Source of the DNA: Caldifarciminota bacterium | GTDB lineage: Bacteria > Hydrothermota > UBA3072 | Direction of reading: 5' to 3' | NCBI GenBank assembly: GCA_016930175.1 | Contig: JAFGHJ010000041.1 | Span: forward strand, 1-39,594 | Length of the DNA stretch: 39,594 nucleotides | Shown here: positions 1 to 39,594 of the stretch, one piece after another | Layout of the letters: each line of letters starts with the position of its first letter | Position numbering within the stretch: position 1 is the first letter of the stretch | Notes under the pieces: model-generated | Databases searched by the model: none | What the model was told of the DNA's origin: nothing | What the model saw: only the letters and a program-made list of their open reading frames with translations | Made by a program: the position numbers and the translations under genes

Positions 1-75
1 CTTCCCATGATCTACATGACCAATTGTCCCTACATTTAAATGCGGCTTTGTCCTCTCAAATTTTCCCTTCGCCAT
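1..75 (-). CDS. tuf: Elongation factor Tu, N-terminal fragment (cut by window edge)
   Basis: Only the first 25 codons lie in the window. They begin MAKGKFERTKPH and reach GHVDHGK, the start of the EF-Tu GTP-binding P-loop region, which is diagnostic. EF-Tu is the GTPase that delivers aminoacyl-tRNA to the ribosome. The ATG is at 75-73, and a perfect Shine-Dalgarno AAGGAGGT (88-81) lies 5 nt upstream. The gene follows four tRNA genes in the order Thr-Tyr-Gly-Thr, as in the E. coli tufB operon, so co-transcription with them is likely. The rest of the gene is outside the window. Confidence 0.97.
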   Translation of the reverse strand, partial: MAKGKFERTKPHLNVGTIGHVDHGK

Positions 76-134
76 TGTTTACCTCCTTAGGCATTTTAAC
101 TTTAATTTAATAAGAATAATTTACTACCATTTTT

Positions 135-206
135 AGCCCACGACCGGGCTTGAACCGGTGACCTCATCCTTACCAAGGATGTGCTCTACCTCTGAGCTAC
201 ATGGGC
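135..206 (-). tRNA. tRNA-Thr (anticodon GGT)
   Basis: A full cloverleaf is readable on the minus strand. The acceptor stem is GCCCATG with CGTGGGC (one G-U), the anticodon stem is CATCC/GGATG with loop TTGGTAA, and the T-loop is TTCAAGC. CCA is not encoded. It is the last tRNA before tuf and corresponds in position to E. coli thrT. Confidence 0.96.
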
Positions 207-209
207 ACG

Positions 210-282
210 AGCGGGAGACGGGATTCGAACCCGCGACAAACGGCTTGGAAGGCCGTTACTCTTCCAACTGAGTTACTCCCGC
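210..282 (-). tRNA. tRNA-Gly (anticodon TCC)
   Basis: The minus-strand cloverleaf has acceptor GCGGGAG/CTCCCGC, anticodon stem ACGGC/GCCGT with loop CTTCCAA, and T-loop TTCGAAT. CCA is not encoded. Only 3 nt separate it from the following tRNA-Thr, so the pair must be cut from one precursor. It corresponds to glyT in the conserved tRNA-tufB cluster. Confidence 0.96.
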
Positions 283-285
283 TTA

Positions 286-367
286 TGGGGAGGGGCGGAT
301 TCGAACCACCGAAGGCTTTGCCAACGGATTTACAGTCCGTCCCCTTTGGCCACTCGGGAACCTCCCC
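286..367 (-). tRNA. tRNA-Tyr (anticodon GTA)
   Basis: This is an 82-nt class II tRNA with a long variable arm. The acceptor is GGGGAGG/CCTCCCC, and the anticodon stem is ACGGA/TCCGT with loop CTGTAAA. The T-loop is TTCGAAT, and CCA is not encoded. It corresponds to tyrU in the conserved cluster and is 3 nt from tRNA-Gly. Confidence 0.96.
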
Positions 368-392
368 ATAAAATCTACTTAATCATACTTAC

Positions 393-464
393 AGCTGGTG
401 GAGGGAATTGAACCCCCGACAAACTGATTACAAATCAGTTACTCTACCCCTGAGTTACACCAGC
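393..464 (-). tRNA. tRNA-Thr (anticodon TGT)
   Basis: The cloverleaf has acceptor GCTGGTG/CACCAGC and anticodon stem ACTGA/TCAGT with loop TTTGTAA. The T-loop is TTCAATT, and CCA is not encoded. It is the first member of the Thr-Tyr-Gly-Thr-tuf block (thrU position). The 96-nt gap to the upstream tRNA-Ala is AT-rich, and I see no convincing separate promoter in it. Confidence 0.96.
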
Positions 465-560
465 AAAAATATAACAATATAAAGTATAATCCCCACTGTT
501 AACCCTTTCTGAGGATTTCCTTATTCAATCTAGTTACTATTTTTTATCCAACTTTATATT

Positions 561-633
561 TGGAGCAGAGCGGATTTGAACCGCCGACCTCCTCCGTGCG
601 AGGGAGGCGCTCTCCCAATTGAGCTACTGCCCG
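561..633 (-). tRNA. tRNA-Ala (anticodon CGC), with an unpaired first acceptor position
   Basis: The anticodon stem is CCTCC/GGAGG with loop CTCGCAC, giving CGC, which reads GCG alanine codons. The acceptor strands CGGGCAG and CTGCTCC carry the G3-U70 pair, the classical alanine identity element. Position 1 (C) faces C72, a mismatch where G1-C72 is normal. D-arm, variable region and T-arm (T-loop TTCAAAT) are otherwise ordinary and close to E. coli tRNA-Ala. CCA is not encoded. It may be functional with end heterogeneity, or a degrading copy. Confidence 0.85.
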
Positions 634-638
634 GTACT

Positions 639-666
639 AATATAATATTATACATTCCTTTGTCAA
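639..666 (-). promoter_or_regulatory. Promoter of the tRNA-tuf cluster
   Basis: On the minus strand TTGACA (666-661) is followed after 16 nt by TATATT (644-639). Transcription would begin about at 632, at the mature 5' end of tRNA-Ala (633). A second -10-like TATAAT (652-647) lies between them and could pair with a poorer TTGTTA -35, which would give a leader of a few nucleotides. Confidence 0.7.
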
Positions 667-750
667 GTCCTAACAATTAAATTTTAGACACTATATCATA
701 CAAAACAAACAAAAGATTTACTTTTTATTACCAGTTTGCTTTTTTTACTG

Positions 751-1965
751 CTAACTGCTTTCTTCTCTCTGTTCTCTTTTTAAAATTTCGAGATTCTTCT
801 GAATTAAACCGATTCTCTGCTGTACGCAAACCGCCGTGCGTAGTCCATCTTCAGGGGTATTTATTGTAAAATCCAATAATTTATCAACTGTGGTTTTTGC
901 TACATGTATCCGGGTATCGGATGAACCGTAATAGATAAATACATCTCCGTTATCGCGCACTACCCAGCCATTGCTAAAAACAACATTAGAAACATCTCCT
1001 ATTCGCTCATCACCTCGAGGTGAGAGTAATTGCTGTCCTGGTCTATAAATTAATTTTTCAGGCTGTTTTAAATCTGTCATAAAACAATAAAGAACATACC
1101 GCAAACCGGAAGCTGTATTCCTGACGCCGTGAGCAAGATGCAACCATCCTTTTTCTGTCTTAATCGGTGGAGGACCCATACCGTTTTTCGATTCCGTAAT
1201 TGTATGATATCGTCGCTCCTCAATAATTGTTTCCTTCTCGATAACCGCATGCTCAATACTCTCCGAGAGCCCCCATCCAATACCCAATCCTGAACCTGTT
1301 TCGATAAATCCTTCCATGGGACGCGTGTAAAATGCGTATTTTCCGTCTACAAATTCAGGATGCAAAACAACATTTCTCTGCTGTGGAGAAGGAGACTTTA
1401 GATCGTCCAGTCGTTCCCACTTCTTTAAATCTCTGGTACGTGCGATACCTGCTTGTGCTACAGCGGAAGAAAGATCTCCTATTTTAGCCTCGGGATCTTT
1501 ACGTTCCGTACAGAAAATGCCATAAATCCAGCCATCTTCATGTTTTGTAAGACGCATGTCATATACATTGACATCATGATCTTTGGTCTGGGGCATTTCT
1601 ATGGGGTAATCCCAAAATCCGAACTGATCCACACCAGTCGAACTTTCGGCTACGGCAAAAAAAGATTTTCTGTCGTCACCTTCAATTCTGGCGACAAGGA
1701 GTATTTTACCTTCCGACTCAATAGCTCCGGAGTTAAAAACCGAATTAATTCCCAACCTTTGCATAAGGTTTGGATTCCTTCCGTAATCCAAATCGAAACG
1801 CCAGGTAATAGGTACATGTTCCCGGGTTAAAACCGGATATTTATATCGCTTATAAATTCCATGGGATTCTTCAATGGACTCATTTTTTCGATAAATTAAC
1901 TTATTTTGTTTTTCAAAAAGACACTTTAGTTTCTCTTCGAAATTCTTTTTAGCTCGGATAACCAC
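751..1965 (-). CDS. GH130 family glycoside phosphorylase, probable 4-O-beta-D-mannosyl-D-glucose phosphorylase
   Basis: At 404 residues it has the five-bladed beta-propeller motifs of GH130: NSGAI near residue 78, YDMRLT at 135-140 with D136 as the likely proton donor, [22 protein letters not shown], and [11 protein letters not shown] followed by GMGPPPI and [11 protein letters not shown]. These match the GH130_1 branch, whose characterised members phosphorolyse mannosyl-glucose to mannose-1-phosphate and glucose. The exact substrate is inferred. There is no signal peptide, so it is cytoplasmic. The start is GTG at 1965-1963 behind a strong AGGAGGAGG. It stands alone with its own promoter. 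The TAG stop and the charged C-terminal tail fall in repeat-like sequence with 7-nt spacing, so the tail may have been extended or replaced. Confidence 0.88.
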
Positions 1966-2016
1966 CAGAACCTCCTCCTGAATTTAAAGTTCGGATAATC
2001 AAATTTTGGTCTTGTG

Positions 2017-2044
2017 AAAATATATTTTTTTTCTTACTTGTCAA
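2017..2044 (-). promoter_or_regulatory. Promoter of the GH130 gene
   Basis: TTGACA (2044-2039) is followed by a 16-nt A-rich spacer and TATTTT (2022-2017). Initiation near 2010 would give a leader of about 45 nt before the GTG start and its AGGAGGAGG ribosome site. The -35 begins 8 nt past the stop of the upstream radical SAM gene. Confidence 0.65.
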
Positions 2045-2051
2045 GACGAAC

Positions 2052-2957
2052 TTAATTCGCCCTAGTAAGACCCAGTTCTTTTGCCCTATTTAAAACCCTA
2101 AGGTATTCCTGCATCGTTATTCCAAGCATAAGTTCCTTATAGTTTGAAGCCTTAAAGTACGGAGTGTACTGTTTCATGATATTCACATAAGAATCTTTGG
2201 ATATTTCATCCGCTATGAATTTTAAAACCTCACTCGACCCGGCAATATCATTCGGCAGGACAAGATGACGAATTATTAAACCTCTTTTAGCTATACCAAA
2301 ATCATCTACTATTAAATCTCCTACCTGAGAATACATCTCTTTCACCGAAACCCTTACAATGTCCCAGTAATTTTTCACACCTGAATACTTAAAGGCATTT
2401 TTATTGTTCCCGTACTTAATATCAGGCATATATATATCTATTATACCTGCAAGAATCTTTATCAATCCCGGAGAATCGTACCCTCCGGTATTATATACAA
2501 CAGGAGTCCTCAGTCCCTTTTCTCTGGCAATAAATAGAGCTTTAACCAGTTGAGGGGCAAAATGCGTGGGACTAACCCAATTTATATTATGACAACCGAT
2601 ATCCTGCAGATAAATCATTTTACTTGCAATTTCTTCTTCCGAAATCATATCTCCTTCCCCAAGATGCGAAATACCAAAGTTTTGACAAAAAACACATTTA
2701 CAGTTGCAATTACTTAAAAATATCGTACCCGAACCGTGAGTTCCCACCAGAGGTCTCTCTTCTCCGAAATGAGGAAAAACCGAAGAAATTTTTAAATTCA
2801 TACCTGAATTGCATATTCCTCTGTTGTAATGACGGTTAACTTCACATTTATGACCGCAAAGAGTACAGGCGTTCAGTATTCTATATAATTTTTCTATCCT
2901 ATTTTTGAACTCTTTCTCAGATAATTGAAGATAAACAGGAAAACCAGGTAATTCCAT
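2052..2957 (-). CDS. PflA-like radical SAM protein (COG1313 type)
   Basis: A 301-residue protein. The radical SAM cluster motif is CxxxCxxC at C84, C88 and C91 (within SNCNCKCVFCQN), the form used by pyruvate formate-lyase activase-like enzymes. An N-terminal set of cysteines, C31-x2-C34-x3-C38 and C49 (GICNSG), precedes it and resembles a second metal site. Downstream motifs WVSPTHF and MPDIKYG match the uncharacterised PflX/COG1313 family. The enzyme should cleave S-adenosylmethionine to generate a radical, but its substrate is unknown. No PFL-like glycyl-radical enzyme is nearby. Only a weak GGGG lies about 15 nt upstream of the ATG at 2957. Confidence 0.85.
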   Translation of the reverse strand: MELPGFPVYLQLSEKEFKNRIEKLYRILNACTLCGHKCEVNRHYNRGICNSGMNLKISSVFPHFGEERPLVGTHGSGTIFLSNCNCKCVFCQNFGISHLGEGDMISEEEIASKMIYLQDIGCHNINWVSPTHFAPQLVKALFIAREKGLRTPVVYNTGGYDSPGLIKILAGIIDIYMPDIKYGNNKNAFKYSGVKNYWDIVRVSVKEMYSQVGDLIVDDFGIAKRGLIIRHLVLPNDIAGSSEVLKFIADEISKDSYVNIMKQYTPYFKASNYKELMLGITMQEYLRVLNRAKELGLTRAN

Positions 2958-3045
2958 AGTGCTATTAATTAACCCCTTTATTTATTTCTCAAAAATATAG
3001 CATTCAATTTTATTCTCTTTTATCGTCAATTAAAATATTAAAATT

Positions 3046-3063
3046 CAAAAAGCAAAATGACAA
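3046..3063. repeat. Dispersed 18-nt repeat, copy 1
   Basis: CAAAAAGCAAAATGACAA occurs here and again, identical, at 23033-23050. Both copies sit in intergenic DNA inside a longer A-rich stretch, 30-45 nt before a cluster of 9-nt-period repeats. This suggests one composite element. Confidence 0.7.
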
Positions 3064-3108
3064 TTAAAAATGTAAAATTAGACTTCTCCTGATCGAAAGA
3101 ACTAAAAA

Positions 3109-3230
3109 ACATTTGTGCTATTTGTGTAATTCGTTGTTCCTCTCAGTTTTGGTGTGTGTTGGGCTTAAACAAATTAAAATGTGTTTTGTTGTTTTTCTTT
3201 GTGCCCTTTGTGTTCTTTGTGTGATAATAA
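3109..3230. repeat. 9-nt-period degenerate tandem repeats (locus 1)
   Basis: Units such as TTTGTGCTA, TTTGTGTAA, then TTTGTGCCC, TTTGTGTTC and TTTGTGTGA follow one another in a 9-nt register. They fill most of the roughly 290-nt gap between the radical SAM gene and the YfiM-like gene. I see no gene or promoter of note in this gap. The same motif family, in both orientations, fills other spacers at 23079, 23907, 25377 and 36373. Confidence 0.75.
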
Positions 3231-3251
3231 TTCTGGGAAGCGGTGGGGCGG

Positions 3252-3593
3252 TTATGATCCACCGATCGACACTAAAAGTATACCGAATAGAACACCAGCA
3301 ATATCGTATATAAGATCTTTTGAGGAAGCGGTACCCTTTTCGTCTTTACTATCTTTTATTTCCTTAGATAAACCAATAAGAGAAGAAATCGAAAACGAAA
3401 TATAAAAAGAGGTATTATCGTCTGTTCTCGCTATGTTATTCGCTATCAGATACACCGAAGAAGAAATTGCGGCTGAGTGCGCGAAGTGATGAAACTTGTC
3501 CTCTGAAAACCATTCATCTTTTGGCGGTATCATTAATGAATCGGATCTAATTTCAGGATAAAACCCTATCAGAAAACTAAATGCCAATAACAT
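3252..3593 (-). CDS. YfiM-like small membrane-associated protein (DUF2279)
   Basis: A 113-residue protein. It starts with a hydrophobic segment (residues 1-12), then carries EDKFHHFAHSAA at about 31-42 and GLSKEIKDS followed by SSKDLIYDIAGVLFG. The order DK..HF..S, then SKE..DS, then KD..D.AG matches E. coli YfiM, a predicted lipoprotein of unknown function. No lipobox cysteine is seen. The reading frame stays open upstream of the ATG at 3593 back to 3624 with hydrophobic codons, and no ribosome site precedes the ATG, so a non-ATG start further upstream is possible. It lies 44 nt after the rhomboid gene and is probably its operon partner. Confidence 0.65.
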   Translation of the reverse strand: MLLAFSFLIGFYPEIRSDSLMIPPKDEWFSEDKFHHFAHSAAISSSVYLIANNIARTDDNTSFYISFSISSLIGLSKEIKDSKDEKGTASSKDLIYDIAGVLFGILLVSIGGS

Positions 3594-3637
3594 ATATATA
3601 ACAAAAATAACATATTGAAGCCATTAGCTATTCACCT

Positions 3638-5068
3638 TCAGCTCCCTTCTTGCCCGTTTCTTACTTCTCTCAATATCGCAATTGCTTTATTCTTTATCTC
3701 TGGAAATCTTTTTTGCAGTTCAAAAAGTGCTTTCTTTAGAAATTTTTGATTTCCGCTAAGAGCCAGAGCTCTGATGAGGCGAAGTAATATATACGGCGCG
3801 TCTTTAGTATCCCTGTTTTCTTTATAAGCGATAGCAAGAACTTTTGCTGCCTCTTTTTGCTGTTCCCTCTTTGTATACATTTGAGAAATGAAGTAAAAAT
3901 CATAAGGACTCAAGTTAGAAATAAGATTTCTTTCAGCTAAAACTCCCTCATAAAAATTTAAAATAATGGAGGGTTCTTTTTTTCCCATTCTGAGCATTCT
4001 AAAAGTCTCCTTCGAGACTAACAATGCTTCATTTCTTTTACCTTCTTTAATGTAAATGTCTATAAGTTCCTCTGCCGCATCTAAATCAGAAGGCTCTCTC
4101 AGCAAAATTTCCTTTAGATGTTTCTCTGCTTCCTCAATATTGCCCGCACTTCTTGCTTCAACCGCTTTACTGAAATCCAAATCCATCAAATTTAAGGTAT
4201 TATCAACAAGCGGCGTTAAATATTTCCGTTCAAGACCGCTATACCGGAGAAGAACTACAACGGCAATTCCAAAGCCGAAACCCCCTACATGCGCCCAGAA
4301 AGCCACAGGAGAAAAATCAGACATATACACAGCTTGAAATAATTGCTGCACAAACCACAGAGGAAGGTAAAACCAGGCATAAAGTGGGAATACTTTAAAG
4401 ATAAAAGGAAAAAGCAATATAAACAGAAAATATATCTTGGATTTATAATATTGAATTGCAAAGGCACCCATAACTCCGGCAATTGCTCCGGAAGCTCCGA
4501 TCAAAGGTAAATCCGAGTTAGTCATTGCCGCAAAAAGAAGAGACGCAACGACTCCGGAGAGAAGATAAAAACCAAGAAAAAAAGGTCTTCCCCAGTCATC
4601 TTCAACATTAAGACCCACCAGCCACAAAAACCACATATTCCCGAAAAGATGCATAAATCCCGCATGGAGAAACATGGAAGTTATCAATGTGGAAATATCA
4701 AAATCATTGGAAACGAAACCATATTTTCTAACAAGCCTATCATTCATCGCCTTTTCAAAATCATCGTAAGCTTTTTTCCATTCCTCCCATAACTCCTCTG
4801 ACATTTCTATTTCTTTGTTTTTTATTTTTTCTCTTTGAATTTCCGGGTCCCTTGCATACTCAACTATAGCAGAAGGATCTTCCACCGATAATGTCCTTAT
4901 CTCAACATCCTGAAGTTTCATTGCTTTTTCCATAATAAGATTATATTGCCTGTTCATAGCAGGATAACTGAAAAGAAAAACTAAAATATTTAAACCTATA
5001 AGAGATACGGTTACAACCGGAAATCGTCTAACCCTGCTTTCCGACCTAATCGGAAACAAGAAGAACAT
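3638..5068 (-). CDS. Rhomboid-family intramembrane serine protease with C-terminal TPR domain
   Basis: A 476-residue protein. The catalytic GASGA places nucleophile S193, and AHVGGFGFG gives partner H260. The HAGFMHLFGNMWFL segment (H135, H140, N144) supplies the conserved second-helix residues. Such enzymes cleave transmembrane helices of other membrane proteins. Two features are unusual. A charged loop of about 85 residues (about 40-125) separates the first membrane helix from the catalytic core. A soluble helical, TPR-like region of about 190 residues follows the last helix, suggesting partner binding. The gene overlaps the upstream M24-like gene by 23 nt, so translation is probably coupled. 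Its TGA stop falls inside a short run of 7-nt-spaced repeats. Confidence 0.9.
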   Translation of the reverse strand: MFFLFPIRSESRVRRFPVVTVSLIGLNILVFLFSYPAMNRQYNLIMEKAMKLQDVEIRTLSVEDPSAIVEYARDPEIQREKIKNKEIEMSEELWEEWKKAYDDFEKAMNDRLVRKYGFVSNDFDISTLITSMFLHAGFMHLFGNMWFLWLVGLNVEDDWGRPFFLGFYLLSGVVASLLFAAMTNSDLPLIGASGAIAGVMGAFAIQYYKSKIYFLFILLFPFIFKVFPLYAWFYLPLWFVQQLFQAVYMSDFSPVAFWAHVGGFGFGIAVVVLLRYSGLERKYLTPLVDNTLNLMDLDFSKAVEARSAGNIEEAEKHLKEILLREPSDLDAAEELIDIYIKEGKRNEALLVSKETFRMLRMGKKEPSIILNFYEGVLAERNLISNLSPYDFYFISQMYTKREQQKEAAKVLAIAYKENRDTKDAPYILLRLIRALALSGNQKFLKKALFELQKRFPEIKNKAIAILREVRNGQEGS

Positions 5069-6134
5069 CTATCTCTCCTTCAGTAAAAAAATTGGTAAGA
5101 TTGAAATGCTTCCCCTCCAAAAAGAAAACATCCTGAAATTTTATTCCAAATTTTCCGGGAAAATAAAAATTCAACTGCGGATAAAGAAGAGTACCTTCTT
5201 TTATTAAAAAATTACTGGCCTCGGAGATACTTATTCCTTTTCCGCTGAGCGTTAACGGAGCATTAACAGGAGGAACAAAATATTTCTCATAACCTTTATC
5301 TTTTATAAGTTCGAGTACATACTTATAAATTTCTTTGGCTATTTTACCATATGAGATGAAAGATAAAAATTTCCTATATATTTCGGTTATGTCGTTATAA
5401 GTTTTTTTTAGAAACTTGTCGGCGGTTCCCCACAGGTATGTTCGCGCTATCTCTACACCTACACCCGAACGTATAATTCCGAAATTTATTATTATCGTAT
5501 CTCCGTCTTTTAATTTTCGGTTATTACTCAAAGCAAAGGGATTGGAGGTGTTTTTTCCGAAAATCACCTTTGTAGGAAAAGCTCTTCTTTCTCCCCCGAA
5601 CCTATAGATTGCATCATCAATTATATTTCTTACAGATATTTCAGGAGAATCGTTTTTTAATTCATTAAAACAATTTTCTAATACTTTTTCACATATCGAA
5701 GCGTTTTCTTTGATTATAGAAACCCGCTTCTCATCAGGCATCAAGAAGAATTTAATAAAAGGATCCTGAATCTTAACTGTTTTAAATTTAGCTAATCTTA
5801 TATCGCCAAAAGAACCGATCTTTTCTATTTTAAGTTCAGTAAGAAGAGCTCTTAACTCAGACACCGGAGAAAATCCTTCTTTTCGTACATTAATCATATC
5901 TGCTTTTCTGATTCGGACACCTCTTGGAACCTCCAAGAGAGAGAAAGAAAAAGGATCCCCTATCAAAAACAGTTCTTTTTTAGTAATAAGGAGATAAAAG
6001 CCTATTTCAATTATATTAAAGGACGCATTGATACCTAAAAGATAAAGAATTCTGTAAATATCGGTTACTATAACCGCATCGAGTTTTTTTTCATTAATAT
6101 CCTTTCTTATTTCTTCGATTAAGGATTCATTCAT
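5046..6134 (-). CDS. M24 (creatinase/aminopeptidase P-fold) protein, probable pseudoenzyme
   Basis: A 362-residue protein with an N-terminal creatinase-like domain (about 1-130) and a C-terminal pita-bread domain. Family landmarks are recognisable, but each metal ligand of active M24 enzymes looks replaced. In LKDGDTIIINFG the first Asp is N217. In GVGVEIART the second Asp is E228. In SGKGISI the usual GHG His is K299. YPQLNFY has Q320 for the Glu of EPG, and GIKFQDVFF has Q334 for the last Glu. The fold is therefore likely kept without dimetal peptidase activity, giving a binding or scaffold role. The alignment is by eye. It overlaps the YfgM-like gene by 8 nt and the rhomboid gene by 23 nt, implying a joint function. 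Confidence 0.75.
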   Translation of the reverse strand: MNESLIEEIRKDINEKKLDAVIVTDIYRILYLLGINASFNIIEIGFYLLITKKELFLIGDPFSFSLLEVPRGVRIRKADMINVRKEGFSPVSELRALLTELKIEKIGSFGDIRLAKFKTVKIQDPFIKFFLMPDEKRVSIIKENASICEKVLENCFNELKNDSPEISVRNIIDDAIYRFGGERRAFPTKVIFGKNTSNPFALSNNRKLKDGDTIIINFGIIRSGVGVEIARTYLWGTADKFLKKTYNDITEIYRKFLSFISYGKIAKEIYKYVLELIKDKGYEKYFVPPVNAPLTLSGKGISISEASNFLIKEGTLLYPQLNFYFPGKFGIKFQDVFFLEGKHFNLTNFFTEGEIDVLLVSD

Positions 6135-6807
6135 TAAGTTCTTTTTGAACCTGAACTAATTTCAGTTTTTCCTTCGCTTCTTCAAGAACTTCAGCATCTT
6201 CAGATATTTCAAATATTTTTTTAAGAGCAATTTCGGCTTCATCCGTTTGCTGCTGACCAAGATATAGCCTGGCAAGACTCAGTAAGCATTCTGCCTTAGA
6301 AAAATTATCTTTAAATTTGTCCGCTGCCAATCTATAATTATCTATGGCTTTAACCAAATCGCCTTTTTGCTCATAACACTGTCCGATCCCCTGATAGGAA
6401 CTGGGAGTAAAAAACCCATCGTAATTTCCATTTACAAAATCCTGGAATTTGTCCAGAGCATCATCCAAATTACCTTCCTTATAGCTTATGTTAGCCAACA
6501 TAAATTTCGAACGGTTAGCAAAAGCTGTACCCCAATATTTATCAACGACTGTTTGGAATCTATCCCGCGCCTGACTAAAATTACCACTATTGTATAAAAT
6601 CACACCCATATTATACATTTCTTTTGATTCTGCCATTTTTGTTTGTTTGTTACTTTTGTAAGTAAACAAAATTACAAGAAGTATGACAATGCCGGTTGCC
6701 AGCCATAAGACCGTTTTTTTATGATGTTCGTAAAAAACAATTATATCTTCAATTGTTTCCTTAAATTCATCGTGCTTTAAATCCTTTCTTCTGTATCTTG
6801 CCATCAT
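6127..6807 (-). CDS. YfgM-like membrane-anchored TPR protein
   Basis: A 226-residue protein. A basic, cytoplasmic N-terminus (MMARYRRKDLKHDEF) leads to one membrane helix at about 33-50 (VLWLATGIVILLVILF). Four to five TPR-type repeats follow, including YNMGVILYNSGNFSQARDRF and GIGQCYEQKGDLVKAIDNYR. The layout matches YfgM, an ancillary protein of the SecYEG translocon that helps envelope-protein folding, but similar TPR anchors exist, so the role is inferred. The start is one of two adjacent ATGs (6807 or 6804) behind GGGGGA. It lies 17 nt downstream of tRNA-Arg and is probably co-transcribed with it, the M24-like gene and the rhomboid gene. Confidence 0.75.
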   Translation of the reverse strand: MMARYRRKDLKHDEFKETIEDIIVFYEHHKKTVLWLATGIVILLVILFTYKSNKQTKMAESKEMYNMGVILYNSGNFSQARDRFQTVVDKYWGTAFANRSKFMLANISYKEGNLDDALDKFQDFVNGNYDGFFTPSSYQGIGQCYEQKGDLVKAIDNYRLAADKFKDNFSKAECLLSLARLYLGQQQTDEAEIALKKIFEISEDAEVLEEAKEKLKLVQVQKELNE

Positions 6808-6824
6808 TCCCCCTGTATTTTATA

Positions 6825-6897
6825 TACCCCTGGTAAGACTCGAACTTACGACTTCCGGTTTAGGAAACCGGTGCTCTATCCACTGAGCTACAGGGGC
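6825..6897 (-). tRNA. tRNA-Arg (anticodon CCT)
   Basis: The minus-strand cloverleaf has acceptor GCCCCTG/CAGGGGT (ending in a G1-U72 pair), D-arm GCTC..GAGC, anticodon stem CCGGT/ACCGG with loop TTCCTAA, and T-loop TTCGAGT. CCA is not encoded. It reads AGG codons. Its 3' end is 17 nt from the YfgM-like gene, so it probably heads that transcript. Confidence 0.96.
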
Positions 6898-6906
6898 ACG
6901 GTTATA

Positions 6907-6934
6907 TTTTTATCAAAAAAACTACATTTGTCAA
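6907..6934 (-). promoter_or_regulatory. Promoter of tRNA-Arg and probably the YfgM/M24/rhomboid genes
   Basis: TTGACA (6934-6929) is followed after 16 nt by TAAAAA (6912-6907), preceded by TGA as in extended -10 elements. The predicted start, about 6900, is only 2-3 nt before the mature tRNA end at 6897. Confidence 0.55.
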
Positions 6935-6951
6935 TCCTTCTCCAAAAATAA

Positions 6952-7041
6952 AGCTATCAGCTAACAGCTATCGGCTTTCAGCTAAAACATAAAAATAAGG
7001 AGGGTGACAGTAAAGCTGTTAGCCATAAGCTGTAAGCCGAG
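6952..7041. repeat. Inverted pair of 7-nt-period repeats after tamB
   Basis: The left arm (6952-6984) reads in 7-nt steps, for example AGCTAAC, AGCTATC, GGCTTTC. The right arm (7014-7041) reads GCTGTTA, GCCATAA, GCTGTAA, GCCGAGA, the opposite orientation. GCTAACAGCT (6960-6969) and AGCTGTTAGC (7014-7023) are exact complements 44 nt apart, so the RNA could fold. It lies just past the tamB stop, between the signalling operon and tRNA-Arg, and might end or stabilise the operon mRNA. Confidence 0.7.
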
Positions 7042-7061
7042 AACCCGTTCTGACCCAAAAC

Positions 7062-10000
7062 TCAATATCTCCATTCCAGGTTAAAAAGGAATCTTGTTGT
7101 TCCCTCAAAGTCCTTTTCAGCCGACATGTAACCCCATTTTTTCAACTTATACTCAGCCTGAACTTCAGATATTCCGTAAGATTGAAGATCAGTTCTGGCT
7201 TTGACAAAAAGTTTATCAGTTACATACTTACCAACAACAAATTCATAATGTCCGCTTCCTCCCTGCATTTCCAAAACGTCAATACCGAACTCTTCTTTCA
7301 ACCTGCGGTTCAGAGTCTGCCTCACCCAGTAATTAAAAGCTGTTTCGGTGACTGACTGCCCAATAGGCTTAACAGAAGTTAGATCTTCCCAACCAAGATT
7401 TAAGGAAAGCAGGGTCATTATTTCAGCTTTAGATAGAGAAGACTTGGAATACAAATCAAACTCGGGTGTCTTCATTGTTCCAGAAACCACAAGGAATACT
7501 GTATCTTGTTCATGATTTCCATTAGATCTGGAAGAAATAAGGGTTATCGCCTTAACATCAATGTTCGGATTTATTTCCGTAGATTCATTAAAATTGAATT
7601 TCCCCTCTACAACTTCAAAACTTTTGTAAAGATAGTAAAACATCCCTTGTCTTACCTCTAAATTTCCCGAAAGTAAGAGTGGTCCGCCTTGATAACTTAC
7701 TCCTACCTTTCCAGCCAGTTCAATATTGGCAAGGTCGTTTCTTATCCAAACGTTTCCCTGATTCGCATCAAAGGTCAAATCCAGAAAAAGATTCGAAGGG
7801 CGTCTGCCCTTTTCTCCTTTTTGTTCAAATTCCATTGTGATCGTAGCTCTACTAAGTTCTACATTCCCCTCTATTCGGATATCTTGACGGTCTTTTCTCA
7901 ATATTAAATCTCCGTCGATAATCGTGTTGACATATTGCCAATTAATTGGTGTATTTTTTAAAGACATTTTAATATCAAAGTCATTATCTCTCAGGTTAAC
8001 TATACCCTCTGCTTGAACCTTACCTTCACCCAACAATGCTGAGATATTTTCTAATTTTCCTTCTGCACCCTGGAATGAAGCCATAGCCTTTAGTTCTTTT
8101 ATCTTTATTCCCGGATTCTTCACGAACAAATCTGCTTCCTGGAGAATGATTCTCCCATAAATCAAAGGTTCTTTAAATGGACCCTTAACTTTTAAGTCTC
8201 CAGATAACTTAGCCATATTAGCAGTCAAATATTTCATCAAGGGAGAAAACACCCAACTACCAGCTTCTTTTAAGTTCATATCCACATCCAGGTATTTCTT
8301 CTCGGCATCAATCATCCCATCAAAATTCGAATATTTTCCATTTTCAATAACTGATAAGTTTTTTATAAAAATACTGTTATCTTCGTACCGGAGATCAAAA
8401 GTCAAAGAATCCCCTATTTTCTCTTCCTCCATTACTATCTTTCCTCCCCCTTTAAAATTAAAAGCGGGAGCGTCTGGCGTTCCTGCAATAGAAATCTTAC
8501 TTGAAACCTTACCCGAAAAAGGGTGTGAAATTAAACCGAATTCACTTAAAAACTCGGGTCTAAATCCTATCAAATCCAAATCTCCTTTAATTCCAAGCGC
8601 GGATAACGACAAATTGTTAATTTGAAAATCTTCCCCTTTATTACCTAAAAATCTTACGCCTTGCAAACTTAAGTCGTGTTTATAAGCAAATGAAAAGGGA
8701 GCAACTAAGTAAAGCCATCCACCGGGATATTCGAATCTAATATAGTTCACTTCCACAGTATCTAAATGTTGAGCAAAATTATAGTTTAATTTCTTGTTTT
8801 TACTTTTAAAAAGACCTTTTACCGCTAATTTATGATTTGCTATTTCAAGAGCAGATTCTCCAAACTCAAATATCTTTCTATCTTTAAAGGAAAAATCTCG
8901 CGACACTAAGGTTATTGTACCGGGAAAACTCCCTTTCCCTTGAGTAAGATTCAAGTTTCCGCCTACAGACTTCAATCTTATATCACCGTAAGTTAAATCC
9001 CTCAATGAAAAAGACCCATATATTTCGTCATCAATCGATAAACCTATGTCTAATACAGCAGATGTTTTAATTCCGAGAAATTTTGCAATAGGCGAGACGT
9101 CTAATTTGTCAATCTGTAAATTACCGTCTATTTTATCGGTGTATACTCCGGAAAAAACAAAATTCCCCCCATTGAAATAACCTTTACAACTATCGACATA
9201 TATATTTTTTCCCTTCTTGGTCATTCCAAGATTTAGATTTTCTAAAGGACTTTTAAGTACTTCTCCCTTTAGTTTAGAAATAACACAAAAGGTATCTTTA
9301 CCCATGTAATTAAAATCGATAAGACCCGATAACTTTGAAGAAGGATATTTACTATTTATTTTTTTAATATCAAAATCAGTTAGTTTAATTTGTCCATAAA
9401 TTCCACCCATAAAATTAAAAAATCCCGAGAAATTCTCTCCTTCTATTTGTACGGAATCCTTGATTCCCGCAAAATCGAATTGAGGCAAATTGAACCCCCG
9501 CAAATCAGCTATTTGACTTCGGCCTTCAAAAGTAATAGTGGTATCATAAGTAAAAAATACATCCAGGAAACCCTCACCTTTAATGCCAAACATTCTCTCC
9601 AAATCAGAAAGGTATATCTTACCATTCCCTTCTATTTTACCAAAAGTATCGCTTCTAATCTCAAATTCAGAATTTCCGATTCGGAGTTCTTTTACATTCA
9701 TGCTCGAAATTCTATCCGATACAGATAAATTAATATCTTGCACATCGAAAGGGATATCGTCTATTTTTCCCCAGATTCTTGGAAGACCAAGAACAATTTC
9801 TCCTTTCCCCGTAGAAAAAATCTCTCCGCTTCCATTTATCTGAAAATCATGCCCTTTCCATCCCACAGAGCCATCAAGCACTTCAATTTCCTCAATATAA
9901 AAGAGCGCAGAAATACTACTTTTTTCTCCGCCTTCTTTTCTCTCACTTATTGAAAACGAAGGAGAATCGAAAGATATTTTTTTTATCCTACGACTTAAAA

Positions 10001-10247
10001 GACCCATAGGCGAATAAAACACTTCCACTTTTGGAAGATAACCAAGGTCTTTGATGTATATTGAGTCTGCAGACACGCCGGTTACCCCTTTAAGCTTTAC
10101 ACTCCCAAGATAACTGCCACGAGGGAGCACAGAAATTATACGCCGTTCCAAGAGGTTCTCTATTTTTATAACTGCCAAATCCGATAGAAGACCCAGAAGA
10201 ACAATAAAAATCAAAAAAGAGAAAATAACAATGAGCTTTTTTTTCAT
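7062..10247 (-). CDS. tamB: TamB-family translocation/assembly module protein (DUF490)
   Basis: A 1061-residue protein with an N-terminal signal anchor (KLIVIFSFLIFIVLLGLL). A long run of amphipathic beta repeats typical of AsmA/TamB-like lipid-channel proteins follows. The C-terminal TamB (DUF490) domain includes GQSVTETAFNYWVRQTLNRR, DVLEMQGG, VVGKYVTDKLFVKART and a terminal aromatic LEWRY. TamB spans the periplasm and acts in outer-membrane protein assembly or phospholipid transport. Its usual partner TamA is not next to it. The start ATG shares one base with the stop of the upstream Roadblock gene (TAATG), so it is translated as the last gene of the chemosensory operon, an unusual setting. 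The family call is firm, but its relation to the signalling genes is inferred. Confidence 0.9.
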   Translation of the reverse strand: MKKKLIVIFSFLIFIVLLGLLSDLAVIKIENLLERRIISVLPRGSYLGSVKLKGVTGVSADSIYIKDLGYLPKVEVFYSPMGLLSRRIKKISFDSPSFSISERKEGGEKSSISALFYIEEIEVLDGSVGWKGHDFQINGSGEIFSTGKGEIVLGLPRIWGKIDDIPFDVQDINLSVSDRISSMNVKELRIGNSEFEIRSDTFGKIEGNGKIYLSDLERMFGIKGEGFLDVFFTYDTTITFEGRSQIADLRGFNLPQFDFAGIKDSVQIEGENFSGFFNFMGGIYGQIKLTDFDIKKINSKYPSSKLSGLIDFNYMGKDTFCVISKLKGEVLKSPLENLNLGMTKKGKNIYVDSCKGYFNGGNFVFSGVYTDKIDGNLQIDKLDVSPIAKFLGIKTSAVLDIGLSIDDEIYGSFSLRDLTYGDIRLKSVGGNLNLTQGKGSFPGTITLVSRDFSFKDRKIFEFGESALEIANHKLAVKGLFKSKNKKLNYNFAQHLDTVEVNYIRFEYPGGWLYLVAPFSFAYKHDLSLQGVRFLGNKGEDFQINNLSLSALGIKGDLDLIGFRPEFLSEFGLISHPFSGKVSSKISIAGTPDAPAFNFKGGGKIVMEEEKIGDSLTFDLRYEDNSIFIKNLSVIENGKYSNFDGMIDAEKKYLDVDMNLKEAGSWVFSPLMKYLTANMAKLSGDLKVKGPFKEPLIYGRIILQEADLFVKNPGIKIKELKAMASFQGAEGKLENISALLGEGKVQAEGIVNLRDNDFDIKMSLKNTPINWQYVNTIIDGDLILRKDRQDIRIEGNVELSRATITMEFEQKGEKGRRPSNLFLDLTFDANQGNVWIRNDLANIELAGKVGVSYQGGPLLLSGNLEVRQGMFYYLYKSFEVVEGKFNFNESTEINPNIDVKAITLISSRSNGNHEQDTVFLVVSGTMKTPEFDLYSKSSLSKAEIMTLLSLNLGWEDLTSVKPIGQSVTETAFNYWVRQTLNRRLKEEFGIDVLEMQGGSGHYEFVVGKYVTDKLFVKARTDLQSYGISEVQAEYKLKKWGYMSAEKDFEGTTRFLFNLEWRY

Positions 10248-10708
10248 TATTCAAACAAATTGTCCATAAGTTTTTCCCCATCTATCCTTTTAATTGAAGG
10301 AATTTTCTTACGGCTATTTTTATTTATCTCTTTTTTTAATCTTGACGCAAGTTTTTCCGATAAAACTCTGACAGAGCCTAACGATGCTTCATCCTTGAAT
10401 ATTACGACCAATAAAAACTGAGGACTTATATTTTGATAAAATAAGTTCCAGGCTTGCCCTTTAATAAAAAACTGCTTAAACTGATGTTCATCGACGATTT
10501 TAGCCAGCTCCTCAGTAGCGTTAAATACACTTGCAAGAAGGGCGGTTATCGTAGAAATTCTCTTTTCTTCTTTATGACCCGAATACACAAGTACTTCTCC
10601 ACTTTTTGCGGCAAAAAAAATGTGTTGTGCTCCCGTTCTAACTAGAAAATTCTCGAGAAATCTCTCGATTTTTTTCTGAATTTCATATAAAAGTATAATT
10701 GTTGACAC
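10247..10708 (-). CDS. Roadblock/LC7-domain protein (MglB-like), C-terminally extended
   Basis: A 153-residue protein. A helix (EIQKKIERFLENFLVRTG) leads into the Roadblock fold: AQHIFFAAKSGEVLVYSG, the helix ISTITALLASVFNATEELAKI, and strands ending FLLVVIF. A basic, lysine-rich C-terminal tail of about 35 residues follows. Roadblock proteins dimerise and typically regulate small Ras-like GTPases (MglB on MglA) or act as scaffolds. No GTPase is encoded in the window. The start appears to be GTG at 10708-10706, directly abutting the upstream stop (TAAGTG), with only a weak GAAGAA upstream. I see no alternative in-frame ATG nearby. Confidence 0.8.
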   Translation of the reverse strand: MSTIILLYEIQKKIERFLENFLVRTGAQHIFFAAKSGEVLVYSGHKEEKRISTITALLASVFNATEELAKIVDEHQFKQFFIKGQAWNLFYQNISPQFLLVVIFKDEASLGSVRVLSEKLASRLKKEINKNSRKKIPSIKRIDGEKLMDNLFE

Positions 10709-11041
10709 TTATAATTCTTCGGAAATTGCTTTTACGCATCTGCGCAGCTCAAACCGGATTTTTCCCGTATCGATGTCTGTAACCGTAAAAATACCTAAAA
10801 TAAAATCTCTCTGCGTAACAAGAAAAAGGTTCTTTTCTTTAGCCATGACACTTATTGAGAAATTGTTATTTATCCCCATCTGGGTCGAGAGTTCTTTAGT
10901 TATGGCAGCAATTAAAGCGGACACTAAAGATTTATCCGATTTATCATCTCCTGCGTTCTCTACGATTTCACCCTCTCTATCTACCAAATAACACGATAGT
11001 ACACCATCAATTGATGCGATTTCCTCCATTATTTTTTTCAT
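10709..11041 (-). CDS. Roadblock/LC7-domain protein (minimal)
   Basis: A 110-residue single-domain Roadblock protein. IDGVLSCYLVDREGEIVEN forms the first strands, SLVSALIAAITKELSTQMG the central helix, and FSISVMAKEKNLFLVTQ with FILGIFTV the following strands. It is close to the canonical MglB size. The ATG overlaps the upstream stop (TAATG) and GGGAG precedes it. It is the middle of three consecutive Roadblock-containing genes, so homo- or heterodimers are likely. Its partner is unknown. Confidence 0.85.
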   Translation of the reverse strand: MKKIMEEIASIDGVLSCYLVDREGEIVENAGDDKSDKSLVSALIAAITKELSTQMGINNNFSISVMAKEKNLFLVTQRDFILGIFTVTDIDTGKIRFELRRCVKAISEEL

Positions 11042-11742
11042 TACTCAACTCCCAAAAGCTCAATAGTTTTATGAAAACCCTGTATCAAGATATCCTCAAA
11101 CTCACTGAGTAGGATATTTTTAGTGGTGAGAACAATAAACCTTAAAGTCTCTGAACCCAGCACAATAATATTTCCGCCTGGCAATTCAAAAAAAACTTTA
11201 CTTATCGATCCCAATCCGAGATCCTTCGAAGAAAATCTTATTTTATCGTAAATCGAGGAAATTATTGCTCCGGTAGATTCACGCTCCATTGGCAATTCGA
11301 TACTTGCTTCTATCAAGGCTCCTATATCGTCGACCACTAAAACCCCTATAATTCCTTTTACCTTAAGCAAATTATTAAGAACCTCGCTAAGCGAACCGCC
11401 TAGCTCGACCTTGGTTTTCTTTTTTTTATCTTTTATTATCTTTTCTGTCTTCTCTTTTTTTGTATCTAATTTTAAGGATTTGAGAAGTTCATTGATTTCT
11501 TTATCATCAGGGCTGATTCTAATTGCATTTTTTAAAATTTCGGCCGCTTCCTTTTCCTCTCCCTCGCTTATATAAATTTTGCTCAACATAGAATAAGGTT
11601 TTATTTCTTCCCTGTTTTCCTTAATAGCGGTTTTTAGAAGATCTTTCGCCTCATCGACCAACCCATTTTCAACATAAAGACCGGCAAGAGAAATCAATAC
11701 GTCTAAGGAATTAACATCGGGTCGTAGCCCCTTTTCATTCAA
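11041..11742 (-). CDS. TPR-Roadblock/LC7 fusion protein
   Basis: A 233-residue protein. Residues about 10-95 form two to three TPR units (LISLAGLYVENGLVDEAKDL, YSMLSKIYISEGEEKEAAEI). A lysine-rich linker follows at about 95-112. A Roadblock domain covers about 115-233 (LSEVLNNLLKVKGIIGVLVV, TGAIISSIYDKIRFS, FIVLTTKNILL). The fusion joins the TPR theme of its upstream neighbours to the Roadblock theme of the two genes downstream, strengthening the view that these proteins form one complex. GGGAGG precedes the ATG, and the gene overlaps the DUF4388 gene by 8 nt. Confidence 0.85.
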   Translation of the reverse strand: MNEKGLRPDVNSLDVLISLAGLYVENGLVDEAKDLLKTAIKENREEIKPYSMLSKIYISEGEEKEAAEILKNAIRISPDDKEINELLKSLKLDTKKEKTEKIIKDKKKKTKVELGGSLSEVLNNLLKVKGIIGVLVVDDIGALIEASIELPMERESTGAIISSIYDKIRFSSKDLGLGSISKVFFELPGGNIIVLGSETLRFIVLTTKNILLSEFEDILIQGFHKTIELLGVE

Positions 11743-12751
11743 TTAAAACCTCCCAATTTACAATCTTTTTATGAATTCCTTTTACCAGATCAAGAGTTTC
11801 TCTGATTTCCTTTTTTTTATTTTCATCACCAGACAGAACCAAAAAAGAATTCCATTCAGAGATAGCTTCTTTAAACCTTCCCTCGGCAAGATAAAAATAA
11901 CCCATATTGTAGGAAATGCGTGAATCGTCAGGGTACATTTCCTTTAGTTTGAATAATTCCTTAAGTCCATCAGTAAACTTACCTTTGTTCCATAGCCTCT
12001 TCAACTCTTTAATCTTATCTGTCTCTTTTCCAATAGATGTTTTGTTTTCTTTGATTATATCATCTACGGGAATCTTCTTCTCGGTTATTATACCAGTCAT
12101 GGTCATACCATACAGAGATTTCATCACAGCAAATTTATCGCCTATTTTGTTTATAAGGGCACTTATGGTCAGATTCCCATCGATAAGGGAAAGCAACTTC
12201 CAATCCATTGGCGACAGATTTATTTGTTCTTTTTCTATTAAGTCAGTTGAAACCTCAAGAACAATATCGGTATTTGGCAAAATTTCTTCCATTTTGGAGA
12301 TTTCGTCAATTCTCCTCGCTGCTTCTAATATTATATTTTCTATCTTTATATCTAAGGTAAGGTAATCCGGAATTTCAAAGTCCGTCTCGCGAAAACTAAA
12401 ATGACCACTTTTTATTAGGAAAAGAGAGTAAAGTACATCAATTGCTGTTTGTTTAAATACTGTTTTAAAGGTACTAAGGGGAATTATATTGTTTTCAATT
12501 AAATAGTCGACGAATTTATTATCAGCCACTTCTATCACTTCATCTTTGGTCAAAAAACCCCTTTTCAAAAACTCGTTTTTCAATCTTTCGGGAAAATCAA
12601 CCGAAGCAAGATTACCTCTATCGAAATAAAGAACATAGGACTTAACAATATCTTCACCGCTTATTGTTAAAATCCCTTTCTTCTCAGCCAGGGAAATTAA
12701 CTGAAAAAGTTCAAAAAGTCCCAATTCTTTTATCGGTCCCTCAATAGGCAT
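11735..12751 (-). CDS. DUF4388 (PATAN) domain protein with C-terminal TPRs
   Basis: A 338-residue protein from the ATG at 12751-12749. A TTG codon just before it (12754) could extend it by one residue. The ATG shares a base with the upstream stop (TGATG), behind GGGAGAG. Residues about 1-100 have the PATAN/DUF4388 pattern (GLFELFQLISLAEKKGIL, YVLYFDRGNLASVDF), known from bacterial signalling proteins including PatA-type response regulators. The middle (LSPMDWKLLSLIDG) resembles the helical DUF4388-associated segment. About 240-338 contain TPR helices (YNMGYFYLAEGRFKEAISEW). The domain is thought to mediate protein interactions. Here it sits between a TPR scaffold and the Roadblock proteins. 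Confidence 0.8.
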   Translation of the reverse strand: MPIEGPIKELGLFELFQLISLAEKKGILTISGEDIVKSYVLYFDRGNLASVDFPERLKNEFLKRGFLTKDEVIEVADNKFVDYLIENNIIPLSTFKTVFKQTAIDVLYSLFLIKSGHFSFRETDFEIPDYLTLDIKIENIILEAARRIDEISKMEEILPNTDIVLEVSTDLIEKEQINLSPMDWKLLSLIDGNLTISALINKIGDKFAVMKSLYGMTMTGIITEKKIPVDDIIKENKTSIGKETDKIKELKRLWNKGKFTDGLKELFKLKEMYPDDSRISYNMGYFYLAEGRFKEAISEWNSFLVLSGDENKKKEIRETLDLVKGIHKKIVNWEVLIE

Positions 12752-15390
12752 CAAATCTCTCCCGTAATATTTCTAAGTCGCAACAAACTTTCAATAGCTT
12801 GTCTTGCTTTTCCTAATACTTTTTCGTCCTTCGCCTCATTTACTATATTATTCCATAAATCTTCTGCTTCTTTATATCTTCCTTGCTTGAAATACAAAGA
12901 AGCGAGAAGATGATAAGCTTCAAAATTTTTGCTGTCAAATCCGACGGCTTGTTTTAAACTATTTACAGCTGCATCGATTTCATCTTTATTGTATAAGGCT
13001 TTCGCCTCCCACAAAGCCAAATCGCCATCAGCTTTTATAACTTCTTTAGCTTCCTTTGCACTCTTTATCACAGCATCGTAGTTCTTGGCGACCAGACAAG
13101 TTTTAACCAAAGCTTTCAATATTCGCTTATCTTTCGGGGCCAATCTTTTTGCTTTTGACAGAGCTTCAATTGCACCCTGCAAGTCACCTTCTCTAACCTT
13201 CTGATTGGATAACTGATAATATCCTTCGGCAGAGGGAGAAATAGAAAGGCTTTTCTCGATAAAAGAGTTGGCCGTTTTCTTTTTCCCTAATTTAAAATTA
13301 ATGGACGCAAGTTCCAGCAAAATTCCGTTTTCTTTTTGCCAGGCAGGAAATGTCTTGAGAAGTTCGATTGCCTTGTTATACTTTTTCTTTGTTTTCAGAT
13401 ATTGAGCAGAAGCAATATAAGGAAAAGATTCTTCGGGATATTTCCTGTTGAGTTCTTTGGCAAGAGCTAAAGCCGAATCCCATTCTTTATTTTCCTGATA
13501 TATTTTTGTCAATAACTTCGAAGCCTCAAGGTTAGAAGGTACTAACACACGTAAAACATCCTTTGCCTCTCCAAGTAAATCTTTCTTTTCATATACTTTA
13601 CCCAAAAGGAGCAATAGTTCTTCATTTTCAGGCTCTACATTTCTAGCTTCAGACAAAACTTCCAGGGCTTCGTTCAATTTATTCTCTTTAAGTAAGGCAG
13701 CAGCTTTATTAATTTCTTTTTTAATATCTACTTCCGGTTCAATCTCTTCTCTCGGTGCCTCAAAAAGGTCTCCAAAGAAATCTTCGGCAGTCTCTTCTCC
13801 TGCAACTCTTCCGACTTCCATATCCTTTGTTAATTCCCTTGCAACTAGAATTCCAAGACGCTCAGAGTAAATATCTACCCCTAATTTAAATCTATTGCTC
13901 GAATAGTACGGATCTATTTCCATGGCTTTTTTCGTGGCCTCAAGCGCCTCATCATACTTACCTATTCGGGATAAGGCAAAACCGAGATTATAAAGAGCCT
14001 CGGCGAAACTATCATCCCGCTCAACAGCCATTCTGAAGAAATATATTGCGTCTTCGAACCGCTCAAGACTCAAGTAAACCGACCCGAGGTAATTAAAAGG
14101 AAGCGGGTTTTCTCCTTTCATTTCAATAACTTTTTTAAAAAATCTTTCGGCGCTTTCGTAATTGCCTCTCGTCATATAAACAAGACCAATATTCAAATAT
14201 GGATCAGAGTATTCGGGGTTTATTTCTTTTGCTCTTTTCAAACAATTAAAAGCTTCTTTCGGAGCACCAGAATGGTAATAAGCGACTCCAAGATTGTTCC
14301 ATGAAACAGCATAATTAAGATCTTTCGAAATCGCTCTCTTATACCATGAAATAGCATCTTCGAGCTTTCCCAATCGGTGATATGCAATCCCGATATTATT
14401 TGCTAATTTGGGTAAATCAGGATCCTGTTTGAGAGCCTCCAGGTAAGCCTTTATCGCTTCTTCATTGTCACCCATAAATAAGTAAACTTCTCCTATTTGC
14501 TCTCTTACAAGAGAATTACTCGGATCAGCCTTTACGGCTTTTTTAAGTTCCTGAAGAGATTCTTTAAACAATCCTTTGTTTTTGTAAGCAAGTCCCATGG
14601 CATAAAAACCAAAAGAAGGGTTTGCCTCAATTTTATCCTTTGAGACAGAGAGGAAATCCTCGTAGCCCTTCCTTTTATAAAGACCCAAGCTTAAGTTAGC
14701 TTCTGTTTTTGCAAAACGAGGGTTTAAATTTATTGCCTTTTTTGCTGCTTTAGTCGCTTCATCAAATTTACCTTCCTCGCCGTATGTAAAAGACAGCAAA
14801 TAGTAAGATTCCGCGTCCTTGGGATTAAGTCGGATTGCCGTTTTTAACTCTTCAATAGCCGAGGAAAACATTCCCAAATTATAATAAACTTCTCCCAGAT
14901 ACTTATGAGCAGAGTCGTTGTTCTTATCTAAACGAATAACTTTTTTGAACTGCTCAACGGAAGGCTCATAGAATCCGCTGGCTTTACAAGCCACACCCAT
15001 ATCCAAAAGAGCTTGAACATCGGAAGGCTTCTGTCTTAAATACTTGCTATATTGGTTTATAGCCTCGTAATAATTACCTATACTCTTATAAGCTCTTGCC
15101 AGTTCGAGTCTGGATTCAAAGTCGTCCGGCTCCCGCTCCATTTTGTTTTTAAGCCTCTCAATTTGCTCGTCATAGAAACCGGTACTTCTATATATATAAT
15201 CAAGGTTATTCTTAGCCAGAGTGAAATGCGGATCAATTCCAAGCGCTTTTTTTAACTCTTCAACAGCTTCTTTCACTAAACCTTTATTATAGTAAACAAC
15301 AGCAAGATTATTATGTGAGCCTGAATCGGTAGGCTCAATTTTTTTAGAAAATAATTTCAATAGCTTCTTTTCTTGTTCGGATATTTCCAT
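12751..15390 (-). CDS. Large tetratricopeptide-repeat scaffold protein
   Basis: An 879-residue soluble protein with no signal peptide or membrane helix. From residue about 20 to 500 it is nearly continuous 34-residue TPRs with the W/L-G-Y-A-P pattern (LAVVYYNKGLVKEAVEELKK, NLGVAYYHSGAPKEAFNCLK, NIGLVYMTRGNYESAERFFK). An acidic, non-TPR linker at about 505-560 (ERLGILVARELTKDMEVG, then AEDFFGDLF) is followed by a second TPR block to the end. TPR superhelices bind peptides and assemble complexes, so a scaffold role for the Che and Roadblock proteins is inferred. It starts 9 nt after cheC with a poor ribosome site and overlaps the next gene by one base. Confidence 0.85.
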   Translation of the reverse strand: MEISEQEKKLLKLFSKKIEPTDSGSHNNLAVVYYNKGLVKEAVEELKKALGIDPHFTLAKNNLDYIYRSTGFYDEQIERLKNKMEREPDDFESRLELARAYKSIGNYYEAINQYSKYLRQKPSDVQALLDMGVACKASGFYEPSVEQFKKVIRLDKNNDSAHKYLGEVYYNLGMFSSAIEELKTAIRLNPKDAESYYLLSFTYGEEGKFDEATKAAKKAINLNPRFAKTEANLSLGLYKRKGYEDFLSVSKDKIEANPSFGFYAMGLAYKNKGLFKESLQELKKAVKADPSNSLVREQIGEVYLFMGDNEEAIKAYLEALKQDPDLPKLANNIGIAYHRLGKLEDAISWYKRAISKDLNYAVSWNNLGVAYYHSGAPKEAFNCLKRAKEINPEYSDPYLNIGLVYMTRGNYESAERFFKKVIEMKGENPLPFNYLGSVYLSLERFEDAIYFFRMAVERDDSFAEALYNLGFALSRIGKYDEALEATKKAMEIDPYYSSNRFKLGVDIYSERLGILVARELTKDMEVGRVAGEETAEDFFGDLFEAPREEIEPEVDIKKEINKAAALLKENKLNEALEVLSEARNVEPENEELLLLLGKVYEKKDLLGEAKDVLRVLVPSNLEASKLLTKIYQENKEWDSALALAKELNRKYPEESFPYIASAQYLKTKKKYNKAIELLKTFPAWQKENGILLELASINFKLGKKKTANSFIEKSLSISPSAEGYYQLSNQKVREGDLQGAIEALSKAKRLAPKDKRILKALVKTCLVAKNYDAVIKSAKEAKEVIKADGDLALWEAKALYNKDEIDAAVNSLKQAVGFDSKNFEAYHLLASLYFKQGRYKEAEDLWNNIVNEAKDEKVLGKARQAIESLLRLRNITGEI

Positions 15391-15399
15391 TTTAAATAT

Positions 15400-16017
15400 C
15401 TATAAGAGATTCATCGCCTTTAAAATATTACTCAGACTTTCAGAATCTGGTATTAATAGAAGGAAAGTCTCAAGGTGACTATCAGTGTTTTTAAAATGAA
15501 AGATACTTTTTACGCAGAAGACGAATTCTTCTCCGGCAGTAAATTCGAGATAAGCACTTGAAATTATAGACCGGAAATCATCCCATACAATTATCGGCAC
15601 TGAAGGTAAAAGCATAAGGCCAAGAAATTCGGATATCGCACTAAGATAAGAACTGCAAAGGATATTAGCCACTTCTTTGATCGAAGAAATTCCCATTTCG
15701 TCAATTTCCGAATAATCTGATATCTCTTTATCAAGTAAAATACCGACAAGAAGTTTCGCATCTTTATCGTCCAACACTACAAGATTTCTGCCAGTAGCAT
15801 CACCGAAAAACTTAGTGAGAGCAGCAACAGCAATACTACCTTTTAGGTTTAATATCTCGGATGTCTTTTCAATGGGAAAAATTTCGATTTCCGGCACCTT
15901 CACTTCGACTTGCTTATTCAACATTTGACTTAAAGCCGTAGCTGCATGCCCTCCACCAATATTGGCAGCTTCTTTTATACCATCCAATTGTAAATCTTTA
16001 AGATCCTGTATTTTCAT
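15400..16017 (-). CDS. cheC: CheC-type CheY-P phosphatase
   Basis: A 205-residue protein with both CheC active-site copies of (D/S)xxxExxN: D12-E16-N19 in LDGIKEAANIGGGHAATALS, and S111-E115-N118 in SSIKEVANILCSSYLSAIS. The family dephosphorylates CheY-P, and two intact sites predict an active phosphatase. CheD, the common CheC partner, is absent here. A strong AGGAGGAG precedes the ATG at 16017, and the gene overlaps the end of cheA by 20 nt, fitting joint expression with the kinase whose signal it ends. Confidence 0.92.
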   Translation of the reverse strand: MKIQDLKDLQLDGIKEAANIGGGHAATALSQMLNKQVEVKVPEIEIFPIEKTSEILNLKGSIAVAALTKFFGDATGRNLVVLDDKDAKLLVGILLDKEISDYSEIDEMGISSIKEVANILCSSYLSAISEFLGLMLLPSVPIIVWDDFRSIISSAYLEFTAGEEFVFCVKSIFHFKNTDSHLETFLLLIPDSESLSNILKAMNLL

Positions 16018-17803
16018 AACTCCTCCTATATCTTAAAGCAGGCAAGTCCAAAATCAAACAAGGTCTTCCGTCCCCAATCATCGTAATACCTATGTATCCT
16101 TTAATTCTATCGATTGGCGAAGGTAAAGGCTTGACAACTGCTTCCATACTTCCTCTAAAAGTTCCCCCTACAATGGCAAAACGGTCATTCTCTATTTCAA
16201 CAACTACACATGGCGCATGCTGGTTTCCATTACTTGAAGAACGTTGCCTTAGAATGTCGGAAAGACGATAAACAGGAAGAATTTCTCTACGAAGCAACAT
16301 TACTTCTTTTCCCATAAGACGCGACAAAGAATCGGCTGAAACCGTTAACGTTTCATCAACAAAAGTCATAGGCAACGCGAACAACTGATTATCTAAACCA
16401 AGCAGATAAACTTTAATTATCGACATAGAAAGAGGCATTTTCATTGATATCGTTGTTCCTTTATTTTTTTCGGTATTTATATTAACACTTCCCCCTACAG
16501 AGCGTACAAGCTTTCGCACCACATCTAATCCAACGCCTCGTCCGGAAACTTTATCAACTTTTTCCTTAGTTGTAAATCCCGGAGCAAATAAAAATCTTAA
16601 TATTTCTCCTTTTGAAAGAGATTCCATCTCCTCTTCTTCTACCAAACCCCTCTTGAATGCAACAAGGATAACTTCTTTTTCATCTATCCCTTTCCCATCA
16701 TCGCTTATCTGTATCAATATATCTCCCTTTACGCTTTTCGCCGAAACAGTTATTTTCCCAACTCTGTGTTTGTTCAATTTTTCTCTCTCCTCGGGAGACT
16801 CAATACCATGAGAGACAGAATTTCTAATAAGATGAATCAGGGGATCACCGATCCCCTCAAGAAGAGAACGATCAACTTCGATATCCGCTCCAAAAATTTC
16901 AATATTCACTTCTTTTCCTAATTTCCTGCTCAAATCTCTGACGTATCTCGGAAATTTATCAAAAATCAACGATAGGGGCACCAGTCTGATCTTCGTAATA
17001 ACTTCCTGCAATTCCTTCACGCTTCTGCTATGAAGGTCTAAAACCCCCTGAAATTTTTCTTCACCAAAACTTCTAATAATTTCGGATAATTGAGACGTAG
17101 TAACAACCAATTCACCAACAAGATTTTGCATTCTATCCAGCATATTCACGTTAACTCTTATACCTTCAATCCCGCTGGGCGAAGTTCTTCCTGAACTTTT
17201 CTTATCCTCAAATTTAACTGTTTCGACTTCATCAATGGAAGCAACTAAGTCTATAATCTTTTCGGGTTCGGCGCAACGAACTTTTAATATTCTCCCAATA
17301 TTACCGGACTTAATTTCCTCGTAAGAGGGATCTACGCTTTCAATTTTCGTCTTTTCTTGTATTCTTTGAATAATTACAGCCGCTCTCGCAGCCGGGAGGG
17401 AAACATCCTCTTTGAGTAAAATTTCAAGATAGGGCATATCACCGATTTCTGGACTTGCCTCTTCTCCGGTTTTCTCTTGTCTCTCCAGCGTTGCCAAAAG
17501 ACTTTCTATTCTGTCAATACCTTTAAACACTTCATCTATAATATCGGCATCAACCTTTCTTTTTTCTCCTTCTTTAAAAACCTCCATTTTCTCTTCAAGG
17601 TCATGAGAAATGGTTTCTATCTCAGTATAACCAAGAGAAGCAGCCATTCCTTTCAGCGTATGGAAAATTCTGTAAACCTCAGCAGTTATCTTTTTATTAT
17701 CGGGTTCTTTCTCAAGTTCGACAATTATTTTATTCAGTTTACTTAAATACTCACTGCTTTCTTCTTTAAATAGTTTTATATACTCTGCTCTCTGCTCGTC
17801 CAT
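15998..17803 (-). CDS. cheA: Chemotaxis-type histidine kinase CheA
   Basis: A 601-residue protein with classical P1-P5 order. The HPt domain (about 1-105) has phospho-acceptor H48 in FHTLKGMAASLGY. A P2-like domain (about 120-205) resembles those of Thermotoga/Bacillus-type CheA. The P3 dimerisation helices carry VNVNMLDRMQNLVGELVV. The HATPase domain has the N box LIRNSVSHGIE, G1 DDGKGID and G2 GRGVGLDVV. The C-terminal CheW-like domain (about 455-595) includes FALPMTFVDETL. It autophosphorylates under control of the receptor-CheW array and passes phosphate to CheY. Only 10 nt separate it from cheY. No good Shine-Dalgarno precedes the ATG. Confidence 0.96.
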   Translation of the reverse strand: MDEQRAEYIKLFKEESSEYLSKLNKIIVELEKEPDNKKITAEVYRIFHTLKGMAASLGYTEIETISHDLEEKMEVFKEGEKRKVDADIIDEVFKGIDRIESLLATLERQEKTGEEASPEIGDMPYLEILLKEDVSLPAARAAVIIQRIQEKTKIESVDPSYEEIKSGNIGRILKVRCAEPEKIIDLVASIDEVETVKFEDKKSSGRTSPSGIEGIRVNVNMLDRMQNLVGELVVTTSQLSEIIRSFGEEKFQGVLDLHSRSVKELQEVITKIRLVPLSLIFDKFPRYVRDLSRKLGKEVNIEIFGADIEVDRSLLEGIGDPLIHLIRNSVSHGIESPEEREKLNKHRVGKITVSAKSVKGDILIQISDDGKGIDEKEVILVAFKRGLVEEEEMESLSKGEILRFLFAPGFTTKEKVDKVSGRGVGLDVVRKLVRSVGGSVNINTEKNKGTTISMKMPLSMSIIKVYLLGLDNQLFALPMTFVDETLTVSADSLSRLMGKEVMLLRREILPVYRLSDILRQRSSSNGNQHAPCVVVEIENDRFAIVGGTFRGSMEAVVKPLPSPIDRIKGYIGITMIGDGRPCLILDLPALRYRRSYENTGS

Positions 17804-17813
17804 AAATTTTCGC

Positions 17814-18179
17814 TTACAGTTTTAAAACCCTCTGAACTGCTTCTATAACTCGTGAAGGCTGAAAAGGTTTGACCACATAGTCCTTTGCTCCAGCCTGGAT
17901 AGCTTCAACAACCAAACTCTGGTGTCCCATAGCACTCACAACCACAATTTTGGCTTCGGAATCTAATTCTTTTATTTTTTTAATTGCCTCTATTCCGCTC
18001 ATGTCAGGCATTATTATATCCATAGTAACGAGATCTGGTTTATTTTTCTCGTATTTCTGGACGGCTTCACTACCGTTTCCCGCTTCATCGCAGATCTCGT
18101 AACCGCCTTTCTGAAGTATATCCGCCAACATCTTCCTCATAAATATTGCATCATCTACTACTAAAATCCTTGCGCTCAT
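17814..18179 (-). CDS. cheY: CheY-like single-domain response regulator
   Basis: A 121-residue stand-alone receiver domain. Phospho-acceptor D54 lies in TMDIIMPDMSG. The acidic pocket is D9/D10 (LVVDD), the switch Ser is S82 (VVVSAMG) and the conserved Lys is K104 (VVKPF). The sequence is of the Thermotoga/Bacillus CheY type. With no output domain it should act by binding a partner, either a flagellar switch or, here, possibly one of the TPR, PATAN or Roadblock proteins encoded downstream. AAGGAGG precedes the ATG. It lies 15 nt after cheW and 10 nt before cheA. Confidence 0.95.
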   Translation of the reverse strand: MSARILVVDDAIFMRKMLADILQKGGYEICDEAGNGSEAVQKYEKNKPDLVTMDIIMPDMSGIEAIKKIKELDSEAKIVVVSAMGHQSLVVEAIQAGAKDYVVKPFQPSRVIEAVQRVLKL

Positions 18180-18194
18180 TTTTGCCTCCTTACG

Positions 18195-18596
18195 TCATAT
18201 TAATTCTTTTATGTCAATAATTATATATTTTTCTTTCAATTTCACAATTCCTTTCATATACTTTGACTCTATTTCCCCTTTTAAGCTGGAAGGAACATTT
18301 TTTATTTCCGAACCAGAAACTTCATGGATATCAAGGACTCTGTCCGGTCTTAAACCCACTACCATACCATTAATTATACAGAGTATAATTTCACGTGAGG
18401 TAGATTTGCCCGTGAGGCCTATCTTCTTCCTCAAATCTATCACCGTGATAGGTTCTCCACGGAGATTCATTACTCCTTCAAGATAATCACTCGATAAAGG
18501 AACCGGAGTTATTTCTTTTTCTTCAACAATTTCCTTTACATTTTCCAACGGTATGCCAAAGAATTTATCTTCTAAAGTAAAGCTCAAAAATTCCAT
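18195..18596 (-). CDS. cheW: CheW adaptor protein
   Basis: A 133-residue protein consisting of one CheW domain: LSFTLEDKFFGIPLENVKEI, then LEGVMNLRGEPITVIDLRKK with the conserved NLRG, and a C-terminal GIVKLKEKYIIIDI. CheW links chemoreceptor tips to CheA. The ATG overlaps the stop of the receptor gene (TAATG) behind GGAGTT, so adaptor and receptor are translationally coupled. It is the only CheW gene in the window and is expected to dock onto the signalling hairpins of the upstream fusion receptor. Confidence 0.95.
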   Translation of the reverse strand: MEFLSFTLEDKFFGIPLENVKEIVEEKEITPVPLSSDYLEGVMNLRGEPITVIDLRKKIGLTGKSTSREIILCIINGMVVGLRPDRVLDIHEVSGSEIKNVPSSLKGEIESKYMKGIVKLKEKYIIIDIKELI

Positions 18597-21500
18597 TATT
18601 CAACTCCAACCCATTCATAATGTAAGCGATTAAGCAAATCTGATCGGACACCAAAAACTCTATCACTAAGTAGTAAAAAATTAGTATCGTAATCAAGAAA
18701 AACAAAAGGGGCTTCTTCTACTATCATTTTTTCCGACTCCTGACATAATTTTTTTCTAAGAACCGGATTTATTTCTCTCATTCCCTCTTTTATTTTGTTA
18801 TCAAGAATTTTATTGGAATAAAAGGTTAAATTTCCTCTACCAGCCTGAGAAGAGTGGAAAAGAGAAAATAAAAAATCGTTAGGATCAACACTATCAGGAA
18901 CCCAACTACTCAAAAATAACTGTGCCCTCCCCTCTTTAACTTTTTTTGTGAATTTTCCCCAGGGATTTTTCTCGATTTTCAAAGTAACTCCGATACCGGA
19001 AAAAGCCTCCTTTATAAATTCGGCTCTTCTGATCATAATGGGAGAATCATAAATTGAGAGAGTATATGTCTCAGGTAAACCTCCGTCAAAACCCGCCTCC
19101 TCAAGAAGCTTCTTTGCTTTCGCCTCATTATATTCATATCCTTCTATTTCAGGATTATATGTGTTAAATCCTGAGTGGAACAGACCCTTTGGAATTTCAC
19201 CAAAACCTGAAGAGGTCTCTTCTATAATAACCTCTTTATCTATTGCGTGGTTCATCGCTTGACGAACCTTCTTATTACTAAAAGGAAGTTCCTTCATATT
19301 AAAGTTAAAGCCAAGGTAATTCATATTCAAACAAACGGACGAAAATAAATTTTTACTTAAGTCCTTATCAATTTTAATGCTGGAAACAGATTCCGCAGGA
19401 ACCCTTACAATATCAAATACACCACTCTTGAATTCTTCCACAGGATCCCCCCCGGCCGTAAAAATGACTCTTGATAAATAAGGTTTACCTGCGAAATAAT
19501 CTGAATAGGATTCCAAAACTATTTTTTCTTCTTTTTTCCAATTTTGCAATTTAAATGGTCCTATACCTATAATACCATTCTCATCGGAATCTTTTGCCAT
19601 TATAGACGAATTGAGTTTTGCTAAATCTGAAAGAAAAGACATATTAATTTCACTTAATCTAATCGAAAAGGAATATTTGCCTTTAATTTCTATTTCATCA
19701 ATCAAACCAAAAGAGCTGATTTTATCACTTTCTTTTAATCTTTCGAGCGTAAATTTGACATCTTCGGAATCGATTTTTCTTCCTTTATGATCTTTAATAT
19801 CTTCCCTTAATGTAAAATCCCACCTTTTAACATCTTCCGATAGCTCCCACCTTTCCAACATCAAAGGATATACCTGACCTCGTAGGCCCGAATCAAATAA
19901 TCCTCTATGTATAAGATAAATGATTTCATTTGTCACGGGATCCTCAAATTTTGAAGGGTGCAAAGAAACCGGAATTTTCTGAAGATAGATATTCAGCTTC
20001 GATTCGCTATCCTTTTCCATAACTTCGAAGGCACTCAGGTTTTTCCAATTATGATCCTGAGTAAGATTCTCGGTTAAACTTTTCTCTTTATCTAAATTTT
20101 TCTCAAGCTCTTCGGTAGCTTCTGTGTACTTTTTCAATGCTTCGACTACCGCAACAAAAGAATTACCAATTTCCCCAATCACATCTTCCTGTTTATCAAT
20201 AAAAGGTCTAATACTTGAAGAAACTTCCGTCAAAGTTTCTATTTGGTCTTTATTTTCTTGAAATGCAACCTCGCTTTCGTTAACGATATCCTTAAGTCTA
20301 CTTATTGTATTATCAATCGTTAGAGTTGTCCTTCTTAAATCCTCGATCTTCTCGTTCACCGGGTTAAAAAACCGCCACAATTTGTCACCTAATTTCGAAT
20401 AATCATTGGAAAGCTTCTGCATTTCATCTACAATCGAAGAAAGCCCTTTTATATCATGCGGCACTCTTGATGCTTCTATTTTTCCATAAAGTGAAATAAC
20501 TCTTAATTGTTCTGCAAAATCTCCCGCGTTTTCAACTAATCTTCCTAAACCGGAGGAAATTCTGGATAAATTTACCTGAATATTTGCAACCTCATCTATA
20601 CCTATTGCTTCTTTCTCTATAAAAGACTGAACACTCTTAATATTACTAAGACATAAATTTGCCTGATATTGTGTTACCTTAATAATTTCTTTTAGCCCTT
20701 CAATCTCTCTTCCAATCATCCCCAACATTTTCTTCATACTATCTAACTCAGATAAGTCAAGATTGCTTTGCATAGGAGTCGAACTTAAGGCTACAACACT
20801 AAGCTGGCTATAGCGATCAAGCTTGTCAACCTCTTTCAAGGCAAAATCTATTTGTGAAATATTAAAAGGCAAGAGAGCTGAGCCCTTTTCAACCAAGTAA
20901 CTAAAAACATCTATATGATTCTTTAAAATTTCTATGACTGCTCTTCTTTGAGAAAGCAAAAGGTCTATTTCTCCCAACTTCAAAAGCGTATCTCTTGATA
21001 AAGAAAGTAAAAAATTAGCTGTCTCTTCAATATCGCGTCTTTTTATGTCAATATTTTCAAGCAAATTTAACAATTTATCTGATGTATCCATGACAAGAGA
21101 AATTTTATCTCGCACCTCATCGGAACTTTGCTTTAAATCATCCGCATTTACGATAAAATTGGAGAGACTTTCTCGTATAGCTCCGAATTTGTCTGTAGCT
21201 TCCTTCGATCTATCTTTGAGAGATTCAAGTCTTTCCACCATCTCTTTGACAATCTCCAATGATTTTCCCGTTAACCTTCCCAATTCTTCGGCTACCACTT
21301 CGAATCCTTTGCCTAAAGCTCCAGCTTGATAAGCCTTGATCTCGGCGTTTCTGGCTGTATTACCTGAGGTTTCGTTGAGTTCCTGAAGACTTGATACTAT
21401 CGTATTGATTTCTTCCCTTTTGCCAATCAAATCTTCTAACTTCTGGCTAAGATTAACGGTGCTGTCACTAAAGAAATGAATCCTGTTCATTACTTCATTT

Positions 21501-21742
21501 ATTAGACTGAGACCGAAAGACAACAATTCTTCACTCTTTCTGACAGTAATCCTGAAAGAATCAGAACCTTCGTAGATAACATACATAGAAGCATACAAGT
21601 TTTTTAACATCTTTCTTATTTCCGTTAACTCCGCAGATGATTCCATCTGTTTGGTGGAAAGTTGATTCCAAAGAAAAGCCGTCTCTTTAGATAAATCCTC
21701 TAATTTACCTATGTATTCCTTTACAGTGTCATTTGCTTCCAT
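18596..21742 (-). CDS. Soluble fusion receptor: two chemoreceptor-like signalling segments plus an SBP_bac_5 (oligopeptide-binding) domain
   Basis: A 1048-residue protein from the ATG at 21742. Residues about 1-575 are long coiled coils with two regions resembling the chemoreceptor hairpin tip: NAEIKAYQAGALGKGFEVVA followed by EELGRL (about 132-157), and LRVISLYGKIEASRV followed by GLSSIVDEMQKL (about 413-444). Residues about 581-1048 form a full extracellular solute-binding family 5 domain (LIHRGLFDSG, YPLMLERWELSED, WDFTLREDIKDHKGRKIDSE, KVRQAMNHAIDKE, YNEAKAKKLLEEAGFDGG). No signal peptide or membrane helix is visible, so a domain usually periplasmic appears to be cytoplasmic. The open frame runs upstream to 21850, but that part crosses a repeat and the promoter, so I reject it. 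There is no clear Shine-Dalgarno. It is the first gene of the operon. Confidence 0.85.
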   Translation of the reverse strand: MEANDTVKEYIGKLEDLSKETAFLWNQLSTKQMESSAELTEIRKMLKNLYASMYVIYEGSDSFRITVRKSEELLSFGLSLINEVMNRIHFFSDSTVNLSQKLEDLIGKREEINTIVSSLQELNETSGNTARNAEIKAYQAGALGKGFEVVAEELGRLTGKSLEIVKEMVERLESLKDRSKEATDKFGAIRESLSNFIVNADDLKQSSDEVRDKISLVMDTSDKLLNLLENIDIKRRDIEETANFLLSLSRDTLLKLGEIDLLLSQRRAVIEILKNHIDVFSYLVEKGSALLPFNISQIDFALKEVDKLDRYSQLSVVALSSTPMQSNLDLSELDSMKKMLGMIGREIEGLKEIIKVTQYQANLCLSNIKSVQSFIEKEAIGIDEVANIQVNLSRISSGLGRLVENAGDFAEQLRVISLYGKIEASRVPHDIKGLSSIVDEMQKLSNDYSKLGDKLWRFFNPVNEKIEDLRRTTLTIDNTISRLKDIVNESEVAFQENKDQIETLTEVSSSIRPFIDKQEDVIGEIGNSFVAVVEALKKYTEATEELEKNLDKEKSLTENLTQDHNWKNLSAFEVMEKDSESKLNIYLQKIPVSLHPSKFEDPVTNEIIYLIHRGLFDSGLRGQVYPLMLERWELSEDVKRWDFTLREDIKDHKGRKIDSEDVKFTLERLKESDKISSFGLIDEIEIKGKYSFSIRLSEINMSFLSDLAKLNSSIMAKDSDENGIIGIGPFKLQNWKKEEKIVLESYSDYFAGKPYLSRVIFTAGGDPVEEFKSGVFDIVRVPAESVSSIKIDKDLSKNLFSSVCLNMNYLGFNFNMKELPFSNKKVRQAMNHAIDKEVIIEETSSGFGEIPKGLFHSGFNTYNPEIEGYEYNEAKAKKLLEEAGFDGGLPETYTLSIYDSPIMIRRAEFIKEAFSGIGVTLKIEKNPWGKFTKKVKEGRAQLFLSSWVPDSVDPNDFLFSLFHSSQAGRGNLTFYSNKILDNKIKEGMREINPVLRKKLCQESEKMIVEEAPFVFLDYDTNFLLLSDRVFGVRSDLLNRLHYEWVGVE

Positions 21743-21758
21743 ATATTTATTTGATAAT

Positions 21759-21787
21759 AAATTATCAATAAATGACTTAATTGTCAA
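21759..21787 (-). promoter_or_regulatory. Promoter of the chemosensory-Roadblock-tamB operon
   Basis: Consensus TTGACA (21787-21782) is followed by a 17-nt spacer and TAATTT (21764-21759), with TGA immediately before the -10 as an extended element. Initiation near 21752 leaves about 10 nt before the ATG at 21742, with no Shine-Dalgarno. It lies inside the frame extending upstream of the receptor and therefore decides the start. Confidence 0.8.
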
Positions 21788-21805
21788 GAGTTTAATATCT
21801 TTTAC

Positions 21806-21995
21806 GCTAACAGCTAACAGAATACAGCTTTCAGCCAAAGCACTCCCCACAACCCGGATTTTTTACAAATAGGTAATGTAGAGCTTGTAGTTTACGCTTT
21901 TTGATTAAATTTCTATTTAAAATATGAGCTCTATATGTGTAAATTGTTTTTTCCCTTGTTTTTAGCCGGTTGCTGCGAGCCGTAAGCCGACAGCT
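21806..21995. repeat. Inverted pair of 7-nt-period repeats in the divergent spacer
   Basis: The left arm (21806-21841) reads GCTAACA, GCTAACA, GAATACA, GCTTTCA, GCCAAAG. The right arm (21963-21995) reads GCCGGTT, GCTGCGA, GCCGTAA, GCCGACA, the opposite orientation. About 120 nt of AT-rich DNA without a gene lies between them. The pair occupies the roughly 300-nt spacer between the divergent chemosensory operon and the YbhN-like gene, outside both promoters. The same paired layout occurs at 6952-7041. Confidence 0.7.
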
Positions 21996-22004
21996 CTTCT
22001 CTTC

Positions 22005-22032
22005 TTGACATTTTCATACTGAACAGTATCTT
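22005..22032 (+). promoter_or_regulatory. Promoter of the YbhN-like gene, predicted leaderless
   Basis: TTGACA (22005-22010), a 16-nt spacer and TATCTT (22027-22032). Seven nucleotides downstream of the -10 is the A of the ATG at 22039, so the mRNA would start at or next to its initiation codon. No Shine-Dalgarno lies upstream of the ATG, consistent with this. Confidence 0.65.
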
Positions 22033-22038
22033 AAAAAA

Positions 22039-23016
22039 ATGAAAAAAATAAGTATAGAAATTTTGAAAATCTTAATAACAATCGGGCTTTTTTATTATCT
22101 TTTTAAAACTAAAGTTCCTTTGAATGAAGTAATACAGAATATAAAAAACTTAAACATCGTTTACCTAATATTAATTATACTTCTTTTCTTCCTTTATTAT
22201 TTGATTTTTTCACTGCGCTGGAATTTTCTACTCAAAGCTCAAAATATCGGAATTTCTGAAGTTAGAAGCTACTTATATATAATTATTTCTTTCTTCTTCA
22301 ACAATTTTCTGCCAAGCGGTCTCGGTATGGACATGATAAGGTCTGCATATGCGGGGGGAAAAGAAAACTTCGAAAAAGCCCTGGGAGCATCAATAATGGA
22401 AAGAATACTTGGTATGATAGGCATGATGTTAATTGGTATTGCAGCCGTTTTCTCATGGAAGGCTGAATTTGCAAAGCTTTCCATTCTATATATTGGTCTG
22501 ATTCTACTTACAATACTAATCTATTATTTTTTGACTTCTTTAAAAGTTTCATGGCTAAAAGAAAAGATACTCTCCGTCAAATTCTTAAATTTAGGTGATT
22601 CCATAAGAAAATTCTACCGGGCATTCAAAATATACAAAAATAAAATAAGAACGCTTATAATAGGCATAAGCTACTCAGTCTTAGTTCAAATAGTTATAAT
22701 TATAATTAATTACTTTATAGCCAAGGGATTATCTCTCCAAATTCCAATTTTTGCTCTACTAGCATATATACCTATTATAACCGTAATAAGTCTAATCCCG
22801 ATAACCATTAACGGCCTGGGCTTAAGAGAAGCAGCATACGTCTATTTTTTCAGTTTGCTCAATGTAACTAAAGGGCAGGCAATGTCATTGTCTCTTGTTT
22901 TTTTTATTACCTCTGTCATAGCAAGCTGCGGGGGCGGAATCGTGTTTGTCTTCTTACGACGAGGAACACGCTCCGATACGTTAAATAAAGATGAATCTGG
23001 TCGGAAAAAACAATAA
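22039..23016 (+). CDS. YbhN/UPF0104-family integral membrane protein (LPG synthase TM-like, flippase-type)
   Basis: A 325-residue protein, almost entirely hydrophobic, with about eight membrane helices. The conserved family segment FFFNNFLPSGLGMDMIRSAY, then GGKENFEKALGASIMERILG, matches the transmembrane domain of lysylphosphatidylglycerol synthases and the YbhN family. GLGLREAAYVYFF near residue 260 is the second signature. The soluble aminoacyl-transfer domain is absent, so it is not a complete MprF. A lipid-flipping or glycolipid-transport role is inferred for such stand-alone members. The C-terminus is short and basic. The start is fixed by the promoter only 6 nt upstream. Confidence 0.82.
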   Translation: MKKISIEILKILITIGLFYYLFKTKVPLNEVIQNIKNLNIVYLILIILLFFLYYLIFSLRWNFLLKAQNIGISEVRSYLYIIISFFFNNFLPSGLGMDMIRSAYAGGKENFEKALGASIMERILGMIGMMLIGIAAVFSWKAEFAKLSILYIGLILLTILIYYFLTSLKVSWLKEKILSVKFLNLGDSIRKFYRAFKIYKNKIRTLIIGISYSVLVQIVIIIINYFIAKGLSLQIPIFALLAYIPIITVISLIPITINGLGLREAAYVYFFSLLNVTKGQAMSLSLVFFITSVIASCGGGIVFVFLRRGTRSDTLNKDESGRKKQ

Positions 23017-23032
23017 ATAAAAAATTAAATAT

Positions 23033-23050
23033 CAAAAAGCAAAATGACAA
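23033..23050. repeat. Dispersed 18-nt repeat, copy 2
   Basis: CAAAAAGCAAAATGACAA, identical to 3046-3063, again in A-rich intergenic DNA. It ends 29 nt before a 9-nt-period repeat cluster. Confidence 0.7.
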
Positions 23051-23078
23051 ATAAAAATTAAAAAAGAAAAAACATTTA

Positions 23079-23174
23079 CCACAGAGGACACAGAGGAATA
23101 ATTGTATTACAAAAGAAAAAAAACACTGAGAACACAGAGAAAACAACAAATAGAAACTTTGTGGTATCTGTGAT
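23079..23174. repeat. 9-nt-period degenerate repeats, inverted arms (locus 2)
   Basis: The left arm contains CCACAGAGGACACAGAGG (23079-23096) and a second set with ACACTGAGA and ACACAGAGA (23122-23140). The right arm CTTTGTGGTATCTGTGAT (23157-23174) is the reverse orientation. It fills the 186-nt gap between the YbhN-like gene and thiD and ends about 30 nt before thiD. Confidence 0.7.
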
Positions 23175-23202
23175 TAAAAAATTAGTGGAGAGTTAGAGGG
23201 TT

Positions 23203-23910
23203 ATGAATGTTTTAACAATTGCCGGGTTTGATCCGACCGGCGGAGCCGGTATTTTAAGAGATATATCAATATTCAAATTGCTTGGAATTCCATATATCGC
23301 AGTGCCGACCGCCATGACAGTACAAACGTCAGAAGAAGTACTAAGCACATCAGGAATACCGACGAGGTCTATAAAAGAAGCATTTGAATCAACGGAAGAC
23401 TTTCGCGGAGTCAAGATAGGGATGCTCTATAACGAAAAGGTGGTAAGAATTGTTGCAGATTTTTTAAGAAAAAGAAAACCGGAATTCATAGTTCTTGACC
23501 CGATAATCAGTTCCACTTCAGGATATCCTTTGATCACCGCAAAAGGGATTAAAGAAATGAAAAAATCTTTATTCCCGTTATCCTATTTCATTACCCCAAA
23601 TCTTGAAGAAGCAAAACTGCTAACTGGCGAAGAAGAGTTGAAAAAAATAGCAAATAAGCTCCACCTTATGGGAACAAAACACGTTATAATAACAGGAATA
23701 GAGAGTGCTAATGACCTTTTCTACGACGGGAAAAAAGTAGAACTCATAGAAGGTTCTAAAATCAATTTCTCATTCCACGGTTCAGGATGTTTTTATTCTT
23801 CTTATCTTCTTGGAGAACTAATTCTGGGCTCAAAGCCACTCGAGGCTGCTAAAAAGTCTAAAAAAGCGGTTGAGGCATATATGAAAGCGCAACAACAGAA
23901 AGATAATTAA
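23203..23910 (+). CDS. thiD: Hydroxymethylpyrimidine/phosphomethylpyrimidine kinase-like protein (ThiD family)
   Basis: A 235-residue member of the ribokinase fold family. GFDPTGGAGILRD at 8-20 matches the ThiD N-terminal glycine motif. VLDPIISSTSG follows at about 98-107, TPNLEEAKLLTG at about 131-142, and GSGCFYSS at about 193-200 carries the anion-hole Cys C196. ThiD phosphorylates HMP and HMP-P in thiamine synthesis. At about 30 residues below the usual 260-270 and with no other thiamine genes nearby, a salvage role or a related pyridoxal-type kinase cannot be excluded. AGAGGG precedes the ATG. It converges with asd across a 286-nt repeat-filled spacer. Confidence 0.85.
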   Translation: MNVLTIAGFDPTGGAGILRDISIFKLLGIPYIAVPTAMTVQTSEEVLSTSGIPTRSIKEAFESTEDFRGVKIGMLYNEKVVRIVADFLRKRKPEFIVLDPIISSTSGYPLITAKGIKEMKKSLFPLSYFITPNLEEAKLLTGEEELKKIANKLHLMGTKHVIITGIESANDLFYDGKKVELIEGSKINFSFHGSGCFYSSYLLGELILGSKPLEAAKKSKKAVEAYMKAQQQKDN

Positions 23911-24172
23911 ACCACGAAACACACTAAATGCACTAAGCCCCTCCACCCTTTTTCAATTTGAGTTAAAAAACACACGAAAATCAATAGTAAAAAACGCAAC
24001 AAAAAATTAGTATTAATCTGTGTAAATCCGCGGCTAATTCTTTGGTGGGGTAGGGTTGGGGAAAACAACATATTTTGTTTTTTCTCTGTGTCTCTGTGTT
24101 CTCTGTGTGAGATAATTTTAGTGTGGTGAGGTGGGTTTTAAAAAAACAAAAATCCCTGTGTTCTCTGTGTTT
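23907..24172. repeat. 9-nt-period degenerate repeats, inverted arms (locus 3)
   Basis: The left arm (23907-23938) has AAACCACGAAACACACTAAA. On the right TTTTAGTGTGGTGAGGTGGG (24117-24136) is its near reverse complement. The right side also holds CTCTGTGTCTCTGTGTTC (24084-24101) and CTGTGTTCTCTGTGTTT (24156-24172). The middle includes AATCTGTGTAAATCCGCGG (24015-24033). It fills the spacer between the convergent thiD and asd genes. I see no coding gene in it. Confidence 0.7.
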
Positions 24173-24196
24173 AAATTCTTTCTTTCCGACAGTTAA

Positions 24197-25312
24197 TCAT
24201 CCGAGATATTCGAGAACTATTCGGAGCATTCGCCAGATAGGCTCTGCGGCACCCCACAGGAGCTGGTCACCCACACTGAATGCAGCAAGATACTCAGGAC
24301 CGAGATTCAATTTCCTTATGCGTCCCACAGGAATATTTAAGTTTCCGGAAACAGCAGCCGGGGTAAGCTTCGAGATGGTATCCTCATAAGTATTGGGTAC
24401 TACTTTTACCCAATCGTGAGCTTCTCCCAACATACCTTCTATCTCATCAATAGGAATATCTTTTTTCAGCTTGATAGTAAAACCCTGTGAGTGGCATCTC
24501 ATAGCACCTATACGAACGCAGATTCCATCCACGGGAATTTCTTCCGCGGTCTGTAATATTTTATTGGTCTCTGCCATGCCTTTCCATTCTTCCCTGGTCT
24601 GTCCGTTACTTTTCGGGGAATCTATCCACGGTATAAGACTCGCCGCAAGAGGAACCTTGAACTCATCAACAGGTAAAACACCTTTACGCAATTCTTCCGT
24701 AATAGCAGAATCCAGCTCGAGAGCCGCAACAGAAGGTTTATCCAGTAAATCCTTTACGGAATCGCTTAAACGGGACATCTGTTTTACGAGCTCTATCATA
24801 TTCTTTGCTCCGGCGCCTGAAGCAGCCTGATAGGTCATAGAAGAAATCCACTCTATGCAATTATTTTTAAAAAGGCCGGAAAGAGCCATAAGCATCAGGC
24901 TGACGGTACAATTACCGCCGATATAGGAACGTATTCCCGAAGCAAGAGATTTATTAATCACATCTCTGTTTACGGGGTCAAGAATAATAATGGAATCATC
25001 CTCCATCCGGAGTTTCGAGGATGAATCTATCCAGTATCCCTGCCAGCTGTTTTTCCGTAACTCCGGATAAACTTTTTCGGTGTATCCGCTTCCCTGACAG
25101 CTTACAATAATATCTAACTCCGAAAGAATACTTACATCAAAAGCATCCTGAAGTTTATACACTTCAGAGCCTACTTCGGGACCTGACTTTCCCACCTGAG
25201 AAGTAGAAAAGAACAGAGGTTCGAAACCTTTAAAAGCATTTTCCTCTTTCATTCTCTGCATCAATACAGACCCAACCATTCCTCTCCACCCAACAAAACC
25301 AACTCTAAACAT
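24197..25312 (-). CDS. asd: Aspartate-semialdehyde dehydrogenase
   Basis: A 371-residue protein, the length and type of Gram-negative Asd. The NADP-binding start is [18 protein letters not shown]. Catalytic C135 is in [24 protein letters not shown] gives Q162, and catalytic H274 is in [16 protein letters not shown]. It reduces aspartyl phosphate to aspartate semialdehyde, the branch point to lysine/diaminopimelate, threonine and methionine. AAAGGAGG precedes the ATG at 25312, and a consensus promoter lies 28 nt upstream. It is divergent from metE across a 384-nt spacer, so two methionine-pathway genes share that region. Confidence 0.97.
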
Positions 25313-25339
25313 TTAAATCGCCTCCTTTTAGCAAGAAGA

Positions 25340-25367
25340 ATAATAGTAAGCTTATCGGTTTTGTCAA
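25340..25367 (-). promoter_or_regulatory. Promoter of asd
   Basis: TTGACA (25367-25362), a 16-nt spacer and TATTAT (25345-25340). The predicted start near 25333 gives a leader of about 20 nt carrying AAAGGAGG. This is the clearest example in the window of the apparent housekeeping consensus. Confidence 0.85.
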
Positions 25368-25376
25368 GGTTGTTAA

Positions 25377-25632
25377 CCGCAGAGACGCAAAGTACGCAAA
25401 GAAAAAAATTATTGTTTAAACTTATACCTACACCAAAAGAGGAACCACAAGATTGCACAGATTAACACAAGATTTTTTATTGTAGTATAGGCTTCCCAGT
25501 GTTGCGTATAATAGGCGAGAGTTTCGTTCTTTTTATACCTTCGCAAAAATCTGATTTGGTAATAAGCTTTAAAAAATAAAATACAAAACTTTTGGAGGAT
25601 GGGCTTTGCGCTCTCTGCGCCTTTGCGGTGAA
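25377..25632. repeat. 9-nt-period degenerate repeats, inverted arms (locus 4)
   Basis: The left arm (25377-25401) has units CGCAGAGA, CGCAAAGTA, CGCAAAGAA. The right arm (25604-25632) has CTTTGCGCTCTCTGCGCC followed by TTTGCGGTG, the reverse orientation. A further stretch at 25441-25473 (CCACAAGAT, TGCACAGAT, TAACACAAG) keeps the 9-nt register. This fills most of the 384-nt asd-metE spacer. I see no gene there and no S-adenosylmethionine or cobalamin riboswitch consensus. Confidence 0.75.
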
Positions 25633-25641
25633 CACGGTACC

Positions 25642-25669
25642 TTGACTTTTAGCTTATACCTCTTATTAT
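25642..25669 (+). promoter_or_regulatory. Promoter of metE
   Basis: TTGACT (25642-25647), a 16-nt spacer and TATTAT (25664-25669). Initiation near 25676 gives a leader of about 20 nt with AAGGAG at 25680-25685 before the ATG at 25697. The leader is too short to hold a riboswitch. Confidence 0.8.
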
Positions 25670-25696
25670 CCCGCTTAAAAAGGAGCGCAAAAATAA

Positions 25697-27970
25697 ATGA
25701 TAACTCACAATTTAGGATTCCCGCGAATCGGGGTTAAAAGAGAATTAAAAAGAGCAATCGAAAGTTACTGGAAAAGCGAACTTACAGAAGAAGAACTTCG
25801 GAGTAAAACAAAAGATTTAAGAAAACAAAACTGGCAGCTGCAGAAAGAAAACGGCATAGATCTTGTTCCCGTGGGAGATTTTTCTCTCTACGACCAGATG
25901 CTCGATATGACTACTACTCTGGGAGCGGTACCAAAGAGATTTGGCTCTAAAGGCGAGACAGTCGAAATTAATACTTATTTCGACATGGCAAGAGGGAAAG
26001 GCAGCGCAGGCGCAATGGAAATGACAAAATGGTTCGATACAAATTACCACTACATAGTTCCCGAATTCGAATCAAATCAAACTTTTAAGCTTTCAAGCGA
26101 AAAGATATTTGAAGAGGTAAAAGAAGCAATTGACGAAGGCTACCAGGCAAAACCCGTGCTGGTGGGCCCTCTGACATACCTATTTCTCGGAAAAGAAACC
26201 GAAGAAGGATTTAACCGCTTTGAACATTTAAATCAAATATTAAAAGTTTATGAAGAAATTTTAACCCGCCTGAAGGATTCTTGCGAGTGGATACAACTGG
26301 ACGAACCAATTCTTGTCCTCGACCTGGGTAAAAAAGTTAAGGAATATTTTAAAGAAGCGTATGAAAAATTAACAAAAGCAGCCGGGCAAATGAAAATATT
26401 ACTCGCCACTTATTTCGGAGAACTCGGTTCAAACGAAGACCTTGCACTCTCCCTACCTGTAAAAGGCTTACATCTCGATTTAGTCAGAGCTCCAGAGCAG
26501 TTAGACTCGGTATTAAAGAATATCGACTCAGATAAAATTCTGTCTCTTGGGGTAGTAAACGGAAGAAATATCTGGAAAACAAATCTCGCCACGTCAATAA
26601 GTACGGTCAAAAAAGCGACTGAAGAAATCGGCAAAGAACGTATAATGATAGCTCCTTCCTGTTCACTCCTTCATGTTCCTGTGGACCTCGATGAGGAAAC
26701 TGCACTAAACCCTGAAATAAAAAATTGGATGGCTTTCGCAAAACAAAAATGTAAAGAACTGCAGATAATTCGCGATTCAGTTCTCGGCGGTGACACATCG
26801 GTTGAATTAAAAGCAAACGAAAATGCTCTTAAATCCAGAAAAGAAAGTCCTTTAGTTACGAACAAATCCGTGCAGGAAAAACTGCAAAATATATCAAAAG
26901 AAATGCTCACAAGAAAATCGCCATTTCCGGAACGCATAAAAAAACAGAATGAAAATTTAAAATTACCTTTACTCCCGACAACGACTATCGGTTCATTTCC
27001 TCAAACGAAAGAAATTCGAAAAGTCCGTTCGGAATTTAAGAAAGGGAAAATAGTTGAAGAAGATTACAAAGATAGCATGAAAAGCTTTATAAAGGAAGTA
27101 GTAGATAAACAGGAAGAACTCTCTCTTGACGTTCTGGTTCACGGAGAACCGGAGAGAAACGATATGGTCGAGTATTTCGGAGAGCAGCTATCCGGTTACT
27201 GTTTTACTAAAAACGGATGGGTACAGAGCTACGGGACGCGCTGCGTAAAACCTCCGGTTCTTTTCGGAGACGTAATACGTCCCGAATCTATGACAGTGAA
27301 TTGGATAAAATATGCCCAATCCTTAACAGATAAACCGATGAAAGGAATGTTAACCGGTCCTGTTACAATTCTCTGCTGGAGTTTTGTCCGCGACGACCAG
27401 CCGAGGAGCGTTACGTGTAAACAGATAGCTCTTGCGCTGCGTGAAGAAGTAAAAGACCTCGAGGAAGCCGGAATTAAAATTACACAGGTTGACGAACCCG
27501 CAATAAGAGAAGGACTGCCCTTAAGAAAAAAAGACTGGAAGGATTATCTCCAGTGGGCGATCGACTGTTTCCGCCTTACCACCTCGGGGGTTAAAGACGA
27601 AACACAAATACACACCCACATGTGCTACAGCGAATTCAACGACATTATCGAATGGATAGCAAAAATGGACGCAGACGTTATAAGCATAGAAGCAAGCCGT
27701 TCAAAGATGGAGCTTTTGAAAGCTTTTCAGGATTTCCGTTATCCCAACGAAATAGGACCCGGAGTTTATGACATACACAGTCCCAGAATACCTTCAAAGG
27801 AAGAGATAAAAGACCTTATCAAAAAAGCAATAGAGGTAATTCCTCTTAAAAATCTATGGGTAAATCCGGACTGCGGACTAAAAACAAGAAACTGGGAGGA
27901 GGTTATTCCATCCCTCCGGAACATGGTAGAAGCGGCACGGGAATTACGGAAAGCAGTCAACCAATTATAA
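25697..27970 (+). CDS. metE: Cobalamin-independent methionine synthase
   Basis: A 757-residue protein, full length for MetE. The N-terminal barrel starts LGFPRIGVKRELKRAIESYW, and the C-terminal catalytic barrel begins near TTTIGSFPQTKEIR (about 431). The zinc ligands fall at the same numbers as in E. coli: H641 and C643 in HTHMC, E665 in SIEASRS, C726 in NPDCGLKTR. The conserved DIHSPRIPS is present. It transfers a methyl group from methyl-tetrahydropteroyl-polyglutamate to homocysteine. It is a single-gene unit with its own promoter and terminator, opposite asd, which feeds the same pathway. Confidence 0.98.
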   Translation: MITHNLGFPRIGVKRELKRAIESYWKSELTEEELRSKTKDLRKQNWQLQKENGIDLVPVGDFSLYDQMLDMTTTLGAVPKRFGSKGETVEINTYFDMARGKGSAGAMEMTKWFDTNYHYIVPEFESNQTFKLSSEKIFEEVKEAIDEGYQAKPVLVGPLTYLFLGKETEEGFNRFEHLNQILKVYEEILTRLKDSCEWIQLDEPILVLDLGKKVKEYFKEAYEKLTKAAGQMKILLATYFGELGSNEDLALSLPVKGLHLDLVRAPEQLDSVLKNIDSDKILSLGVVNGRNIWKTNLATSISTVKKATEEIGKERIMIAPSCSLLHVPVDLDEETALNPEIKNWMAFAKQKCKELQIIRDSVLGGDTSVELKANENALKSRKESPLVTNKSVQEKLQNISKEMLTRKSPFPERIKKQNENLKLPLLPTTTIGSFPQTKEIRKVRSEFKKGKIVEEDYKDSMKSFIKEVVDKQEELSLDVLVHGEPERNDMVEYFGEQLSGYCFTKNGWVQSYGTRCVKPPVLFGDVIRPESMTVNWIKYAQSLTDKPMKGMLTGPVTILCWSFVRDDQPRSVTCKQIALALREEVKDLEEAGIKITQVDEPAIREGLPLRKKDWKDYLQWAIDCFRLTTSGVKDETQIHTHMCYSEFNDIIEWIAKMDADVISIEASRSKMELLKAFQDFRYPNEIGPGVYDIHSPRIPSKEEIKDLIKKAIEVIPLKNLWVNPDCGLKTRNWEEVIPSLRNMVEAARELRKAVNQL

Positions 27971-28002
27971 AAATAAGCTCTTATCGCTAAGAGCTTATTT
28001 TT
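27969..28002 (+). terminator. Symmetric rho-independent terminator after metE
   Basis: A perfect 15-bp inverted repeat with loop TCGC: the left arm starts AAAAATAAGCTCTTA and the right arm ends with a T run. It begins at the metE stop codon. Because the A run mirrors the T run, it can also end transcripts from the convergent minus-strand gene that stops at 28069. Confidence 0.9.
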
Positions 28003-28068
28003 ATAAGCTGAACTTTTAAAAAGAGAACCACATCCAACTCAAAACAATTTATAACAGGCTATTCTAAG

Positions 28069-28980
28069 TTACTCAAGAATTAATAACTTGGTGGACTTTC
28101 CGTTCTTCCCTGCTGTAACTTTATATAAATATACACCAGGTGTTAAATCAATATCCAGGGAGTAGGCACCTGCTGCCTGCAATCCCGGAACTATTTCCTT
28201 GACTTTCTGCCCCAAGCTATTATAAACAGCAACATGAATCAATGCAGCAGCATTGATCTCATAACTTACATTATTAATTGATGATGCGGGAAGTGAAAGC
28301 ACATTTGGATCCGTTGAGATTGGAATACCGGCAGATGCTGTACTATATATATAGTCGGCATAAATTGTATCGCCGGGATTGACTATCTCAGGATAATCGA
28401 ACTGGATGCCTACTGCAAGAATATCCGAACCTTCAACAGTATCAGGGAGTACTACAGTAAACGCCCTCCATCCGCCACCGGTTAATCCCTCATGATCATA
28501 AATGCTATCTATACCAATAGAGTCGGCATCCCAAACACTCCATTCAATATATTGTGAATAAGGTCTATATACGAGTTGTGTATCGATTTCATTTTTCGGT
28601 GGAATCCAAAGATGAAAAGTGATTGTATCTCCCAGGACTACATCAGTAAAGTGATTTATACCGGCTTCACCGGGACGGCTGTTGAAATCCCACTTATTAG
28701 CGCCCGGATCAGTACTGGCAGTATCATATATGACTATGCCCAACGAATGTTCACCCTCATAGGCTGTCGCCGCGCCTTCCGCATTAAAAACATCGGCAGG
28801 GATTTGATCGTCAATATTAATTCTTGCATACCATCCATCCACATACGGAAAGTCTACACCGCTCCAGCGGTGATAAATGAACACAGTATCCGCTTCGCCT
28901 TCAAAATCAGACATAAAGGCAAATGCCGGGATAGAAAGAAGAATAAATAACACAGCTATCAAACCAACTGATTTTCTCAT
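28069..28980 (-). CDS. Secreted protein with C-terminal Por/type IX sorting domain
   Basis: A 303-residue protein. The signal peptide is residues 1-21 (VGLIAVLFILLSIPAFA, then F). The body (about 22-215) looks like a beta-sandwich, carbohydrate-binding-like domain, rich in Asp, Gly and Tyr. It has no recognisable catalytic motif. The last 75 residues carry the sorting-domain pattern VAVYNSLGQKVKEI, then DLTPGVYLYKVTAGKNGKST and LLILE, as in type IX secretion (T9SS type A) substrates. It should be exported and attached or released outside the cell. AGGAGG precedes the ATG. It is the last minus-strand gene of the envelope cluster, about 165 nt after the first PorV gene. Its function is unknown. 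Confidence 0.8.
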   Translation of the reverse strand: MRKSVGLIAVLFILLSIPAFAFMSDFEGEADTVFIYHRWSGVDFPYVDGWYARINIDDQIPADVFNAEGAATAYEGEHSLGIVIYDTASTDPGANKWDFNSRPGEAGINHFTDVVLGDTITFHLWIPPKNEIDTQLVYRPYSQYIEWSVWDADSIGIDSIYDHEGLTGGGWRAFTVVLPDTVEGSDILAVGIQFDYPEIVNPGDTIYADYIYSTASAGIPISTDPNVLSLPASSINNVSYEINAAALIHVAVYNSLGQKVKEIVPGLQAAGAYSLDIDLTPGVYLYKVTAGKNGKSTKLLILE

Positions 28981-29051
28981 TTCTAACCTCCTTTTTTTCT
29001 TTTGAGTTGGATGATTCTCTTTTACTTTTAAATCTATTATTACTCATCATA

Positions 29052-29089
29052 ATAAACGAGCCACAGCGAATTAACTATGACTCGTTTAT
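29052..29089 (-). terminator. Hairpin downstream of PorV gene 1 (possible terminator)
   Basis: ATAAACGAG..CTCGTTTAT arms of 15 bp enclose an 8-nt loop. In minus-strand RNA the two imperfect positions become G-U pairs, while in plus-strand RNA they are mismatches. This fits a structure in the transcript leaving the PorV gene. The following T-run is weak, so it may be a stabilising stem rather than a true terminator. Confidence 0.5.
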
Positions 29090-29146
29090 CTCTAATTAAC
29101 ATAATATCTGCTTAACCATATACATCTACACTGCAGAGAGCTTCTC

Positions 29147-30130
29147 CTAAAACGAAAATCCGACAGAGGCTCTATTGACCATGTCATACAAATCGTGTTC
29201 GCTGTATGAATAGTCGATTCTCACACCTGCCATACTAATACCGACTCCTGCATTCAAACCTTCAGCGTAATAGTTGAATTTATATCCGGCCCGCAAAAAA
29301 ATCATATTTTTGTATGACAATTCTGCTCCCACGTTATACTGCTCTTCCCAATCGCGAGGATGCAGCATATCCGCGGCGATATTAAAAGAATAATCGGGAT
29401 ATTCTCCAAAAATATCCAGAATATCCATACCTACACCGAGAGCAAAGGTTAAAGGCAATTCAAACCCAATCCGTTCATAAGTTACCCGGGGAGAGAAATT
29501 TCTAACAGACATACCGAAAGCGAAACTTTTAAAACCGGGATAAAAAAGTAAACCAAAGTCGTAAGACAGAGTCGAAATCTCGTTCTCTACAGTATCTATA
29601 ACACCCGCCTCTGCTCCCTGAAAGAGATTCGATCCAAGATGTTGAGCAACGTACTTCACCTGACCGCCAACCGTGAACTTATCGGTGAATTCTCTTGCAT
29701 AAGCTACACCCGCGCAAAACGCGGAAACATCTACAAGACCGGTATTGATAAAGCCAGCCCCCACAGTAGAGTCCACACGAGTACCGAAAATTTCACCATA
29801 ATCAGGAGCTATAACACTAAAGCCGAAATTTCCCCAAACTCCGGCATTAAAGACACCAGCCACATAGAGATAATTAATATCGGCAATCCACTGCGTTCCA
29901 CCGGCAGATAAATCAAAATTGGCTTCTATTTCTCCTATACCCGAAGGATTATAGAAGAGAGCCGAAGCATCCTGCCCCAACACGGTAAATGCCTGCCCCA
30001 TTCCGCAAGCGCGAGCTCCCTCGGCAACATCCAAAAAACCGCAGCCGGTCTGGGCAACTTTGTCCTGAGCGTAAGCATTAAGTGAAAGAACAAATATCAA
30101 TAGAGATATAAAAACAATAAATTTCTTCAT
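29147..30130 (-). CDS. PorV/PorQ family outer-membrane protein (copy 1)
   Basis: A 327-residue protein. The signal peptide is about 1-21 (FIVFISLLIFVLSLNAYA). The PorV hallmark is TGCGFLDVAEGARACGMGQA and LGQDASALFYNPSGIG near the N-terminus. A predicted 14-stranded FadL-like barrel follows, ending DMVNRASVGFSF. PorV-type proteins shuttle type IX secretion substrates at the outer membrane. It starts 12 nt after the stop of the large FN3 sorting-domain gene, behind GGGGGAGG, and is nearly identical at its ends to the second copy at 36559. No other type IX components are in the window. Confidence 0.88.
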   Translation of the reverse strand: MKKFIVFISLLIFVLSLNAYAQDKVAQTGCGFLDVAEGARACGMGQAFTVLGQDASALFYNPSGIGEIEANFDLSAGGTQWIADINYLYVAGVFNAGVWGNFGFSVIAPDYGEIFGTRVDSTVGAGFINTGLVDVSAFCAGVAYAREFTDKFTVGGQVKYVAQHLGSNLFQGAEAGVIDTVENEISTLSYDFGLLFYPGFKSFAFGMSVRNFSPRVTYERIGFELPLTFALGVGMDILDIFGEYPDYSFNIAADMLHPRDWEEQYNVGAELSYKNMIFLRAGYKFNYYAEGLNAGVGISMAGVRIDYSYSEHDLYDMVNRASVGFSF

Positions 30131-30142
30131 CTTTCCTCCCCC

Positions 30143-32485
30143 TTATCTCACTATTAAAAACTTGCGAGAAACGCATTCACCTGTAGCATTATCCCGTATA
30201 TGCGCAATATAAATACCACTCACAGGTCGCTGATCGGAATCCGTAACAAGATATCTTTGACCATCCCACCACTGAGCAATTCCGGCTCCGCTGTTGTGTT
30301 CTATGGTTGTAACAAGCTTTCCCGATTCAGTTAATATCGTGATTGTACAATTACCAGGTAAATTAACAAAGGTAAGTTTGTTCCCCTCACCTTCTTCGTA
30401 TCTTCCTATTGTAGCATTATTAATATTCAAAGGATTCGGAACAACCCTTACGGAATCGAGATTACTTTTCGGCGGAGACGTCAATCTTGCCGGCTGGGTC
30501 GTCTGTGTTAAAAACATTCCGCTCTCAATTCCCTGGTTGCTAACGGCTGTCAACGCATAATAATAATCAGCACCAGGGGTAATGCTTACGGTATCCGCAT
30601 ACAATCTTTCACCCGGACCAACAGAATCCTGCAATTGCCAATCGCCTAGAATTATATCTCCTGCTTTCTCAAACACATATGCACCTGATGCTCTGAAGAT
30701 TTTAAAACCAGCAAGATTCGGAGGAATTCCACTCTCATAATCCCAGCTCAACTGTATCATATCGGACCTGGAATCAACCGCAAAAAACGTAGGAGGCGCG
30801 GGCGAAGCTGGTATTTCGTAATTCACGTTAAAGTTTCTCTGCGCATTCATTCCGTTGTTGAAAAGAGAATCTTTGCCGGTCGCCACCATTAAATCTTTAG
30901 CTATATCATTAAGTGCAGGTACAGGGTCCAGACCAGGATCCGTATCATAATAAATATTGAATATAGGGTCTCTTTTACTCAATTCATCTACCATTTGAGC
31001 CGAATCCAGCTCGGATAGCCAGCTGTAAGAAGCGGCCTGATTATTATTCCAGGCATCCCCGAGGAGATATGAAGTCTCCCGGCTTATTGCTCCGCCTACA
31101 TAAGCATATACATATCTCAGAGTATCCCCGAATCCCATCTGATAAGGTCCTATAGAAAAGTGACACTGCATATCAAACCTGCGATAGTCAGGGCTCTCAG
31201 GAATATCTGTCACATAGATCCATCCCCTCAATGGGTCTAACTCTCCCCATCTATCCAGAGGCTGCTCATAATGGGTCTTCGCTCCGGAGGCGGTAGTATC
31301 GTAAACATTATAAACACTATCCATATAATAAGCATCTTGAAAATTAGGGCTTGTCGAGTCAATACCAAATACTCCCATTACCATGTTTTCATAAGCTTCT
31401 ATGTAACCCGCGCTGTCCATTCCGGGAAAATCCCATACAATCCAGCTGGGTTCCGCCAGCAAACTCGTATGCATAGACGGCTGAGCCGGGTCATTACTCG
31501 CGGCAATATTTGCGATAGGATAGCTCTGCGGAACATCGCATGCTTTAGGGGCAAACAAAACCGCTGTACCACCAAAACGGGCTCCGTCCATAAGAGTCCT
31601 TGCTGTGCCGGGTACTTTACCATAACTATCATAACCCGCACCTTTTGCTCTAAGCGGTGTAACATAATCAATTCGAAGGGAATCATCATCCTCCGGATAG
31701 GAAAGTCTCGTGTCGTGGTCTTCCGTTGTTCCCGCCCAGGTAGCCATTACTTTATTATCCCCGGTCCCGTTTATCATAGCCTCGACAACTCTTGTAATAT
31801 AAATATCCTCTAATGTCTGTCCCGGAAGTTCGATCTCCGGATCCCTGTCTACATTACCCGTATTTACAAATGTCCAATCCCATATGATGTAGTCATCATG
31901 TCCGGGCTGGCTCCAGGCTAACACTCTCTGTTTAACATCCAGACCCATCGATAGCCTGACGTTGGATTCAATCATTACATCGGCTGTCCCCCCCCATCGT
32001 TCAATATAATCCGGATCTACCTCATCTCCCGACATCGGGAACGGAGCTTCCAGATGCATTCCATCCACAATTATCTGCGGTAGAGGATATCTCATATATC
32101 TGCGTATATAATAACCGTCTTCATCCGGAACCGCGAATTGATAATTTATATTGCCTCGTTTACGAGCGGCGTGTCCTGTAATACATGCGTCCCAGGTATA
32201 CCCGGTCGTATCTGTCCAGTTTCGGGCACCGAAAAGCAACCCGGCATCCTTAAGAAGTCCTCCCGGCCATTCGAAATTATCATTGTAGGTGATATCATCC
32301 ATGGTAACATAACTGCCTCTATAGTAATAAACATTACCGCATTTCCTTACATCTTCACTCATACAGCCATGATCATATACAAAAGCCTGCAGTTTTCCAA
32401 CATCGATGGTTTTAAAAAGCTGGGCGTGAGCGGTATCCACAAAAATTAAAGTTAGCAGTAATATTAATAATTTCTTTTGTCTCAT
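30143..32485 (-). CDS. Large secreted protein with FN3 and C-terminal sorting domain (copy 1)
   Basis: A 780-residue protein. I place the start at the ATG 32485-32483, 8 nt after AAGGAGGT, giving signal peptide MRQKKLLILLLTLIFVDTAH. The frame runs 16 codons further up but overlaps the TonB-receptor gene there. Residues about 25-540 form a long beta-rich region without recognisable enzyme motifs (repeated WSQPGHDDYIIWDWTF, GFGDTLRYVYAYVGGA type blocks). A fibronectin type III domain lies at about 557-655, and a sorting/FlgD-like domain at about 670-780 (VRVVPNPLN, then SGIYIAHIRD, SRKFLIVR). It is probably a surface protein exported with the PorV gene that follows it by 12 nt. Its function is unknown. 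Confidence 0.82.
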   Translation of the reverse strand: MRQKKLLILLLTLIFVDTAHAQLFKTIDVGKLQAFVYDHGCMSEDVRKCGNVYYYRGSYVTMDDITYNDNFEWPGGLLKDAGLLFGARNWTDTTGYTWDACITGHAARKRGNINYQFAVPDEDGYYIRRYMRYPLPQIIVDGMHLEAPFPMSGDEVDPDYIERWGGTADVMIESNVRLSMGLDVKQRVLAWSQPGHDDYIIWDWTFVNTGNVDRDPEIELPGQTLEDIYITRVVEAMINGTGDNKVMATWAGTTEDHDTRLSYPEDDDSLRIDYVTPLRAKGAGYDSYGKVPGTARTLMDGARFGGTAVLFAPKACDVPQSYPIANIAASNDPAQPSMHTSLLAEPSWIVWDFPGMDSAGYIEAYENMVMGVFGIDSTSPNFQDAYYMDSVYNVYDTTASGAKTHYEQPLDRWGELDPLRGWIYVTDIPESPDYRRFDMQCHFSIGPYQMGFGDTLRYVYAYVGGAISRETSYLLGDAWNNNQAASYSWLSELDSAQMVDELSKRDPIFNIYYDTDPGLDPVPALNDIAKDLMVATGKDSLFNNGMNAQRNFNVNYEIPASPAPPTFFAVDSRSDMIQLSWDYESGIPPNLAGFKIFRASGAYVFEKAGDIILGDWQLQDSVGPGERLYADTVSITPGADYYYALTAVSNQGIESGMFLTQTTQPARLTSPPKSNLDSVRVVPNPLNINNATIGRYEEGEGNKLTFVNLPGNCTITILTESGKLVTTIEHNSGAGIAQWWDGQRYLVTDSDQRPVSGIYIAHIRDNATGECVSRKFLIVR

Positions 32486-32510
32486 TTTCAATAACCTCCT
32501 TTTCCTCTCA

Positions 32511-35500
32511 CTAAAAAGAGAACCGAATACCAAACTGTATGTATCTCGGGTTCAGGTACCAAAGGTATTCTCTATCCGGATTATCTATATATGGTTTGTC
32601 TTCACTTCGTAAATCTCCGATATGGTCCGGTTCTTCCCCTTCCGCCGGACCGTTGTGATACGGATCGGTTGCCCACGGTTCTTCATTAAACACCTCGAGA
32701 TGCAGTGAACGTATATAATCGTTTTGGTCAAAACCGTCGCTGAAGCCCTGAGTAGATAAAGTTCCCCAATCAAAAACATTGTGCACATCAAAGAACAAAC
32801 TAATCGGAGCGCCCGCAACTATAAAACTCTTTCTCAGACTTATATCCACGTTACGTTCGTCCTGCCACCGGATATTGTTCCGCAATTCATTTCTCATCTC
32901 TTCTGGATTATCTCCCATATACGTATTATACCAGCCTGCTCTCCAGCTGTACAGAAAAGAAAGATCATAACCTCCCAAAAATATCCCCCAATCCTGAGGC
33001 GCCTTTAATGTAACTTGAGTTCTAAAAACCGGTCGAGGAAGAGGATCTTCCTCTTCGGGCATTATCCTACCTTCAGTTTGATCCAATACCAGGTTTTCAT
33101 AGTAAGCCGTTCTTCCGATTTGTCCTGAAGTCTCTACTCTGTAATCGTAATTCAACCAAAAAGTAAAGAACCTTCCTTGAGCTTTTCTGAACTCGAATTC
33201 AAAACCCCTCGTATCACCATAACCGGTATTTTCAACCGTGATATAATTAACATCTCCGTAATAATCAGCGTATGTAACATTAGCATATTCATTATCTGTA
33301 TCCTTATAATAACCGGCAACCCTTGCAAGGTAAGTATTGGCTATACTGCTCTCAAAACCCACCTCATAAGAAATTGTCCTCTCCATATCTAAAGACGGAT
33401 TGCCCAGGAAAATAACCGGACTCCTATAATCGCCCCAGATAATTTTATACCTATATTGATTAGCCGGCAGAGAGTAAAAATGTCCGTAATTGAAGAACAA
33501 CTTGCTCCTCTCCAATATAGGAAATGAAATCCCGAGACGGGGACTCAACTTAAAAGCCGCACTCGCATCCTCTGTAGGCATCTGAGTTAACAAGGAATCT
33601 TTCATGTAAGCGGAATAAAACAACGAATATCTGTCCTCAGTCGTCGGCCACACGGTATTGGGGTCCGAGTAATCGAACCTCAAACCAAAATTGGCAAACA
33701 TTCCTTCGAATTCAATCTTGTCCTGAATATAGCCACCTGCGAGAATCGGTGATGCATCGTAGTTTGTATATATATACTGTTGACCGGAATACTCAGTCGG
33801 TTCTATTGTATCCGGCGGCCAGGACCAACCGTCAGTAGCAATCCAATATTCGTTTAGTCTATCATACTGAACCGAAAAACCCAGTTTTATCTGATTGTAC
33901 TTATCCAGCTGTGAAGTCATATCAAAACTGGCGTTATAGCTCTCTGACCATGAAGTATTCCAGGTTCCAAGTTGATGGGTGGATCCATAATTCGCGCCAC
34001 CTACATCCGTAATTACAGCATCTTCCTCATCAGGATCAGCAAATCCATACGGTATGTTATCAACCGCATAATCTCCTCCGCCTATCACCATATCACCAAA
34101 CCATCTCACCACTGTATCTCCCATTATACGACGCGGCACATCATAATAAAACTGAGCATAATTATCTGTGCGTAAATAGGTGAGTTTCACATCATAAAAA
34201 GTATTCTCACTCAAGGCATGCTGCAGTGTAAGACCGGCCATTCTGGAAGTAACATCTAAAGGAGACAACGCATTTGCTCTGTAGAGGTTGCCGATAGACA
34301 GCTTATCGCTCCCGTGATTTATTCCATTCCACTCCCCGGTGGGGTCTATTATATCCATTCCACTTCTTAAGTAAACCTGTCCGTTATATCCGTAGAAAAA
34401 ATCCGCATGACCCATTTGATACCCTTGCGCCCACGGAGAAAGTGAATTTATAATCGAGTAAGCACCCCTTAAATTAAGCTTAATGTTCCCAAAACGCGAG
34501 GTCAGCTTTAAACTTGTCATGCGTTCCCTGTAATAATCCCTGCTGTCCGGAATAGCGAACGCTTCATTATTGTCTCTGTACGAAACATAAAAACTCATAT
34601 CACCAAGATAAGATCCAAGAAGAGGAATGGGACCTCCAAAACCCGCATCCAGGGTCCAATCCGGCTTATCGCCGTATTTACATGGCCATTCTTCACCCTC
34701 TGCTGGTTCCCAGGCAAACTTTTCATATCCTATTATAGTAGTGTCACTTCCTGTAATTTCATAAATCGGAGCATATGCCGAATCCGGCATAAGTTCATCC
34801 CAACCGGGCAAAGAAGTATCTCCCTCTGTATCAATACGACGCAGCCATATAAACATATCCCGATATTCTTCAGGAGTGATGATATCCGCGTCGGCTCTCG
34901 ACTCCAGTTCCCAACCCCTGAAACTCGGATATGAATTTGCCTTAATTGTATCATAAAACGGGCTTCTACGGTTCCCCCATACACTACCAGTACCCTTCCA
35001 GCATATACTGTCATATTTAATAACGGTATCTAGATAACCAGTAATATTACCCAACGTATCATACTGAGGATCCAAATAGCCCGTATCCAGCTTGTTCCAT
35101 AAAAACACCGAGTTATTGTAATTGTCAAGGTCGAATATCGACTGACCGCTGTGCTTTTGATAACCCGGAGTAAATCTAAACTCAAAAGAACCTTCGTATC
35201 TATTGGCAGAACCTTCTCTGGTTACAACATTTATAACTCCCGAACGCACATTCGCATATTCAGCGTTAAATCCGCCTTTTATTAAACTCAGCTCTTTTAT
35301 TTCGCTCAGGTTGGGCATCAAGACAGGTTCATTTGCTCTCTGGTCTACAAGAAGCAAACCATCAGCCATTAATCTAGTCTGCTCGATACCTCCGCCTCTA
35401 ACACTCCAACCGTCTATTCCTGCTTGTAAGTTGAGATATTGAGTTACGTCTGATATAAGAGGTACCGCCTCTATTTCACTTTTATCGGCGGAAAAAGAAC

Positions 35501-35924
35501 TTCCGGCAAGGTCCATTTTGACAACTTCCCTCTGAGCCTCGACCACTACACCCTCTCCTACCACTACTGTCGGCTCTAATTCAAAATTAAGCGGGGTCGT
35601 ATGTCCGGATTCAACCCTAACACCGGTCTTCGTTAAGCTTTTATAGCCAATCATCCTCGCCTGAATATTATAAACCCCCGGATCCAGTCTTATTATGTAA
35701 TAATATCCATCCGCGTCAGCTGCAGCCCCCCTATCGGTACCTTCGACCAAAACATTGACACCGGGCAGAGGCTCCCCTGTTCTTGCGTCTACAACAACGC
35801 CGGCAACTTTTCCGGTAACTGCTGCTTTTGTATCATGGGTAACGACAAAGAAAGCGATAAACATAAGCAAACCATATAAAATCCACTTATATAACAACTC
35901 TCTTCTCCTTACTGCTTTTTCCAT
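32511..35924 (-). CDS. TonB-dependent receptor with CarboxypepD_reg-like domain
   Basis: A 1137-residue protein. A basic N-terminus with a long hydrophobic signal (WILYGLLMFIAFFVV) is followed by a carboxypeptidase-regulatory-like domain at about 39-117 (GVVVDARTGEPLPGVNVLVE, GYYYIIRLDPGVY). The plug domain at about 125-240 has GWSVRGGGIEQTRLMADGLL and IKGGFNAEYANVRSGVINVV. A large beta-barrel follows, ending YIQFGIRFSF with a terminal Phe. It takes up or displays a large substrate at the outer membrane with TonB energy. The ligand is unknown, but the adjacent sorting-domain and PorV genes suggest a SusC-like role without SusD. AAGGGAGGT precedes the ATG. A leader of about 300 nt lies upstream. 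Confidence 0.9.
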   Translation of the reverse strand: MEKAVRRRELLYKWILYGLLMFIAFFVVTHDTKAAVTGKVAGVVVDARTGEPLPGVNVLVEGTDRGAAADADGYYYIIRLDPGVYNIQARMIGYKSLTKTGVRVESGHTTPLNFELEPTVVVGEGVVVEAQREVVKMDLAGSSFSADKSEIEAVPLISDVTQYLNLQAGIDGWSVRGGGIEQTRLMADGLLLVDQRANEPVLMPNLSEIKELSLIKGGFNAEYANVRSGVINVVTREGSANRYEGSFEFRFTPGYQKHSGQSIFDLDNYNNSVFLWNKLDTGYLDPQYDTLGNITGYLDTVIKYDSICWKGTGSVWGNRRSPFYDTIKANSYPSFRGWELESRADADIITPEEYRDMFIWLRRIDTEGDTSLPGWDELMPDSAYAPIYEITGSDTTIIGYEKFAWEPAEGEEWPCKYGDKPDWTLDAGFGGPIPLLGSYLGDMSFYVSYRDNNEAFAIPDSRDYYRERMTSLKLTSRFGNIKLNLRGAYSIINSLSPWAQGYQMGHADFFYGYNGQVYLRSGMDIIDPTGEWNGINHGSDKLSIGNLYRANALSPLDVTSRMAGLTLQHALSENTFYDVKLTYLRTDNYAQFYYDVPRRIMGDTVVRWFGDMVIGGGDYAVDNIPYGFADPDEEDAVITDVGGANYGSTHQLGTWNTSWSESYNASFDMTSQLDKYNQIKLGFSVQYDRLNEYWIATDGWSWPPDTIEPTEYSGQQYIYTNYDASPILAGGYIQDKIEFEGMFANFGLRFDYSDPNTVWPTTEDRYSLFYSAYMKDSLLTQMPTEDASAAFKLSPRLGISFPILERSKLFFNYGHFYSLPANQYRYKIIWGDYRSPVIFLGNPSLDMERTISYEVGFESSIANTYLARVAGYYKDTDNEYANVTYADYYGDVNYITVENTGYGDTRGFEFEFRKAQGRFFTFWLNYDYRVETSGQIGRTAYYENLVLDQTEGRIMPEEEDPLPRPVFRTQVTLKAPQDWGIFLGGYDLSFLYSWRAGWYNTYMGDNPEEMRNELRNNIRWQDERNVDISLRKSFIVAGAPISLFFDVHNVFDWGTLSTQGFSDGFDQNDYIRSLHLEVFNEEPWATDPYHNGPAEGEEPDHIGDLRSEDKPYIDNPDREYLWYLNPRYIQFGIRFSF

Positions 35925-35998
35925 TAAAACCTCCCTTCTTTATATTTTAGTGAATTAGCTACACTCGGTAAACAAAATAAACAAACATCGATAAACAT
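35924..35998 (-). CDS. Possible 24-residue leader peptide coupled to the TonB receptor
   Basis: A short frame, ATG at 35998-35996, begins MFIDVCLFCLPSVAN and ends in TAA sharing two bases with the receptor ATG (TAATG), the coupling geometry used elsewhere on this strand. A perfect AAGGAGGT (36020-36013) lies upstream but 15 nt from the ATG, farther than is ideal. It could be a regulatory leader or chance. No similarity is recognised. Confidence 0.3.
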   Translation of the reverse strand: MFIDVCLFCLPSVANSLKYKEGRF

Positions 35999-36221
35999 TT
36001 TTCTCTTAACGTACCTCCTTAAGATAAGACATGACAAACCATTTGACTAAAAACCTTTACATGGGACTCATACCGCAAATAAAAAACAACATAATTTTGA
36101 GTATAGATAACACTCTTTTTTCTTAGTGTAATTTTTATTGCTCCCTCCTTACTTCAACGAGCTTAACAAAAATTCCTCTATGTCTTCAATATAAACTATT
36201 TGAATGTTCCCCTAAAATTAT
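35925..36221 (-). promoter_or_regulatory. Long untranslated leader of the TonB receptor transcript
   Basis: From the predicted start (about 36221) to the receptor ATG there are about 297 nt. Besides the receptor's own ribosome site the leader has two further Shine-Dalgarno-like sequences, AAGGAGGGAG (36150-36141) and AAGGAGGT (36020-36013). No ATG sits at the normal distance from either. I recognise no known riboswitch class. Confidence 0.45.
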
Positions 36222-36227
36222 AAAATA

Positions 36228-36256
36228 AATATACCGGAATTTTACCACATCGTCAA
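36228..36256 (-). promoter_or_regulatory. Promoter of the TonB receptor/FN3/PorV operon
   Basis: TTGACG (36256-36251), a 17-nt spacer and TATATT (36233-36228). It is the only strong promoter I find in the 634-nt spacer between the second PorV gene and the receptor gene. Confidence 0.7.
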
Positions 36257-36372
36257 GTACTCTTTTTCCCAACTTTTCAATCAGTGTATGGATGACATGA
36301 TAATAGTATCTATAAAAGAAAAAAATACAATTGTACCCCTGAAAACCTTGCTTCCGAAAAACTAATTTCCCC

Positions 36373-36472
36373 ACAGAGAATTCATAAAAAAACAACAAAT
36401 TACGTAAATAACACAAATGCCTTTATTATTAACTCGAAACCTGAAACACGTAACTTGAAACTCGAAACAGCA
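36373..36472. repeat. Adjacent 9-nt-period and 7-nt-period degenerate repeats
   Basis: 36373-36420 keeps a 9-nt register (AACAACAAA, TTACGTAAA, TAACACAAA). 36430-36472 keeps a 7-nt register (AACTCGA, AACCTGA, AACACGT, AACTTGA, AACTCGA). The two repeat classes stand side by side between the receptor promoter and the terminator of the upstream PorV gene. The remaining spacer (36257-36372) shows nothing I can name. Confidence 0.65.
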
Positions 36473-36490
36473 TTCAAGCAAAGAGCCGTA

Positions 36491-36527
36491 AAAAATAGAG
36501 GAAAGTTTCCTTTCCTCTATTTTTTTA
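36491..36527 (-). terminator. Rho-independent terminator after PorV gene 2
   Basis: A 16-bp inverted repeat, ATAGAGGAAAG paired with CTTTCCTCTAT plus flanking A and T runs, around a 4-nt loop. On the minus strand it lies about 32 nt past the stop of the PorV gene and ends in a U run. Its symmetry would let it act in both directions. It separates the two paralogous envelope units. Confidence 0.88.
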
Positions 36528-36558
36528 CGCACTCACGAAAAACTAAGAATCTTCTCTA

Positions 36559-37557
36559 TTAAAATGAAAACCCGACAGAGGCTCTATTGACCATATCAAA
36601 TCCTTCTAAATCGTACGTACTATATGAATAGTCGAGTTTCACCCCTGCTACATTAAAACCAACTCCCGCATTTAAACCTTCCGCATAAGAGTTGAATTTA
36701 TATCCGGCTCGCAGAAAAATCATATTTTTGTATGAAATTTCCGCTCCCACGTTATACTGTTCTCCCCAATCGCGGGGATGCAACATATCTGCTGCAACGT
36801 TTAAAGAATAATCCGGATACTCTCCAAAAAAATCCATAACATCCATACCTATGCCAAGAGCAAAGATCAAAGGCAATTCAAAACCAATTTGCTCGTAACA
36901 TACCCTGGGAGAGAAATTTCTGACAGACATACCAAAAGCGAAACTTTTAAAACCGGGATAAAAAAGCAACCCGAAGTCGTAAGACAGAGTCGAAATTTCG
37001 TTTTGTCTGGTTACATATGATGTGTCTTGACGGTTATTTTCAATTACCGTAAATTCATTCTCTCCAAGATGTTGAGAAACGAATTTAACCTGCCCTCCGA
37101 CCGTAAACTTATCGGTGAATTCTCTGGCATAAGCTACACCCCCACAAAATGCATGCGGATGAAAGACACCAGTTTTATCATAGCCTGCTCCGCCTTCAGT
37201 AACAATGGTACCGTAAAATTCACCATAATCGGGAGCTATAACGCTAAAACCGAAATTTCCCCAAACTCCGGCATTAAAAACACCAGCAAGATAGAGATAA
37301 TTAATATCGGCAATCCATTGCGTTCCACCAGCAGACAGTTCAAAATTGGCATCGACTTCTCCTATACACGAAGGATTATAGAAAAGAGCTGTGGCATCCT
37401 GCCCCAACACAGTAAACGCTTCTCCCATTCCGCAAGCGCGAGCGCCCGCTGCCACATCTAAAAACCCGCAACCCGTCTGGGCAACCTTATCCGCTGCGTA
37501 TGCATTAAAAGAAAGAATAACTAATAATAGAGCTATAAAAACAATAAATTTCTTCAT
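36559..37557 (-). CDS. PorV/PorQ family outer-membrane protein (copy 2)
   Basis: A 332-residue protein. The signal peptide is about 1-21 (FIVFIALLLVILSFNAYA), followed by TGCGFLDVAAGARACGMGEA and LGQDATALFYNPS and a barrel ending DMVNRASVGFSF. Most positions match copy 1 (29147-30130). The differences concentrate in an extracellular-type loop around residues 120-185, where this copy has several extra residues (VIENNRQDTSYVTR). It follows the FN3 gene by 12 nt with the same GGGGGAGG ribosome site as copy 1, so the pair was duplicated as a unit. As in copy 1, a type IX secretion role is inferred from the family. Confidence 0.88.
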   Translation of the reverse strand: MKKFIVFIALLLVILSFNAYAADKVAQTGCGFLDVAAGARACGMGEAFTVLGQDATALFYNPSCIGEVDANFELSAGGTQWIADINYLYLAGVFNAGVWGNFGFSVIAPDYGEFYGTIVTEGGAGYDKTGVFHPHAFCGGVAYAREFTDKFTVGGQVKFVSQHLGENEFTVIENNRQDTSYVTRQNEISTLSYDFGLLFYPGFKSFAFGMSVRNFSPRVCYEQIGFELPLIFALGIGMDVMDFFGEYPDYSLNVAADMLHPRDWGEQYNVGAEISYKNMIFLRAGYKFNSYAEGLNAGVGFNVAGVKLDYSYSTYDLEGFDMVNRASVGFSF

Positions 37558-37569
37558 CTTTCCTCCCCC

Positions 37570-39594
37570 TTATCTTATTATTACGAACTTGCGGGCAATG
37601 CTTCTGCCGTCAGGAGTTCTTATATGAGCAATATAAATACCGCTAGCAGGATGCTGATCGGAATCCGTAAGAAGAAATTGATTGCTAAATTCCCATATTT
37701 CCGTTCCGCTTCCGTTAATATGATCGATGGTTGTCACCAGATTTCCCGATTCTGTCAATATGGTAATTCTGCATTCGGGAGGTAGCTCGACAAAAGCCAG
37801 CTTTAGACCCTCTCCTTCAGGGTACCTCGTACGTCCCGAAGAATTAGTATTAAGAGGATTCGGGACAACTCTTATAGCCTCCAGGCTGTCTCCCGGATAA
37901 CTTTGTAATTGTGCCGCTAATTTGGTCATTGTCAAAAACATTCCGCTTTCAACTCCTGAAGAACTTACGGCAGTAATAGAGTAATAATAATCATGAGCCG
38001 GAGCGACATCCGTATCTTCATATGTATCAAGATTTCCATCGACAGAATCTATCAATTGCCATTCGCCTGTAACTATTTCTCCCTGCTTCGAATATACATA
38101 GTCCCCTGAAGCTCTGTAGATTTTAAACTTTGCTGGCGCTGGAGGAGGTACGATACCATCGTCATAACTCCATGTCAGCCTAATCATATCGGGCATGGAA
38201 GTAACCTCAAAAACGGATGGAGGTGCGGGAGAAGCAGGTATATCATAATTAACATTAAAGTTTCTCTGCGCATTCATCCCGTTGTTGAAAAGAGAATCTT
38301 TTCCTGAAGCTACCAACAGGTCTTTCGCTATATCATTAATTGTAGGCGCAGGAGATAACCTTGGGCTCGTATAATATACATCGAATATAGGGTCTCTCTT
38401 CCTTAATTCATCTACCATTTGAGCCGAATCCATACCTGGCAGCCAGGAAGCCGCTGTCCCACCATCCCACGCTTCACCGAGAAGGTATGAAGTCTTCCTG
38501 CTTATTGCACCACCTACATATGCATAGACAAATCTCAGAGTATCTCCGAATCCCATCTGGTAAGGTCCTATAGAAAAATGACCCTGCTGGTCAAACCTGA
38601 TCCACGAGATTTCTGAAGCAAAGGCATACCCTCTATCCGGATCCAGCTCTCCCCATCTATCTATAGGTTGTTCATAATAAGTCTTCGCGCCACTGGCGGT
38701 AGTATCGTAAATATCATAAACACTATCCATAGAATAAGTCTCTTGATAATTAGGAATTGTTGTGTCTATACCAAATACTCCCTTCTTCATAACTTCATAA
38801 GCATCAAGATGTTCCCAGGGTTCCATTGTGTTAAAATCAGCCAATATTCCATTGTGCAATAAAATCCAGCTGGGCTCCGCAAGCATACTTGTACGCATTG
38901 ACGGCTGGGCAGGGTCATTACTCGCAGTAATATTTGAAATGGGATAATTCTGCGGAACATCGATACTTTTAGGAGCGAATAAAGTCGCCGTTCCAGCAAA
39001 ACGGGCTCCGGTCAGAACATTCCACTCACTAGATGCAGCGTTAAAACCATAGCTATCTCTCGTTAAACCGCCTGTTCTAAGAGGAGTAACATAATCAATC
39101 CGAAGAGAATCATCATCCTGGGGATAGGAAAGTCTCGTGTCCTGGTTTTCCGTTGTTCCTGCATAGGTACTCAGTGCTTTATTGTTCCCCGTACCGTTTG
39201 ACATAGCCTCGGTAACTCTGGCAATATAAACACTGTCTAATGTCTGTCCGGGAAGTTCTATTTCATCATCCCTATCTACATTACCCGTATTTACAAATGT
39301 CCAATCCCATATAACGTAATCATCATGTCCGGGCTGACTCCAGGCTAACACTCTCTGCTTAGCATCCACACCATTGCTAAACCTGACATTGGACTCGACC
39401 ATTACATCGGCGGTACCCCATATTTTTCCGGGCGCCACCTCATCTCCGGACATAGGAAATGGGTCTCCACAATCATCTCCATCCACAATTATCTGCGGAA
39501 GAGGATACCTCATATACCTGCGTATTGTCAAACCCCCTTCATCCGGAACAGCAAATTGATAAATATCAAGGTCACGTAAACGAGCGCAACTTCC
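37570..39594 (-). CDS. Large secreted protein with FN3 and C-terminal sorting domain (copy 2, 5' end cut off)
   Basis: 675 residues are visible and the frame remains open to the window edge, so the start and signal peptide lie outside. It aligns along its whole visible length with the protein at 30143-32485: YQFAVPDEGG versus YQFAVPDEDG, RRYMRYPLPQIIVDG, AWSQPGHDDYVIWDWTF, LFNNGMNAQRNFNVNY, then the FN3 and sorting domains (VRVVPNPLN, SGIYIAHIR, ARKFVIIR). A TTG at 39531 could be misread as its start, but codons before it continue the homology. Function unknown, surface location inferred. The PorV gene follows 12 nt later. Confidence 0.85.
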   Translation of the reverse strand, partial: GSCARLRDLDIYQFAVPDEGGLTIRRYMRYPLPQIIVDGDDCGDPFPMSGDEVAPGKIWGTADVMVESNVRFSNGVDAKQRVLAWSQPGHDDYVIWDWTFVNTGNVDRDDEIELPGQTLDSVYIARVTEAMSNGTGNNKALSTYAGTTENQDTRLSYPQDDDSLRIDYVTPLRTGGLTRDSYGFNAASSEWNVLTGARFAGTATLFAPKSIDVPQNYPISNITASNDPAQPSMRTSMLAEPSWILLHNGILADFNTMEPWEHLDAYEVMKKGVFGIDTTIPNYQETYSMDSVYDIYDTTASGAKTYYEQPIDRWGELDPDRGYAFASEISWIRFDQQGHFSIGPYQMGFGDTLRFVYAYVGGAISRKTSYLLGEAWDGGTAASWLPGMDSAQMVDELRKRDPIFDVYYTSPRLSPAPTINDIAKDLLVASGKDSLFNNGMNAQRNFNVNYDIPASPAPPSVFEVTSMPDMIRLTWSYDDGIVPPPAPAKFKIYRASGDYVYSKQGEIVTGEWQLIDSVDGNLDTYEDTDVAPAHDYYYSITAVSSSGVESGMFLTMTKLAAQLQSYPGDSLEAIRVVPNPLNTNSSGRTRYPEGEGLKLAFVELPPECRITILTESGNLVTTIDHINGSGTEIWEFSNQFLLTDSDQHPASGIYIAHIRTPDGRSIARKFVIIR

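Follow-up and report, generated by a model that had tools for sequence, protein, structure and literature searches.

Which process does a chemotaxis-type phosphorelay control when its genes share an operon with those of TPR, Roadblock and TamB proteins? Such an operon is present in the window, the whole 39,594-nucleotide stretch of DNA analysed here, from a Caldifarciminota bacterium. It contains 11 genes, all on the - strand, with spacings between neighbors of -20 to +15 nt. The preliminary description spoke of ten genes, although its own list already named 11. It was right about the single strand and the overlaps or gaps of at most 15 nt, and every gene it named is present, but it overlooked the solute-binding part of the receptor. 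The operon is likely to supply the kinase, receptor and adaptors of a single chemosensory system whose other half is encoded by another operon of this genome (operon 2); the system would control the MglA/MglB polarity switch, in which MglA is a small Ras-like GTPase, and hence type IV pili. We infer this function from computed evidence, namely gene content, conserved gene order, intact catalytic residues in CheA, CheY and CheC, and clades in which both halves are fused.

The operon and its proteins

The first gene (18596..21742) encodes a chemoreceptor with a weak N-terminal MCPsignal match (Pfam E 1e-13) and a C-terminal SBP_bac_5 domain (E 2e-71). Its start at 21742 had been placed correctly: in the relatives L036-L038 the protein starts at the corresponding Met within the 21850 GTG frame. 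In an alignment of 14 such fusions the MCP part consists of two hairpins, one fairly conserved and one degenerate. The receptor appears to be soluble. No transmembrane stretch was found in it, the highest hydropathy over 19 residues being 0.97, and none of the 12 receptor rows (the window and 11 relatives) has a 19-residue segment at or above 1.6. The closest solved solute-binding proteins are dipeptide- and heme-binding proteins (5f1q, 2e-44). A receptor search of 147 genomes gave a match in 67; in 46 the match spans both the MCP and the solute-binding parts (in one of these in two pieces), and the rest match the solute-binding part only.

A putative promoter, TTGACA-N15-GATAAT, lies just upstream of the receptor start (21761..21787, - strand). 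The single strong promoter proposed earlier is not established, as the spacer is 15 nt and the site is absent from a promoter scan that admitted spacers of 16-18 nt only. That scan found 61 promoter-like sites against 54.7 +/- 6.8 by chance, which is no excess. A scan for terminators found 24 terminator-like sites against 13.6 expected, nearly all of them within genes. The scans thus carry no usable signal of internal promoters or terminators that would split the operon.

The receptor gene is followed by those of CheW (18195..18596; Pfam CheW 2e-28), the single-domain receiver CheY (17814..18179; Response_reg 3e-32), CheA (15998..17803) and a predicted CheC-type CheY phosphatase (15400..16017; Pfam CheC 9e-20). 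CheA has the full P1-P5 series of Hpt, P2, dimerisation, ATPase and CheW-like domains, with a single Hpt and no Response_reg match in Pfam; H48 and N328 are invariant in 18 aligned rows. No other CheA was found in the genome, where the second-best match covers 174 bases of the ATPase domain only. The acidic pocket of CheY is intact, and all 16 of the aligned seed rows share D9, D10 and D54 (the phospho-acceptor Asp54). CheC keeps both of its E..N sites, and both E/N pairs are likewise invariant (16/16 rows).

The next two genes encode a TPR scaffold of 879 residues (12751..15390; Pfam TPR) and a PATAN (DUF4388) protein with a short TPR region (11735..12754; DUF4388 9e-21). They are followed by three Roadblock proteins. 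The first combines TPR and Roadblock domains (11041..11742; TPR_19 6e-9, Robl_LC7 4e-6), and its profile matches the PDB roadblock structure 7yh1 at 1e-16. The second, Robl2 (10709..11041), has Robl/LAMTOR matches under the cut-off; its profile matches 7yh1 at 1e-10 and MglB at just 4e-5, and on this comparison it is not specifically MglB-like. The third, Robl3 (10247..10708), matches Myxococcus xanthus MglB (6izw) over its full length in a profile search (E 1.5e-32), with profile positions 3-158 of 159 falling on 6izw 3-158, C-terminal part included. This MglB homolog is the predicted GTPase-activating partner of MglA. The last gene encodes TamB (7062..10247; Pfam TamB 2e-36) and overlaps the MglB gene by one base.

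Operon 2 and the spread of the gene set

CheR, CheB, CheD and pilus genes had been reported as missing. This is true of the operon but not of the genome (G000), which carries them at G000:C23 and C10. Operon 2 encodes PilT, MglA, a DnaA-type AAA ATPase, a PATAN-TPR protein, CheR, CheD, CheB, a TPR protein, an AAA protein, CheW and a membrane MCP. The only CheR match in the genome is the one in operon 2, beside CheD and CheB. With CheA, CheW, CheY and CheC the genome holds a complete methylation-adapted chemosensory set. The MglA of operon 2 (L150:5659-6252) has both the P-loop, GPGRAGKT, and the switch motif TVPGQ. Two MglA copies are present in the genome, 57% and 51% identical to the Edwardsbacteria copy, which itself matches M. 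xanthus MglA (6h17) with an E value of 3.7e-82; the operon 2 copy is the 51% one. Two PilB-like ATPases, PilT and PilC are encoded at G000:C10. In operon 2 PilT is flanked by accB and accC, so that some of the neighbors in this operon are passengers. Each of the four class families examined (f1-f4) has PilT inside operon 2, and so do f9 and f13; in G020 (f13) PilT is the direct neighbor of MglA, without an intervening acc gene. It also stands beside chemosensory genes in L151-L156, L158, L181, L182 and L212, and L181 and L182 have the MCP-SBP5 receptor next to operon 2 as well. Gene absences are soft because the genomes are drafts (G000 is 94% complete).

In other clades the two halves form one cluster. 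The CheA half runs on into the CheR/CheD/CheB half in Gemmatimonadetes (L163), in Edwardsbacteria (L165) and in one locus of the window's own phylum (L051), and in the first two MglA lies in the middle of the joined cluster. In 16 loci, sampled from the 101 TPR-positive genomes of the phylum of a Gemmatimonadetes genome (G060), the order continues into MglA, the DnaA-type AAA protein, PATAN-TPR and CheR/CheD/CheB, and the same is true of Edwardsbacteria. PATAN and PATAN-TPR were counted in all 16 of these loci, CheA and MglA in 15, the DnaA-type AAA protein in 14 and CheB in 12. The count was 0 in 77 other CheA loci for each of PATAN, MglA, the DnaA-type AAA protein, PATAN-TPR, MglB and the TPR scaffold. 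All of these locus counts come from a stop-to-stop search with score thresholds chosen by eye, as ORF calling merged genes in GC-rich loci; the chromosomal dnaA genes of L037 and L038 were left out of the DnaA-AAA profile.

The preliminary description proposed a search of gene neighborhoods, and the arrangement indeed recurs in relatives, which makes it more than a chance grouping. A close CheA (E <= 1e-58) was found in 10 of 10 genomes searched in the window's class and in 28 of 60 relatives overall, the window's own genome counted. The gene order is kept in nine of nine class relatives as far as their contigs extend (G003 is without MglB, and G006 was counted on its CheA-CheC-TPR stretch alone). 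Since the order recurs across the phylum and in other phyla, an operon unique to this contig is ruled out. The contig scan covered the best 80 of 592 stretches, and the spread over phyla was taken from other searches; L209 (G116) was dropped because more than half of it reads N, and the cassette counts exclude L053 (G017), a different che cluster.

Among the 60 relatives, a strong MglA match (E below 1e-49) is present in 28 of 28 cassette genomes compared to 12 of 32 others, and a strong CheR match (E below 1e-40) in 27 of 28 compared to one of 32. FliG exceeded the cut-off in none of the 28 and in three of the 32. T2SSE ATPases were found in 57 of the 60, and pilus genes therefore do not discriminate. 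In the CheA tree, a branch with an SH-aLRT of 94 has 35 of 36 cassette CheAs to one side, and the cassette CheAs are separate from a 34-row clade of mainly Bacillota; the Krumholzibacteriota CheA (L167), which has a long branch, does not fall within the cassette clade.

The TPR scaffold is the best marker of the system. Across three phyla it occurs in 55 of 147, 101 of 200 and 10 of 10 genomes, with 29-76% identity to the window protein in a 15-row alignment, and in only one of 40 genomes behind other CheA loci. The CheC-TPR-PATAN adjacency is conserved across phyla. Against a single coupled system stand families f11 and f36 (L052, L183-L186), which have no PATAN or MglB beside the operon, and also cores without CheA: CheY-TPR-PATAN-TPR-Robl-Robl2 in G012, TPR-TPR-Robl-Robl2 near PilT in G119, and L197. 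The output part therefore need not depend on CheA. The tie between a chemotaxis-type relay and polarity-type Roadblock proteins, proposed earlier, is firmer than was first perceived because one of the Roadblock proteins is MglB and the related clusters contain MglA.

Proposed mechanism and alternatives

The cytoplasmic MCP-SBP5 receptor would sense an intracellular small solute, perhaps a peptide, and together with membrane MCPs would feed a single CheW/CheA array. Phosphorylated CheY (CheY~P), which CheC would reset and CheR, CheD and CheB would tune, would pass the signal by way of the TPR scaffold, PATAN and Roadblock proteins to MglB and so alter the GTP state of MglA. In its GTP form MglA would then act with PATAN-TPR and the DnaA-type AAA protein to set the pole at which type IV pili extend and retract, producing a change of direction. 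A more specific version of this scheme can be offered only tentatively. It holds that the Roadblock/TPR/PATAN proteins are the adaptor that replaces RomR in transmitting CheY~P, that the DnaA-type AAA protein is a new MglA regulator or effector, and that the peptide-binding, DppA-type cytoplasmic receptor reads the internal solute state for steering, all within a self-contained, clade-wide system.

The place of CheY in this scheme could be different. As a free-standing receiver whose site is intact, CheY might act directly on the pilus motors, as in a Pil-Chp-like system; the Roadblock, TPR and PATAN proteins would then be a separate polarity scaffold that shares the operon, in line with the TPR and Roadblock proteins staying together in cores without CheA. 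However, in G012 and L197 CheY stays with the TPR-PATAN-Roadblock core though CheA is gone, which suggests that CheY is part of the core, and the cross-phylum CheC-TPR-PATAN adjacency also speaks against such a separation, making it rather doubtful. It is still less probable, and on balance unlikely, that MglA polarity serves the division site, secretion, matrix or a second-messenger output instead of pili. The CheA-less cores and the near universality of T2SSE in relatives are compatible with such an alternative cellular function, and no PilT profile match occurs in the maps of the 16 sampled clusters. Against it are the presence of PilT in operon 2 of six families, the lack of flagellar FliG in every cassette genome, and the precedent of Myxococcus, in which MglA serves pili and gliding.

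TamB would give the system yet another output. It lies 3' of the operon, overlapping or abutting it, in all eight class loci that reach that place (the window, L035-L040 and L042), as if envelope assembly were under chemosensory control. However, TamB is in none of 14 tabulated loci of other families, three of which (L048, L049 and L050) end before that place, and is absent from the Gemmatimonadetes and Edwardsbacteria clusters. Because TamB is confined to the window's class, it was rejected as the output and the link to envelope assembly drawn earlier is not supported; this reading is highly improbable. TamB is probably a class-specific passenger.

Relation to known systems and significance

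The best reading of the comparison is that the system resembles Frz-Mgl of M. xanthus but is built from different parts. The preliminary description had named the frz/Mgl pathways as coupling CheA to MglA/MglB, and they are closer relatives than it supposed. In Frz-Mgl a CheA system feeds an MglA/MglB switch for surface motility, as is proposed here, and the window receptor is without transmembrane segments, as is the chemoreceptor FrzCD. Unlike FrzE, which is a CheA-CheY fusion, the CheA of the window lacks a receiver and is separate from CheY. CheC, CheD, PATAN, TPR-Roadblock and DnaA-type AAA proteins are additional here. The Pil-Chp system of Pseudomonas is similar in its pilus output and in the placing of chemosensory genes next to PilT, but its ChpA combines many Hpt domains with a receiver, and we know of no MglA or Roadblock part in it. 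Membership in either Frz or Pil-Chp was rejected on the CheA architecture of one Hpt and no receiver.

TPR proteins accompany MglA in Frz-Mgl too: SgmX, with 14 TPRs, acts with MglA in M. xanthus (PMC11580455). The remaining comparisons draw on Wuichet and Sogaard-Andersen 2014 (PMC4316618). M. xanthus mglA is not located near its partner genes, whereas here they form one cluster or two. PATAN genes are neighbors of some mglA genes of Groups 1 and 5, and Makarova 2006 is cited there for PATAN genes near mglB; section 18, which reports the mglA neighborhoods, mentions neither Che genes nor a TPR scaffold or AAA protein with them. The actinobacterial conservons (Cvn) group a kinase, a Roadblock protein and an MglA-family GTPase in one operon, as here, but consist of four genes with an ordinary histidine kinase and have no CheA array, PATAN or TPR. 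The preliminary description knew of no system with the present gene set, and likewise no paper describing it was found among open-licence PMC full texts and abstracts.

The route from the chemosensory kinase to MglA in Myxococcus is encoded by genes scattered over the genome and is partly unresolved; the FrzZ-RomR step is drawn with a dashed line (figure 4 legend, PMC4316618). Here several phyla keep the whole set together, including proteins whose role is not known, and the missing links between kinase and MglA can therefore be tested gene by gene. The receptor offers an example of a solute-binding domain that apparently works inside the cell as a chemoreceptor. If the proposed system is real, MglA-coupled chemosensing would be commonplace in Gemmatimonadetes and in several uncultured phyla.

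The window operon and its receptor

Eleven genes lie on the minus strand at 7062-21742, separated from their neighbours by -20 to +15 nt. The preliminary description was right about the single strand and tight spacing, but counted ten genes. From 5' to 3', the products are a soluble receptor, CheW, CheY, CheA, CheC, a TPR protein of 879 residues (the TPR scaffold), PATAN-TPR, TPR-Roadblock, a small Roadblock protein, MglB and TamB. The upstream gene is divergently oriented. On the downstream side a tRNA-Arg gene comes next, beyond which a TPR protein, an M24 peptidase and a rhomboid-TPR fusion are encoded in overlapping order (3638-6807). Five tRNA genes (Thr, Gly, Tyr, Thr, Ala) cluster on the minus strand at 135-633.

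The receptor combines MCP-type hairpins with an SBP_bac_5 part, to which dipeptide- and heme-binding proteins are nearest (5f1q, 2e-44). Hydropathy analysis found no transmembrane stretch in it or in 11 aligned relatives. The fusion is present in 46 of 147 genomes of the phylum, as counted by hand from the match table. Catalytic residues of CheA, CheY and CheC are retained throughout the aligned rows. Elsewhere in the window's genome (contig G000:C31, locus L180:1529-3601) there is a 690-residue SBP_bac_5 protein with a hydrophobic N terminus and a C-terminal TonB_C domain; SBP-matching frames of similar length occur in many genomes of the phylum. In genome G050, a 1013-residue cyclase, AAA_16 and TPR protein (L049:5084-8125) replaces the MCP-SBP5 receptor directly upstream of CheW.

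Conservation and a second operon

A CheA search of 60 relatives, the window's own genome counted, gave 28 with E <= 1e-58, including all ten of the window's class, and the neighbourhoods of 20 of the best CheA places were examined. The order from the receptor to MglB was found again in the family, order, class and family f13, and is retained in part in f9, f18, f19, f24, f11, f36 and f12. The proposed neighbourhood check across relatives bore out the recurrence of CheA with PATAN (DUF4388) and Roadblock genes, which is not confined to the window contig. The TPR scaffold occurs in 55 of 147 genomes of the phylum, this and the other co-occurrence counts being raw, from draft assemblies and with kinship ignored; in f11, f18 and f36 it aligns over about the first 500 positions only. 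A different, second che cluster (L053, G017:C5), whose 738-residue CheA groups with a deltaproteobacterial (Myxococcota) CheA in the tree, was excluded from the cassette counts. In three genera of the family (L037, L038 and L039; G002, G005 and G004) a chromosomal dnaA-like gene adjoins the receptor end.

CheR of the window's genome is found on contig G000:C23, in a second operon of the order accB, PilT, accC, MglA, a DnaA-type AAA ATPase, PATAN-TPR, CheR, CheD, CheB, TPR, AAA, CheW, MCP and CheW; its intergenic distances range from -32 to +8 nt, and pgpA and cinA come after it. Both operons are defined by gene adjacency, which is not equivalent to co-transcription. The reported lack of CheR, CheB, CheD and pilus genes therefore holds for the window operon, but not for the genome, where CheR, CheD and CheB accompany PilT in the second one. 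This operon is kept in G001, G003, G004, G006, G008, G009, G020 and G026, some of its genes being absent from the listed frames in G003 and G026; G020 has no acc genes at this place, PilT directly adjoining MglA. A third locus (L157) carries an MglB-MglA pair. Many families have PilT between accB and accC (L150:2728-6252 on G000:C23, L151-L154, L158, L181, L182, L210 and L212), in most of them ahead of MglA, an odd and conserved combination of pilus and acetyl-CoA carboxylase genes; in relatives, acc genes were identified by similarity or gene length.

Fused clusters in other genomes

In G060 (Gemmatimonadetes) and G061 (Edwardsbacteria) the window-type genes continue directly into MglA, the DnaA-type ATPase, PATAN-TPR, CheR, CheD and CheB. 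The halves are joined without an intervening MglA in G017, whose MglA is on another contig, and a rearranged form is seen on a Krumholzibacteriota contig. All 10 genomes examined in the phylum of G061 carry the TPR scaffold, as do 101 of 200 drawn from that of G060. Sixteen of these 101 were sampled by hand over the score range, with all frames searched. The TPR scaffold, PATAN, PATAN-TPR and CheY were found in 16/16 loci, CheA, CheC and MglA in 15/16, the DnaA-type ATPase in 14/16 and CheW in 13/16. TPR-Roadblock (8/16), the small Roadblock protein (10/16) and MglB (10/16) were less frequent, which may reflect weak profiles. CheR was found in 10/16, CheD in 9/16 and CheB in 12/16, the misses including stretches ending or changing at that place.

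The control consisted of 77 CheA loci, the best 80 of 592 stretches from a collection scan less three cassette loci. PATAN, MglA, the DnaA-type ATPase, PATAN-TPR, MglB and the TPR scaffold were each found in 0/77, and TPR-Roadblock in 2/77, as weak matches. Of 40 genomes from which CheA loci among the 77 came, one carried the TPR scaffold, another Gemmatimonadetes genome. In a quick CheA tree, a branch with SH-aLRT 94 has 35 of the 36 cassette rows on the same side. Judged from sequence, the two operons of the window's genome appear to belong together as halves of one system.

Relation to known systems and a possible mechanism

FrzE, a CheA-CheY fusion, defines Frz, and Pil-Chp is defined by ChpA with many Hpt domains and a receiver. 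The CheA of the window has a single Hpt domain and no receiver, so that by CheA architecture it belongs to neither. Nevertheless, the system would work in a way similar to Frz-Mgl. The occurrence of PATAN genes close to mglA and mglB has been described (PMC4316618), the text of section 18 of that paper making no mention of Che genes. Searches of open-licence papers found no description of the same gene set.

TPR-(PATAN)-TPR-Roadblock-small Roadblock cores without CheA occur at L207 (G012, beside citrate-transporter genes), L210 (G119, with PilT nearby) and L197 (G307). CheY stays with the TPR-PATAN-Roadblock core in G012 and L197; these loci show that CheA is a replaceable input.

The window's genome encodes a single CheA, several receptors, a complete set of adaptation proteins, a protein of the CheC type, MglB and MglA, as well as the pilus proteins PilB, PilT and PilC; FliG was not found in it. 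In Myxococcus, MglA and its TPR partner SgmX are described as stimulating pili at one pole (PMC11580455). By analogy with Myxococcus, the chemosensory relay would flip polarity and the Roadblock proteins would set the GTPase rate of MglA. The three Roadblock proteins of the window operon fit the heteromeric GTPase-regulator role often ascribed to this family (PMC9481161). Phosphorylated CheY would act on a TPR/PATAN/Roadblock complex and, through it, on MglA; the best hints of the step from CheY to the scaffold are the CheC-TPR-PATAN adjacency and the CheY retained in the two CheA-less loci. The activity of PilT would then follow the state of MglA.

Follow-up and report, generated by a model that had tools for sequence, protein, structure and literature searches.

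The window analyzed here is a stretch of 39,594 nucleotides from a Caldifarciminota bacterium (contig JAFGHJ010000041.1). It encodes a fusion receptor of 1048 residues (18596..21742) in which two chemoreceptor (MCP) signaling hairpins are followed by a C-terminal SBP_bac_5 domain, as assigned from the open reading frame, profile matches, and homologs. This gene, the features within it, and the operon genes given below are all on the reverse (-) strand. The gene reads as a single open frame of 1048 codons with no internal stop, and no frameshift or assembly join was found near residue 580, where one was looked for. The predicted start is the ATG at 21742; starting from a GTG further upstream (21850) would lengthen the protein by 36 residues. 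The ATG start is supported because the homologs begin at the same position, their N-termini (MEANDT, MEMDNT, MEKNNN) aligning with it.

The chain consists of 562 residues of chemoreceptor signaling helices followed by a DppA/OppA-type SBP_bac_5 domain. A preliminary description of this DNA had proposed a complete SBP_bac_5 domain joined to about 575 residues of chemoreceptor-like coiled coil. The MCP-type helices were correctly recognized, but they were taken for one hairpin and the tandem pair was missed; the complementary tips, the operon, and the CheA linkage described below were also overlooked. The MCP match is significant: the Pfam profile PF00015 (MCPsignal) is matched in two separate stretches of the fusion with an E of 1.7e-14 and 54.5 bits, against a curated cut-off of 34.6, and at E 1e-3 or better in all 50 homologs scanned. 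Two marks of the MCP superfamily, a signaling domain above this cut-off and a helical hairpin with a conserved tip (AlphaFold2 models and homolog alignment), are thus found in the protein, and complexes with CheW and CheA, a further mark, are suggested by gene linkage and co-occurrence. The SBP_bac_5 domain (residues 579-1048; 18599..20008) was assigned from its PF00496 profile and its two-lobed, DppA/GbpA/OppA-type fold. The profile match (E 2.1e-71, 241 bits, residues 623-967) covers profile positions 1-366 of 368 and the domain is therefore complete, as had been claimed. The fold matches that of 3m8u (GbpA; VIA Z 34.0, rmsd 2.1 over 463 residues) and the sequence matches that of DppA (E 1.6e-45), while the SgrR-family profile NF010149 matches weakly (E 4e-7 vs 9e-47 for DppA).

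The fusion gene is the first of a chemosensory operon. The start codon of cheW (18195..18596; PF01584, E 1.8e-28) lies inside the stop codon of the fusion gene (TAATG, 18594-18598), which bears out the translational coupling noted previously. The operon continues with a CheY-like single-domain receiver (17814..18179) and a CheA with Hpt, P2, dimerization, ATPase, and CheW domains (15998..17803), which is the sole CheA found in the genome. These are followed by a CheC/CheX phosphatase (15400..16017), assigned like the receiver from a profile match, a conserved TPR protein of 879 residues (12751..15390), a protein with DUF4388 (PATAN-like) and TPR domains (11735..12754), a TPR-Roadblock protein (11041..11742), and two Roadblock/LC7-like proteins with weak profile matches (10709..11041 and 10247..10708). 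We take the three Roadblock/LC7-like proteins (10247-11742) to resemble MglB-type polarity regulators.

A scan of the whole fusion protein found no signal peptide and no window of 19 residues with the hydrophobicity of a membrane helix, in agreement with the preliminary description, and a cryptic signal peptide or membrane segment was therefore rejected. Unlike the fusion, its SBP_bac_5 paralogs in the host genome begin with a hydrophobic stretch that resembles a signal peptide. A second intracellular SBP family, considered for frames of ~690 residues, was rejected as these export paralogs are ordinary lipoprotein-like SBPs. Isolated stretches of high hydrophobicity were observed in two homologs: that of L066 belongs to an extension from an upstream start, and that of L014 falls within the coil. 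Neither an export signal in the fusion nor a permease in its operon was found, both of which characterize the SBP family 5 importers. Additionally, the consensus methylation motif [ASTG][ASTG]xx[EQ][EQ]xx[ASTG][ASTG] is absent from the window protein and present in just 4 of the 50 homologs. Methylation-based adaptation on the fusion receptor was rejected, as it has no consensus sites; CheR, CheB, and CheD exist elsewhere in the genome. The missing motifs are no bar to MCP membership; TlpD likewise lacks canonical methylation sites.

Hairpin 1 spans residues 2-286 (20885..21739; PF00015 match at residues 98-219) and hairpin 2 spans residues 291-562 (20057..20872). The second half scores 25 bits against PF00015 in the window protein and reaches E 4.6e-16 in homologs, so that both halves match the profile. 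In the full-length AlphaFold2 model (mean pLDDT 85.5, pTM 0.69) helices are predicted at residues 2-139, 141-286, 291-320, 331-425, and 434-562, followed by the SBP fold. The bundle was also folded alone, with 50 homologs, because a fold search with the full-length model listed SBPs only; the result was the same (pLDDT 86.3, with a moderate pTM of 0.64), with the helices of hairpin 2 ending at 317 or 320 and at 425 or 426, depending on the model. Residues 90-480 of the model superpose on 6z0c, a designed single-chain four-helix bundle, over 196 of 196 residues (2.4 A, Z 16.4). In the model the two tips must then lie together at the same end of a single bundle, an arrangement like that of an MCP dimer but formed by one chain. 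Another match is the Thermotoga MCP 2ch7 (Foldseek probability 1.00, TM by target 0.67; Z 11.7). The matches with the best Z, TTYH and pore-forming proteins, were rejected as kin since they are generic long helical bundles. The two tandem hairpins are therefore predicted to fold into one single-chain four-helix bundle with the tips together, a covalent pseudo-dimer, in models that are to be read with the caveat that AlphaFold2 monomer runs can fold long hairpins back on themselves. Among the homologs the spacing between the tips clusters at ~284 and at ~298 residues, values that lie two heptads apart. This step fits MCP coiled coils and is compatible with a folded or a stacked bundle alike.

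The two tips have lost different residues. Positions are given below in Tsr numbering and counts are over 50 homologs. Tip 1 (residues 129-147, NTARNAEIKAYQAGALGKGF; 21302..21358) retains the equivalents of N381 (49/49), G393 (49/49), and G395 (50/50) along with GxGF, but at the E385 position it never has glutamate (K in 31, T in 12, and R in 6) and at the R388 position it has H (39) or Q (8). Tip 2 (residues 416-428, ISLYGKIEASRVP; 20459..20497) retains E385 in all 50 and R388 in 43, with K in another 5, but has Y or F at the N381 position and is missing the GRGF segment. The glutamate is kept in the single tip of each of the two ordinary MCPs from the same genome. In trimers of receptor dimers, E385 and R388' form the ionic lock between dimers (PMC8144572). 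As the losses in the two tips are complementary, unequal roles are proposed for the hairpins: the conservation pattern suggests that hairpin 2 is turned toward the trimer axis, with hairpin 1 toward CheA/CheW.

The ligand-binding residues of the SBP domain were compared to those of DppA, in which the dipeptide termini are clamped by two charged residues (PMC12136057) and the amine is bound by D408 (PMC3295651; for the role of D408/D436 see also PMC12136057). The D408 equivalent in the fusion is D950, which lies within the conserved pocket motif WxxDxGDPDNFLxPLFHS and is aspartate in 48 of 50 homologs. The position of R355, the second of the contacts that define a DppA dipeptide receptor, is D, E, G, or a gap depending on the alignment, and the arginine is not conserved. 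An intracellular peptide-like ligand is plausible because the amine-binding aspartate is kept. Judging from these residues, the ligand likely bears an amine and is less likely to be a plain dipeptide, as the carboxylate-binding arginine of DppA is not conserved. Internal peptides for the receptor could come from a Dpp-type importer locus of the host genome, which includes two SBPs. At this locus (G000:C44:20162-26765) two SBP_bac_5 genes of ~650 residues are followed by two DppBC-like permease genes; the same contig also bears two PilT genes (9510-11607).

Across the phylum (WOR-3/Stahlbacteria), 147 genomes were searched by profile; 46 of them carry the fusion, some in two copies, and two more match with the SBP part alone. 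In a whole-genome search of 60 relatives, 29 (the window genome included) had homologs, nearly all of which were full length. Relatives that carry names are MAGs of candidate division WOR-3, Stahlbacteria, and TA06, plus one of Candidatus Edwardsbacteria. Identity to the homologs is 21-53%, and the domain join is kept even at ~21% over the full length. The soluble, CheW-coupled receptor with a complete C-terminal SBP_bac_5 fold is thus conserved across the phylum. In most families the length changes fall within residues 250-370, near the turn distal to the tips. Families f11 and f36 have a second fusion paralog that is more diverged and has shortened outer arms (for example at G016:C13, G105:C1:159960, and G106:C1:1533524 [L157, L159], and in other genomes of these families).

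The gene is usually the first of a FUS-CheW-CheY-CheA-CheC-TPR-PATAN-Roadblock operon, and the order FUS-CheW-CheY-CheA-CheC-TPR is kept in most of the families sampled; the receptor gene is away from CheA in f9, f18, f24, and Edwardsbacteria. Among the 60 relatives, all 28 genomes with CheA have the fusion and none of the 31 fusion-free genomes has CheA (Fisher p 2.8e-16, not corrected for common descent). The only fusion genome that lacks CheA is a MAG of 77% completeness. Aside from one marginal match, the genomes with the fusion have no FliM, and a flagellar output was therefore rejected. PilT is present in the fusion genomes and, together with the absence of FliM, points to type IV pili as the probable output of the system. 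Since PilT is also found in most genomes that lack the fusion, the link to pili is drawn from gene adjacency and the lack of flagella. In family f9 the PilT gene beside the fusion receptor lies between biotin carboxylase and biotin-carrier genes (L054, 3950-6850).

Several other explanations were considered. The joining of two neighboring genes by a sequencing or assembly error has a negligible probability, as the frame is open and the same join, for which a homolog search had been proposed, recurs in dozens of independent assemblies from many studies, at 21-53% identity and including two single-contig genomes (G105 and G106). Several chemosensory systems have outputs other than motility, and as the partners encoded in this operon (TPR, PATAN, and Roadblock proteins) are not motor proteins, the system may instead control gene expression, polysaccharide secretion, or cell polarity. 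We consider this possible but doubtful, as PilT lies only a few kb from the fusion in family f9, with CheR/CheD/CheB close by in one case, and as the host has a second locus (G000:C23 [L040], 2989-9664) with the order CheR-CheD-CheB-TPR-AAA-CheW-MCP-CheW, a PilT gene ~6 kb upstream, and no CheA of its own. This locus probably uses the same CheA as the window operon, in which case a membrane MCP and the soluble fusion may feed one kinase.

The SBP domain might sense no ligand and instead form a cap, either structural or for docking another protein, such as a pilus ATPase or one of the TPR, PATAN, or Roadblock partners. The lack of conservation of the carboxylate-binding arginine would fit a cap, TPR partners are always encoded nearby, and direct binding of SBPs to receptors has precedent (PMC9602780). 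It is nevertheless an unlikely role, as conservation of the amine-binding aspartate and the surrounding pocket motif would not be expected without ligand binding. It is quite improbable that the hairpins are stacked end to end with the tips at opposite ends, which would allow the protein to bridge two CheA/CheW base plates with the SBP domains in a middle layer. DosM of the Vibrio cholerae F9 system, a rod with one signaling domain at each end (PMC7534058), likewise has two MCP signaling stretches in one soluble protein. However, both AlphaFold2 models of the fusion interrupt the helix at 287-290, the bundle-only model has both predicted tips at one end, tip conservation is complementary rather than equal, and a triple CheW was not seen among the operon genes.

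The reading that we favor, and consider fairly probable, is that of a cytoplasmic receptor built on a tandem-hairpin pseudo-dimer bundle, which senses a peptide-like ligand and signals through CheW/CheA to type IV pili. The C-terminal Venus-flytrap domain would bind a small, amine-bearing, peptide-like ligand in the cytoplasm, and its closure on the ligand would send a signal along the long four-helix bundle to the CheW and CheA encoded alongside, with hairpin 2 probably making the trimer contacts and hairpin 1 probably facing CheA/CheW. CheA would then phosphorylate CheY, CheC would reset CheY, and the PATAN, TPR, and Roadblock proteins may carry the output to pilus motility or polarity. The receptor of this little-studied, uncultured group is wholly intracellular and probably directs pilus-driven movement by gauging the peptide supply within. 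In this reading the domain composition, the soluble sequence, the operon, the co-occurrence with CheA, and the conserved tips are observations; the bundle fold is a prediction, and the ligand class, the direction of the signal, the pilus output, and the parts played by the tips are inferred. A peptide-import binding fold relocated inside the cell would supply the chief input to the sole CheA system of its hosts, which suggests that pilus movement is led by the internal nutrient state and not by outside ligands.

In ordinary chemoreceptor dimers, two identical hairpins are forced into unequal parts in the array. We see a roughly even chance that the fusion is a specialized pseudo-dimer, with hairpin 2 as the trimer lock and hairpin 1 as the CheA/CheW contact, driven by a cytoplasmic peptide-binding flytrap. 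If so, this chemoreceptor would be naturally and permanently asymmetric and would serve as the core receptor of a chemosensory system that spans the phylum. The unequal parts seem to be fixed in the sequence, so that conservation would show, and mutation could probe, how labor is divided between the halves.

Each element of the receptor has a precedent. The sensor does follow the signaling helices, as described previously, but the novelty of this inverted order was overstated, as TlpD and SgrR/DsvR show. TlpD (PAS-MA-CZB; PMC12871147) and other soluble chemoreceptors with a C-terminal sensor are cytoplasmic, have no membrane helix, and place the sensor after the hairpin; TlpD, however, is a homodimer with one hairpin per chain and a CZB zinc sensor, whereas the fusion has two diverged hairpins per chain and an SBP_bac_5 sensor. 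In the transcription factors SgrR/DsvR a C-terminal, unexported SBP_bac_5 sensor works in the cytoplasm (PMC13060122), with an HTH DNA-binding domain as output in place of the chemoreceptor bundle. DosM shares the solubility and the two signaling domains per chain but carries a tip at each end of an extended rod, whereas the fusion is modeled with its tips at one end and has an SBP domain. DppA, GbpA, and OppA share the complete fold and the conserved amine-binding aspartate; the fusion differs in being unexported, joined to a receptor, and without conservation of the carboxylate-binding arginine of DppA. The Pil-Chp and Frz systems also combine CheA, CheW, and CheY with pilus genes in the absence of flagella, and the Roadblock proteins of the fusion operon presumably recall MglB, but the receptor and the PATAN/TPR/Roadblock operon differ and the likeness is a working analogy. 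No description of an MCP-SBP_bac_5 receptor, of the three elements combined, or of a single-chain pseudo-dimer was found in the open-access literature. Elsewhere in the window, two near-identical paralogous exported proteins (29147-30130 and 36559-37557; MKKFIVFI...VAQTGCGFLDVA.GARACGMG.AFTV) each adjoin the gene of a large exported protein, which represents a local tandem duplication.
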